Shown here: positions 1-64,000 of the stretch, piece after piece
How the letters are laid out: each line of letters opens with the position of its first letter
How positions within the stretch are numbered: position 1 is the first letter of the stretch
Source: Chamaelirium japonicum
Taxonomy: Eukaryota; Streptophyta; Magnoliopsida; Liliales; Melanthiaceae
Reading direction: 5' to 3'
Length of the DNA: 64,000 nucleotides
Assembly: GCA_947650365.1 (NCBI GenBank)
Contig: OX393549.1
Location: forward strand, 12,964,073 to 13,028,072
Position numbers and translations under genes: made by a program
Notes under the pieces: model-generated
Seen by the model: the letters and a program-made list of their open reading frames with translations, nothing else
Database searches by the model: none
What the model was told of the DNA's origin: nothing

Positions 1-386
1 ATGGATGAGCTGAAAACCTCCGCTCTCTTATGTAGCATACTCGAGTAGTGACCCCTAGGGGGCCCGAGATGCTTTGGCACACTAGCTAGTGAGTAAGAAG
101 CCCCTTAAGAAAGTGATTGCCTAATAGCAAAGATAGGAAATGTCCATAATACCATTCCCCTCAAAAGGAGCACGCATAAGTCGAAACATCACCGTCCAAT
201 GTCAAGTAAGGCTTGGCAACAAACACATTTCTCATGGGTGAAGTGATGGGAATCTGAGTACACCCAGAGGATAGATGACTAGGTTTCACTGTTTGATCGT
301 TTGGATCGTGTGTTTCCATCGTTGGATCTTCCCAAAGACAACTATCCACCATCAGATTTGTTGGATGAGCTCTGATACCAATTTCT
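1..386 (-). mobile_element. Front part of a minus-strand LTR retrotransposon
   Basis: The reverse complement of 371-382 reads TGGTATCAGAGC, the usual primer-binding site matching the 3' end of initiator tRNA-Met in plant copia elements. Leader-like sequence runs leftwards from it, with a short open stretch (161-352) of unrecognised product. No LTR of this element is left: to the right the sequence changes at about 387 into the LTR of the next, plus-strand element. It is a broken fossil fragment and its family is not identified. Confidence 0.4.
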
Positions 387-666
387 AGGGTTCTTTGAAT
401 CCTAAGGAGGTGGGGGTTTCAAGCAAGGAGGAGAAGACAAGGTGTTGGGTGTAATCCATGATGTCTTTCCATCATTGCTAGTGAAACCCGAGCTTCGGCT
501 CATCGTGCCCGTGGACGTAGCCCAATTTGGGGTGAACCACATAAATCGGTGTGTCTCTTTTTTTTTGTGCTTGCTTGGTTTGTATTTCTTTCTCGTGCTC
601 ACACTCGCACACAGGTGTTTGTTTCATTTCCACACAAAGAGGAAAGATCAAGGACTTTTCCCATCA
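387..666 (+). repeat. Truncated 5' LTR of copia element 1
   Basis: This stretch matches the last 275 or so bases of the complete LTR at 4733-5612, both ending in TTTTCCCATCA. The primer-binding site follows after two bases. The left 600 bp of the LTR are absent and the edge abuts the minus-strand fragment at 1-386. Confidence 0.85.
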
Positions 667-668
667 AG

Positions 669-680
669 TGGTATCAGAGC
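669..680 (+). other. Primer-binding site (tRNA-iMet type)
   Basis: TGGTATCAGAGC directly follows the 5' LTR remnant. This 12-mer is complementary to the 3' end of plant initiator tRNA-Met and is the standard minus-strand primer site of copia elements. Confidence 0.85.
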
Positions 681-725
681 TAAGGTTTCGCCTACAAGGT
701 GTTCGATGAAAGTCTTGTGTGAGAA

Positions 726-3700
726 ATGGAGGCTAGTGTGAGTCGGATGGTGAGCTTAAATGGGAATAATTGGATGATATGGAAGGCAAAGATGGAAGAC
801 CTCTTGTATTGCAAGGATCTCTATGGGCCGGTTGAAGGTGACGAAGCAAACCCGGAGGGTACAAATGATGTTAATTGGAAAATGTTAGATCGTAAAGTCG
901 TAGGCTTTATTCGGCAATGGTTGGATGATACCGTGTTCCATCATGTATCCACCGAGACGTCCGCACATGCTCTTTGGAAGAAGTTAGAGAGTCTTTATGA
1001 AAGAAAGACGGCCGGAAACAAAGCATTTTTGATCCGGAAGCTAGTGAACTTGAAGTACAAGGAGGGGTGCTCCATAGCCGAACATTTGAACGAGATGCAA
1101 AGTGTGGTGAATCAACTTTTCTCTATGAAGATGGTGCTTGATGACGAGTTGCAAGCACTATTGCTACTTAGCTCGTTGCCGGATAATTGAGAGACGCTTG
1201 TGGTGTCGCTTAGCAACTCGGCTCCGGATGGGATTGTCACTATGAGTCAAGTGACCGGTAGCTTGTTTAATGAAGAGACAAGAAGATCTTCGGAAAATTC
1301 ACATTAGAAGCACTTGTTATGGAAAAGCGGGGGAGAAGCAAGAATAGAAAGCCTTACCATCGAGATGGATCAAAGGGGAGATCAAAGTCAAGGAAGGGCA
1401 TCAAATGCTACCATTGTGGCAAGGAGGGCCACATGAAGAGAGAATGTCGCCAATTCAAAAGAGAGCAAAAGAAGAACCACGATGAAGAGAAGAAAGAAGA
1501 GAAGTCTGCAAATGTAACTTCATCGGATAACGATATCATCATTGTGTGTGATGACAACTTTGTTGGTCTAGCATGTGACAACACTAGTTGGCTTGTTGAT
1601 TCGGGTGCATCATTCCATGTTACTCCACGAGCAGATTTCTTTGCATCCTACACATCCGGTGACTTCGGCCATGTTAGGAAGGGAAATGAAGGTATGTGCA
1701 AGATCGTCGGAAAGGGAGACGTGTGCTTGAAGACAAACCTTGGGTGCAAGTTGGTAATCAAAGATGTGAGGCATGTCCCGGACATCCGCCTCAACTTGAT
1801 CTCCACCGGCAAGCTTGATGACGAAGGCTATATCAACCATTTTGGTGGCGGACAATAGAAGCTCACAAAGGGTTCATTGATTGTAGCAAAAGGGAAGAAA
1901 GATAGTTCTCTCTATACCACGCAAGCAAGCCTATGCAAGATGGAGGTGAATGCGGTAGAGAAGAAGACATCCATCGAGTTATGGCACAAGAGGCTCGGTC
2001 ACATGAGTGAAAAGGGGATGCAAATCCTTGCAAGGAAGGAGCTTCTACCCGGTATTGGAGGTACATCTCTTGACACTTGTGATGATTGCCTAGAGAGTAA
2101 GCAACATAGAATCTCCTTCAAGAGAACTCCTCATTCTAGAAAGTCTCATGTTTTGGATGTAGTTTACTCTGACCTTTGTGGCCCTATGAAGGTTAGAACA
2201 CTTGGAGGTGCACTTTATTTTGTGACATTTATAGATGATCACTCCCGGAAGGTTTGGGCATTTGCATTGAAGTCCAAGGATCAAGTGTTGGACATCTTCA
2301 AGCACTTTCAAGCAATTGTTGAAAAAGAGACCGAAAGAAAGTTAAAGTGCATTCACACCGACAACGGCGGAGAATATTTGGGTCCCTTTGATAGGTATTG
2401 TGCCGAGCAAGGGATCAAGCATGAGAAGACGGTTCCCAAGACGCCTCAAGAAAATGGTGTTGCCGAGAGAATGAATAGAACCATTGTGGAAAGGATCCGG
2501 TGCATGCTCAGACATTCCAAGTTGCCAAGATCCTTTTCGGGTGAGGCAATGAGGACGGCGGTTGATTTGATCAATCTATCTCCTTCGGCTCCATTGAACG
2601 GGGATGTTTCGGACAAGGTTTGGTCGGGGAAGGATGTTTCCTATAAGCACTTGAAGGTGTTTGGTTGTAGGTGTTTTGTGCACATTTCCAAAGATGAGAG
2701 GTCAAAGCTTGACGACAAGGGGCAGCAATGCATCTTTATCGGCTATGCACATGAAGAGTTTGGCTACAGGTTTTGGGATCCGGTCAACAAGAAAGTGATT
2801 AGAAGTCGGGATGTCATTTTTCTTCAAGATCAAACTATTGAAGACCTTGAGAATGGTGAAAAACAAGAAGCCTTTGTTGATGATGTTATTGACATGGGGT
2901 TGGAGCCTTTACCCATGGTTCATAATGATGATGATGGAGATGAGCAAGCTAGTTCTAGTGATGTAGTTGATGAACAAGAGCCTACTAGTGATGGTGAACA
3001 AGAAGACCATATGGAGCAAAAGCCACATGTTGAGCCTCAAGTGAGGAGGTCCACTAGAGAGCATCAACCTTCAAGAAGGTATTCTTCAAATGAATATGTG
3101 TTACTCACCGACGGGGGAAAACCATAAAGCTACCAAGAGGCCTTAACACATGAGCACAAGGGTGAGTGGTTAAAAGCCATGAAGGAGGAGTTCAAATCCC
3201 TACATGAGAACCACACGTATGACTTGGTGGTTTTGCCAAAGGGTAAAATAGCACTCAAGAATAAGTGGGTGTACAAATTGAAAACCGAAGAAAATTGCTC
3301 ACATCCAAGGTACAAGGCACGGTTGGTTGTGAAGGGCTTCGGGCAAAAGAAGGGAGTTGACTTTGAAGAAATTTATTCTCCGGTAGTAAAGATGTCTTCA
3401 ATCCGGGTTGTTCTAAGCATTGCGGCAAGCATGAATTTAGAGATCGAGCAACTAGATGTGAAAACGGCCTTTCTCCATGGTGACTTGGAGGAAGAAATCT
3501 ATATGGAGCAACCGGAAGGGTGCAAAGTCAAAGGCAAGGAACATCTTGTGTGTAAGTTGAGGAAGAGCTTGTACGGCCTAAAGCAAGCTCCATGCCAATG
3601 GTACAAAAAGTTCGATACATTTATGATCAAGCAAGGCTACACGAGGACGACATCGGATCATTGCGCCTTCATGAAGAGGTTTGTTAGTGGTGATTTTATC

Positions 3701-4681
3701 ATTCTTTTACTCTATGTTGACGATATGTTAGTCGTTGGAAAGGATGCGAGTAAAATTGCAAGTTTGAAGGAGCTTGGCAAGTCCTTTGCTATGAAAGACT
3801 TGGGACCGGCAAAGCAAATTCTCGGCATGAGAATATCCCGAAATCGGAAGGAATATAAGATTTGGCTATCTCAAGAGCGGTACATTGAGAAGGTACTTGA
3901 GAGATTCCATATGGATAAGGCAAAGCCGGTTGGTACTCCACTTGGTAGTCACTTCAAGCTTAGCTCCAAGCAAAGTCCTACAAGTGAGAAAGAGAAGAAT
4001 GACATGAAGAAAATTCCTTATGCATCGGCGGTCGGCTCTTTGATATATGCAATGGTTTGCACAAGGCCCGACCTAGCTTATTCGGTCGGAGTTGTGAGTC
4101 GGTTCCTCTCGAATCCGGGTCAAGAACATTGGTTGGCCGTGAAGTGAATCTTACGGTATCTCAGGGGCTTTTCGAAAGCGTACTTGTGCTTTGGCCATGG
4201 AGAACCATTGTTACAAGGCTACACAGACGCCGATATGGCGAGAGATGTTGACACACGAAAATCCACATCGGGGCACTTGATGACATTTGCAGGAGGAGCG
4301 GTCGCTTGGAAATCAAAGTTGCAAAAGTGTGTGGCATTGTCGACTACCGAGGCCGAGTTCATAGCGGCAACGGAAGCTGGCAAAGAGCTATTGTGGATGA
4401 AAAGATTTCTACATGAACTTGGTCACAAACAAGAGCGGTATGTTCTATATTGTGATAGCCAAAGTGCAATACATTTGATTAAGAACTCGAGTTTTCACTC
4501 AAGGACCAAGCACATCGACTTGCGGTATCGTTGGATCCATGATGTGGTGGAACAAAAGAAATTACAAGTTGAGAAGGTACATACCGATGATAATGGATCG
4601 AATGTAATGACGAAGTCACTACCCAAGGAGAAGCACGAAGTTTGCACTCGTGCAGCGGGTTTGGTGATTTCTCTTTGTTAG
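726..4681 (+). pseudogene. Degraded copia gag-pol region of element 1
   Basis: Recognisable parts in order are: UBN2-type gag (about 726-1300); a CCHC zinc knuckle, CYHCGKEGHMKREC (about 1408-1450); aspartic protease with the active-site motif WLVDSGAS (about 1590-1850); GAG-pre-integrase (ELWHKRLGH); integrase core with HTDNGGEY (about 1980-2800); reverse transcriptase with the YVDD box (about 3180-3960); and RNase H with ALSTTEAEFIAATEA (about 4190-4680). The frame is broken in about four or five places, so no functional polyprotein is expected. Known family biology: cytoplasmic virus-like particle formation, reverse transcription and integration. Confidence 0.9.
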
Positions 4682-4732
4682 CCGAGGAAACGAGACATAG
4701 AGATCCCTCCTCATGGGTTTGGAGGGGGAGTT

Positions 4733-5612
4733 TGTTGGGTATCCATCCCCATAAGGACAAGACCCAAGTTCGGCATCGCATTTGTTCTCGGATCATTCTT
4801 GCAACCGGCCACTGCGTGGAACCGGCTCTGCAGGAGCTGATCTTTGAACATCTGCAGTAGTTGATGGAGTTGGAGTTGGAGTTTGGCTTATGTGTCTACA
4901 TAGAAGTTGTAGAGGAGTTGTCAAGCTTTCCAACGAATCCGGAATCGCTGAATTCTGATGAGTATTGAGGAAGATAAAGAGATCTGAAATCAGCCATGTG
5001 ATTACTTTCTGCACTCTGTTTCTAAGTGCAGATTTCAGTTATATGTTTGGAGCCGTTGGATCAATCTCTTAATCCAACGGTCCACTTGCTTCATCTGCTG
5101 GATTTAATCAACCTATGGGTTCTTGGGGGCCATAGAGAGAGCATTTTGGGGCTTGAGTGAAATTGGGGAGAGCACAAAAGAGGGGTTTTCTCTTGGAGAG
5201 AAAACCTGTGAGAGCAAAGAAGCATTCGTTGTTGCAGCCGAAGAAGAGAAAGGGGTAAGATCAAATCTTTCCTTTCCCTCCATTGATGGAGATGGTTCTT
5301 GAGATCCTCTTCTAGTTGAAGAGAGGGATTTCTTGGGTTCTTTGAATCCTAAGGAGGTGGGGGTATCAAGCAAGGAGGATAAGACAAGGTGTTGGGTGTA
5401 ATCCATGATGTCTTTCCATCATTGCTAGTGAAACCCAAGCTTCGGCTCATCGTGTCCGTGGACGTAGCCCAATTTGGGGTGAACCACATAAATCGGTGTC
5501 TCTTTTTTTTTGTGCTTGCTTGGTTTGTATTTCTTTCTCGTGCTCACACTCGCATACAAGGTGTTTGTTTCATTTCCACACAAAGAGGGAAGATCAAGGA
5601 CTTTTCCCATCA
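4733..5612 (+). repeat. 3' LTR of copia element 1 (880 bp)
   Basis: Starts TGTTGGGTATCC just after the polypurine tract and ends TTTTCCCATCA, giving the TG...CA ends normal for an LTR. The last third is repeated at 387-666. Confidence 0.88.
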
Positions 5613-6936
5613 GAATTAACATCGAAGAATTCATTGGATCTGATTTCTGAGGGCGCCAACAGATTCAAAGCATTGGATTTATCTAGAGAAGTATCTTTTT
5701 TTTATTAGAGTTTTTTCAGTTATTTAGGCATTTATTTAGTATTTTCGTCTTTTTTATTAAACAAAATTATGCACTCATGTAAACTCATATTGTAAGGGTT
5801 CCTAAGGGCATTAGGAGTCTTAACTTCATACACATTAGGAATACTAGTCCTATGGGATTTTATTCCATATTTTTAGAGCTTCATTTGCTTAAAATTATGC
5901 ACATGTCAAAACCCACTTTAAAAGGGTTTTCTTTATGTTTTAGGAGTCCTAGTCCTTAGAATATTAACCAACTAGGAGACCTACTCCTAATGATTTTTGT
6001 ATGGCTTGGAGGCTTATAAAAAAGCCCCAAAGTCCTCTCTTTTGATCATGTTTCTCTTTTGATCATGTTTTGATTAATGAAAACAATTGTTTCGGTACTA
6101 GTTTCTTCTTCGTGTGATTTGAAATACCCTCGGAGTGATTTTGTTGAACCAGAGCGAGTTCGGAGTGGTGTGAGGCCTCATTTATCATCATCAACTATTC
6201 TTCTCCTTTCTCACTGCGCTCATCATCCCCGCCAACAAACCATCACAAACCATTAACCCTCATCATCATCCGTCATTATAACCCTATAAATACCACCAGT
6301 TGAACATTAAATACATCTGAAACCCTATAATACCTTGTCCGAAATCCTTCAAACTTGATGTTAAAGAATCCCCTCTAAACCCTTATACAAAAAGCCCCAA
6401 TTTTCCGGATCGAATCGGACTCTAATTTTGGAAAATTTCCAAATCTGGAAACACAGTCCAGATGTGGTAATTACTTGATCTTTTCAAATCCAATGGTCCG
6501 ATCATGCCGAAACTTATGTACAATTTTCTTAACATCCATACCTACCTATCCACAACGTTTCATCGCAATCCGAAAATCTGAACTTAGTGAAAAGACAGAA
6601 ACAACCCTCCGCTGTCCTGAAATTTTGCACCTTCCCAAACCCAAAATTTCCACCTAGAGCGAGAATTCATGATGTTGGTAGGACCCCTGGTCCGTCCTAC
6701 ACCATGAAGATAATGCAAAGTAGTACCATCCACAATCTAGAAGATCACGAGATCCCACGGACGTAGAGCGACCTAATGGAATAAAAATGACTTGCAACAA
6801 GGGGGTCCCTAGTTCAAGGTCTTGTTCCGTAACTAGTCATGAACCCTACTCTGTTGAAGCACATGTTTGCCCATGGGAAGAAAAGAATTTGTTCCATTCT
6901 AGTTTTGGTTGTTTAATTTATAATTTACCCATTTTT
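5613..6936. other. Gene-free stretch, probably decayed LTR remnants
   Basis: No coding potential is seen. The part 5650-6230 looks like an LTR: an AT-rich start, a TATA-like box (CTTATAAAAAAGCC at about 6014-6027) and then a leader-like region. The part 6250-6660 has a different style that also resembles plant gypsy LTR text. Neither has recognisable ends or target duplications, so this is an impression rather than a call. Confidence 0.3.
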
Positions 6937-7260
6937 CTTCATAATCTATCATCTATGGAGGTGGTGATGATGTGAATCGAGACTTTTATTTTATTTTATT
7001 TTTTGTATGGAAGATGGAGATAATGGAATGGTGACTATGGATCAACAGATGAGTAGTATTAGTGGGTGGTAGTGGTGGTGGTGAGACAAAGCCGGTGCCG
7101 ACCTTGATAATGAAGATGGTTGTGGTACGGAGCAGGAAAAAAATCTAAGGATTGACGATAGTGATGGCGATGTGGATGTAGACTGGCTTCAGCCATCAAG
7201 GGAAAGTCCTCTTTCTTGGCCGGGGATCTCTTTCCAGAGTTGGCTTCTATCATTGATGTT
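6937..7260 (-). repeat. Direct-repeat copy A (leader of a minus-strand LTR element)
   Basis: This segment is repeated at about 7555-8040 in the same orientation, at roughly 80 percent identity by eye. On the minus strand both copies can be read as a related short peptide (shared AEA/AEACLHPHRHHY-like wording). Copy B is followed by a primer site and LTR at 8042-8495, so both copies are probably internal leader sequence of one broken minus-strand LTR retrotransposon. Confidence 0.6.
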
Positions 7261-7336
7261 GATCCGCTAAAACATAGGCCTTCCAGTGATTTCGGCGATA
7301 ATGAACTATTAACATAGAGACTTCAAATTTTTAGGG

Positions 7337-7543
7337 GGGTAAATTATAGTTTGACCCCCTAAAGTTTGGGTCTATTACAGTCAAATTCCTACATATTTTT
7401 TTGTAACTAACACCCATAAAGTTTGGAAAACAACTTTCTTTCACCCCCTCGCAAGGCACCCAGAGGCGTGTTAGTGTTACAAACAAGACTGTAGGTACAC
7501 AACTGTAATAACCCTCAAACCTCGTGGGGTCAATCTATATTTA
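7337..7543. mobile_element. MITE with about 50-bp inverted repeats
   Basis: The left end GGGTAAATTATAGTTTGACC is mirrored at the right end, whose reverse complement begins TAAATATAGATTGACC and continues with the same GTTTGGG...TTATTACAG pattern. Total length is about 207 bp with no coding capacity. It belongs to the same type as the better preserved copy at 26453-26708. Long inverted repeats starting GGGTAAATT suggest a Mutator-like non-autonomous element; the target duplication was not resolved. Confidence 0.7.
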
Positions 7544-7554
7544 AAACATTTTTT

Positions 7555-8040
7555 ATTTCGTAATCTATGGAGGCGATGTTGTGAATAATGCCTTTTTTTT
7601 ATGGAAGACAGATGACGGAATGGTGATGTGGATGAAGAGATAAATAGTGGGTGGTAATGAGATGGAGCCGGTGGTGACCTTTTTTTTTTAGGATCGGCAG
7701 GTGTCCTTAAACCTGTCAGTCAATGGCCCACTTTGGGCTCGGACCAATCCCTCTGGGAGTGGAGATCGACCCACTCGGCAGCTCCCACTTCACTCCTGGG
7801 TAAATCGAGGGGAGGCGGAGTCAAATCCACAACCTCCTCAACCAGCATAGACTGCTTTGCCAACTCTCCTATCCCTATTGCAACCTTGATGATGAAGATG
7901 GCGGTGGTACAGAGCAGCAACAAAATATGAAAAATGGTGATAGTGATGTCGATGCGGATGCAGACATGCTTCAGCGTTCGAGGGCAATTCCTCTTTCTTA
8001 GCTTGGAATCTCTTGCCAAAGCGAAACTGGAAGAATCCCT
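7555..8040 (-). repeat. Direct-repeat copy B, interrupted by a SINE
   Basis: It follows copy A (6937-7260) block by block, except for a 200-bp insertion at 7681-7881. Copy A therefore shows the pre-insertion state. On the minus strand it leads directly from the primer-binding site at 8042-8053. Confidence 0.6.
7681..7881 (-). mobile_element. tRNA-derived SINE
   Basis: Read on the minus strand, it has an A-box-like GGCAAAGCAGT (around 7850-7862) and a B-box-like GGATTTGACTCCG (around 7816-7829), about 30 bp apart as in tRNA genes. After some 120 bp it ends in a run of A (the T run at 7680-7689). It sits exactly at the point where direct-repeat copy B departs from copy A; the flanks share ACCT, which may be a short target duplication. 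RNA polymerase III promoter plus poly-A tail is the SINE signature. The family is not assigned. Confidence 0.72.
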
Positions 8041-8041
8041 T

Positions 8042-8495
8042 GCTCTGATACCACTTGATGCGAGGCGAAAGCGCGGGGAGAGATATGAGCACGTCAATCT
8101 CTGATTAAATCTTGGAATCCACCAAGGAATATAAACATGGAGCCCAACAGGGCTCTTAGAATCCACCAAGAAAGCAAAGGGAAGCCTCTTTGATCTATTA
8201 CGGCTATGATTAGAACTTCTAATCCAAATAGGACACGCTAAACAATTATAAAATGATCATTACATCCCGACTTGACCAATAACAAATCCAAATATAAAGC
8301 TAAACACTGACACATCCCGAAAGACTTGAAAAAATATAAAATAAACCAAAGAGGTAACTTTCGAATTTGTGCTAGGGATGTATCCAGCTCAGCATCAGGC
8401 CCTATAGCAGATTGGACTAATTTTTGTATCCACACTACCCATCCCCTTGACATCCCTATGGGAACAGCTACTATATGCATTTGGCCATAGTAACA
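8042..8495 (-). mobile_element. LTR and primer-binding site of a minus-strand LTR element
   Basis: The reverse complement of 8042-8053 is TGGTATCAGAGC. Three bases beyond it an LTR-like block runs from 8057 (TGATGCGAGG) to about 8495 (CATAGTAACA), giving TG...CA ends and 439 bp. No 3' LTR or coding domains were found to the left, so the element is a broken remnant. The direct-repeat pair at 6937-8040 would be its leader. Confidence 0.55.
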
Positions 8496-8638
8496 ATATT
8501 CTTTGAATTATTGAAAAATTCGCAAATAATTCACGAATTCAAGGGCAAAGGAATTATTCGGCAACATAGGTTAAACATGAGAACTCGCGAATAATTTACA
8601 AATTTCTATGTTTTTTTGTGTGCTACCTATTTTATTTT
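8496..8638. other. AT-rich spacer
   Basis: Short AT-rich stretch with CGAATAATTC-type repeats; no gene, RNA or element was recognised. Confidence 0.3.
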
Positions 8639-8968
8639 TGTAACATCCGCCCCAAACACACAAAATACTGTCTGCTTTACTCGTGCTCGCACAAGGACTT
8701 CCCAGCCCAGAGAGGTCACCCATCTTAGTACTACTCTCGCCTGAGTACACTTAACTACAGAGTTCTTATGAAATCCATAACGACGCACAGTTTTAAAACA
8801 CATCTTCTATGTTTGGAAGGGAAAATTTTATAAGTAGCTCAAGATCTCCTTCTCTCCAGGCCATATGGGACTAACTCGATAGCCTTGGACACCTCATCTC
8901 ATCTCATCCATCTTGACATCACAACCTCAAAAGTCTTAGCTCATGGCTATTGAATCTTGGTCGTCACA
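8639..8968 (-). mobile_element. Cassandra-type solo LTR (TRIM) containing 5S rRNA sequence
   Basis: A 330-bp block begins TGTAACATCC and ends GTCGTCACA. It is flanked on both sides by ATTTT, a perfect 5-bp target-site duplication (8634-8638 and 8969-8973). It contains about 95 bp closely matching plant 5S rRNA on the minus strand. LTRs of this size bearing a 5S domain define the Cassandra terminal-repeat retrotransposons in miniature. With no internal region or second LTR present, this is a solo LTR left by LTR-LTR recombination. Strand follows the 5S sense. Confidence 0.85.
8684..8780 (-). other. 5S rRNA-like domain inside the Cassandra LTR
   Basis: The minus strand carries the internal promoter core of plant 5S genes: a box A-like AGTTAAGTGTAC, then GCGAGAGTAGTACTAAGATG and GGGTGACCTC (box C), then GGGAAGTCCT. 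The 5' end of 5S rRNA is poorly kept and there are mismatches throughout, so it is not a normal 5S gene. In Cassandra elements this domain is known to be transcribed by RNA polymerase III. Confidence 0.82.
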
Positions 8969-9222
8969 ATTTTAGTTATAAGTATATATTTTTATATCTA
9001 TTAATATAGAATTACTAATGCAATAATATAATACATTTTGTGCTTTATGTTTCCGAACCTATCCCTAACTTATACAGAATCTTTCGGATATTTTCCGAAC
9101 TCCGAATTTTGCCCCCTCGTCGAATTATTCCTGAACGCCGAATTTGAGACTATGCATTTGGCTAGTTTGCATTAACGCCTATGATAAAAGCCAATTCAGT
9201 AGTGAAATTTTGGGGGGTTTAC
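8969..9222 (-). other. Start of the intron of the dioxygenase gene
   Basis: Reading the minus strand, the splice donor GTAAAC at 9222-9217 opens an intron that runs leftwards into AT-rich DNA and the Cassandra LTR. No acceptor followed by a dioxygenase exon was recognised. Confidence 0.4.
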
Positions 9223-9731
9223 CTGCATCCCAAGGGCAATTCCTCCGGGGCCGGGGGGTCAGGGGCCATCACACAGAACAGAGTGTCCCGCCAGTTCGCC
9301 GCCGGCGACTGGTACAGGTCGAAATTGCTATTGAAGACCACCTTCTTCCTCGAGTCACGCGTGTAGTGCTCCATTTTCACCTCGGCCGGCTGCTCGTTGA
9401 ATCCCCTCACCCGCTCCAGCATCCCGTCGAGCACCGCCGGCGGGATCCCGTGGCCGGTCACCTGGAAGAAGCCCAGCGTCTCGGAGGCCCGCCTCACCTC
9501 GGCCACGACCTCCTTCCGCCGATCACGGTCCCGCTCGACGCCGTGGAGATCGATGACGGGTATGTTGAGGCCTCGGGGGGCGTCGGGATTGGGGGTCGCG
9601 ATCGGGTCGTCGTCGGGCGGCTGGATGAAGAAGGTAGGGATCTTGGTGATGCCGGCGTCAACAAGGCCTTTGACGCCGGCTTTGGTCTCGTCGAATGCTT
9701 TGATCTCGCTGGCCCTGTCGTAGCCGGACAT
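9223..9731 (-). CDS. 2-oxoglutarate/Fe(II) dioxygenase, first exon (ACC-oxidase-homologue group)
   Basis: The open frame starts MSGYDRASEIKAFDETKAGV and holds the N-terminal dioxygenase domain (DIOX_N): IPVIDLHGV at about residues 56-64 and ETLGFFQVTGHGIP at about 84-97. It ends FNSNFDLYQSPAANWRDTLF and EELPLGCR. Wording, length (170 codons) and the end at a GCAG|GTAAAC donor match exon 1 of plant 1-aminocyclopropane-1-carboxylate oxidase homologues, cytosolic enzymes that oxidise diverse small molecules; true ACC oxidases differ. The iron-binding HxD...H residues lie in later exons, and none is visible in the 9.2 kb downstream on this strand, which is filled with repeats. Either the next intron is very long and leaves the window, or the gene is truncated. 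The exon itself is uninterrupted and strongly GC-rich, so recent function is plausible. The substrate cannot be told. Confidence 0.85.
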
Positions 9732-10099
9732 GGTTCACAGTTCCTTTCGCCTCGATCCGAGATTTTTTTTTTATTTTTGCGGATCCTCTGTGCGAGATTT
9801 GACAAGGGAAGTGAGACCTGCAGGAGAAAAACTTTGGTATACCCGTGATTTTAGATGAGGTGGCATCATGCGCATGTCGTGGTGGCTAAAATCATATAGC
9901 TATGAAATAATTGTAGTGGTGCTGAATTGATGATCAAGCGTTTGACCTGATCTGTTTGTGATACCAGTGATCTGGCATCATCGTTATATCATAGATATTC
10001 TCGAGCTGAAGCAGCAAGTTGGTTAATGAGGAAGATGACCGGCTACTACCGACTGACACTACTAGGGCTTTCACACAAAAAGATTATCATTATTGCTTA
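9732..10099. other. Upstream region of the dioxygenase exon
   Basis: Contains the presumed 5' UTR and promoter of the minus-strand dioxygenase. No clear TATA box or other gene was recognised. Confidence 0.35.
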
Positions 10100-10484
10100 G
10101 AGCATCTTCAGTCGTAACTCCAAAATGGAGGTGAAAATCCCTCCAATCATCATCCATTTCCACATCTATTTTGGAGATTCAAATTTTTAGCCTCCATATT
10201 TGGAGGTATTTGGAGGTCAACTTGGATAACACTGTTCATCATACTTAATGTCAAAAATATCATTTGCCTTTTTCCTCTTTTATCTCATTTGATATTCCTA
10301 ATCATGTATATAGATAGAGTTTTTTAATACAAAATGGGGATATAAAATATAGTTTTTTAATATAAATTAAAGAGAAATAAAGTATGGCGGTTTGTGATGG
10401 GAGTGCATGTGTTTGCAAATCAACGTTATCTCTATTTTGGAGGTCATGTGGTCTCCAAAATAGAGTCTGCCATTGGAGATCCTC
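10100..10484. mobile_element. MITE with imperfect inverted repeats
   Basis: The left end GAGCATCTTCAGTCG...CTCCAAAATGGAG is mirrored on the right (reverse complement GAGGATCTCCAATGG...CTATTTTGGAG). The body is AT-rich, about 385 bp, non-coding, and holds the words CTATTTTGGAG and TTTGGAGGT several times. It resembles the common plant GAGCATCT MITEs. No clean target duplication was read. Confidence 0.6.
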
Positions 10485-10668
10485 TTTGGGACTCAGCATG
10501 TGCATCATCGTCTAGCTAGCGAAGGCCCAAAGCTGGTTTAGTTTTAAAGTGCCCAGCCATAGCTGGCCCCAACAGAACACCTTTCGCCTCCTCGAATTAC
10601 AATACTGGGTTCTATAGGATCCGGGTAGCCAGCTCAGTGTTGAAATACTGACAAATAAAGTCAAGCAG

Positions 10669-10925
10669 TGTTTGGTTGGCACCGACTTAAAGAGGGGAAA
10701 AGGCATTCATTTCCCTTTCCTCCGGAAAGGGATATCCTGAGTGGGGGGAGGTTTTTGAAATCTCAATGAAATCCCATCGTTTCGATATAAATCGGTCTCC
10801 ATTTTCCATTCCCAAGTGAGTTAACTTGTCAACCAAACACTCCGATTTTTCTATCATGTGAGGGTTTCAGCCCATTTCTCATTCCCAAGCGACAAAAACC
10901 CGCCAACCAAACAAGGCCTTAGTGT
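10669..10925. mobile_element. MITE-like element with GTTTGGTTGGC ends
   Basis: GTGTTTGGTTGGC at the left and GCCAACCAAACAAGG at the right form inverted ends around 250 bp of non-coding sequence containing further inner repeats (CATTCCCAAG, CAACCAAAC). This is a typical plant hAT-like MITE ending; the exact borders are uncertain. Confidence 0.5.
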
Positions 10926-11395
10926 TCCAGCAACCCTAGCTATCCAACAAATCATTAACCAAACCACTGTGAAAAGTGATTTGAGGGTTAAAAGGTTTGT
11001 GGAAACGGATCAGAGGTGGTCGTGACACTGAAGGCAGTGAAACGAGTTGTTAGTTCCCATAGAAGTAGGAGGAGGAGGAGAAAACAAACCATGTGGTTGT
11101 TGCTTGGCCCCAAAGGCAGGGGAAAAAGGATCAAACATATGACGGTATTGGTAAGAAAAATGAGATTTGAACGCACAAGGGGACATAAATGCGGACATAA
11201 TGCCAACATGGGGAATAGGGTTGGTAACGGGTCAGGCTTGGGCTTTGGCCAAACTCAACCAACCTCGGATCCAAGCCTTATTTTTCTTCGGCCCAAGTTC
11301 GGGACCGTTTTTTATATCGGGCTTTAAATACGATGCCCAAGTTGAAGCCCGTGCCATTATTCAGGTTTGGGTCGATTCTGACCCAAAAGCCTTTA
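10926..11395. other. Non-coding stretch with an unclassified fragment
   Basis: No real gene is seen. The part 11215-11400 (CGGGTCAGGCTTGGGC, GGCCCAAGTTCGGG and similar) has the style of a decayed dispersed repeat but has no clear ends. Confidence 0.3.
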
Positions 11396-12162
11396 GGGCA
11401 TTTGGTTTAGCAGATTTTAAGTGTTTATTAGACTTATTGGATAAATAAGTACTTTTTTATCCAAAAAGCCTGTTTGGTCGAGTACTTTTTTGCAGTGCTT
11501 ATTTTAAGAGCAATCGGACCGAAGCTTTTGTGAAAAGGACTTTTTGCGCTTATTAGCTCAGCGCTTTTTTGGACTATTGCACCCCTCACTTATCAGAAAA
11601 TTACAGAGGGTATAAAATTGTTTTTACCTTTAACCTATCCACTCCGCAGCCGCTCAGAAGGAAAAATATATCGTTTATCTCCCTCGCGATCTACAGCGAG
11701 ACCTCCACAGTCCGCCCCCTTGTCCACTCTCCTATGTCCTCGTTTACACCTCCTCCATCCCTCGTCAGCCATCCACCGCCGCTCGTCTACCCTCCTCCTC
11801 CACAGTCTGCACCTCCACCGCAGTCCGCCCTCCTCCGCAGTTTGCCCGTTGTCCGCCTCCTCCATAGTCCGCCCGTCGTCCGCCTCCTTCGCAGTTCACC
11901 CCCTCCACAGACCTCCTCCACCTCTCGTTTGCCGCGAGATTTGCAGTGAGACCTCTTTCGTCCCAAAATTAGGACAATATTATATCAAAATAAGGGCTAT
12001 AAAAGAGAGGTTAACCAAACACACTTTTTTAGTTTAAGAGCTTATCTAAACAGAGTTGTCAAACGACTGTGCTTATTATAAGAGCTTTTTTCAACAGAAC
12101 TCTTTAATAAGCTTTTATAGAAACAGCTCTACTTATAAGCAAACAACCGAACCAAATGCCCA
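11396..12162. mobile_element. hAT-like non-autonomous element with GGGCATTTGGTT ends
   Basis: The left end GGGCATTTGGTTTAGCAG is mirrored at the right end (reverse complement GGGCATTTGGTTCGGTTG). Inside are many AAGTGCTTATT/GAGCTTTT words and a CT-rich block (11690-11930) that gives meaningless open frames on both strands. Length is about 767 bp. The right end lies exactly where copia sequence begins, so that flank has been rearranged and no target duplication can be read. Confidence 0.6.
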
Positions 12163-15100
12163 ACTTTCTTTGGTGGACTTATTTGGCATTAATCGTGTAT
12201 TTTTACCTATAGAATCACCTACCTTCCTGCAGAGGGTTCAAGGTGATATCTGTGGTCCTATACACCCTCCTAGTGGTCCATTTAGATATTTTATGGTCCT
12301 AATAGATGCATCTACTAGATGGTCATACATGAGCCTACTCTCTACTAGAAATTTAGCATTTGCTAGATTATTATCCCAGATTATCAAACTTAGAGCTAGT
12401 TTTCCTGATAACCATATCAAATCTATCCGATTGGATAATGCAGCTGAATTCTCTTCTAAAATCTTCAATGACTTCTGCACATCCATCGGAATAGAAGTCG
12501 AACATTCTGTCCCCCATGTCCACACCCAGAATGGCCTTGCTGAAGCTTTTATCAAGCGCTTGCAATTAAATAGCTAGACCATTACTCTTACAATCCAGAC
12601 TTCCAATTTCTGCATGGGGGCATGCTATCTTGCATGCTGCTAATCTTGTTAGACTCAGACCTACTTCATACCATAATTTTTCTCCTGCACAACTTGTGTC
12701 AGGTATTCAGCCTAATATTTCTCATCTTAGAAAGTTTGGATGTGCTGTACATGTCCCTATTCCCCCTCCAAATAGAACTAAGATGGGTCCCCAACGTAGA
12801 TTGGGGATTTATATAGGTTTTGACTCACCTTCAATCATAAGATTCTTAGAACCCTTAACAGGTGATCTATTTACTGCTAGATTTGCAGATTGTCATTTCG
12901 ATGAGACAGTCTTCCCGCCGTTAGGGGGAGATAAAGAAGTTTCTAGGCAACGACCTGTTCCCGAAGAACGACGTGAATTATCGTGGAATACTTCCACTAT
13001 GTCTCATCTAGATCCTAGATCTCCCCAATGCGAGGTAGAAGTAAAAAGAATTTTGCATTTGCAAGATATCGCAAATCAATTACCTGATGCCTTCAATGAT
13101 GCAACTAATGTAACTAAGTCGTTTGTTCCAGCCAAGAATGTACCTGCAAGAATTAATATTCCAACTCCCACTAATGAAACTGCTGCACGTCAGAAACGTG
13201 GAAGACCTATAGGTTCCAAAAATTCAGTTCCCCGGAAGAGGAAGTTGAATGAGAAATCATGCCCTAAAACTCCAGAAGAAGTTAAGGTTCCAGAAGAACC
13301 TGGTCATAATGCTCCAGAAGAGATTATGGACCATATTTTTCCAGAAGAAAATATTTCCCAACGGCCAAATTTCCCTCAAACTCCTGAAGAGATCCCTGCA
13401 GTGATTATGGATAAGGTACCGGTAACGAATAATGAGATCTCAATATTCCATATGAGGGGTGAAATTTGGGACCGAAAGGAAATAGTCATCGATGACATAT
13501 TTGCATACAAAGTAGCTACTGAAATAACAAAGGGCGATGATGAAGATAATGAACCACGTAGTATCTATGAATGTCGACATAGAACTAATTGGCCAAAATA
13601 GAGAGAAGCTATTCAAGCTGAACTTGAATCTCTCAAGAAACATGGAGTATTTGGACCTATAGTACAAACACCAAATAACGTAAACCCTGTAGGTTTCAAA
13701 TGGGTGTTTGTAAGAAAAAAAAATGAAAAAAATGAAATCACTAGATATAAGGCAAGGCTTGTAGCCCAGGGATTCCTGCAGAAACCCGGGATTGATTATG
13801 AAGAGACATATTCCCCTGTTATGGATATAGTTACATTTAGATATCTCATTAGTCTCACAGTTTCTGAAAAACTAGAGATGAGACTAATGGATGTCGTAAC
13901 GGCATACCTATACGGGAACCTAGACACAGATATTTATATGAAAATCCCAGAAGGATTCAAGTTGCCCGAAACAACATCAAAAGTCCTAGAAGGATTCAAG
14001 TTGCCTGAAGCAACATCAAAGAGTGCGCACTCGATAAAACTAAGACGAACATTGTACGGCCTGAAGCAATCCGGAAGGATGTGGTACAATCGCTTTAGTA
14101 AATATTTGTCTAGGGAAGGTTATAAGAATGATCCCATATGCCCATGCGTTTTCATAAAGAAATCAGAAAATGGATTTACAATAATTACAGTTTATGTGGA
14201 TGACATAAACTTGATTGGGACTCCTGAAGAGCTCAAGAAAACTTCTGATTATCTAAAAAGGGAGTTTGAAATGAAAGAACTTGGTGATACTAAGTTTTGC
14301 CTCGGCCTGCAGATCGAGCGTAACTCTAGTGGGATTTTAGTACATCAATCATTATATACTGAAAAATTGTTAAAGAAATTTAATATGGATAAATGTCACC
14401 CACTAAGCACTCCCATGGTAGTTAGACCTCTTGATATTCATAAAGATCCATTTAGACCTAAAGAGGAACATGAAACTATTCTTGGTTCTGAAAAACCGTA
14501 TTTAAGTGCTATTGGTGCTTTATTGTATTTAGCTCGATGTACTAGACCAGATATATGTTTTTCTGTTAATCTATTGGCTAGATACAGTTCAGAACCAACT
14601 CTTAGGCATTAGAATGGAATAAAACAAATATTTAGATATTTGCGAGGAACCACTGATATGGGATTGTTTTATTCTTGTGGTATTCCTCACTTGATTGGTT
14701 ATGCAGATTCAGGTTTTCTCTCTGACCCCCATAAGGGTCGATCCCAAACAGGGTATGTATTTTTAAATAACAATGCAGCTATTTCTTGGAGATCGACCAA
14801 ACAAACACTTGTGGCCATATCATCGAACCATGCTGAAATATTAGCCCTGCATGAAGCAAGTAGAGAATGCGTATGGTTGAGGTCACTTGTGCAGCACATC
14901 AGAAGCAGTTGCCAGTTGGCATCAATTACCAAAGAGCCGACAGTTATCCACGAAGATAATGCCGCATGTGTTGCTCAAATTCAAGCTGGCTTCATCAAGG
15001 AAGATCGAACAAAGCACATCTCACCAAAGTTTTTCTACACCCACGAACTTCAGAAGAAAAGGGAGATTGAAGTCAAGCAAGTACGGTCAAGCGACAATCT

Positions 15101-15194
15101 TGCGGATCTTTTCACCAAAGCTTTGCCCAAGTCTACTTTCCAGAAGATGGTGTACGGCATCGGACTGCGACGGCTCAATCACCAAACAAATTGA

Positions 15195-15525
15195 TGTAAT
15201 AAGGAGGAGATATAATCAGGGGGAGAGATGTAATAATGTAATCAGGAGGAGATATAATCAGGGGGAGAGATGTAATAATGGTAATGTAATTGTTAGGCGG
15301 AGGGCATCCTGAAGATGCAAATTTACGCGCGCTGTACTCTTTTTCCTTTGGTAGGGTTTTTCCCACAGGGTTTTCCCATCAAAGGTTTTAACGAGGCAGC
15401 ATTATGCGCACCCACCATAGTTCCTGAAGAACTTGTTCCTGAAGAACTAAGATTGTACTCTTTTTCCTTTTATAGGATTTTTCCCACTGGGTTTTTCCAT
15501 CAAAGGTTTTAATGAGGCAATCATT
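15195..15525 (+). repeat. Direct repeats in the 3' untranslated part of copia element 2
   Basis: A 40-bp unit (AGGAGGAGATATAATCAGGG and onward) occurs twice in tandem at about 15200-15285. A 70-bp unit (GTACTCTTTTTCCTTT and onward) occurs at about 15337-15405 and 15453-15520. Confidence 0.75.
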
Positions 15526-15552
15526 GATAAATGGTGGTCATCCAAGGGGGAG

Positions 15553-15643
15553 TGTTATGAAACGGTGGTTGCATCGGATATGGATGCCCACCGGATAAAT
15601 ACCCCTAGATTCATGGGATAGGAGATTTCCCCGTCTCTATTTT
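15553..15643 (+). repeat. Partial LTR of copia element 2 (plus strand)
   Basis: Starts TGTTATGAAACGGTGG right after the polypurine tract and matches, at about 95 percent, the first 90 bp of the minus-strand LTR at 19120-19272. It is cut off where minus-strand copia sequence begins. Confidence 0.85.
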
Positions 15644-18179
15644 CTTAAAAGAAGGTCTAGTGATTAACTTCCCTTGGGAACAAGGGTCACAAAAATGGTC
15701 ATTTGGAAAAGTCAAATTTCGATTGTTAAGAGGATGACCATAGGAATTGTAAATGATCTTTCTAAGCATACCTAACCCTGGGTGACCTAATCTATCATGC
15801 CAAAGGACCAAATCCTCAGGATTTGGGAACTTCTGGTTCAAGTGAGTGGCATAGGACTCCATAACCCCAATGTGGGTAAAGTATAACCCTAAAGATAGGG
15901 TTGAGCATTTTTCTAGTATTGAAATATGCTCTCCGTTTTTAGATGTGATGCAGAGGTATTCTAGATTGCCTTCATTTGTAGTTTCTAAATGATATCCATT
16001 TGCTCGGATGTCTTTGAAACTCAGTAAATTTCTTCTGGAATTTTCTGAGTATAGAGCATCCTTAATTAGCAAGTGAGTACCATTAGGTAAAAGTATATGG
16101 GCTCTTCCGGACCCTGTAACTATGTCAGTAGGGCCAGCCACTGTAGTAACCATACGTGAATTATATTCAAGATTTGTAAAGAATTTTTTGTGTTTCAGTA
16201 TGGTATGTGTTGTTGCACTATCTATCAGGCAAATCTCTTTGCAGTTGGTCATCGTTCCTAAATGATAAGTTATGAGTCAATAAATACCATAAGAGAAGTA
16301 TCAATGATAAAACTTACTAACACAATTTTTTTTTTAAAGTAAAATCACCAGAACGATAATATAAATTGATAATATCCAACAGAATATAAAAATTTACTCA
16401 ATAATGTCTGACAGAATAAAAAAAAACTACTGAGCAATGTTTAACAGGAAATAAAAAACTACTTAGCAATGTTTGACAGGAAGTAAAGACTACTTAGCAA
16501 TGTCTGACAAAAAAAATAAAAGAAAAACTAAAGTCTTCAGAGATCCCAAGATTCAGGGATTTAATGTGCCATCGTCTAACTCATCAAAGTAATCTGAACT
16601 TTCCAGGTACGATGTCTTCAGGGCATCGGTCTGCTTCTGGTAATCTTCAGGCCACTCATTGTTATCTTCATTCATATTTGTCTCTGCAGGTACCCCTGTA
16701 CTTTTGTACTTATTCTTCTCATGTTTACTAGCACGGCAGTTTCTGGACCAGTGTCCTTCCTTTCCACATTCAAAACATATGTCCCTCTTATCTTCAGGTT
16801 TAGAGGGATTATTCTTTTCTGGATTCTGAGGAGCAATCCACTTGTTTTTAAAGTGTGTGTCCTTCCTAGGACCATAATAATCATCTCTTCGAGGATGATT
16901 CTGACGTCCACCTCTTCCAAGGTGATTTCTACCTCTTCCAGGGTAGTTATTGCGCCCTCCTCTGCCGTGTCTTCCACCTCTCCTTCCTCTGCCTCTACCT
17001 CTGCCTCTACCTTGGTAGAAATCATTGGCGTTTGCTTCTGGCAATGCCAATGATCCAGTGGGTCTAGAATTGTGATTCTTTACCAGTAGGTTATTATGTT
17101 CTTCAGCGATCAGGAGAACCTCTATGAGTTCCGAGTACTTCTGGTACTTCATCCCCCTGTATTGCTGTTGTAAAATAATGTTATTTGGGTGGAAGGTAGA
17201 GAGTGTTTTATCGATCATCTGAGCATCATCTATTTTCTCCTCACAGAGCTTCAGCTTGCTGACGATGTTGAGTAACTTCGAGTTGAACTCAGCCACGGTC
17301 TTGAAGTCCTGGAACCTGAGGGTGATCCATTCGCTCTTTGCTGTTGGCAAAGTGATCATCTTCTGGTGATCGTAGCGTTCCTTGAGTGCCTTCCAGAGAT
17401 CTGCTGGATCTACTATGTTCATATATTCATTCTTTAGATCTTCGTGTATGTGGTGCCTAAGGAAGATGAGGGCTTTAGCTTTTTCATCCGGTTTCAATCC
17501 ATTATTCTCTTCTAGAGCTTTCTCTAAGTTCTTCGCTTGTAGATGTAGCAAACTATCTACTCGCCAATTCAGAAAATTGCTTCCATTGACATTTAATGCA
17601 TGGAAGTCTAATTTTGTAATATTCGACATCTGAAGATTTAATGAATATTAACATTAATTACTATGATTATCATCACATTAATATATAAAAGCATGTTGTA
17701 GAAAACAAGTGACATGCCATGGACAAAAGCCTATTAATACTCAATATTAATAGGATCCTTTTAGAAACCACTTGCCAAGGTAGAGCGGGTTCTATGGAAC
17801 CGTCATGCGCCTTGCCAAGCTTTTCTAAAAAGGTACTAATTGCTTAAATACAACTAATGCAGAGAATAACATATTATGCACATGGAACACACGATAAATA
17901 TACAGTATAGAGTCTGTTACAATTAAGGACAATTCTGTCCTTATTTGTAAACCAGATATTGCAAATTGGTCCCTTAGGGGTTAAACAGTTAAATACATAA
18001 ACAGTGTGTATGAAATAGTAAAATCTGACCGTACCGATGCGTCCAGAATATTTCAGATACCCAAGATCCATATATGGATCGAACAATTTGGCTATAGATC
18101 GGGCTTACGAAGCAGAATTGAAATGAATGGTATATATCAAATCAGGCAATCATATATATGTGAGTGCATATAAGAATGG

Positions 18180-18420
18180 ACGGGTCAGATCTGTAAATTA
18201 CAGTCGGGTTGGGCCTCCTATATAGTAGTCGGGTCGGGTCTACTGTAGTCAGTCGGGTCTGAATTGTATAATGCAGTTGGGTCGGGTTTATGTAGGGTGT
18301 CGGGTCTGTACTAAATACAGTCGGGTCGAGCCTGTACATGCAGTCGGGTCTGAGTTTAGGGCTCGGGTCGGGTTTATTATATTAAACTGTCGGGTTTAAT
18401 CAATGAAGTGCAAACGGGCC
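18180..18420. repeat. CGGGTC-rich imperfect minisatellite in the copia leader
   Basis: About a dozen scattered repeats of (CAG)TCGGGTCGGG/TCGGGTCTG separated by 10-25 bp. It lies in the untranslated leader of the minus-strand half of copia element 2. Confidence 0.65.
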
Positions 18421-19027
18421 GGTTGGGTTTAAGTTGGGTTGGAAACCCAAAATCCAAATTAAAGAAATAAGCTTAAAGTAATTCAATTAGATTACTATTA
18501 TGCCCTTAGAGTTGTTTCAATTTTCAAAACATATGCCATCAGCTTCTCTGTTAAAGGATAGAAACAGAGTAATGGTTTCCTCTTGGTTCTGGATCTAGGA
18601 TCACCTAAAACCATTCGAGCTGGTTTCCGTGTGGCCGTGGTTGGTCGGATGCCGAACTACCATGCATCGCATGCCCATGCGATGCATGAAGCCGGCAACC
18701 CGGTTTGCATGAAACCGTACAAGGCCTCGAGCCACTCGGGGTTTATCCGTTGATGGCTTCGGGGTCTCGGCCGGATCGAGCTACGGGCGCCATTACGCTG
18801 GCCGGAGACGGTGTCGGGTCTATGATCTCCGGCCGAATATGACCGGCGTCTAATGTAAAGGTGATCCAGGCGTACCTGGTTCAGAGAATACCCGTGAGTT
18901 GATCGGAGTCGGAGTCGGAGTCGGGGAGGACGAAGCCGGGTTCGTACGTAACGAGATCCGGAGGTCTCCCAAGACGGGATCGGAAGCCGGGGAGGACGAG
19001 ATCCGAAGCCGGGTGAGAAAAGGTCTT

Positions 19028-19075
19028 TCTCTCTTCTTCTCTCCCTCTCTCTCTCTCTCTCTCCGATCTCTCTCT
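19028..19075. repeat. CT microsatellite in the copia leader
   Basis: A run dominated by CTCTCT, preceded at 18902-18930 by a short GGAGTC tandem repeat. Both lie close to the primer-binding site of the minus-strand copia half. Confidence 0.7.
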
Positions 19076-19106
19076 GCAATGGGGTCGGCCGGGTGTGCTC
19101 TCGGCT

Positions 19107-19119
19107 CGTGCTGATAACG
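19107..19119 (-). other. Primer-binding-site region of the minus-strand copia half
   Basis: Directly inside the LTR end (…CCAACA) the minus strand reads CGTTATCAGCACG, a primer-site wording found after the 5' LTR in one group of plant copia elements. Confidence 0.6.
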
Positions 19120-19272
19120 TGTTGGAAAAAACGTGTAGTATTATTCATTTACCCCCCTATATATAGGCATAATTGGAGGTTGGGATAGAGACGGGAAAAT
19201 CTCCTATCCCATGAATCTAGGGGTATTTATCCGGTGGGCATGCATATCCGATGCAACCACCATTTCATAACA
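19120..19272 (-). repeat. Short (153-bp) LTR of copia element 2
   Basis: TG...CA ends, a TATATATAGG box near the middle, and identity with the partial LTR at 15553-15643. It lies about 150 bp beyond the stop codon of RAF1, so it may sit in or next to the 3' UTR of that gene. Confidence 0.85.
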
Positions 19273-19423
19273 AATATTATAAATATACTAATTAAAGAAA
19301 TGAAAGGTCATGATCTTTCTTTTGCTTTATATAAAAGATCTGGATACATGCTTAGCTTCCTACCATGCCTAAATCGAATTTATCTGTTTTTCCCCCAAAA
19401 GGGGGAAAGTGAGAAACAAATGC

Positions 19424-20785
19424 TCACACCCAATCCTCGTCGCTCAGCTGATCTTCCTCCTCCTCTTTGGGTGGTCTCACCACCAAAACCACCGTCCCCA
19501 GCGCCTCCTTCACTCCCTTCTCCACCAGCTTCCTCCCTCTCTCCACCACCAAACCCCTGTTCTCCCCGCTGCCGCCGCTCACCAGATAGTAACCGTCCTC
19601 TGCCACCTCCCGCCGCCCCCGGTCTGCCACCACCAGCACCGCCGCCTCCTCCTCCCACCTGTTCACCCTCCACGGCAGTGCCCTCGGATCCCTGAACTCC
19701 ACCGCCACCCTCTCCACCACCCCCGCCACCGCCCCCCACCCCGGAAGCACCACCCACCTCCCCCACCCCCTCTCCACCGTCACCACCCCCAGCTCCCCCT
19801 CCTCTCTGCACCACCGAGGCGCCGCCCCCAGCTCCGCCTCCCCCTCCCCCGCCCGGCACACTGGCACCAGTGCTACGGTCGTCGAATCCGCCACCTCCCC
19901 GTACTTCAGCCTTACCACCGGCACCGTCACACTAGCCGCCCCGTCGTCCGCTTCCCCGCTCGCTCCCCCATTCCCGGACACCCTCTCCATCTCCTCCGCA
20001 ATCCTCCCCCTTGCCCCCTCCGTCTCCGCCGCCTCCATCGCCTGCTCCAGCGCTGCCAACCGGTCGGGGACGGAGATCGCCTCCCGGCTAAGCCGGAAGT
20101 GGGTGTAGGCGAGGCAGTCCCCGGGGGACGCCGCGGAGAAGCGGTCCCACCCGTCGTCTCCCCGCCGGCGGGGGAAGTCCTTCATGGCGCGGGCGAGCTC
20201 CTGGGCGGCCTTGGGGTCGAAGCGGAGCTCCACGACCCGGCGGGCGGCGACGGCCCGCTGGGCGGCGTTGAGGAGGCGGAGCTCGTAGAGGTGGTCGGCG
20301 CCGCCTTCGGAATCGAAGTGGGCGAGGAGGTCCGGGTCGAAGGAGGAGGCGGAGAGGAGAGAGTCGCGGACCTGGGCTGCGACGAGGAGGCGGTTCTGGT
20401 CGACGCCGGAGATGCCGGTGGCCTCCTCGATAGAGGGAGGGGTGAACCCGTCCGGCCCGAGGGAGGAGATGAGGGGGGCGTACTCGTGCCAGAGGCCGAG
20501 GCGATCGCGGAGGATCTCGAGGCGCTCGGCGGGGCCCAGGTCCAGGTACTTGGCCGGGAGAGGGGAGGGCGGCGGACGGAACGGCTGGTAGACTTTTCCG
20601 GGTGGCGATGGAGGCTGCGAGGAGGGGATCCTCACGGCTGCGAAGATGGGTCGGTAGTGGGACGGACGGCGGGGATCTAGGGAAAGGAGGAGGAGACGGC
20701 GGTGCTGTGGGTGGTGGTGGTGGTGGTGGGTGTAGAAGTGTGCCGCAATGGGTTTTGGTGCGGCTAGAGAGAGCATGGCTGCCAT
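19424..20785 (-). CDS. RAF1: Rubisco accumulation factor 1, chloroplastic
   Basis: A complete single-exon gene of 453 codons. The protein is a chloroplast chaperone that binds newly folded Rubisco large subunits after the chaperonin and holds them as dimers until the L8 core forms. Residues 1 to about 55 are a transit peptide rich in Arg, Ser and Pro with a run of six His. The mature part begins near YQPFRPPPSPLPAKYLDLGP, a hallmark of the family. The N-terminal alpha-helical domain includes LWHEYAPLISSLGPDGFTPP and EEATGISGVDQNRLLVAAQV. A charged linker follows, then the C-terminal beta domain (PVVRLKYGEVADSTTVALVP; DGYYLVSGGSG) and an acidic tail. Length matches known plant RAF1 (about 430-455). 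The start is the first Met of MAAMLSLAAP; the Met three codons later is an alternative. GC content, mostly at third positions, is far above the surroundings, and there is no sign of damage. The antisense frame is a shadow. Confidence 0.95.
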   Translation of the reverse strand: MAAMLSLAAPKPIAAHFYTHHHHHHPQHRRLLLLSLDPRRPSHYRPIFAAVRIPSSQPPSPPGKVYQPFRPPPSPLPAKYLDLGPAERLEILRDRLGLWHEYAPLISSLGPDGFTPPSIEEATGISGVDQNRLLVAAQVRDSLLSASSFDPDLLAHFDSEGGADHLYELRLLNAAQRAVAARRVVELRFDPKAAQELARAMKDFPRRRGDDGWDRFSAASPGDCLAYTHFRLSREAISVPDRLAALEQAMEAAETEGARGRIAEEMERVSGNGGASGEADDGAASVTVPVVRLKYGEVADSTTVALVPVCRAGEGEAELGAAPRWCREEGELGVVTVERGWGRWVVLPGWGAVAGVVERVAVEFRDPRALPWRVNRWEEEAAVLVVADRGRREVAEDGYYLVSGGSGENRGLVVERGRKLVEKGVKEALGTVVLVVRPPKEEEEDQLSDEDWV

Positions 20786-20999
20786 GGCAGAAAGATAGAG
20801 AGAGAAGAGAGAGAGACAGACCTTATCTGTTTTGGTTCATTGGCGCTGGGGTTTTTGTCATGGATTTCGGACCTTCCAATGCTTGTTGGGTTAGGATTGG
20901 GTGTCGCACAACAGTGATTGTTGGGTTTTGATTGTCGGTTTTTTAGGCTGGAGCCTGCACACAAGTGGGTTAGGCCCCTTGTTGACACTTGCCATTGGA
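20786..20999 (-). promoter_or_regulatory. RAF1 upstream region with I-box-like motif and CT-rich leader
   Basis: On the minus strand the 40 bp before the start codon are CT/TC-rich, as in plant Y-patch leaders. Just upstream, GATAAGG (rc of 20821-20827) matches the I-box core found in promoters of light-regulated photosynthesis genes, which would suit a Rubisco chaperone. No convincing TATA box was seen. Confidence 0.45.
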
Positions 21000-21490
21000 A
21001 ATTTTATGGGTTAATGTCTGAGGTCCCTGACAATACATTCATTATGTGAACAAAATATTTTAAAATTTTATTTAGCCTAAAGTCCTTATCTTTCTTTATA
21101 AACCCAAAAGTACATCCGGTTTTTTTTTTTCTCTCCCGAGCAATTCTGGTGGCGACGGTGGCTACAACAGAGGCAGCGGCCAGTAGCTCCGGCGGCGGCC
21201 ACGGTGGCGCTTGGCGAACAACAGATCTCAAGTCTAGGGTTCATCCCATGGCTTGTAGATCTTAGGTTTATGGTTAGGTTCGGTTCGGTGGTTAGGTGGC
21301 AGTGAACAGCTCTAGCGGCGACAAGCAATTCGGTGGTTGGCGTCTGGTAGATAGGTGGTTCACTGGTTCGGTGGCATACCAAAGGAAAATTTGAAATGCT
21401 GTAGAGGGTAATTTTGTCCACAACACTTCAAAGGCCATAGGCTTAACCGATCTCTTTGTCAGGGACGGCTCACTAAGTCCCCCCAAATTT
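21000..21490 (-). mobile_element. GC-rich MITE-like repeat, copy 1
   Basis: The outer parts and a central block are shared, in opposite orientation, with 63329-63870: GGACTTAGT(A/G)AGCC, ATAGCATTTCAAATTTTC-like and GCCATGGGATGAACCCTAGA words. Short inverted ends GTCCCTGACAA occur at about 21023-21033 and 21456-21466. The interior is rich in GGC/GGT triplets and looks like gene 5' UTR, but no gene is recognised. The element lies directly upstream of the RAF1 promoter. Confidence 0.6.
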
Positions 21491-21526
21491 TATTACCCCC
21501 AAAAATCGCAAAAATGATCAGTATAC

Positions 21527-21698
21527 CGAGAACGGATTTGGAACATTCATGGCTCTTTCATTGGACAATTTCAAGGGCATGCATGGCATTTCATGCTATT
21601 AATCATGGTGAAATGACCAAATGTCTTTAAAATGGACCAATGAGAGAGCCGTGGATGTTCCAACCTCTTTAAGGAGGTGGGAACAAAATCGTTCTCTA
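21527..21698. mobile_element. Small MITE with 40-bp inverted repeats
   Basis: The left arm GAGAACGGATTTGGAACATT and the words CATGGCTCTTTCATTGGAC are mirrored by the right arm (reverse complement GAGAACGATTTTGTTCCC ... GGAACATCCACGGCTCTCTC). It is 172 bp with a central AT-rich loop and no coding capacity. Flanks AGTATAC and AGTATAT may be a decayed target duplication. Confidence 0.65.
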
Positions 21699-22859
21699 AG
21701 TATATCCTTTTCTAATGGCAATGAAAAGTCATTCACCACTTTTTTATGGCAATAATTTCTCCACTATCCCATGCCCAATTCTTTCTTCTCAACACGTCCC
21801 ATTCTCCTCCTCCTTCCATATCACATCCCCTTTGAACCACCATACCTTATCACCTTCATGTTGGCATGTCCATCACGGTATACCCCTTACGCTCGATGCC
21901 TCTGCCTCCCACTTTCAATGTCGATGCCTTCCGCACTCATCTCCGACATCAATACCTTAGGTACCCATCTCCAATGCCGCCCCGCCCCCCTCTCATTGTT
22001 GCCTCCCTTTTCCCATCCTGTCACCCAGTATGTTTGGTAGTTTAGTATTGAGCCTATTCGATGTTGAACTACCGAACATGCTGAATTCAGCAGTTAACTA
22101 CCGAATACTCAACATGTTTGGTAGTTCAGTGCCTACTAAGCTCGGCATTGAAGTACCAAACATGTTGGACGATGAGGAGGGGGAAATGGAGGCAACGGTG
22201 GCTCTGATGATAGAAAAAGAGGAGGAGAAATAGGAGAAGGAGGCGACGACGACTCCAACAACGAGGAGGAGGAGAGGGGGGTGACGGCTCCAACGGTGGG
22301 GAAGAAGGAGGGGATGGGAGGAAAGAGGAGGAGGAAAGGCGATGGTGCCATAAGTGGGTGGCGGAGGAGTCAGGGTTCGAGGGTATGCCAGTGACGCAAG
22401 TGCATATGAGGAGTTGATGGGGAGTGGAGGGCTAGGTTCAAAGGGGATAGGTATGGAAGGGGAAGGATGGTGATTGCTGGGGAGTGGGGGGTATGCAAGT
22501 CATACCCCATACAAAAATGGGAAACGGGAAAGAAGCGGGGTTAGAGGGAGTAATTTTAGGGGTGTGAATAAAAATTTCCCTTGCTAGACGTATACTAGAA
22601 TTCAGACCTGATGTACATGAACTATGTCCAAGGCTAACATCTCGCCCCGATTTATGCGTGTTTGCTTTGAACTCGCTTGGATCATTTGCATCCAAAACAA
22701 GTTTCAAGCACGATAAAGCTGTGGTTTGGGGGTTAATTGATTGATGTGTGTCCCCAAGGTCCCGTTCCCAGCACGTGAGGCACCTCCGGCCGCCTCCCTC
22801 CCTTCTCTTCCCTAAAATTCTGGCCTAATCTTCTCCATCCTCAGCACCGTGGTGACTTC
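21699..22859. other. Gene-free stretch with a palindromic repeat
   Basis: No gene was recognised; the short open frames are low-complexity. At about 22023-22175 the words ATGTTTGGTAGTT and AACTACCGAACAT alternate as an inverted, partly tandem repeat, probably a decayed MITE. 22180-22350 is GGAG-rich. Confidence 0.35.
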
Positions 22860-23270
22860 CATCATGCTTAGAGTACGATGCACCGATCGATGGTTGGCTA
22901 ATGTTGGTCTAGGGTGCAATACACCGACTGGAGGTGTCGTTGTCCTCCCCCACCTCTTCATTCCCCTTCGGCCTCGAGCAGTTGGCCCAAAAGGCTTCTC
23001 ATTTTTTTCTCTGTCCTTGTTGGTGCGGGTTGATATTGCGCCTAGGTGCAATGCACTGGTCGGTGGTGGCTATCGTCAAGCTGGGGTGTAATGCACCGCC
23101 CATAGGTGCCATTATCCTCCTCCCCAACCTCCTCCTCCATCCTCAGAGGCGGTGGCTGCTATCGGGCCTGGGGTATGATGCACTCGGTCGGTGGTGGTTG
23201 CCGCGGGGCTAAGGTGCGATACACTAGAGTGGAAGTGCAGCCAGTGAGGTAACTGTCATCGGGCCTGAGT
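22860..23270. repeat. Imperfect minisatellite
   Basis: Diverged tandem units built on GGGTGCAATACACCGACTGG / GGTGCAATGCACTGGTCGG, with GGTGGTGGCTATCG-like parts. Six or seven recurrences of the TGCAAT(A/G)CAC core appear over about 400 bp. No coding function is likely. Confidence 0.6.
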
Positions 23271-23271
23271 G

Positions 23272-25838
23272 TTAGATTTTAATCCTTATACCAGAGTCAC
23301 AGCGGAAGCAAAACATAGATCCGAAAATCGGGTGGTGTCTGTTTCATCATGATTTATTCCACAAAACAATCTACGTGCAAATCTATGAACCTAATATATG
23401 TGTGAACACCCTAGAGGCATACTACGATCTACAAAGGATCTACATGCATGCATCTAGTTATGTGTTTAGAATCATCATACATTGCAGATCTTTAACCTGA
23501 GGAAAGCAGAACAATAGTTGATAACAAACCACACATAAACCAAGTGAGATGATATCAGATAGCACCTTATCCTTTGCGAAGGGAGAAACCCACAACATCC
23601 TATCTCTGAGTGCAAGGATGAAGCACTGACGGAGAATTGCATATAGCGAAGACAATGGCGTGCCTCAAAAACCTCCTCTTATCTTGTTCATTCTCTTTCT
23701 CCTTCCTTGTTTCTCCCTCCTTTTCTTGGTCGAAACCACAAAGAGCAATAGAGGGGGGGTTTCAGATTTCTCAAGGTAGATGAAGAGCTCTAGGACCGAC
23801 CTCTCCCCCCCATTTTCCTCTTATAGTGCCGGTCCCCTAGTTGCACAAGCAAGCTAGGACCGGCCCCTAAGGATAGGCATGAGGGTTGGAAGAGATAAGG
23901 CCATACGATCAGGGTTATCCTATCTTTTATGACACTTTGGACAAAAACATCTCTATATTGGGATACCGCTGATAGAGAGATAGAGTGAGATGCGCTAGTC
24001 AGATTGAGTTTCGTCAGTGCCTATGAGCTCCTGGGATTATTACGCTTATTTTAAGATCCATATTCAATATGTTATGAGCCATAATATAGTATTTACCAAA
24101 ATACCCCTATGACCCTTAACACATGTGAATTAGGTTCTTAGGCTTCGGGTTTGCGCTCCATTGCACCACTTCGTATCTAACGTATCTAATCGGGGGAACA
24201 ATTTCTATACGCAATGATAGGGTGGAACCTTCAGGGTTCAGGATTTCTAACTCCAACCGGATCCCTGATTAATTGTTCCGGTGACACACCAAAAGTTTCG
24301 CTAATTAGTTCTAATCCGATTAACCCGTATAGCCACTCAGAGTGCGACACGAGTTAAACTCTATTGATCTTAAACTTATGTTACTCCCTCGTAACCCTAT
24401 TCTCTACCATACTCTGATAACCTTTAGTCCCTCCTGTTACTGGTGCCATGATTCGACTCGGATGGTGGGGAGTGCCGTTAGAAACTGATTGATTATATGA
24501 TTAGGATTTGATGACTTGCCATCTATAACATCACATACCTTCTGGTGCTATGTCTATCATCCGAAACGTTGTCAGTCATATTGACAACCATCAGGCTTGG
24601 ATTAATTGTGTAGACAGATTGACTCATCAAAACGCATCTTTCCAACTCTAGATGTCTGATAACATGTAGGGGTTGCATGACACTCCAGTGCCAGTTAGAT
24701 AACCTAATGTATTATGGTATTGGATTATGGAAGGTCCGCACATATTGGCATATCCAAGCACCACACAACTGTTTAGCTCAGTGTGCATGGTCCCTCAGGA
24801 TTAAGGACATATTATATATCTTTAGTAATAAGATGGTTTATGCACCATGCTCTGACACACTAATCTGTACACCGTCTTGGTTCTTGTTCAACACAATCAT
24901 CGAGTTTGGTCAGGTGAATGGAGATCCAATATCCCTGTGGTGGATACTTCATCACTTTCCTCTACTTGCCAACAGCTTATTCCCGGTGAAGCGACCAACA
25001 TAACCAAAGCTATGAACTCAATTTAGGTCTACAAAGGACTGGTCCACTTGGTCTCCCAAGCATGGATTCACCATGCACCTCAATGGTCTATTGTGTTCCG
25101 TAGGGTTCTTATTAGGGGTGGGACTTGGGCGGGTTGGGCGGGTTGAAGGGTCTGCCCATGCCCAACCCGACTTGCACAAATCTTTGCCCGTTTTGCCCGT
25201 GGAACCCGGGGAACCCGTGGAAGCCCAACCCGTGCTTGCCCATTCTAGTTCCTCGGGTTGCTCGGGTTGCTCGGGTTGCCCAATTTGCAAAATAAAAAAC
25301 GAGTTGGGCGGGTTGCCCAATTAAAAATGCTTGTGCACGTAAATAGATGAAAAAAAAATCGAATAGATTTTTGAATTGGATAAAAAAAATCTATCATTTG
25401 CATAACAAAAACATAAAGTCCAACCCATATCCTCACATATTTCAAACTAATTCTTATCATTCAATATCAAATAGGAAGTCTTTGATTTCCATAAAAAAAA
25501 ACTATCAAAGCATTCCACCTTAGTGTGTCACTTCCTCGGGTTCCTCGGGTTCCTCGGGTTGGGGAGATTGGTGCCCAAACCCGTCCAAATTGAAATCGGG
25601 TTGATCTATTTTTGTCCAAACCCGTCCAAGTTTTTAACCACCTTTGCCCATGTTTGTCCATTGTTCGGGTTGGGCGGGTCGGGTTCGGGTCAGACCCGCC
25701 CAAGTCCCACCCCTAGTTCTTATCACATATGAATTAACATATACTAAAGAGTATTCTAACTAAAGCAATAACCAAAGTCATCTTTATTAATGTTAATACA
25801 AAAAATCCATGATCAGGACATACGGGCTACAACACCGA
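23272..25838. repeat. Unclassified dispersed repeat (interrupted at 25113-25715)
   Basis: About 2 kb of even-composition, non-coding sequence starting TGTTAGATTTTAATCC, with CACAGCGGAAGCAAAAC nearby. It ends near GGACATACGGGCTACAAC. The style matches the long non-coding LTRs or internal regions of plant non-autonomous LTR elements, but no ends, primer site or target duplication could be shown. A hAT-like element sits inside it near its right end. Confidence 0.35.
25113..25715. mobile_element. hAT-like non-autonomous element with perfect 8-bp target duplication
   Basis: Inverted repeats of 22 bp start TAGGGGTGGGACTTGGGC at both ends. The flanks 25105-25112 and 25716-25723 are both GTTCTTAT, an exact 8-bp duplication as made by hAT transposases. 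The 603-bp body is non-coding. It is rich in CGGGTTGGGCGGG and TCGGGTTCC tandem words at each side of an AT-rich core. Confidence 0.9.
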
Positions 25839-25848
25839 GAAGGAGCCT

Positions 25849-26113
25849 TACGTTATAGCAGCGTGAACTTGGGGACACGCGTCAACCAATTACGTTATAG
25901 CAGCGTGAACTTGCGGCACTTTCACCATCCATCTCTCTCCGATCATCGGATCAAGCCAATTAAGAAAACGGGATTTGGACGGTCCGATCTGCGGCACTTT
26001 CACCTTCCATCTCTCTCCCACGTCAGAACCCAAACAGTCGGGAAAGTATAAAATCAAAATTTTTTATTGTTCGAGCTCAGCGTCGCGCTCTCTCGCTCCG
26101 TCCCGCCGCCGCC
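25849..26113 (+). promoter_or_regulatory. ARP9 promoter and 5' leader with paired repeats
   Basis: A TATA box (TATAAAA, 26047-26053) lies about 60 bp upstream of the start codon. Upstream, TTACGTTATAGCAGCGTGAA occurs twice (about 25849 and 25891). GCGGCACTTTCACC followed by TCCATCTCTCTCC also occurs twice (about 25913 and 25991). A GC-rich leader ends in GCCGCCGCCATG. The duplicated words are candidate control sites; no known factor is inferred with confidence. Confidence 0.6.
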
Positions 26114-27188
26114 ATGGTGAAGCTTCGTCTTCCCCTCTTTTTCTTTTTCTTTTTTTTCCGGTCGTAAATGAAGATTTTCGTCAATTATTTCTTTCCTTTC
26201 TCCCCAGGATTACCTCAAAACCGTCATCCCTTCGCAGCTCATAGCCGAGCGGGGTTCCAACATAGTCGTCATCAATCCAGGTGCGAAACCCTAACCCTAA
26301 TTCCTTCTCAATTTGGTTGATTCAATCGCTGCTCGCTTACTACACCATGATCTTGATTGCTTTTGCCGGCCTTTACCACCAATTATTTGATGGCGCTGGA
26401 TTTTGATTATTTTGCTTGCTATATGTTTATTCTTGATCAAATATTTTTTTTGGGGTAAATTACACTTTGACCCCCTGAAGTTTAGCTCAAAAACACTTAA
26501 CCCCCCAGTAGTTTGTTTTGTTCCAAATCGCTCCCTAAAGTTTGAAATGATAGCACAATACACCCTTTTGTCGACAATTTTATTTCCTCATTTGGTAATT
26601 TATATCTAATCAAAACTGAATTGAAGGGGCAAAATGGAGCTTTTTAACTATAAGGGGGTTGAGTGTTTTTGAGCTAAACTTCAAGGGGGGCAAAGTATAA
26701 TTTACTCAAGTTTTTTTTAATCAGATTTTGATTTTTGGTTGACTGAAGTCTTCCATTGGTTTTCCTTTTGGTTTTATTATCTGTAAAAGGTTGCGCAAAT
26801 GTTCGGATAGGCTTCGCACATCAACAAGTACCCTTCAATGTCCCTCACTGCATCGCTCGGCATGTGAAGGAATGGAATGGGGGGCAGAAGAGAGCTGTGC
26901 AGGATCAGGTAATGGAGGTGGTGATGAGTGATCAAAATGTTGATGGAAGCTACTTGTCTCGCTTACATTGTTCGTTCGGTTTTGCCATCAGATGCTTAAC
27001 TCCCAAGCAACTCCTGCTCAACAATTGGAACGTGAGAAAGCTTATGATATTGTATGGAGCCCTTGCCCACTTGATCCTTTTAATGCAACTTTTATGGCTA
27101 CTGAGTCTACTTCTGATTTCAGATTGCGGCCTTACTGAAGATTCCTTTTCTAGACGAAGAAGCAGCAAACAACTCTTTTCCCCGTAAG
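26114..27188 (+). CDS. ARP9: ARP9 exons 1-5
   Basis: Exon 1 contributes only the ATG (26114-26116), because GTGAAG directly after it is the donor of a 91-bp intron ending CCCCAG. Reading straight on would stop within 20 codons, whereas splicing gives M-DYLKTVIP, the expected N-terminus. Exon 2 (26208-26280) encodes up to INPG. Exon 3 (26790-26908) encodes the phosphate-loop region and HCIARHVKEW. Exon 4 (26992-27051) encodes MLNSQATPAQQLEREKAYDI, and exon 5 (27123-27188) IAALLKIPFLDEE...PRK. Introns 3 and 4 are only 83 and 71 bp; intron 2 is 509 bp and carries a MITE. Confidence 0.92.
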
Positions 27189-30100
27189 GTAAGCCCATCT
27201 TAAGGTCTAGACGAATATTGAGTGCTCCTTATGCGGCTTCTGATGGAGTGGTTCTTGAAACCCTTGAGATTTTAGAGAATGATGTCACCATATGAATAAG
27301 AATTATTTTTCAGCTAGGAGATCTTACAACTTTTAGAAGATTAAGGAATCTCATAGGTTTTTGGCCATAGGATCATAATAACAAACTAATTCCATTTAAA
27401 TACTGCGAAAACTGATTTAACTGAGATGTGGTTTTCATTATCCTTAATGTCCTTCTGCCATCTCTCTCTCACTCTCTCTCATTCCATTCTGTTGGCCCAT
27501 GAGTGTGGTTTAATGAACTATCATAATTAGCAATCCTTCTAGATGAACCTACATTATTAAAGGAAGTTCATTGAATTTGCTAGTGACTTGAGTACATCAC
27601 TATCCAATAAAAAGTTCATTCTTGTCACAGGAGCCAAGACACAAAACTACTCATAGGTCATATTAGGATTAGCTAAGGTGGTATTCTAGTGAAAGTAGAA
27701 TGTCCACCAAAAGATCCATTGGGAAAATCGAATTACGGTAATATAGTTGATTAGACATAAAAACCTTGGTTTGCTACCACGGATGTATTTTATATACATG
27801 TATAGTGATGTATAAATATCATTTATTAAATGTTTTATTTAAACCTCAAAAGGTTTCTACATGAATTTGATTATAGGCTTAAGAGTTGGCAGTTCGAACC
27901 AGGAAAAAAGAACTGACTCAGATTTGGGTTCTCTTGTTCTATGACAAGATGTGATTACATGCTCATGCTATGTATGAATATATGCTGAAACTCAAGCATC
28001 AACTATGCAATTTAACAATTGGTTTGCAATAACAATTAGGATAACAAGGAATGGTAAGAAACATCCTTTCGAAGTCAAGGGCATTTGAAGGAAGAGAAAG
28101 GATTTCTCTGTCGCCATTGTCCTCCATCGAATGTTGTGCCCTGCGGCGGAAATCTTCATCACCAACCCAAGTTGAAGATTGCTCTCAACGTGGAAACCAA
28201 TGGAAAGTATTTGCTTTCGAATTGTCAGCGGCTAATTGGTTCGAATGTCGTGGATGCAATGAATGATATAAGTTTCAATGGTGTGTTTGGTGTCGTATGG
28301 ATTATCCTTTGAGCACTCGGTTTAACGTGCAAGCAAATATGTATTGACACACATCACGATTCTTCGAAGCCAATCTCAGTTTTCAGAAAAATAGTGGTCT
28401 TGACTGGCTATGGTTTAGAGTAGTTTACGATTACACAAAGAGGGGAAAAGGCTCTGTTTTCAGACCTGGACATCTTGCTGTCCAGATCAGGTTTTGGGAT
28501 GGTTTTTGTGGTTTCAGTGATGAAAGTTTTAGGATTTGGTGTGGGAAAGGTTTCAGAACGTTGGGGATTCAATATAGATGTGTTTCGTAAATGAAAATGT
28601 GAAATTTTGATGGATTCAGTAAGGTTTTAGTTTGAAATTTGAAACATCTATAAACTATCTGTTTAGACCTAGATGCAATGATGCAAAATACGAAGTCAAA
28701 CGTAGGATCTCTCCTATGGAAAGATGCAATTACATTTCATGCAATGTATATGAATATTTGCTGAAGGCTATGCAGTCAAAGTTGGTAGTTGGCCCCTAGT
28801 CGGCCAAGGGCCGATTTGGACTAATCAGGACTAATTCGGAACTAGTCGGCCAAAACTTATTATAACCCCTCCCCCCTCCATAAACATATATGATATATGA
28901 ACTAACATAAATGTCAATAAATATATGATATTAGTTGGTCAATAATAATGCATATATTCGCACTTCACAGCATGTGTATAAATACATAAGTAACGAAAAA
29001 TAGTTGTATTGACTTTATGCCCATGTTAGAAGACTCATAATAAGAATTCATTACAATATTTGTTTGCTGATGTTTAATCTATGAACAACTCCAATTTTGA
29101 TTATAGGGTTATATGAATACCAACAAATAAACAATAATTATTTTCTATGTTTTTATCTTAGATTCTCAGGTCCTCAACAGATGATTATAGGGAAGAGTTA
29201 TAGTTGCGACTCAAGACTTCGAGGCAATGCAAAAAAATTCAAACAAAATTGCTTGTGGAGACTCCTTGTAAAAAAAAAAAATGCTTGTAGAAGCCACCTG
29301 GGGACTAGTCCCAGTTGCTAGTCGGGTCTAGTCGGGGACTAGTCAGGATTCCACCCAGCTATGAAAGATTCTAAATTAGTCGGTCGATAAAATGCCGCCT
29401 GGGGACTAGTCTCGATTTTGATAGCATAGGCTGAAGGAAGAGAAAAGATTTCTTGGCTGCCGCCATTGTCCTTCGTTGAATGTTGTGCCCTACTGCGGGA
29501 TCTCAATCACCACCCCAAGTGGAAGATTGTTCTCAATGTGGAAGCCAAAGGAAGATATTTGCTTTCAAATTTTAGGGCTAATTGGTTTGAATGTCGCGGT
29601 CGCAATGATTGATATAGGTTTTGCTTATGTGTTTGGTGCCACAAAAATTCTCGTTCGAGCATTCCTCGGCCTAGACGCAAGCAAATTCTCTGCAACATCA
29701 CGATTCTTCCTTGCCCATCTCAGTTTTGGGAAAAATAGTGGGTTTGCTTGGCTATGGTTATATATTAGTTTTGGATGACAAAAAGAGGGGAAAGGGCTAT
29801 GTTTTCAGACCTGAACAACTTGTTGTACTGATCAATTTTTTGGACAATTTTGGTTGCTTTGGCGATGGAAGGTCTAGGGTTTGATGTGGGAAAGCTTTGG
29901 GGAATGTCGGGGGTTGGGTATAAATGTGTTTTTGGGATGAAATTGTGAAGTTTTGATGGTTTCAGCTGGGGAACGTTGGGGATTGGGTATAGATGTGTTT
30001 TTGGGATGAAAATGACAAATATAAAGTTTTGATGGATTTACCAAGGTTTTAGTTTTAGATTCAAAACTTGCTGCTAAATTGGTGGAATCAAAGGACTTCA

Positions 30101-33100
30101 AATAGTTTTGGTTAAGTTTTATTGGTGTAAAACAATGTGAAAGATTTCTTGCAAGAGTGCTAAAGATAGGTAAAAAGAGTGAAAAATAGGAATAATCGAA
30201 AGATGGGATATAAGATAATGGTCTTGCACCTTCTAGTCTCAGGCCGAGGCAATATACTATCTCCAAGGGACTTTGAATACACAAAGCAAAAGTAAAAAAG
30301 CTGAAGGTTCTTTTGTTTTTTTCTCAATTTCAGTATTCACCTGGAGGTCCCTTTGGAGGCAGTGATATGCATAATGTCCCTTTTTAAGACATCTATAGTA
30401 TTAAGTGCTAATCCTATCTTCTTTTGAGGATCTCCCCCCATAGTTTTTGTCGGTTGCGAACAATAGAACTATTATCTCGGTTGGTAAGAGGGTTGGGATC
30501 AAGATTCAAAATTGCGGTATCGGTCACAGACCTCACGGTACCGATCGTCCCTGGGCTACTACGTACGGCCGATGCGAATCAATATAGGTTTTAGTTTTGT
30601 GAAAACTTTAAAAAAAAATAAAAATCAAGAAAATCATAAATATAAGGTAAAATATGAAAAATTTATAAACAAATATAGGGATTTAACTTTTAACTTTTAA
30701 GTTTTTAGACTATTTACTAAATGTATTTAAGGGTTAAACTTTATGCTTCATAGTTTTAAACTTCATTTATATTGAACTAAAGTTGAACAACAAGGGGTGT
30801 ATCAGTGTATGATTGAACTATTTAGTGTTATTTCTTTAAGTCGGTAAGTTAAGTGTTTAGACTTTGAACAACCACCACTCCTCGAGGTGTATGATTGAAA
30901 AACTTAGTCCACTACTTAAACAATTAAATGAATGTTAGACAATCACCTCTCTTTAATCCTTTAAGTCTTTAAGTGTTTTGACTTTAGGTTGAATAACCAC
31001 CACACCCCGAGGTGTATGATTGAACAACCAAGTCAACTACGTAAACAATTAAATGAGTATTTAACAATGACCACTCCCCGAGGTGTTTGATCGAATAAAT
31101 TCGTGCTTAATTATCTTAATTATTTAACTTTAAGTCATTAAGTGTTTCGCTTTTAGGTTGAACAACCACCACTCCCCAAGGTGTCTGATTGAACAATTAA
31201 GTCAACTACTTAAACAGATAAATGATTGTTGAACAATCATCACTCCCCGAGGTGTATGATTAAACAAATTCGTGTTTAATCCTTTAACTTTAAGACATTA
31301 AGCATTTTGACTTTAGGTTGAAAATCCACCACTCCCCGTGGTGTATGATTGAACAACGTAGTCAACTATCTAAATAATGGTTGTAAATTGTAAAATGCCA
31401 CCCATTTTGTATAAAAGATTCCATCTCAAATTCCATGATTTCTGATTCTTCATCACAAATTACAAGAGTGAAGTACGACATTGTTTATTCATTGAAGTAG
31501 TGCAGTACAAATTTACTATGACATCAATCCAAGCCTATCAACTACTCAAGAACTCAACTCAATACAATGCTCATAATCAAGTCTCAAAAGTTCAAAAGTA
31601 TTGTACAGTACATGTGAAATTATCTTCCTCTGCATCATCATCTTGTGAAACAGAGTAAGTAGGATACTAATGTATGCACATAGTCATACTAGCCTCGGGT
31701 ATTTCTAAAGATGGAATGTGTCATGTCTTCATGCTCCTGGCTCTGTTGCTGACCACAATCGTAGCTGTAGCTACACCCCGTAGATGGATGACGAATCATC
31801 GTGATAGCTTGTTGACTCTCTGTGACCATATGTTCCTTTTGATCCATCTGAATATAAATGTTGATTTACATCCGGCTCCAGGTATAGTGGTGGTGGCCCT
31901 AGTGGTTATCCATATCCATATGGTGCAGGTGCAGGTGCAGGTGCAGGTGCAGCCTCATGAGCGGTAGGTCTTCCCCCATCATGTCCTGGTACTCTTGGTG
32001 AAGGTGCTCTTAGTGAAAGCCTCCCATAAATGTCTTTATCGTCGCTCCATGTCATAACTCCAGTAGTGTTAGTAGGCACTCGTTTGCCTCTGCCAGTTTC
32101 TCGATCACCAGATTCACTACTCCCAGCTCCCATGGTTATCAACCATTCGATCGAGATCTTGCAATCCTATGATTCTCGATCCATAAGATCACAAATCGAT
32201 TCAACTCTATTGTAGGCACTCAAATCAGAAGACTCCCTTGATCCTGCGAGTACGCTCCCGCGATTTTGGGTAGACTTCCACGATCCTACAACTCTTGAGT
32301 ATTCTCCCACGATCCAAAATAAACTCTAAAGGAAGTTCAACATGATGTTGATGAAGGTGAGTTGGAGGAAGTAGAATCAATTTTTAAGCTTCATTTTTAA
32401 GATTTATTTATTGATGTACTTATCTAATACAATAATTTTTTACATTTTAGGTGTTGAACATGCTAGGATTACAGATGTAGAGGTTGAGGATATTTATAAA
32501 GCTTGTGAAGACTGTAGATAAGGTTGATTAGCTTTTGATTGTTTCAATGGACTTAGATGATGTTAATGTTACCATGACATGTTGATGGCGGATTCGAGGA
32601 TGATACCATTGGCTTTGATGGTGCTGTTGACGAGTGACGATGTTTTCTTATTTCTTTTTTTTTTCTTGTTCTTTCTCATTAAACATTAGTTATGAGCAGA
32701 GAATTGATTTGTTATTTATATCAAATGTAACATTCTTGAAGGGAAAAGAACAATGCCATAGACCATAAGTGTGTAAGAGATGAGGCGTCATCCACTCGTG
32801 ACATAAAGTCACGAAGGGCTAGGGTGTCTTTGTTTTGTTTGCGAATAGGTCCTAACAGTCCCTCATCCTTATCTTTCCATAGATCTCATCTGAACTAACA
32901 CAAATGCCCTTATATGCATGGGTCCAACTGGATTAAACTGAATTCGGAACCCGCTAACAGATTTGGGCATCTAACTTAAGTTATGGGCTTAATAAGCCCA
33001 ATAGAAGTCCAATGAGCTCCAAAATCTGAAAACAATATAAGATGGCAGCGCACAACATAAAACAACAAAGCTCCATTGCAAGCACTCCACGACTAGTCTC

Positions 33101-36100
33101 CGCGCCTCCGATGACTGTACGTTGGCATATGTAGATTGGAGGTTTATTCACGAGGACTTGACACTAGAAGGAAGTCATAACCTGACAATACCTTTCCTTA
33201 CCTTCTCAACTCCCTTCTGTTTATAATGGCTGGTTCTTTGTCAATGGTTTGAGGAACATATGATCTCGAAGGTTATCATGACGTAATCTTTGCTACTGTG
33301 ATATTTCTCGATGATGTAGTCCTTGGTCAATGCATGGAGACACATTATTTAAATCTTCATATAATACTAATGTAGAAAGATCCTCAATTTGTTTTTCTGT
33401 TGTGCTTGCTTATCCACCACCAAGTGGTTTCATATATGCTTTTTTAATTCTTTATCTTTCCGTTAGCCTACCCTAGCTGTGCTAACAATTTACCACGTTT
33501 GATTTGATTAGATTTTTTTTTTTTTTTGGATTTTTTAGGAGGTGACACAAAGCATCCGACATATACGATTTACCAAAAAAAATTGATGAAGCATCTAATA
33601 ACTATCAAAATTTTCGGGTTAGATTAATGGACTTCACGGATTTAGGAATGTAGATTATTTTAGGGATCTTGCCGATTTAGGATAACTCCTTGAAATCCCA
33701 TTGTAAGATTAACATCTTAATATTGTTAAACCCTCTTTAACTGCCTATTCAATAAAAGAAAAAGACCCTACTCTTGATATTACTTGAGAATATAAAATAA
33801 AGGAAAGAGGAACATGGAAACATCATGAAGGAAAGAAGAAGTGTATGGGAAGTATGACATACCTCTTTGAAGACAAGGGCAGGAGCTCCCTCCATTGCTT
33901 CGACCATGTAGCAGGCGGTTGAACCCTTGGAGCTCTTGTCTTCTTTCGGAACCCTGATAAATGCTTGAAACGTTGAACAAGTATAGATTTCCCATCTCTC
34001 CAGCCTTTTGGAATTAGAACCCAAGGTATCACCCCATCCCTGCGTCCCCTCATTTAGGGTGTAAGGGTAACTATCTTAAAGAGGTGCTATTCCATCTTTT
34101 CTTATAAAATTTTTGCAAGATTTTGAAATTTTTGATCAAATAATTCTAATAAGAAACCCTCTGCTAAGAAACAATGGAACTATGAGCTATTCAGAAAAGA
34201 AAAATCTCTAATCACTTCATACTAGTTCATATGACATTTATGAACCTTGTATGGTAATGATTGAGTTGAGGTGGGTCCCAATACACATGAAGCTGGTTGA
34301 ATGGTAACCTATCATGACTGTTGCTTATGCGTATCAAATCTTTCCTGAAACATAAGATTGATGCAAAGGTTCTTTGGTGGTTCTAGTGTCTACATTGTTA
34401 TATATTTGCTTGTGTTGAACACCTTTTTTTTCTTCAAAAAAATTGAACAAATGTTTAGTGATTATGTAGTTGCAAGCCAAAAGCAAATTAGTTTAGGTAT
34501 TATCTTATGCACATGTACATGACATTTCATAAGTCATCTTGCAGATGGGACGCGGTGATAATTATACGCCCCACCAAAGCAAAAGCGATACTACTTTCAC
34601 TTGGACAGATGTGATGGAGAAGAATCCCAGATCATCTTCAGCGTTAGGTACTTCTAAAATCGCATTTATCTACTTGACTCTATCTTTTGTATCAATATCC
34701 ATAAACATGAAGGCATGACTTAGCTATTTGACTTGCCGTTTTTTGATGTACTCTAAATTTTGGTTAGTTTTTGGGTAGAGTTGAGTACATCTTATTTTTA
34801 AGTCCTTTGATTGCCTTTATATTTTAGTTTGGCTCTTCTTTTCTTCTTTTCTTTAAAGTTAGTTAGTGGGTATTTTATAAGAATGAGAGATCCTACCATG
34901 GATATATGCTTATCAACACGTGAGATTAGGGGAAAAAACAGAGACGAGATAAACCAGAATCTATGGAATCCATACATTGGAGACACGGGTTCGTCGAAAA
35001 TGAGAGGGTACGGAGAGCGACTCCGAGGGCGACCAGGTGGGAGATCGGGCGTCTCCCCGACCCCCGACGTCTGGCATCCCCGTACGCAGCGCCGACATCA
35101 GAATCCGGCCATCAACCTGCGTGTCCTTAATGGCTACTGGCGCCGAGATACGACGGCAGACGTTCCCTTGGGAACTCAACGCCCTTCGATTCTAAACCCT
35201 AGGGTGCATAACGGTAGATGGAGGGAACAGGCGCCTAGCCGGTCTCGGGAGGGCATCCCATTGCCTCGGAAAGGTGACTTTCCACCTCGGGAGGAGGCCC
35301 CTGCACCTGTCAGTCATTGGGCAGACCTCAACCATACCGCCGGATCTCTTCACCCAGCCAGACTTCATCATGAGAGATCCTGCCTTGCCTCGTGTCAAGA
35401 TCCCCATAGAGGAAACTCTTGGGCTTCTCGCCTTTTTTATAGTACTTGTCCACCCCCACCCCCCCGGGCCCCCCACCTCCGCCTCCATCTTCGCCTCCTC
35501 GAGACCCTGCACAACTCCACCTACCTCCACCGCTTCCGCTTCTTCCGCTGCTGCAACACCCACCTATCCAGCCTCCCCTCCATCACTCTCCTCCCAGAGT
35601 GCCTTGCCCCTTCAAGAAAGGGTGTTGTTTCCGCTGTGGAGAGAAGGGACATCTCCTGTCAACTTGTAGGAACGCCATGGTGTGTTGGATCTGCAGAGGC
35701 ATCGGTCACTCCTCTTCTCTTTGCCCTCTACGAGTTATTCTAGCCTCTTCCGTCCATAACCAACCGGCATTCCACCCTCCTCCTCCTCCGAGATCTTTTC
35801 CGCATCCCTTTGTGTCCATTCCCTCCTCCTCTGCTTCCCAGGCGGCGGTGTCTAAGATGGACACTTGTGTGCTAGTGCATGTCAAAGAGGGCTCACCCAA
35901 CTCCACAGAGCTCTCCTCTGCCCTGCAGACCTTCTGGCAATCTGACTGGCCTTTCCCAACCTGGCGCCTTGGCTTCTCGGAGTTTCTGGTGGAATTTTCG
36001 ACAGCTTATGCCAGGCATTCCGTGATCAGTACGAAGGTTGGACCCCTATCCCTTGAGTTCGTTGCATGGACTCCATCCCATAGAGCCAGATGTTCTTGCT

Positions 36101-39100
36101 CCTCCTCCTTTGTCCGCCTCTCCATTGCGGGTGTGCCAATCCCTTGATGGAACCAAGGTTCGAAATCTCCATTTCAGTGGAAATTTCGACCTTCTGGATA
36201 TGGAAATATTTCGTGAAAATATTTCGATAATGTGGAAATATTGCAATTTTGTAGAAATGGTGAATATATTAATTTTTTGATGAAATTTTTTAGTGAAACT
36301 CTGGATAGTCATAAACCAAGTATAGATACACACTTTGGAACACTCAAATAATATTTGTACCCTATCTAGGGGTGTAGAGCTTCACATAACATGTATTCAA
36401 TATATTGAGTCTGTGTGTCTTGTGTAATCTTATTTGGTTCGGTTTTGATATATATTTTTCAAATGTTTTTTAATCTTTTTTTGGATAAAAATATTTTTGA
36501 AATAAAGATTAGTTGATTGTTAAAATAATGTTTCAAACGATTTTGAAAACAAACTTAAAACAAGAAAGTTATGAAAATTTGAAATTGTGCAAAAAATTAT
36601 GCTGAAATGTGAAACACTGTTTTTTTACTAAGTCTGAAAAAAAGAGTTTTTATGTAGATAAGATTTTATACATTCAAAATTTTCTAAGACGGACCATGGT
36701 TTTCTAGATGCACTCGTACTTCTACATCTTGTGAAAATTTTTGAGCTAAAAATGAGTTGATTTAATAACTTTTCTCACCATGTAGATTTTATAAAAATCC
36801 ATAAAAACTGTTTTCTCCTACTAAAACTGAAAGTTTACCATTTGATTTATTTGTTTTTTGATTTTTTTGATATTTTTATTGAAATCAAATGGGGGTTATT
36901 TGCTTATTTACATATAATAACTTAAAGTAAATGGAGAAAATTAAAATTATGTAAATAAGCTGTTGAGAACCAGGCCCCCCAGTCCCCTTTTATAACTAGT
37001 TATTCACATAATTTCGGATAAATTTCGGAAAATTTTCTAAATTTTCGCAAAATTTCAACAAAATCTTGGGATATTTCATGGAGATGGAAATATTTCGTGG
37101 AAATATCGCAATATTTCGCGAAACCGCTCGATATTTTGACATTTCCAGTTCTGCTCGAGATTGTAGGTGATATTTCGTACCGGGTTTTCATTTTTCCGAT
37201 ATATTTCACGAAATATATCGATTTTTTGTTCCTTGGCTGGAACTCATCCGCTATTCAGTTGGCCTTGGCCTCCTTCGGGGAGGTAGTAGAAGTGGAGAAC
37301 GAGTTTGAGGCGACGAGTGATCTTCTGGAGATGATAGTTACCTTTCGGACAATCAACCCCTCGGCGATCCCCTCTGTCTTATCGGTTCGCTTTGGGAACT
37401 ACTTCTTCAACCTCTCCATCTGGGTTTCAGTGTCATCTTCCCCAGGATGCTCTTCAGCTTCAGTTCATCAGCTTGGCAGTTCCTCAGACCAGCAGCAAGC
37501 AGCGCCTTTGATCCCCCCCGGTCCTTCCGAACCCAGTTCGAGATGAGGGCTTGACCTCGGTCCCTCCGAATCCAGCCGGTGTGGAAGGTAACGGTTTTGG
37601 TATTGATCCTCTCCCCCCGGTTTCTCAGGAATTGGCTACCAGCACCTGCCCGATTGGGCCTGGTTTTGATTTTAATATCCAAGAGATTAATGGGGACCCC
37701 GTTAATCTCTCCCGTGATTCCGGGGATTCACTAGCTGTGATCCTCTCCAATCATGGGCCGTTTTTACTGACGAGGCATCGGGTTTACTTAGCCAGGTTAC
37801 CGCAGATCAAGAGCCAGCTCAAGGAGATCCCGGGGTAGCAACCGAGGAGAGGCTGGACGCTGATGCCCCTACCATCCCTCCCCAGCTCCAGACCTATGTA
37901 CGTAGGAACATTAGGCCGCAACAACAAATCATGCACAACCTCAGAAGCTTTTTTGGCCTCGAGAACGGAAGAGGACTTCGCCCTTTTCTTGAACCTGCTG
38001 GACAAAGACTCCATCCTGAAGATCGCCTTGGCGCGTGGGTTCGCTTTTGGATGTGATGCTGCAGCAGCGAAGGAGTTTTTGGTTTCTTCTCAAGCGTTGG
38101 AGAAGACTAGAGTTTTGGCCAAAGGCCTGTAATTGTCTTAATGAAACTTTTATCGTGGAATATTCGGGGACTGGGGATGGAGGATAAAAGACGGGCTATC
38201 GCTTTTTTTTGTGGTTTGCATGGTTTGGATGTGGTGTGTCTACAGGAGACCAAGACGAGCAACCCTAGTACAAAATTTCTGAAAAGCTTGACAGGGAGCA
38301 GTGGATTTATCTGGGAGGCACTAGATGCTACGGGGGCTTCAGGTGGTATCCTCATCGGGTGGAAAGAGGATAGCTTCGACTTCGTTAGTAAGCATGTCGG
38401 TACATTCTCCCTATCAGTGACCCTAACGTGTATAGCTGATAGAATTAATTTGGTAGTAACCTTAGTGTACGGCCCGAACGATATGAGCATTCGTCAAGAT
38501 CTTTGGCAAGAACTTACAGACGTTAGAGGCCTCAGGCGAGGGATCCTGTGCGGGGACTTTAATGTTACCAGATATAGTCATGAGAGGAAAGGTGGTATAG
38601 GCCATATGGGTGCAATGGGAGACTTCTCGAACTTCATTCGACTGCTAGACTTGAATGACCTCCCTCTTTTGGGCCGGCTCTTCACGTGGACTAATAAGCG
38701 GGAAACCCCTTCCATGGCCAGGCTAGACAGGTTCCTTACCTCCAATGAATGGGACGCTTTGTTCCCGAACTCTATTCAGAGAAGCTTGCAATCTCTGGTC
38801 TCTGACCACGTACCACTTTTGTTGGATACTTGCCTCATGTGGATTAGACCGCACTGTCGCTTCCGTTTTGAGCGGATGTGGCAAGAAGATCCTTCCTTTG
38901 ATTCTCTTGTTCGGAAATGGTGGACGCAGTCTCCTACCGACTTCAACTCAGCCAGAAATTTGGTTCGCAAACTCAGAGGTCTCCGTCATAAGATTAGAGG
39001 TTGGGAGCGATCCAGCTTTGGTTCTGTCATACGCCGCAAACAACAAATTCTTAGTGTGATTGAGGAGTTAGAAGTGAAGGCAGAATCCTCCCCACTAGCG

Positions 39101-42100
39101 GTCGACGAGAGGGCTTCTCTCTCCTCCTCTAGAGAAGATCTCCTTTCTATCCTGAGAACAGAAGAGATTATGTGGAAACAGTGATCCAGAGATAAATGGA
39201 TAAGAATGGGCGATCTAAACACGTCTTACTTCCACAAGGTTGCTAATGAGAGAAGGAAGAGGAACACCGTTCAGCTTCTTCAGGTAGGGGGTCATCAGCT
39301 TGAAGGGACCGAGGAGGTGCTTTCTGGAGTCTCTAGCCATTTCAAGAACTACTTTCAGGACCTTCCAATTTCCGTAGCCTCTCTCTCTTGGGGAGACTTA
39401 CTGATCAGAAGGATCCCCCCAGCAGCAGATCTGGACAGGGACTTCTCCCCAGAAGAGATCAGGAAAGCAGTTTTGACATGAATGGGGACGGAGCTCCAGG
39501 CCTTGATGGGTTCTTGATGCATTTCTTTCAATCGTATTGGGACTACATATCCAGCGATGTCACCAGATTCATCTTAGACTTCTTCTCGGGTTCCTCATCT
39601 TTGGAAAGTCTGAACTACTTTCTTCTAGTTCTCATCCCGAAGAAGGCAGGAGCAGATTCTGTGACGGATTTCCGCCCCATAAGCCTCTCCAACTGCATTT
39701 ACAAGATTACTACGAAACTTCTAGCGAACCGTCTATCCACTATCATGGACGAGTTAATTAGTAGATCCCAATCGGCTTTCATTAAAGGCAGACTGATTCT
39801 GGATAGTGTTGCCTCAGTCCAAGAGATCCTTTATCATCTGAAGGAGCATAAGTCAGAAGGGTTGGTTCTTAAACTTGACTTTGAGAAGGCTTTCGATAGG
39901 CTACACTGGGATTTTGTTCTCTCCACCTTGCGTGCAAAATGTTTCTCACCACGATGGATTCATTAGATTTCTTGCTGCTTGACTTCTTCCAAGCTCTCCT
40001 GCTCGATTAAGGGTGCTTCGGGAGGTCACTTCCATATGCTAAAAGGCCTTAAGCAAGGATGCCCGCTTTCCCCTTTTCTTTTCATCTTGGCTATTGATGC
40101 TTTTGATGCGATCCTGCAAAAAGCAAACTCTCAGAACCTGATCCGAGGTATCCGAGGTAACTCCTGGTGCATTTCCAACCTGCATTTTGCTGACGATACT
40201 ATCCTTTTCTGTGAAGCGGAATTAGAGCAGGTGGCTGTCCTGAAGATCATTCTGTATGCGCTTGAATTTTGTTCGGGTCTCCGAATCAACTTCTCCAAGA
40301 GCTCGATGTACTACGTAGGGCCTTCTCAGGAGAAGGGCCTTTTAGCCTCATCCATGTTGAACTGTAACCTGGAAACCTTTCCGATGGAGTACCTGGGTAT
40401 CCTCATCAACAATAAAATACTGGGAAGAAATGATTGACTTAAAATGGTGGAGAAAGTGGAAGGCCGATTATCCAACTGGAAAGAGAAGTTCCTCTCCCTA
40501 GGAGGCCACTTGACCCTAGTTAATTCTGTGCTTTCCTCCATCCCGTCTTACTACTTAGCTTTCTACTTCATTCCGGCCTGGGTTATTAAGAGAATAGACA
40601 GAATTCGTAGCGCTTTCCTTTGGAAAAGGGCCGATGGTTCAGCCGGCTCCTATCATCTAACTAATTGGGGCATCATGTGCAAGTCTAGGGACCAAGGAGG
40701 CCTTGGAGTCACCAATCTTAAAGATTTTAACCGAGCTCTGCTAGGTAAGTGGTGGTGGAGGTTGCAAAACGACCAGGGTGATCACTGGTCGTCTATTATC
40801 AGAGAAAGATATTTCAAACGCTTCTCTCCTCTTCAGGCTAGGAGCAGGAAATCAGGTACACTTTCACCTTTTTGGAAAGACATTTGCAAAGTTGGGGCCC
40901 CCTTCCGTATCAGTACCAGGTTGATTCCAGGAAATGGCAAGAACATCAAATTCTGGACAGATCACTGGGTCGATGACAATAGTCTGGCTTCACTGTTCTT
41001 TGATCTCTATAGTCTGGCTTGGGATACCCAAGCATCAGTTCGCTCTCAGACTGCAGAGTCACCAGATGGTCGTATCTGGTCGGTTAAATTCAGAAGGATG
41101 ATTCCGGATTCTCTACAGAGTCAACTTACCGATCTCTACCAGATTTTAGAAGCCTTCACTCTCGGGGATGTCAGAGACTCTTCAAGATGGAAGTGGGAGA
41201 ATTCTGGGGTTTTCTCCGTCAAATCTTTCTATAGAATTTTTAATAACGGAGGACTTATTTGCCCTATAGTGAGTCACCTTTGGAAGTCGCCAGCGCCCTT
41301 AAAGACGAGGATCTTCATGTGGCTAGCCATCCGGGAAATTTTTTTAACTAGGGTGAACCTGAGACGGAGGAATAACCCCAATGTGCAAGACTTGTCCTGC
41401 CCTCTTTGCCACTCTCATAGAGAAGATGCTAATCACCTTTTCCTCAGATGTCTATTCTCCCGTAGCCTTTGGTCTATGTTGAAGCACAGATTCAGAATCA
41501 GAGGACACCCTGGCTCCATTCGCTCCCTTTGGACACTGGCGGTCTCGTAGAGTGAAGAAGGCGCTTTGTCCAGCTTGGGACCTTCTGACAATTGGTTTAT
41601 GCTGGAGCATTTGGCGAGAGCACAACGCTAGAGTATTCTCGAGCAAGGAATTATCTATCGGGGTTATCTGGTGCAACTTTGTAGTTATGGTTATTAGCTG
41701 GTCTTCAGGTTTCTCTGTTAAACTCTCGGGGCAGATCAACCATTTCCTTTGTAACCTTTAATTAGTAGTTCTAATAAAGCTTGGGATATGCTTAACCCCA
41801 TCCTCTCCTTCTCGGTGAGGAATTGCTCAAAAAAAAAAAAGGAATCCATACATTAGATGTGCTGAATAAAAGGCTTGGTTCCTATTTCTTTGTAAAAGAG
41901 CCACCATCCTATATATCTCATGATTCCTACCTCCGTTGACATTTAAACTAATTGGTCCTATTAAATTTCCTACGCAAATATCAAGAAAAAAGGGTCTCTG
42001 ACGGCACTATAAATCAAATCCCTATTTTAAGAGATTGTAAATCAGTAGATTGTACCTATAAATCACTTAAGAAATTAATAAAGAAAAAAAGGACTTCAGA

Positions 42101-45100
42101 CTTGGAATTTGCAATGACATTATCGACGTTATGGATGATGTATCCGAGATCCCCTTTCACTGTGTGGTTTCATCCGCATGTAAGAATAAACTCACGACTC
42201 CCTTTTTTCCACATAATACTCCTTATCTGCGATCCTAATTTATCTCTCACTCTGTGGCCTCTTACCCATGGTAGTTTTGTCAAAAAAAAAAGAAAAAGAA
42301 AATATTTTCTTGATTTTTTCCTTTCCTATTTTGAGCCCCAAGACAAGTTAATGCTGAAGCATCTACCATGTAGGGGGGTTCATTGTGTCCATTAGATTTA
42401 GAATATCGGGAGCACTAGTTGAATATATTTTCTTTATGTTTTGTTTGCTGTCATGAGTTCAAATTCTATATGTTTTAGGGGTTTCCTAAGTAATCTAGGA
42501 TAGTGTAGTCAAGGTGGCTAGGCGGTGCCTAGGCGTTTTGGCCTGTCTAGACGAAGCGGTTCCACATGCAAACAGGGCCCACCAGCCCCACCTGCAAGTA
42601 GAGCCCATTGGCCCCAGGCCAGCCCCAATGCTAGGTAGGGTAGGTCGAGAGAGAAAAAAAGGAAGAAAAGGAAAGAAAGAAAAAGAAAGAAAGGAAAGAA
42701 GGAAAGAAAAGGAAGAAAGAAAGAAAAAGGAAAAAAAAAGGTGTAGCACGAACGCCTACCAAATGTGGATCTTTGTTGAACCAAATGATCCAATGGTTAA
42801 GGCACCATACCGGGTCACCATCGAACAAGTGCGTAAAGGGCTCAAGCCATAATTGGTAAGGCTTAAAACCAAATCGAAGGTCACAACCACCCGAGAGAAA
42901 AATTAGGGAACAAATCTCAGTGGTTATGATGAGGGGAAGGCGTAATAGACATTTAGGTAACAATAAAATCCTCCAATACCTCCTACCTTGCTTATAAATA
43001 AACGGGCAGTGGGGGGAGCAAAAGGGCTCCAAATTGAAGTAAGAAAGAGGAGGATCTGCTGAGAAGAAGGCGACGCTCCAACTCTTGGAGAACCAAAGCT
43101 TCGTGAGGTTTGTGCAAGTATAACTCCTCGAGAGAATTCTTGCTTGAACACATATAAACCCTTTATCGAGAAGCCGGAGCACTTGAAGATCGACAGAGCT
43201 CCGCTTCGTCCATGAAGAAGAAAGATCAAAGAAGGAAGATCCAGAGATGCTACACATGTCACCATCAAAAGCTAAAGACAAAGCCACAACAAAGTAAAAA
43301 CCAAAGCAAAGCAAGTGCCAAAGCTGGAGAATGATGAGCAAAGCAACACACGTCCTAGTTGATAAAGCGTGAAGCCCGGAAGGATAAAACACCGCAAATC
43401 TCTCTTCTTGTACGTTCGAGCACAAAAACCAAAGCCAAGCCAAAGCCAAGCCGAAGCCAAAGCTAAAGGCCAAAGCAAAGTCGAAGATCGAAGGGCCAAA
43501 GGAAAGCAAGAGCCAAAGAAACAAAAAAATCGAAGAGGAAAGCAACCCACATCCTAGTCAATAAAGTGTGATGCATGGAAGAGCCCCAAAGCATCGCAAG
43601 TCTATTCTTTCTCTCAAACCCCCAAACTCTTATAAAACCTCAAAATTGGGCAATCTATTCTAAGTCTCGAAGAAATCTAAGGAGATTGAGGATCTGAGGA
43701 TCAAAGAGGATTTTTCCCACAATCCCCTTATATCTTTGCCCGCATCTGTCTGACCACCCCCAAGCCTCAGATGCGGTTGTAATATTGTACGGTTCAAGCA
43801 ATAAGACGACCCATCTTGTTACGCTTACAAGTTTCAACACGAGGACTTTTCCATAGGTCACCCATCCTAGTACCACCCATGACCCAAGCATGGTTTTAAA
43901 CGATGATTTCGTGTCTGGTTTTGGTCAAGGTCGAAACTGAAATTTTGATCGAAATGGTAGAAAAAAATTCGAAATGGCCCCAAAAGGGATAATTTGCTTA
44001 ATTTTTTTGAAAATTTAAATTAGTCTTTTATAGTGGTTTTTTTGAAAATTTCAATTAGTCTTTTATAGTTGTGTATGCATATTTACTTGAATTGTTTAAA
44101 GAAAACACACCAAAGCTTGAATTATTTATGTAAATTTATGTCACGAAGAAGATAAAAGCACTCATCTTCGCTCGTCCAAGTCAACTCTTCTTCGCTCGTC
44201 CAACTGAACTTATTATTATTAACTCCTGACGCAATAGCACCACTGTAACCTCCGGGTGAGAGACCAGGTCCACTGCCGCTGTTGCTGGGTCCAAACTACG
44301 CCGACATCCAGTCTCTCTCAACTTACTCCCACTGTGTCCGTCTTGAATCTAAGACCGCCTGTCGATATTAAGCACTCTCCTCTTCTGTCTCGATATCTGG
44401 AGAGTACTCGATATCATCATTTGGTTCTGAATGACCCCTGGTGGATAGAGTTTGTATCCGTCCTTTCTTCTTCGGTGGTCTGGGGATTTGAATCTAAACT
44501 CCTTCGTATTCCCCGCTCCTTAATAAAGTGCGCATGACTATTTTGACCTCAGTTGGGGCCTTCAAGCCTCTGCTCGGGGAAGCTACCGGCGAGCTGTTGC
44601 TTCAGCGGTGTAACACCTCTACTTCCGATCCATTTGTCACATTATCTACACTATGACTTCTACTTCTTTACATCAAAGGGGAACATGTACTGTCAACCTA
44701 CGTCTTTTGACCCTGAATCCCTATGCGGGTAAGGCTGTGAGGCCATTTGTAAAAAAAAAAAAAAAAGATAATACAGGTTATCTTTTAAGTTATTATAATT
44801 TATAAATATAGATTAATTTATAAATTTTTATACCTGGCGACAAGATTCGACGAATCGGGCGGTGAGATCCGGCAAATTGAACGGCGAATCTGGCGATGAT
44901 TTTCGGTGAATATGACGAGTTCCGACGACGAAATCCGACGATTTTGGTGAAATTCGGTGAGGACAACATCAAATTCTGGCAAAATCCAGTGACTCCGGCG
45001 AGGTCCAGCGTCTGATTCAGGAAACTCTGGTAAGCTCCAGCGAATCTGGCGAAGTTTCAATGGTTTCGGTCGAAATCCGACGAAGATAGGTGGTTTCGAC

Positions 45101-48100
45101 CGAAACCAGATGGTTTCGATCGAAACCAGACCTCCCTTAAATGCCCCCGGGTTCCCAAAACTAGCCCACAAGTTCTCGAAACCAATCCACAAGTTTCGCG
45201 AAATCTGTGGGCTGGTTTTGGTCGAAATTACGGAAATGCCTCGAAAGTGAAAATGCACCTAAGTCGATCAAAATTCTAGCTTTTGTGGTTTCATACTTAC
45301 CTTTCGTTTCGATCTCGATCGAAACCAAAATATTTACAGAAATTTTGGTATTTTGATCGAACTGTCAATCCATGGACCCAAGCACACTTAATTATGAGGT
45401 TTGCCAATGATCATCTAGCATGTGAATCTAATAATTGGATAGCAAGCTAGGTTTCTTCCAACTATCATAATATAACTGAAGTATTGATGTACGCGGCCGT
45501 CACAAGTTTGTGTACATCATTTCTTTGATAGTACTCTTCTAGCATAATTAGTTCCTTTACCGTCTTCAAAATTGTATGTGCCTGATGTTTTGCCTTAACA
45601 ACAGAACCTATCATCATAAAAAATCTTGTGGTACACTGATAATTACACTGGGTGGATGGAACTCACTAAGGAAATTTTAGTTCTTTTCTTTCTTTTAAAT
45701 TTCTTCACTCTTTTGCAACTAGTGGTAAGATGTGCATAGTATTTTTGCTCTCTTTAAGATGATTCCCTAACGTTCATGGGTTTGGGTGAAGTTCGTCCCA
45801 TCATACAACTATCATGTTCAGTAAAATTTCATGCATTGAGGACAGACTAGAGCACCCTTTATTTATTGGGAAAAGGTTTTGATGCATGAATTCCCTAAAC
45901 TGGACTTTGCCAAAAAGTAAACTAAAGCTAAATGAAGGTAAGGCCTCAACAAAATTGGCAGTCCTAGTTCTTCCAACTTGACTAGAGTGTACCCACCTAC
46001 TCCGCATGAAAGGAGATCCAATTACAACCTTGCTAAGGTGTACAAGATCCTAGTGCAATAGCAACTAAGGGAGTCTATAGCCTAATTTCTAACCTCAGGA
46101 TTCATACCTTAGATCATCCTTGAGGTTTGTGCCATCAATCCTCCTTAGAGAATCATGTCTCGAATCCAACAAAGTTTCCCCTTAGGAAATGTGTGAGGAG
46201 TCGAGGACTCGATTGTGAGGTGACCATGTCTTAACCTTCATAAGGCGCACCAGCCAGTGTCATAGACAGTTTCCCAGTGAAGGGAACACAAAGAACTGTG
46301 TTATATGTTCTATCACAGAGAACAGTGTTTCTTCTCTGTGTAGCCCCTTGTCTATAATCAATTGGAGTTTCCCTCTCTCTATTCAGGTCTGGTGTGGTTT
46401 CTCTCTCCACTCTCTTACTAGAATGAATAGTTCTCTCTCTATCTGCCCTTGTTCGGGTTGGCAACGGTCAAGAGGGAGGATAGGAGAAGAAAAACAAAGA
46501 AGAGCAATGGAAGAAGTTGTGGAAGAAGAGAGATGAATAGTCATGCTTTTTTTACTTTTTATAGGCAACAAAACTTAGGCCTGTGGAGAACAACTAGGCC
46601 TCTAGCTATCCTCTCCATGGGCTCTTTTAGCCCTTTAAATTCTAAACCAAGTAGATAACTTCGTACAGCTACTTTTTTTTTTTTCTTTCTGTTTTTATCC
46701 ATACCATTAAGTTCTTAAGTTCTCAGACATTTGTCTATTTACTTCAGTAGTTAGTTTTTTGATAGCTTTTGTGCAGAAGTGGGTGGAACTTAAGGTTTGA
46801 GAATTCTAGTTCAGGTTCGGACTGGATAAAAGAACTAATCGTTTCAACCGGTGTAGCTGTTTCGGCCAAATATGTTACAAAATCAGAAATAGTTATGATT
46901 CTCTCTATTCGGATTTGATTCAAGCCTATTTGGACCTAATTCAGCCTATTCAAGCTTGATTTGGCTTAATCGAGTCCGATTCGTCCTTCTTCGAGTGTGA
47001 TATGGATGAACCAGATCTGAACCAGGCCAAACAGCGATTGAATTTGAATCATGCCATATTTCGGGGTTAGAGTTGTTTTGGCTCGGATCGACAATTCGGT
47101 TCGGGTTCATATGAACCCTTAATCCATGGTCAAATAGACAAACATTTGAGATGTCTCTTCTTTTTGAACCATATATAACTATATAAGTAGTCTTCCTTCT
47201 TCGGTGAAATTGTAAGATTATCTGGTCCATTTTGAGGTTTATAATTTGGATCTACAGGGTTTTGAATGGCCAAGAACTGAAATCAAACAACTAAAACAAT
47301 CTGTTTTGGCCAAGACTGGTCGAAGTACTTACAAAATAAGTAATGTATCTTGTATGCAGAAAAAGAATGAAGAAAAAAAACCTCATAACAGTCCCAAACT
47401 AGACCCAAAACCTTGATTTCAAAATTACAAAATTATTGAAAACACTTGAAATTGAATTTTTGATAGAAAGCACAGTTCTATGAATTAGGTGTGCACAATT
47501 AGTTTATTAACATCTGGATTCCTTTACCCGCCGAGCTTAACAATTAATAAAATGGAAATTACTGGAAAATCTAGTTTGTTATCAATGGCTAGTTAAATTC
47601 TGAAGTGATATGTTCTGCTGCACTGAACTTTTGAACATCTCTGCTCTATTCATGATTTGTTGTGATTGTGGATGGAGCTTGCATAGGGCTATTTACTTCA
47701 ATTTGGTTCTTTGTTCAAGTATAACTTTTGGTTGCATGTTTGTTTCGTTGTACACTGGTTCCTTATTGATGATTTGTTCAGAAGTATTGGTGAACAAGGG
47801 CGCTGAAGAGGAATCTTTCTCACGATCCAAAGTTGCTGATATTACAGAGCCCAGTCCTGACGAATATACGTTTAAGGATTTTATCTGTGGGGAGGATGCC
47901 CTGAAAATTTCTTCTACTGAGCCATACTGCTTATGCCGTCCTATTCGTCGAGGCCATTTTAATGTTTCCCAACACTATTCATCACAACAGGTGCACTTTT
48001 ATCCCCTGATTGCTAGATACATATAATGGATCTACTATATATCTACCAATTGTACTCTATGACCCAGAATCCCATGAAAACTTTCATTTACATCTCGTTA

Positions 48101-51100
48101 GCTATATGATATACTTAGTCATAAATAATTTTAATGTATGATGAAACCAATGAAAATCAAATTAAATAACTTGAATTTATACCAATTGTCATAACATGAT
48201 GCATTTTTATAGAGATCTTTTATTGCAATTCAATTTTTTCTGTTAAATTTTAAAGTTTCTGTAGTTCATAAGAGCAACATTATGTTACAGGTGTTCCGAG
48301 ATTTATATGCTATATGGGACTGGATTTTGATTGACAAATTGCACATTCTTCCGGCAGACAGAAACCTGTATTCTGCTATCCTTGTTGTGCCTGAAACATA
48401 TGATAACCTTGGTACCTTTTCTAGATTGAGTTTTTGTTTTGTTTGATCTTATACATGCTCCTCTGGTTTCTCTGTTTCAATTTCTTTTATACATATCATG
48501 TTTCTCGACGTTACATCTTACATCAATAGTATTGTCATTGCACTTAGAGATATGCAGTGATTAGTGCACAAATGTGTAGATTTTGTTACTTCAGGTTACT
48601 CTATTGTTCCATTTCATCGTTTGAACATGAATGCTATACTATTCTCTTAGCACAACATCGTCATCTTTAAAGGTTTATCCCATATGAGGCCAGCTATGGA
48701 CATCACAATAAAGTAATAATTAGAAAAAATTAATATTGAAGGGAGGTGGTTAAAATAAATATTAAATAAGTAAAGTGGGGGAGAAAAGTAATGGCAATAG
48801 TAAACCCAGAACATTGTCAAGTATAAGCTACATATGTCGAGTGTAAATCCAAGTCCATTTTGAACTGCATAGACTACACCGACAAGCTAATGTGAAAAAT
48901 TACATACTAGATTTTTCAGTCACAACACATCAAGCATAGAACTATAACTAAATGGGTTTAGGTCTCATAATCCTTCTATGCCAAGCATTTCTATCTAAAG
49001 CTAAATCCACTGTTTGATAAGCATGTTTAACTCTTGCACTACTTCCATCCATGTAATCTTTTGGTTACCTCTCTTTCTTGTCCCTTCTCTTAAAAATTCA
49101 TCACATGTTTGGCATGTGCCACCACATATGCACATATACGGTCTAGACTCTAGGATCATGGTAGTGCTTGTGCAGCCTTCACACAAGTGGATTACTCGAT
49201 TGTATGGCTGCACACCGTCATGTGCGCTGCACACTCTGTGCTCTTGGACAACCCAATGGCTATTTTTCTAGCTGTTGGAGTTGTTATTTCGCGCAATGCA
49301 AAACTCCAACGAATAAAAGATAGTCATTGGGTTGTGCGACCACATAATGGGTTGTGTGACGGTATAGTGCATTGTGCTTTTTCAAGAATTATATACCTCC
49401 AAACCCCTATATATACCCCCCGATTCCCCATTCGTCTTACACGTCTTCTCAATTTATAACCTTTCAAAAGCTCCCTCCAACCATTCTAAGTCAAGAATCT
49501 TGAAGTTCAAGGCATATTCCTAAATTCTCATTATTATTTTTTAGCTCAATCTCCCTCTCATCCATCGTTTCTCGATCTTCAGATCTTCTCTAACTCTTCT
49601 TCTAGTTATTGGGTCTGAACCTGAGAAATTAAACGATTCAAGATGAGGTAAGGGCACTACAAAAGTCTCTAAGACAAGAATATCATATGAGAATTGTGTG
49701 GCTATGTCAGCAATGGAAACATAGCATGACAAATAGTAAAAAACAACACTTGGCGCTTACACCATGGTTGAATGCAAAACCAACACTAGTGAAGAAGTCC
49801 GAAAGGATATGCTAGAGTATATGCCCTATTTACCCATAAAATCTCGTTTGCATTCGTTGTCTTAGGCTCAAAACTAACTACACGTATGAAGAGGAGTGGA
49901 TCGAGTTGGAGGAGAATACCATCGTTGAATGTTATTGATAATGATGATAAAGCTTCTTCACAAGGAGGGTCACCTAAGCCTTCACCACCAAATCAACCGA
50001 AGGAGAGTGAGAAGAAGAATCGACAACATAAGTATGTTTCTTTTTTTATGAATAAATTAGTTTTTTTTTATGAATGTAATCAGTCTTGACTTTCTATTAA
50101 TATAGTTGAACTTGAATCATTTTAATTTGAGTACTATTTAAAACTTTTGGGATTTTTGTTGATTTTTTAAAATTTTCTAGTATTTTCCCAATTATTAGAA
50201 TACAATGGACAAGTGGGTGTGCGATTGCACTATCACATATGTTATTGGAGACTTTGATGGAACATACTGCATAGGCTCTCTTGACAACATTACATAAATC
50301 CCCTTTCTCAAAGGGGCTTCCCCTGCCTCCTTTGTATAAGGGGTCAACTAGCTAGAAGGTCAAATAGAGGAACGGACTAGGCGAGCTGTCCACTCTGATT
50401 TCATTTCCAAGTTATATAGCTAACTAATAGACCATTTACCAATCAGTTTGTTTTAGGTTTTTTCCAACAATTCAGATAACAAATGATGAAGAGATTAATG
50501 TGATTTCATTTCATCATTCTTCACTCCTAATTAGACTAATCTAAAACTCTTAGTGATCGTTCTATCTTTTGCTACTTTTGTTTCTTGATTTGTTTTTTGA
50601 ATAAACTTTTCAGAAAAGATATGCATCAAAAACCACAAATGCAATTATATTTGAATTAATTGGATTCAACAATTTTGAATTCTGAATATTATATATATTT
50701 TTAGCTTGGCTATAGAGTTATTGCACTTGTTATTTTGCAGTTGAAATTGAGCTTGTTTTTCCTTCCATCTTTTCCAGTGTAGTCAAGGCGCCAAGGCGAT
50801 AAAAATTAAATATATTAAATAAATATAAGTCATATCTATACATAAGTAATTTATGATTTTATGCATAATAAAATTTAATTTCTAGAGATAGATATGGTCA
50901 AAATAATACTATTTGGTAACGAGTATGATCCAGAGCGTATGATATGCTACAAAACCATTATTATTGCATCAAATAGGAATCATGCATCAACCATAATGAT
51001 TATATGTTGCAAATATTAATCACATATCGACAAGAGCAACATAACCCTATCATAGCCATATATTTAAACAAATAACATAAGCATAAATATAATCATATTA

Positions 51101-54100
51101 GATAATCTAATATTTTTGAAACATTTCACAAATCACAACCACGTATCCAAAAAAAAAAACAATTAAAATTACTCATCTAAATCACCTAACCATCTACATC
51201 ATCGTCACTCTTGTATGAATAATCCTTATATGTCTCTTTCGACTTTTTCTTCTTCAAACCTTGAGAACATGGACACAATAGTTTTTTTCCAATTAATGAT
51301 GCATGGTGTTAGCCATCGATAAAGCAACATTGATGAAGACCTGATCAGCACCTTCAGTTCGTATCCGTTTGGGACTTGTTAGACGTTATTTCAGTTTTTG
51401 GCCGTTTTTCCCTGTTTTTGGCCTTATGTCAGCATTTAGTTTTGTTTCTGTTCTTGCCCAGTTCGTGGGGGATGTCCATGATCTCATCCGAGGGCTTTTC
51501 GGATTGAATCCGGGTCTTCTCGGGTGAGTTTCAGCATGATATTAATAAAATTATGGGTGTGTGTGTTTGCGGGGCACCGACGGACGAGATTAGATCTCGA
51601 AACCGACGGTTAGATGGCGAAATAACTTAAATTTGATGATGTGGCATCAATTGGGCTTCAATTAGGGCTATGTGGGCTTCAATTAGGGCTTTTCCGTCCC
51701 TTGCCCGTGCGGAAACCGAGCCAATCCGCCCCCTCTTCCGTCCCCTAACTTCTCTCTCTTTTCCCCTTATTTCTCTCTCTTTTCCTTTCCTTTTTTGGCC
51801 CATTGCATCCCCACCATTCCCCCTTGATTTCCCTTTGATCTTGTCCACCCAAAAAGAAACCCTAGTTCTACAAAAAGGGGAAGATTGAAGGAGATTTCAG
51901 ATTTTGATAGTTGCTGAAATTCGTGCCTCTTCGTGAGTGCTTCCGGGTGAGACTCGAGTCCCCGATCCTCGCCGATTCCACGACTTCGCCTCGTGAAGGC
52001 TTTGGGCTTCGTTTTCCGAAGGTTCCGGCTTCTCCCGACGTCCGGCCTTGCTCCGTGTGCAGGATCGTCGGCGCATCCTTGCAATCGACCCACGGCGGGA
52101 AACCCCAGGCAGTATCTTTCCTTTTCCTTTATTTTCCCATCGCATCCGCTTCGTTTTCATTAGTTTCCATCGCCTCCGCTCCGCATCGCAGCCGTCATCA
52201 TCCTTTTCATCGCTAGTTGAAGCCATAACTTTGCCTATTTATTAGATTCGCCATATATCGTCTGTCGGTAACCCTAGCAAGCATTCGTAACCTATTTTAG
52301 TGAAAATCTGTTGCATGCCTATTGTCCAATTTACATATCTATTGCTGCGATTGACCCTATTATGTGCTGAAATCAGTTTTTTTGTGTTAGTATTGCGCTC
52401 TTTAATTGTTTTAAGTCTTAACCCTGCTTTATGTTGATTGCATAAACTTTAGAACTGCATAAGATAACTTCTGGTTGCTGTCCTTTTGATCTATACGTCG
52501 CTATATTGATAAATAAAACCTAGTCATTGACCAAAGAAAACCCTAAAAGGGTTCAGGATTGTAGTGTGCCTTATTGGTGCCTGCATCAAGTTGGTATCAG
52601 AGCTCGAAAGAACCTGTTCGGGTTTCTTTTGAGTGCTGAATTTCAGCAAACCCTAATCTTTTCTTTGCTGATTTTGCATAGGTCATCGTCTTGCGTGCTT
52701 GATTTGCATTTAGTGTTAGGTTTACGTCTAGCGTTAGGATTGCATCGTGTATCTGACGCCATGTCCTGTCGTCGCGTCCGATCCCATCCTTATTCGCTTG
52801 ACCCACTAGATACCCACACCTATAAACAATTTGTCAGGCTATATAAATCTCTTGAGCCATGTCCTACCCTTTTCCCGAGATCTTCGATGGAACGTAGATA
52901 CTCCTCTTCGATTCGAGATCAAGCCCATGACCTGGATCTATCTTCTAAACCTTTTGTTCAATGGGTTTTACGGAGTCCTTCAGTGCCAACCTTGAAAATC
53001 AGATATATCGAAACCCAGCTCTTACTTGATGATATTGAGGATGAGTTGGCATGGAGGGAGAAGCAGAACCAGAGGCTTGCCCGATACAGCAGGCCACCAC
53101 CTCCAGCAGAGCCTCCACCTCCTGTGGAGTACCCGGTTCCACCAGTGGCCCCACTTGAGAAGCATCCGCCTCCTGTGGAGCTTCCTCGGCCAATGCCTAC
53201 GGAGGAGCCACCTCTTCCGTCAGCGACTACAGAGGAGTTCCTTCCGCCTTCTCCAGTGCCTACAGCGGTGCCACCTCCTCCTTCAGTGGCTTCAGAGGAG
53301 CTCTTTCCACCTTCAGCAGTGCCTACAGAGGAGCCACTTCCTCCGGTAGTGACTACGGAGAGGCTTCTCCTACCTTTCACAGAGCTTACAGATGAGGCAC
53401 CTCCTTCGGCAGTTCTTCCTACAGCAGAGACACCCGTGGAGCCTCCGACTTCCGCGGAGCTTCCATCACAGCTACAGTCAGAGCCAGTTGGGGAGCTTCA
53501 GACAGCTAAGCCACTTGCGCGCTTTGACTTTGTCGGGACTGACCGACCACCTACAGCTCGTGCGCTTCTGTTTTTGTACTTCAGTACCTTCTGGCCCTCG
53601 CTCGACGCCAGCACTCCCTTCGCGAGAGGCCCAGAGGTTGTTGACTGCCCGAGACATCACTTGTTGGGAATTCATCATCAGATCCAGACACAGCGACGTT
53701 CCCACGGTGGTGGTCTCCCTCCTGCTACCGGCGATGTCTTCCGGCGTAAACTCGAGGACGAGTTTTTCGCAGCGGAAGCGATTGATGAAGACCTGATCAG
53801 CACCTTCAGTTCGTATCCGTTTGGGACTTGTTAGACGTTATTTCAGTTTTTGGCCGTTTTTCCCTGTTTTTGGCCTTATGTCAGCATTTAGTTTTGTTTC
53901 TGTTCTTGCCCAGTTCGTGGGGGATGTCCATGATCTCATCCGAGGGCTTTTCGGATTGAATCCGGGTCTTCTCGGGTGAGTTTCAGCATGATATTAATAA
54001 AATTATGGGTGTGTGTGTTTGCGGGGCACCGACGGACGAGATTAGATCTCGAAACCGACGGTTAGATGGCGAAATAACTTAAATTTGATGATGTGGCATC

Positions 54101-56197
54101 AATTGGGCTTCAATTAGGGCTATGTGGGCTTCAATTAGGGCTTTTCCGTCCCTTGCCCGTGCGGAAACCGAGCCAATCCGCCCCCTCTTCCGTCCCCTAA
54201 CTTCTCTCTCTTTTCCCCTTATTTCTCTCTCTTTTCCTTTCCTTTTTTGGCCCATTGCATCCCCACCATTCCCCCTTGATTTCCCTTTGATCTTGTCCAC
54301 CCAAAAAGAAACCCTAGTTCTACAAAAAGGGGAAGATTGAAGGAGATTTCAGATTTTGATAGTTGCTGAAATTCGTGCCTCTTCGTGAGTGCTTCCGGGT
54401 GAGACTCGAGTCCCCGATCCTCGCCGATTCCACGACTTCGCCTCGTGAAGGCTTTGGGCTTCGTTTTCCGAAGGTTCCGGCTTCTCCCGACGTCCGGCCT
54501 TGCTCCGTGTGCAGGATCGTCGGCGCATCCTTGCAATCGACCCACGGCGGGAAACCCCAGGCAGTATCTTTCCTTTTCCTTTATTTTCCCATCGCATCCG
54601 CTTCGTTTTCATTAGTTTCCATCGCCTCCGCTCCGCATCGCAGCCGTCATCATCCTTTTCATCGCTAGTTGAAGCCATAACTTTGCCTATTTATTAGATT
54701 CGCCATATATCGTCTGTCGGTAACCCTAGCAAGCATTCGTAACCTATTTTAGTGAAAATCTGTTGCATGCCTATTGTCCAATTTACATATCTATTGCTGC
54801 GATTGACCCTATTATGTGCTGAAATCAGTTTTTTTGTGTTAGTATTGCGCTCTTTAATTGTTTTAAGTCTTAACCCTGCTTTATGTTGATTGCATAAACT
54901 TTAGAACTGCATAAGATAACTTCTGGTTGCTGTCCTTTTGATCTATACGTCGCTATATTGATAAATAAAACCTAGTCATTGACCAAAGAAAACCCTAAAA
55001 GGGTTCAGGATTGTAGTGTGCCTTATTGGTGCCTGCATCAAACATGGACCTATAAAACCAAATGAGATATAAGAAAACTCAATTTGAACCCGACTTTTTT
55101 TTTTTTTAAAAAAAAAACAATTACAAAACTAGGGGCCTAGGCGGTGACCTAGGCGGCTGGCCGCCTAGACTCCACCGCCCGCCTAGTCATGGCCTAGGCG
55201 GTCGGGGGTCCAAAACGTCTAGGCAATGACCTAGGCCTAGGAGACCCCTTAGCTACACTGATCTTTTCGTTATATTCCTATCCTCTTGATCCTGTGCGGT
55301 CGCACAATGCTCTTGGGACTAGGATTTCACAAAACGCATAATCACATTTGAAAACATTACATATATCCCCTTTCTCACTGGGGCTTACTCTGCCTTTTTG
55401 TATAAGGCCCCAACCAGCTTGTTTTTTCCTTCCTTCTTTTCTTCATATTCCTATCGTCTTGATCATGTGCAGTCACACAATGCTATTGGGACTAGGATTG
55501 CACAAAACGTATAAGCACATTTGAAAACATTACATATATCCCCTTTCTCACTGGGGCTTACTCTACCTCTTTTGTATAAGGGACCCAACCAGCTAGAAGG
55601 GTCAAATAGAGGAGTGGGCTAGGTGAGCTGTCCACTCCCATTTCATTTCATTTCATTTCATTTCTAAGTTAATATAACTATCTGATGAACGATTTATCAA
55701 TCAATTTGTTTTAGGGTTTTTCCAACCCTTCTGATAACAAAGGATGGATAATTAATATAATTATATGACTATTTAATCATTCTTCACTGCTAATCAGATT
55801 AATCTAATACTCGTAGTAATCATCCAATCTTTTGCTATTGTTTTTCTTGGTTTGTTTTCTGAATATACTTGCTAGAAAAAATCTTCATAAAAAACCATAA
55901 ATGCAAGTATATCAGAATAAATTAAAGTTGACAATTTTGAACTCTAAAGATCATAAATTTTATTTTAGCTTGGTGATAGAGTTGTTGCACTTATCATTCT
56001 GCAGTTGTATTTGAACTTGTTTTTCTTTCCATCTTTTCTTTATGTTGCTATTTTCTTGATCCTATGTTTAACTTGGCAAATGAAGGTTATTCTAAACAAA
56101 GTTCAATTTCATTAATTTTATTTCTTTATCAGAAATCAAAGAAATGCTGTCAATTGTGCTGCGTGATTTAAGGTTTAGCTCAGCAGTGGTGCACCAG
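26114..56197 (+). CDS. ARP9: Actin-related protein 9, N-terminal half (nine exons; gene continues past the window)
   Basis: Exons at 26114-26116, 26208-26280, 26790-26908, 26992-27051, 27123-27188, 34545-34647, 47782-47990, 48291-48411 and 56133-56197. All introns are GT-AG, and together the exons give 819 nt = 273 codons in one unbroken frame. The product starts MDYLKTVIPSQLIAERGSNI and continues VVINPG, RIGFAHQQVPFNVPHCIARH, MLNSQATPAQQ, KIPFLDEEAANN, FTWTDV, LVVPETYDNLEIKEMLSIVL. This is the wording of plant ARP9, a plant-specific actin-fold protein of about 590 residues with no settled function; it is not the orthologue of yeast Arp9. Residues 20-35 form the first nucleotide phosphate loop, and Cys27 stands where I recall Ser. 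The C-terminal half, with the rest of the actin fold, must lie right of 64000. Introns 5, 6 and 8 are 7.4, 13.1 and 7.7 kb through transposon insertions, yet the exons look undamaged. Confidence 0.93.
26453..26708. mobile_element. MITE in ARP9 intron 2
   Basis: Inverted repeats of about 50 bp: left GGGTAAATTACACTTTGACC..., right end as reverse complement TGAGTAAATTATACTTTG..., both continuing GAAGTTTAGCTCAAAAACAC. It is 256 bp, non-coding, of the same type as 7337-7543. The ends resemble Mutator-like MITEs. T-rich flanks prevent a firm reading of the target duplication. Confidence 0.82.
27189..27879 (+). other. ARP9 intron 5, first part
   Basis: The donor is AAG|GTAAGC. AT-rich intron sequence with a short TCTCTC run near 27465; no other feature was seen. 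Confidence 0.5.
27880..28700 (+). repeat. Tandem-duplicated intron segment, copy A
   Basis: Matches 28715-30090 in the same orientation when the hAT-like insertion there is skipped. Shared words include GAAGGAAGAGAAA, CCGCCATTGTCC/TCGCCATTGTCC, GAATGTTGTGCCCT, TTGGTTCGAATGTCG and AAAGAGGGGAAA. Parts read as Cys-rich peptide (FECRGCNE), but neither copy holds a long frame. The origin is unknown. Confidence 0.6.
28715..30090 (+). repeat. Tandem-duplicated intron segment, copy B (interrupted)
   Basis: Second copy of the unit at 27880-28700, about 75-80 percent similar by eye. It is split by the hAT-like element at 28768-29429. Near its end the words GGGGATTGGGTATA...GTGTTTTTGGGATGAAA occur twice, a further local duplication. 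Confidence 0.58.
28768..29429. mobile_element. hAT-like non-autonomous element in ARP9 intron 5
   Basis: Flanked by GCTGAAGG on both sides (28760-28767 and 29430-29437), an exact 8-bp target duplication. Ends are CTATGCAGTCAAAG at the left and, reverse-complemented, CTATGCTATCAAAATC at the right. The 662-bp body has GGGGACTAGTC/TAGTCGG words in both subterminal regions and an AT-rich middle, with no coding capacity. Confidence 0.82.
30091..30860 (+). other. ARP9 intron 5, middle part
   Basis: AT-rich non-coding sequence with a small GGTATCGGTC...GGTACCGATCG block near 30515-30550. No gene was recognised. Confidence 0.4.
30861..31380. repeat. Satellite-like tandem array in ARP9 intron 5
   Basis: Diverged units of about 170 bp, each made of two related halves, are repeated about three times. 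The core CCACTCCCCGAGGTGTATGA recurs near 30877, 30997, 31070, 31170, 31240 and 31330, followed by TTGAACAA...AGTCAACTACTTAAACAA. The arms CTTTAAGTCATTAAGTGTTT alternate with it. No coding content. Confidence 0.72.
31381..33748 (+). other. ARP9 intron 5, late part with weak coding-like remnant
   Basis: 31921-31955 is a GGTGCA tandem repeat. On the minus strand 31906-32142 can be read as a 78-residue peptide starting MITMGAGSSESGDRETGRGK, possibly the tail of a decayed transposon protein, though this is only a guess. The remainder is AT-rich and shows nothing else. Confidence 0.3.
33749..34053 (-). other. Exon-like open stretch on the minus strand
   Basis: On the minus strand an open frame includes FIRVPKEDKSSKGSTACYMV and EGAPALVFKE, then a good splice donor GTATGTC. 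I do not recognise the protein. It could be a captured or stranded gene fragment in the ARP9 intron, or chance. Confidence 0.25.
34545..34647 (+). CDS. ARP9: ARP9 exon 6
   Basis: Acceptor TTGCAG, then 103 nt encoding MGRGDNYTPHQSKSDTTFTW and TDVMEKNPRSSSAL, then donor G|GTACTT. The frame joins exon 5 in phase 0 and leaves phase 1. FTWTDV is characteristic of plant ARP9. It stands alone between a 7.4-kb and a 13.1-kb intron. Confidence 0.9.
35000..38132 (+). pseudogene. LINE ORF1 (nucleic-acid-binding protein), interrupted
   Basis: Begins at an ATG 21 bp into the element with an Arg/Gly-rich N-terminus (MRGYGERLRGRPGGR). A proline-rich stretch follows, then two CCHC zinc knuckles at about 35620-35740 (CFRCGEKGHLLSTC and CWICRGIGHSSSLC). 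After that comes LEFVAWTPSHRARCSCSSSF, a conserved block of plant LINE ORF1. A 1.08-kb hAT-like element splits it at 36154-37235, and coding resumes with WNSSAIQLALASFGEVVEVE. The N-terminal, knuckle and C-terminal parts lie in different frames, so there are at least two frameshifts. ORF1 proteins package LINE RNA. Confidence 0.85.
36154..37235. mobile_element. hAT-like element inserted in LINE ORF1
   Basis: Ends CAAGGTTCGAAAT and, reverse-complemented, CAAGGAACAAAAAATCG. The flanking 8-mers are GATGGAAC (36146-36153) and GCTGGAAC (37236-37243), an 8-bp target duplication with one mismatch. It is 1,082 bp and AT-rich, with many GGAAATATTTCG/CGAAATATTTC words near both ends and no transposase. 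It interrupts a coding block of the LINE cleanly, so it came after the LINE. Confidence 0.82.
38141..41761 (+). pseudogene. LINE ORF2 (endonuclease-reverse transcriptase), interrupted
   Basis: Starts MKLLSWNIRGLGMEDKRRAI. The AP-type endonuclease (about 38141-38850) keeps NIRGLG, LQETK, GDFN and SDHVP. The reverse transcriptase (about 39600-40350) has FRPISLSNCIYKI, LDFEKAFDRLHWDF and the catalytic FADDTILF (about 40185-40208). A zf-RVT domain follows (about 41200-41470). In-frame stops occur at 39182-39184, 39964-39966 and 40435-40437, and frame changes near 39478 and 41540, so the enzyme is dead. In life it nicks target DNA and copies LINE RNA in place. Confidence 0.93.
41855..42500 (+). 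other. ARP9 intron 6 after the LINE
   Basis: Ordinary AT-rich non-coding intron sequence; no element or gene was recognised. Confidence 0.5.
42501..43777. repeat. Repeat mixture in ARP9 intron 6 (dHAT start, GA tract, LTR-like block)
   Basis: 42502 onward (TAGTGTAGTCAAGGTGGCTAGG) resembles the left end of the hAT-like element at 50775, but no right end was found. 42645-42740 is an AAAG/GAAA purine tract. 42960-43735 looks like an LTR, with a TTATAAATAA box (about 42990), a repeated module (AAAGCAACAC/CCACATCCTAGT...ATAAAG) at about 43332-43400 and 43535-43610, and a CCAAAGCCAAG tandem repeat at about 43427-43500. The long minus-strand open frame over this region is an artefact of the biased composition. 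Confidence 0.4.
43889..45374. mobile_element. hAT-like element inside the 5S part of a Cassandra LTR
   Basis: Exact 8-bp target duplication GACCCAAG (43881-43888 and 45375-45382). Short inverted ends CATGG...CCATG, and subterminal regions full of GGTTTCGATCGAAACC-type words. It is 1,486 bp and includes a probable poly-A-tailed insertion at about 44220-44767. No transposase was seen. Confidence 0.85.
44220..44767 (+). mobile_element. Probable poly-A-tailed retroposed fragment
   Basis: Within the hAT-like element, a block of different composition ends in GCCATTTGTAAAA and a 16-A run (44752-44767), as a truncated LINE 3' end would. Its left border and target duplication were not resolved. Confidence 0.4.
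45505..47781 (+). other. ARP9 intron 6, last part
   Basis: Non-coding. 46840-47110 has repeated words such as GATTCAAGCCTATTTGGAC and CGGTTCGGGTTC, probably a decayed repeat. The intron ends in the pyrimidine-rich GATTTGTTCAG acceptor. No second gene was recognised. Confidence 0.45.
47782..47990 (+). CDS. ARP9: ARP9 exon 7
   Basis: 209 nt between a TTCAG acceptor and a CAACAG|GTGCAC donor; enters in phase 1 and leaves in phase 0. It encodes EVLVNKGAEEESFSRSKVAD, DEYTFKDFICGEDALKISST and EPYCLCRPIRRGHFNVSQHY. In the actin fold this is subdomain 1-2 sequence; the CRPIRRGHFNVSQ block is strongly ARP9-like. Confidence 0.92.
48291..48411 (+). CDS. ARP9: ARP9 exon 8
   Basis: 121 nt after a GTTACAG acceptor, ending at G|GTACCT, phase 0 to 1. 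It encodes VFRDLYAIWDWILIDKLHIL and PADRNLYSAILVVPETYDNL. The IWDWI and LVVPE-type words match the conserved actin/ARP strand leading to the second half of the nucleotide site. Intron 7 before it is only 300 bp. Confidence 0.92.
48412..50214 (+). other. ARP9 intron 8, first part
   Basis: Mostly AT-rich and non-coding. 49180-49640 has a promoter-like look (TATATATA at about 49406, then a CT-rich leader). 49886-50089 opens a short frame, MKRSGSSWRRIPSLNVIDND, ending in a Lys/Glu-rich stretch. This could be the first exon of a decayed hAT transposase, but that is a guess. Confidence 0.3.
50215..50774 (+). repeat. Intron 8 tandem repeat, copy 1
   Basis: About 550 bp whose words recur in 55261-56060: ACATTACATAAATCCCCTTT, TTTGTATAAGGGG, AGCTAGAAGGTCAAATAGAGG, CATTCTTCACT, TTTTGCAGTTG, and TTCCTTCCATCTTTTC at its right edge. 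The hAT-like element at 50775-55260 sits right after it. Confidence 0.65.
51331..52588 (+). repeat. 5' LTR of the young LTR element
   Basis: 1,258 bp, TG...CA ends, offset from the 3' LTR by 2,452 bp throughout. It holds a doubled word GGGCTTCAATTAGGGCT near 51652-51690 and CT-rich leader-like sequence at 51740-51800. Confidence 0.95.
52592..52603 (+). other. Primer-binding site of the young LTR element
   Basis: TGGTATCAGAGC begins three bases after the 5' LTR end, matching initiator tRNA-Met. Confidence 0.9.
52761..53834 (+). CDS. Proline-rich protein of the young LTR element, possible gag-like
   Basis: I choose the Met of MSCRRVRSHPYSLDPLDTHT as start, because upstream codons belong to the primer site and leader. 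This gives 357 residues, the last 17 codons running into the 3' LTR. Residues about 1-105 are ordinary and partly helical (HTYKQFVRLYKSLEPCPTLF; YIETQLLLDDIEDELAWREK). Residues about 110-240 are an imperfect PPPSxVPTEEPLPP-type repeat; the C-terminal third is Arg- and Pro-containing without known motifs. No zinc knuckle, protease or polymerase motif was seen. By position it would be a gag-like protein, but I do not recognise the family. Confidence 0.6.
   Translation: MSCRRVRSHPYSLDPLDTHTYKQFVRLYKSLEPCPTLFPRSSMERRYSSSIRDQAHDLDLSSKPFVQWVLRSPSVPTLKIRYIETQLLLDDIEDELAWREKQNQRLARYSRPPPPAEPPPPVEYPVPPVAPLEKHPPPVELPRPMPTEEPPLPSATTEEFLPPSPVPTAVPPPPSVASEELFPPSAVPTEEPLPPVVTTERLLLPFTELTDEAPPSAVLPTAETPVEPPTSAELPSQLQSEPVGELQTAKPLARFDFVGTDRPPTARALLFLYFSTFWPSLDASTPFARGPEVVDCPRHHLLGIHHQIQTQRRSHGGGLPPATGDVFRRKLEDEFFAAEAIDEDLISTFSSYPFGTC
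53783..55040 (+). repeat. 3' LTR of the young LTR element
   Basis: Same length and, by eye, same sequence as 51331-52588. It is preceded by CGCAGCGGAAGCGAT instead of a classic long polypurine tract. Confidence 0.95.
55261..56060 (+). repeat. Intron 8 tandem repeat, copies 2 (partial) and 3
   Basis: The block TTCCTATCCTCTTGATCCTG...TTTTGTATAAGG at about 55273-55405 is repeated at about 55447-55580 (TTCCTATCGTCTTGATCATG...). Copy 3 then continues like 50300-50774 to TTTCTTTCCATCTTTTC. A CATTT pentamer run lies near 55640-55662. Confidence 0.65.
56133..56197 (+). CDS. ARP9: ARP9 exon 9
   Basis: 65 nt after a TTTATCAG acceptor, ending CACCAG|GTTTGT; phase 1 to 0. It encodes EIKEMLSIVLRDLRFSSAVV and HQ, directly continuing PETYDNL of exon 8. 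No later exon (expected to begin EGLAA- or similar) was found in the remaining 7.8 kb. Confidence 0.9.
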
Positions 56198-56830
56198 GTT
56201 TGTGGGAGAATCAAATTCTCAAGCTATCATTGTAAAACTTGATATGAGTCTAATTTTCTGATAGGTTATTGGGTATAAAACATTTTATCTATGAAATTAT
56301 GTGATATTTAATATGGTATCTTACCAAAAATTTTCTACTTATCCTACAGTACTATTTTTCTGGATCATGATTTATATTTATTAAATCTTTGCACTGTGGT
56401 ATTGTTGAATCTTTAACTAAATGAGCTAAAGTCAGTTGCTCTTTACTTTTTCGTTGCATTCCTTAGAAAGTGGAAAATACACTTGGGGCTTTACTATAAG
56501 CTATAGGTGAGCAACACTGATCAAGGAATGCGACCGCTCCATAGGCCCACCATCTTGACCTTTCCTCAAAAGGAGCTAAATACTATGGTAGTGTCCCGGA
56601 ATAGACATAAAGGGATATCTGAAAGAGACATGAGGAAAGCTACTTCACAGAGAAAAAAAACACCGAGTCCCAAATCAATATCTGCCCTAGTTGCAATCAA
56701 TTCTAGCCTTGGTTTTAGTTGAGAGGAGTGGGAATGATCTGACTCATAGTCTCCTCCTATTTGAGGGTTCGCTTGAAAACTGCTTTACAGTTTCATCCCA
56801 ATTTGTAACCATAGAATTGATCAAGGGAAA
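56198..56830 (+). other. ARP9 intron 9, first part
   Basis: AT-rich intron sequence up to the copia insertion; nothing else was recognised. Confidence 0.5.
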
Positions 56831-56972
56831 TGTTAGGAGAAGACGGCTAGGGTTTGGAGATAATGAGAATGCTATCTATTGAGGGACTCAAGCCCAATAT
56901 ATATGTACATCAATACACAGGTAACTCTACCCGACTGTACATAAACCCGACCCGATATATACATTAACACTC
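56831..56972 (-). repeat. 3' LTR of copia element 3 (142 bp)
   Basis: TG...CA ends (TGTTAGGAGA...ACATTAACA) next to a polypurine tract, which on the minus strand reads TTTTAGGGGGGAG. The last 24 bp recur at 60493-60516. Confidence 0.85.
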
Positions 56973-59900
56973 CCCCCTAAAACTTATGGTGGATCATGTA
57001 TTGAGAGTTTGCTGATAAAATGACGAAAACGAGCAATAGTAAGGGACTTTGTGAGAAAATCAATAATCTGCTCCGTCGAGGGAATGAATGGCAAGCAGAT
57101 GGTGTGGGCGAGAAACTCCTGGCGAATATAATGACAGTCGACCTCGATGTGTTTGGTCCGTGGAAAACCGAGTTGCTAGCAATCTGGATAGCACTCCGGT
57201 TGTCACAGAAGAGAGGGGTGGCCCCGGACATCGTAACTCCTAGGTCGAGTAGAAGACGTCGAAGCCTGACAACCTCTGCGGTGGTGGAAGTCATAGCCTT
57301 GTATTCGACTTCGGTGCTGGAGCGAGCAACATACTCATGTTTCTTACTGTGCCATGAAATGAGGGAATTGCCAAGGAACACACAGTAGCCGGGGGTGGAA
57401 CAACGAGTAGCAACATCTCCTACCCAGTCTGCATTAGAGTAGGCTCGTAACACTAGAGTAGAGGTGGACGACAGAAGTAGTGAACGAGTGATAGTGCCCC
57501 GGAGATAGCGAATGATCCTGAGTACTGCTGCATAGTGAACAGAGCGAGGAGCCTGAACAAACTGACTGACAATGCCTACAGCATGAGCAATATCTTGTCT
57601 AGTCGTGGTGAGATAAACTAGCATCCCAACCAATATTTGGTATCTGAAGACGTCTCGTAGAGGCATACCATCGGTAGGGAGGAGCTTCAGATTGAGCTCC
57701 ATAGGTGTGTCAACGGTGCGAGAGTCAGTGAGAGCAGCATCGACAAGGATATCGGAGATGTACTTCTGCTGGGAGATCAATAAGCCACAAGCTTAACGAG
57801 TAATCTCAAGTCCAAGAAAGTACCGCAGAGGGCCCAGATCCTTCATCTCGAACTGACTCTGGAGGTGACACCGGAGCGAAGCGATGGTGGCACTGTCGTC
57901 CCCGGTGATGATCATATCATCCACATACAGGAGCAGAATAGCAAGATCCTAACTGAAGAAGCGAGTGAGCAAGGCATAGTCAGAGTACCGTTCTATAAAA
58001 CCAGTAGCAAGTACAGCACTGCGAAATCGCTCAAACCAGGCCCCTACTTGAGCCCATAGATGGCTCGGCGCAGACGACTGACGTGCCTGGGAGGAGCAAA
58101 GATGCCCGGAGGAGCTATGTACGCCTCATCAGAGAGGTCACCGTGAATGAAAGCATTCGTCACGTCCTTCTGATGGAGAGGCCACCCTTGAGCAGCTGCC
58201 ACAGCTAAGAGGATGCGCACAGTGGTCATCCGAACAACAGGGGCGAATGTATCGTCGTAGTCAATCCCATACTCCTGGGAGAACCACGAGCAACAAGACG
58301 AGCCTTGTGCCGCTCAATGGAACCATCAGGTCGAGTCTTGACCTTGAAGATCCATTTGCAGCTGATAGGTACCACGTCTGAGGGACAAGAAACCAGATCT
58401 CAAGTTTGGATCCGCTGAAAAGTCTCGAGCTCTGCTATTATGGCATGTCGCCAGTCTGCGTGCAAGACTGCCTCACGGTACGACTGGGGCTTCTGGTGGG
58501 TGTGAAGAGCAGTAAAAAAAGGCCTGATAGGACGGAGAATAGGAGGCAACGACAAAGTATCCAGATGGGTCAGTATAGTCAGGAGTGAAGGCAGAGTAGT
58601 CAAACATGTCTGGAGAGTAGTCATATATGTCAGGAGGGTAATGTTCACGCGCAGGATAGCGCCGAGCAGGGCTAGGATCCGCGGCCAGAGAGGTGGGAGC
58701 AACAGTAGGCAGGGGAGTACCAGTGGAGACCGTCTCGGTGGGAGATACTATGGAGCGATGAACGTACACACGAGGAACAGGTAGAGGTGGTGGGGGTGGG
58801 GGTGATGGAGGGGGTAGGGGCGAAGTTGGCGAAGGAGGCGGAGAGGGCATGGTAGGTGGGGGTGGTGGAGGCACAACCGCGGGAGGGAAGGCAAGAGACG
58901 GAGGGAAAAGGGGAATGGTGAGAGATGGAGGAGTTGAAGGGAGTAACACAGATGGTGAGGGAAGATCCCGGGACTCAGAGGAAAAATACAGGACATCCTC
59001 AATAAAGGAGACGTGACGAGAGATACGGATCCGGCGAGCCAAGGGATCGTAGCACCGATAACCCTTGTGCTCCCGACTGAGCCCCAAGTGGACACATTTA
59101 ATCTAGCGGAGAGTTTGGTGCGCTCATGTGGAGGGAGGAGAACGAAACAAGTGCACCCAAAGGTGCGAAGGAGGAAGTAGTCGGGGGATGTGGAGTAAAG
59201 TCGCTCGTACGGTGTACCACCAGAGAGGGCGGAAGACGGAGTAATGTTGATAAGGTGAACATCAGTCAGAACAGCCTCAGCCCAGTAGGAATGTGGAACA
59301 GAAACAGACAGAAGGAGAGCTCGTACTGTCTCGAGAACATGGCGATGCTTGCGCTCGGCGACACTGTTCTGTTCATGGGTGTGAGGGTACAACTATTGGT
59401 GAATAGTGCCGTGAGTGAAGGATCTCACACATCTCAAAGGAGAGATACTCCTGGGTACAATCAAACCGAAATGTCTTGATATGCTGATCAAATTGGGTAC
59501 AGATCATAGCTGTGAATGTCCTGTAGATGTGAGGAATCTCAGAGCGACGACGCATCAGATAGACCCAGGTGCATATGGAGTAGTCATCAATAAAGCTCAC
59601 ATAATATAAAAAATCAGAGAATAAAACAATCGGACCAGGACCCCAAATATCGGAATGCACTAAATCAAAAGGAGAAACAGATCAGGAAGCACTGGACGAA
59701 AAAGATAGAGTCAGATGCTTTGCCAATATGCAACCCGTACAGACAAAGAGGGGGAAGAAGGATACATGACCCAAAGCGCCCGAACAGTAAACACTTTTGA
59801 GTCGATCTGTAGAAAAATGACCTAACATTCTATACCATAAGTCGACATCAGAGGTGACTGACATGGCTGACGCAACAGAAATTGGGGAAACATGGAGCTT

Positions 59901-60492
59901 GTCCAGCTGGTAAAGTCCTCCCACTCTACGGCTCAGCCCAATCCTCTGACCCGTCCGCGAATCCTGACAACACAAGCAGAAGAGGTGAAGGTGACAGTCA
60001 GTCCAGAGTCACAAAGTGAACTGATATAAATTAGATTAATGTTAAGAAGAGGAGCGTGATGGTCATGGGATAGGGTCAAGTGACTAGTAAAGTCGGAAGT
60101 AGTAGTGATGGAGCTATACTGCGGAATAGTACGAGAGTCCCATCCGCAATGTGAACCTCTAAGTGGGGAGGAGCAGGAGCACAGTCTGTGAGCACAGTGG
60201 AGTCACAGGTGAGATAACAGGAAGCACCCGAATCATAAATTTATGGGGCAGCAGTACCAGAGGTGGCAGACAGGCCGTGACGAGCCGGTGGAGGCGATGT
60301 GACGAAGGAGAAGCTCCTTAAGTTGCTGGAGACGATCCGGCTCAGGCGGAGACGGTGCAACGATAGCAGTAGGAGATGCCGGAGCCGCTGTAGTAGCAAG
60401 CAACAACTGCAATGCCACCAAAGTGGCGGAAGGAGGACTGACCACGTCCTCGGCTCCGTCCACCTCGGCCGCCGCGTCAGTCATCACGGAAA

Positions 60493-60516
60493 TCCGACCC
60501 GATATATACATTAACA
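60493..60516 (-). repeat. Remnant of the 5' LTR of copia element 3
   Basis: CCGACCCGATATATACATTA then ACA, matching the outer edge of the 142-bp LTR, immediately followed by the GGAAA target duplication. The rest of this LTR is absent. Confidence 0.8.
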
Positions 60517-60521
60517 GGAAA

Positions 60522-63328
60522 CATGTCTGTTATCCACTAACTTAAACACATGAATTAAGATGTAATTTAGTTATTCTTCTATTGAGTGTAATTCTCAGAT
60601 ATGTTTTTTCATCATTTCATTTGATTGAGGTGTCATGTGGCTCTTTGAGTCATTATGTGACTTATTAATTACTCATGTGAGTTTAAGTCAATTATTTGAT
60701 AGTTTTTAGTTTGTATAAGACTAATTCCTGTAGGCTCCATTTGTTTAGGAGTAAAATTTCCAGTCAGTTATGTTCTAGTAAGTATTTTGTGATTCCACAA
60801 CAAATACTACATTTGTTTTGAAGTATATGCCAAGGTGTAAAGTATTCCTCATACTTGTGGAATTTCTTTTATCTAAAAGAGCCACTTTCAGATTTCGACA
60901 AACTCGGGTAAATTTCTCCAAACTATATCAAATTTTATCAACGAAATACTTATATCAAATTTTACATCGAAAAAACTGTGGTAATATATTTATTTTACTC
61001 AATTATATACTGTACAATTAGAGATCAATACCTTACTTTTTTACTTGAGTCAGTTTTATTTCAAAATACATGGAGGCATACTGATTCAAAAGTACCAAAG
61101 AAGTCTTAGTTTGGCAATATATTCAGTTAGTTTTGTTTTAGTTCCAGTAAATTGTGTTTTTCATAATATTCAAATGCATGGGTAGCAAGGGTAACATGAG
61201 TAGCAAATGTAACGTGGAACATTGAACTTCAATACAAGTGGTCTCTTTTCCTTCTATATATGGGTGTTAATAAACCTTAGTACGATGATGTCTTCTCATC
61301 TACTCTACTGATGACTCCCATGGTATTTTTTCTAGTAAAGAGTCTAACATCGTCCCTTAAAGACAAATTTATGTAATTTTTCATTCATTTATCTTCAATG
61401 AGCCAATTATGATAAACTTGTTTTCTGTAATCCTGACATAGACACTCTGCCCTTGACTTTGTGCTAGCTTTTTGTCCCTTGTACCAAAAACCTTTTGCTT
61501 CCTTTTGACCTAGTAATTCATTCAATCTTCCTATTTTGTTGTTGTTTTTAAGTATCGAGAAATGGTCAAAATTTGTTATGGGAATGAGAATTAATTGATT
61601 TTCCTTTGTGCAAAATCTAGATCTTCATCTTTGGTGCAAATAAAAATCTTTAGTAGGTGATAGGCCAATGCCTTGCTGCTTTAGAAGGCCTTTAAGATCA
61701 ATTCAGGATGCCAAACCCCAAGATTTGAGTGCTGTCCATGGCAGGACAATTAGCAAAACAATGGAAGATTAACACACTACTTCTAAGCATGAAGAAACAC
61801 ACACAACATAAAAACCATCTCCAAGAAGTGGAAAGTATATATAAGATAAGAGAACTCAAAAATATTTAAGACTAGTGCTCTTTATAGTTCCAGAAAGGTG
61901 TGCGATCAGTTCTGAGATAAAGTTTCAGCAAACTAAGGGCCTGTTTGCCATCAATAGCCAGGATCATTTTGCTATTCATGCCTATACATTTTTTTTTCTG
62001 AAAATTGCATAGGCGGGAAAAAGGAACGATCCTAGGGAACAATGTCAAACCGGTCCTAAAGAGATGATGAAAGTTTTATACTCTGCTGCGATGGTCTTTC
62101 CAGTTGGCTCCTCAAGCGTTGTCGTCAAATCCCTTAGCCGAATCACAGTCCCAAACAAGACAAGGAATATTAGAGCAGCAAAAGGTGGCTTAGAAGGTAG
62201 AGAGAAAAAGTAGGATGAGATCTCTCGGTGGTGAAGAGGGATAAATAGTGCAAAGTCTTCATTATGATGAGAGAGGAATCAATGAAAGAGGCTGACTAAA
62301 AGAGTAGGAATAGAAGTTATATCAATGAATATCAACGGAGAAGTGCAATCCAACACTCAAAGAAGAGCAGAATTTTTTTTATCTAATTCAAGTTTTTCCA
62401 ACCATGGAGATGGAAGGGATCAAATAGGAGGAGATGCATAGGGGAGATGATGGGGCACATGGGGAAGAAGAAAGAGAAAGATAAGGGTTACATTTGGGGG
62501 AAAACCGAGAGAAAGGGAAGAACGACTAGTGGGAGAGGAAATAAGTCATTGAAAACTATGAGCCTCCACCCCAATCCACTGGATTGAAAAAAAGAAGGGG
62601 GCCGTTGGGTTCACATGCTAAAAGAGATAGGGGAGGGAGTCGAGGTCCAAGATGTCTTTTAGTGGTTCGTACTTATATCGAGTTTAAGTTGGCCAAATGC
62701 TGGTTTAACTTAAAACAAATGGCTCCAAGCAAATCAAGATGCAATTACCTTAAGTTTAAATCGAAATGGATCCAAATGGAGGATCCAAAAGACTTAGCTC
62801 AAGCTCTATATGGATATAAATCAAATCAAATAAGATGGGATTCAAAGGACTGCAATTTTAAGTACTGATATAACATCATCACTGAATCTCAATTCCAAGA
62901 ACCCAGAAAATCTCTACTATTTTATTTTGAATTATAAATTGTAAAGTTATTTTGTGATCTTTATTGCTCTTTCATCATCTGGAGTGTCAGTCCTGTATCA
63001 TTTGATATGTTTGAATTTTAGTTCTATGTAAATTTTAATGATAATTACTTGTACTTTATCATATATTTTATTAAAATATTGTGCATCGACTTGCGCTAGA
63101 ATTGAACCTTACCTACCGAAATTATCTTCTAGCTTAACAGCTATATGCCAACCCAAAGTCCAAATTCAAAAGGCTCGAACAATTCCGTGGCAGATGGGCT
63201 TGGGTTGTAAATGAATTATGCTTTCTTAGTTGTAGGTTTGATTCTTAAGAATTTAGGTAAACCTTTTCATACTGGTTGCTCATATACCAACCTTGTACAT
63301 GTATACATATCCCTATAAATTTTTTGGG
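60522..63328 (+). other. Gene-free AT-rich region, probably ARP9 intron 9
   Basis: No ARP9 exon, other gene or RNA was recognised. It contains one MITE-like element (61936-62057). The rest is plain AT-rich DNA. Confidence 0.45.
61936..62057. mobile_element. Small hAT-like MITE
   Basis: The left end AGGGCCTGTTTGCCAT is mirrored at the right end (reverse complement AGGACCGGTTTGACATTG), with inner GGATCATT / GAACGATCC words. About 122 bp, non-coding. Confidence 0.55.
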
Positions 63329-63870
63329 GACTTAGTAAGCCATCCCCGATAAAGAGAAGATCGTTTTAGCCTAAGGACTTTGAAATGCTGTGGACGGAAA
63401 TGCCCTCCATAGCATTTCAAATTTTCTTTTGCCATGCCCCCCGAACCAGTGAACCCCTCTCCCCCACCGTCGGCAGACCTATCCGCCCCCCCCCCCCCCG
63501 CACTCCCCTGCCGGACCTAACCGGACCCCCCCCTCCCCACCGGACCTAACCGAACCCCCCTCCCCCGGTCGGCCAGACCTATTCTACAGGCCATGGGATG
63601 AACCCTAGACCTAACCGAATCCCCGCCACCACCGGAGGTCGAGCTCATCGGGGTCGAGAGGTCAAGCTCTCCTGGGTTTTCGAGGTGCGATGCAGCCGCC
63701 AGGATCGAGGTCGCCGGGGTCGGGAGGTCGAGCTCTCGTTGCTGCCGTCGCCGCTCGGGAGAAAGATGGGGTCGGGAGAGAGATGGGAGAGAGCTGGGGT
63801 TAGTTTCGGTCATATCATGAAAGGGCAGGGACCTTAGGCTAAATGAAACCTTCGAAGGTCCTGTATGCGG
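63329..63870 (+). mobile_element. GC-rich MITE-like repeat, copy 2
   Basis: Same family as 21000-21490 in the opposite orientation. Shared parts: GGACTTAGTAAGCC, GCCTAAGGACTTTGAAATGC, ATAGCATTTCAAATTTTC, GCCATGGGATGAACCCTAGA, and the right part GGACCTTAGGCTAAATGAAA. The interior has a C run (about 63488-63500) and GGTCGAGCTC words; its open frames on both strands are composition artefacts. Confidence 0.6.
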
Positions 63871-64000
63871 GATGGATATGTGGTAGGGACACCGGTGCTA
63901 GTCCACTGAAGACACGTGTCTACAGCCGACGCCGACAGAAGACATCCCAGCAGGTTCAGATTTGGTTCTAGTAACTATGGATTAGCCCACCATGAGATGG
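63871..64000. other. Right edge of the window
   Basis: No feature was recognised in the last 130 bp. Confidence 0.3.

Follow-up and report, generated by a model that had tools for sequence, protein, structure and literature searches.

The stretch of Chamaelirium japonicum DNA analysed here, 64,000 nucleotides long and referred to below as the window, contains an LTR retrotransposon that encodes no pol enzymes and has a single open reading frame of unfamiliar type. The locus raises the question of how such an element is moved, and whether the protein that it encodes has any part in this. The initial annotation, made from the sequence alone, described a very young copy of a non-autonomous family and proposed that its protein may act in packaging. 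Below, we describe the element, its family and its partner, and we discuss how the LTRs of the two may have been exchanged.

Structure of the element

The features of the element are collected in Table 1. It possesses two LTRs with TG..CA ends and a target-site duplication, which identifies it as an LTR retrotransposon. A base-by-base comparison of the two LTRs gave 0 differences over 1,258 bp, in agreement with the earlier description of two LTRs of equal length and identical sequence, and the flanking AACAT duplication was likewise found to be perfect. The primer site, previously assigned to tRNA-Met, is 12 nt long, and starts 3 nt past the 5' LTR. It is complementary to the 3' end of L093, a gene of this genome that ARAGORN types as tRNA-Met; we take the pairing tRNA to be the initiator tRNA-Met. 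The element does not belong to either of two named classes of pol-less elements. LARDs are large elements, over 4 kb, without coding capacity, whereas the window element measures 3.7 kb and retains an open frame; and this frame has no detectable Gag domain of the kind that defines a TR-GAG.

Several other features of the window were observed. Two copies of a 173-bp tandem unit, 91% alike, lie just downstream of the insertion (55262-55594). A long GC-rich frame on the minus strand (19424-20836) had no real match in NCBIfam, and presumably resembles the Rubisco accumulation factor RAF1. Reading the translations of positions 1859-4147, 12570-14612 and 38111-41550 by eye revealed copia-like pol and LINE-like frames.

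Table 1. Features of the element, in window coordinates. LTR positions are counted from the first base of the 5' LTR.
Feature	Position	Strand	Remarks
Target-site duplication AACAT, 5' copy	51326-51330		5 bp
Target-site duplication AACAT, 3' copy	55041-55045		
5' LTR, 1,258 bp, TGATGAAG...CTGCATCA	51331-52588	+	Equal to the 3' LTR
3' LTR	53783-55040	+	
LTR tip, family-specific block	51331-51488	+	Fst-like value 0.56 versus pol-bearing family
U3-side block	51489-51890	+	Matches pol-bearing copy L055 (left parent)
TATA-like motif TACAAAAAGGGG	51869-51880	+	Begins at LTR 539; putative promoter motif
Crossover interval (LTR 560-612)	51890-51942	+	Left L055-like, right L060/L064-like
Candidate R region (LTR 561-800)	51891-52130	+	Least variable long LTR stretch
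U5-side block	52131-52588	+	Pool indistinguishable between pol-less and pol-bearing copies
Primer-binding site TGGTATCAGAGC	52592-52603	+	Complementary to 3' end of tRNA-Met L093
Leader common with pol-bearing partner L052	52589-52725	+	First 60 nt identical, about 137 nt at 91%
357-codon open frame	52761-53834	+	Final codons within the 3' LTR
N-terminal part, residues 1-110	52761-53090	+	pN/pS 0.37
Proline-rich middle	53091-53510	+	pN/pS 1.06; 63-bp repeat at 53190-53412
C-terminal module, residues 251-311	53511-53693	+	Homologous to C-terminus of second pol-less family
CGCAGCGGAAGCG	53768-53780	+	At expected polypurine tract position; equals tRNA-Met L093 positions 11-23

A recent burst of a multi-copy family

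Searches of the genome showed that the element is one of many. The LTR search gave 43 matches at 95-100% identity (best 40 of 2,363 candidates scored), and all 40 of the internal-region matches scored, the best of 1,057 candidates, had an identity of 99-100%. With up to one mismatch allowed, a 35-mer from the frame was found at 371 places; the LTR-primer junction has 481 exact occurrences, and a 25-nt sequence spanning the start of the 3' LTR has 313 occurrences. The reversed control gave 0 in each case. A protein search with the window frame returned at least 114 matches, and among the 114 listed, which are the top scores, 108 have no stop and 6 have stops. Thirty loci, one of them the window copy, were selected for the identity of their internal DNA, and in 27 of these the frame has at least 357 codons. 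A perfect 5-bp duplication is present in 22 of 31 loci, the other nine of which include tandem and broken copies. The earlier suggestion is thus supported as regards a young multi-copy pol-less family, with hundreds of copies and with the frame open in the best ones.

Zero LTR substitutions were found in 8 of 28 measured loci (including the window; two of the eight form a tandem pair), which makes the window copy a typical member of a recent burst and not an exception. At 1.3e-8 substitutions per site per year, a grass rate that may not be that of the host, one LTR difference corresponds to about 30,600 years, and the earlier figure of about 30,000 years was therefore arithmetically right; at this same rate, with the same reservation, zero differences give a 95% upper bound of about 92,000 years.

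Some loci have unusual arrangements. The copies L013/L014 (C133), L032/L033 (C291) and those at C12:28822921-28831490 are arranged in tandem with a spacing of about one LTR plus one internal region, and apparently share an LTR. At L017 (C3:78280866-78285057), the match to the 3' LTR covers 133 bp and then gives way to another LTR of this family in inverted orientation.

A pol-bearing partner in the same genome

Six LTR-primer junctions were examined, with 9.9 kb each. One of them, L052, has an LTR pair that is 99.93% identical over 1,388 bp, the target-site duplication CAAAA, and a single frame of 1,669 codons, in which Pfam searches in four pieces detected gag, CCHC, protease (below cut-off), RT, RNase H, integrase and a chromodomain. 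The order of RT, RNase H and integrase, together with the chromodomain, makes L052 a Ty3/gypsy chromovirus. A pol-bearing element with related LTRs, which the initial annotation had envisaged as a partner, is therefore present in the same genome. Besides the leader (Table 1), the two elements have in common the LTR ends TGATG(A/C)AG...CTGCATCA, and the primer site is similar in the pol-less and pol-bearing families; conserved LTR ends and similar primer sites are features by which such pairs have been recognised (PMC9744471). The tract before the 3' LTR of L052 is a classical GGGGGAG, and differs from that of the window element.

LTR pairs are near-identical in L052 and in most pol-less loci, the partner pairs compared being those of L052, which is young, and of its older relative L049 (94.5%). 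A search with the RT gave at least 121 matches; by our own count, at least 30 of these are free of stops, with an open frame of 1,668 codons or more. The 47 primer junctions on C1 comprise 17 of the window type, 5 of the type of a second pol-less family (L048, see below), 9 with the partner RT downstream and 16 unclassified ones, at least two of which carry the 35-mer of the window family's frame. The stretch at LTR 561-800 is conserved across the pol-less and pol-bearing families and is a candidate for a shared promoter region. Another locus, L047 (G000:C1:4031922-4041821), has the same LTR-primer junction and a leader that is 79% identical over about 115 nt, but the long frames that come next (872 and 600 codons) are different ones and look copia-like by eye.

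The LTRs are mosaics

Among 27 loci (L017, L018 and L030, with incomplete LTR pairs, were dropped, and L050 was kept apart), LTR divergence has a mean of 10.1% (0-19.4), as against 0.51% (0-1.0) for the internal region, and the rank correlation between the two is 0.13 (p 0.012). The internal divergence is low partly because most loci had been selected for an internal region similar to that of the window copy, a selection that does not affect LTR divergence in this way. L050 shows the opposite pattern, its LTR being within 3% of that of the window and its internal region 7.5% away, with length changes. The variation in the LTRs is arranged in blocks: four-gamete conflicts were found in 9,371 of 22,366 LTR site pairs versus 1 of 91 internal pairs (25 loci).

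These blocks also occur on pol-bearing copies, with which the pol-less LTRs have exact runs of up to 587 bp in common. Compared with a set of 20 pol-bearing LTRs (L052 and 19 others), the window LTR matches L055 on the left at 78 of 79 informative sites and L060 on the right at 105 of 106 (183 of 185 together), and a single breakpoint at LTR 560-612 separates the two parts. Because this breakpoint was chosen as the best one, the Fisher p of 2e-50 is an optimistic value. The same kind of fit was made for pol-less LTRs beyond position 158, leaving out L023 and L024 and requiring a gain of at least 15 matches. Two pol-bearing parents were clearly better than one in 20 of 26 LTRs, and the breakpoint midpoints of all 20 lie at LTR 563-779, just after the TATA-like motif, where 4.7 would be expected if they were uniform. 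The 20 breakpoints are not independent events: they come from nine parent pairs, and L055 is one of the parents in 17 cases. In addition, the breakpoint intervals are made wider by the stretch of low diversity (572-987 in L016). The other six (L013, L014, L019, L022, L027 and L029) fit one pol-bearing parent nearly as well past position 158.

The differentiation between pol-less (24) and pol-bearing (20) LTRs is 0.56 at the tip and 0.37 on the U3 side (reached in 0 of 500 permutations each), 0.045 in the candidate R region (15/500) and 0.032 on the U5 side (60/500). The nearest neighbour of a pol-less LTR is never pol-bearing at the tip (0/24), but is so for 5 of 24 in U3, 6 of 24 in the candidate R and 8 of 24 in U5; by our own estimate, about 11 would be expected on the U5 side in a fully mixed pool.

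Proposed mechanism and alternative explanations

We consider it likely that the window copy belongs to a young pol-less LTR family that is moved by the enzymes of the Ty3/gypsy chromovirus represented by L052, and that has exchanged LTR segments with this partner through co-packaging and minus-strand strong-stop transfer, an exchange that the initial annotation had not described. We infer the position of R, the co-packaging and the strand transfer from sequence comparisons. The RNA of the pol-less element and that of its partner would enter one particle, where synthesis of the minus strand would be started by tRNA-Met on one or the other RNA. The short DNA made first, R-U5, would often jump to the R of the other RNA. 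R-U5 would then come from the RNA on which synthesis began, and U3, the priming site and the internal region from the receiving RNA. The product would possess the LTR tip, the plus-strand priming site, the internal region and, in most cases, the U3 of the pol-less element, combined with the U5 of the partner; one U3 and one U5 would serve for both of its LTRs, which would therefore be alike. Minus-strand strong-stop transfer between two co-packaged RNAs would produce the gradient of differentiation that is observed from tip to U5.

Not all copies follow this simple scheme. In L027, L029 and some others, the U3 is of pol-bearing type, whereas the tip and the internal region are pol-less. These copies require a further exchange close to the tip, for which the simple model has no place. 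Moreover, the U3 type of the window is present in just one of the 20 pol-bearing LTRs, L055, which may have received this U3 type rather than donated it.

The mosaics might instead have been generated by gene conversion among integrated chromosomal copies. Conversion or a similar event does occur in this family: L024 has a perfect duplication (GATGG) and yet LTRs that are 7.7% apart, and those of L023 are 15.8% apart, which suggests that some exchange took place once these two elements had inserted; there are also tandem copies with a spacing of one LTR plus one internal region. However, gene conversion hits one LTR at a time, whereas 26 of 28 loci have two LTRs that are less than 1% apart, which means that the mosaic is present in both LTRs, as reverse transcription predicts. 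The clustering of the breakpoints in one part of the LTR, for 20 of 20 supported cases and nine parent pairs, also argues against conversion, and we regard it as an unlikely source of the mosaics. It could also be supposed that the main mobiliser is a different, unseen autonomous family and that the L052 family shares only ancestry with the window element. This would agree with the priming site before the 3' LTR, which is unlike that of L052, and would leave room for the unclassified junctions on C1 (16 of 47, at least two carrying the frame). The long exact runs in common and the indistinguishable U5 pools of pol-less and pol-bearing copies both speak against such a family, which makes it very unlikely in our view.

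The encoded protein and a second pol-less family

The 357-residue frame matched no Pfam family up to E 10 and had no PDB or NCBIfam match. Likewise, 16 family members gave no Pfam match, and a profile of members gave no PDB match; the frame was thus rightly described as lacking a recognised domain. Profile comparison with the gag piece of the partner revealed no homology (hhalign E 0.22), and thus gave no support to a Gag origin of the frame. A captured host gene as its source was unsupported by the Pfam, PDB and NCBIfam searches. The structure prediction of the protein was poor (mean pLDDT 45), and the length of its C-terminal tail varies with the LTR that it enters.

Constraint on the protein was estimated from 22 sequences, namely 20 from the protein-ranked list, the window and L050. 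The pN/pS values were 0.37 (95% 0.20-0.66) for residues 1-110, 1.06 (0.70-1.79) for the proline-rich middle, 0.48 (0.23-1.14) for the C-terminal part and 0.66 (0.48-0.92) overall; the choice of 20 frames by protein score favours low pN, yet all three regions come from the same sequences. Thus, the N-terminal third of the protein looks conserved and the proline-rich middle does not. L050, which was selected by its LTR, gave 0.40 in the N-terminal part when compared with the window; the other copies selected in this way have changed too little for an estimate, and one of them, L008, has a broken frame. A search that started from the L050 frame listed 148 rows, 124 of them without a stop (our own count; some copies are split into two rows).

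It is possible, though we find it the more doubtful reading, that the frame is a passenger that is open only through the youth of the copies and that the protein does nothing. A frame without known domain, with a low-confidence fold, an unconstrained middle and a tail whose length shifts with the LTR would fit such a passenger, as would the numbers of variable sites at the three codon positions of residues 1-110 (14, 9 and 22), which are borderline (p 0.057). The low pN/pS of these same residues counts against it, although the sequences from the protein-score list favour low pN, and so do the value for L050 and the large fraction of rows without stop. We therefore conclude that the 357-residue protein is probably a protein of the element whose N-terminal part still matters. 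The role in packaging that had been suggested for it was not borne out: Gag homology was undetectable, constraint was seen in the N-terminal part only, and the fold prediction was poor.

A relative of the protein is encoded by a second pol-less family, represented by L048 (G000:C1:6529888-6539787; element at about 916-3689 in the reverse complement). It has LTRs of about 490 bp (98%), an internal length of 1.7-1.8 kb, and the same primer junction and pre-LTR motif as the window family. Its 286-codon frame has at least 136 matches in the genome, about 98 of those listed being without stops, and the part outside its C-terminus has a weak resemblance to Gag, with E values (0.1 and 0.23) that do not pass the cut-offs. 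The window protein and L048 have the C-terminal module FDFxGxDR ... RHHLLG[IL]HHQ in common. BLASTP of the window frame against L048 was not significant; local alignment scored 72 versus a shuffled maximum of 50 (500 shuffles), and 92 versus 42 for DNA, and profile comparison gave E 1e-6. Based on the shared module and the weakly Gag-like rest of L048, our guess is that the window protein may descend from a Gag-bearing pol-less element and has since lost a recognisable Gag.

The priming site before the 3' LTR

The 13 nt CGCAGCGGAAGCG before the 3' LTR are identical, in the same sense, to positions 11-23 of tRNA-Met L093, which we take to be its D arm. This match was equalled by 1 of 20,000 shuffles of the 30-nt stretch. 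The 14-mer TTCGCAGCGGAAGC occurs 677 times in the genome, versus once for the reversed control. Its 62 places on C1 consist of 27 exact window-family junctions, 5 in L048-type elements, 2 more at the window-family distance from a primer junction, and 28 with neither. The motif is kept in L048 despite differing surroundings. Eight places in the genome contain the tRNA stretch, among them L092, which is not called as a tRNA by ARAGORN. The position of the polypurine tract holds only CGCAGCGGAAGCGAT, also kept in L048, which is not a classical tract, and the plain reading of the pre-LTR motif is a weak purine tract. Alternatively, tRNA-Met or its 5' fragment could pair with the minus strand at this motif, which lies just where the plus strand has to be started, thereby priming both strands and replacing the polypurine tract, an idea that we consider most improbable.

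Comparison with known systems and implications

Paired autonomous and pol-less families, discordant LTR and internal trees, and recombination of co-packaged RNAs are already known; the comparisons below refer to excerpts of the papers cited. In wheat, an exchange by template switching has been proposed for the autonomous Ty3/gypsy element RLG_Cereba and its shorter partner RLG_Quinta (PMC11302176). As in this pair, the shorter element described here has its own open frame and has LTR ends and a primer site in common with its partner. Quinta, according to the excerpt, encodes a clear Gag plus a domain of unknown function (PMC11302176), whereas Gag is undetected in the window element; and the exchange is resolved here within the LTR. 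Quinta is also centromere-specific (PMC11302176), whereas the junctions of the window family are spread from 4 to 131 Mb along C1, so that placement in centromeres only was rejected for this family.

Transfer of LTRs between groups has also been proposed for RLC_Angela and for Wilma/Sabrina/WHAM of wheat, where, as here, non-autonomous elements are co-active with autonomous ones and LTR and internal trees disagree; in that account, the Angela derivatives have decayed frames, and the breakpoints, in contrast to those reported here, are not placed (PMC9744471). For Onsen of Arabidopsis, pairwise recombination of co-packaged RNAs and recombinant LTRs in extrachromosomal DNA have been described, within one family and seen directly after heat stress, whereas our case concerns a pol-bearing and a pol-less family and is reconstructed from integrated copies (PMC5668417). 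TR-GAGs resemble the window element in having LTRs, a primer site, one frame and no pol, but, as characterised in the excerpt, retain the Gag domain that is undetected here (PMC5818461). Finally, Ty3 has a bipartite primer site, in which initiator tRNA-Met contacts both RNA ends, its D arm contacting U3; this 3' contact is a pairing with the tRNA, whereas the window element has a same-sense copy of tRNA positions 11-23 (PMC5371799). Among the titles returned by a literature search on intermolecular strong-stop strand transfer in non-autonomous LTR retrotransposons, none dealt with an exchange of U5 between elements with and without pol. The present case adds to these systems a pol-less family in which no Gag is detectable, a contrast between the LTR tip, which is bound to its family, and the U5, which is common to both, and the clustering of breakpoints in one part of the LTR.

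Parasites of retrotransposons have to remain compatible with partners that change, and it is an open question how they do so. The copies analysed here suggest that such a parasite retains the LTR tip, the priming site and the coding region of its own family, while its U5 comes from any co-packaged partner RNA. If this is true, trees based on LTRs would misgroup elements, and identical LTR pairs would date the last copying event but be silent on the origin of the LTR.
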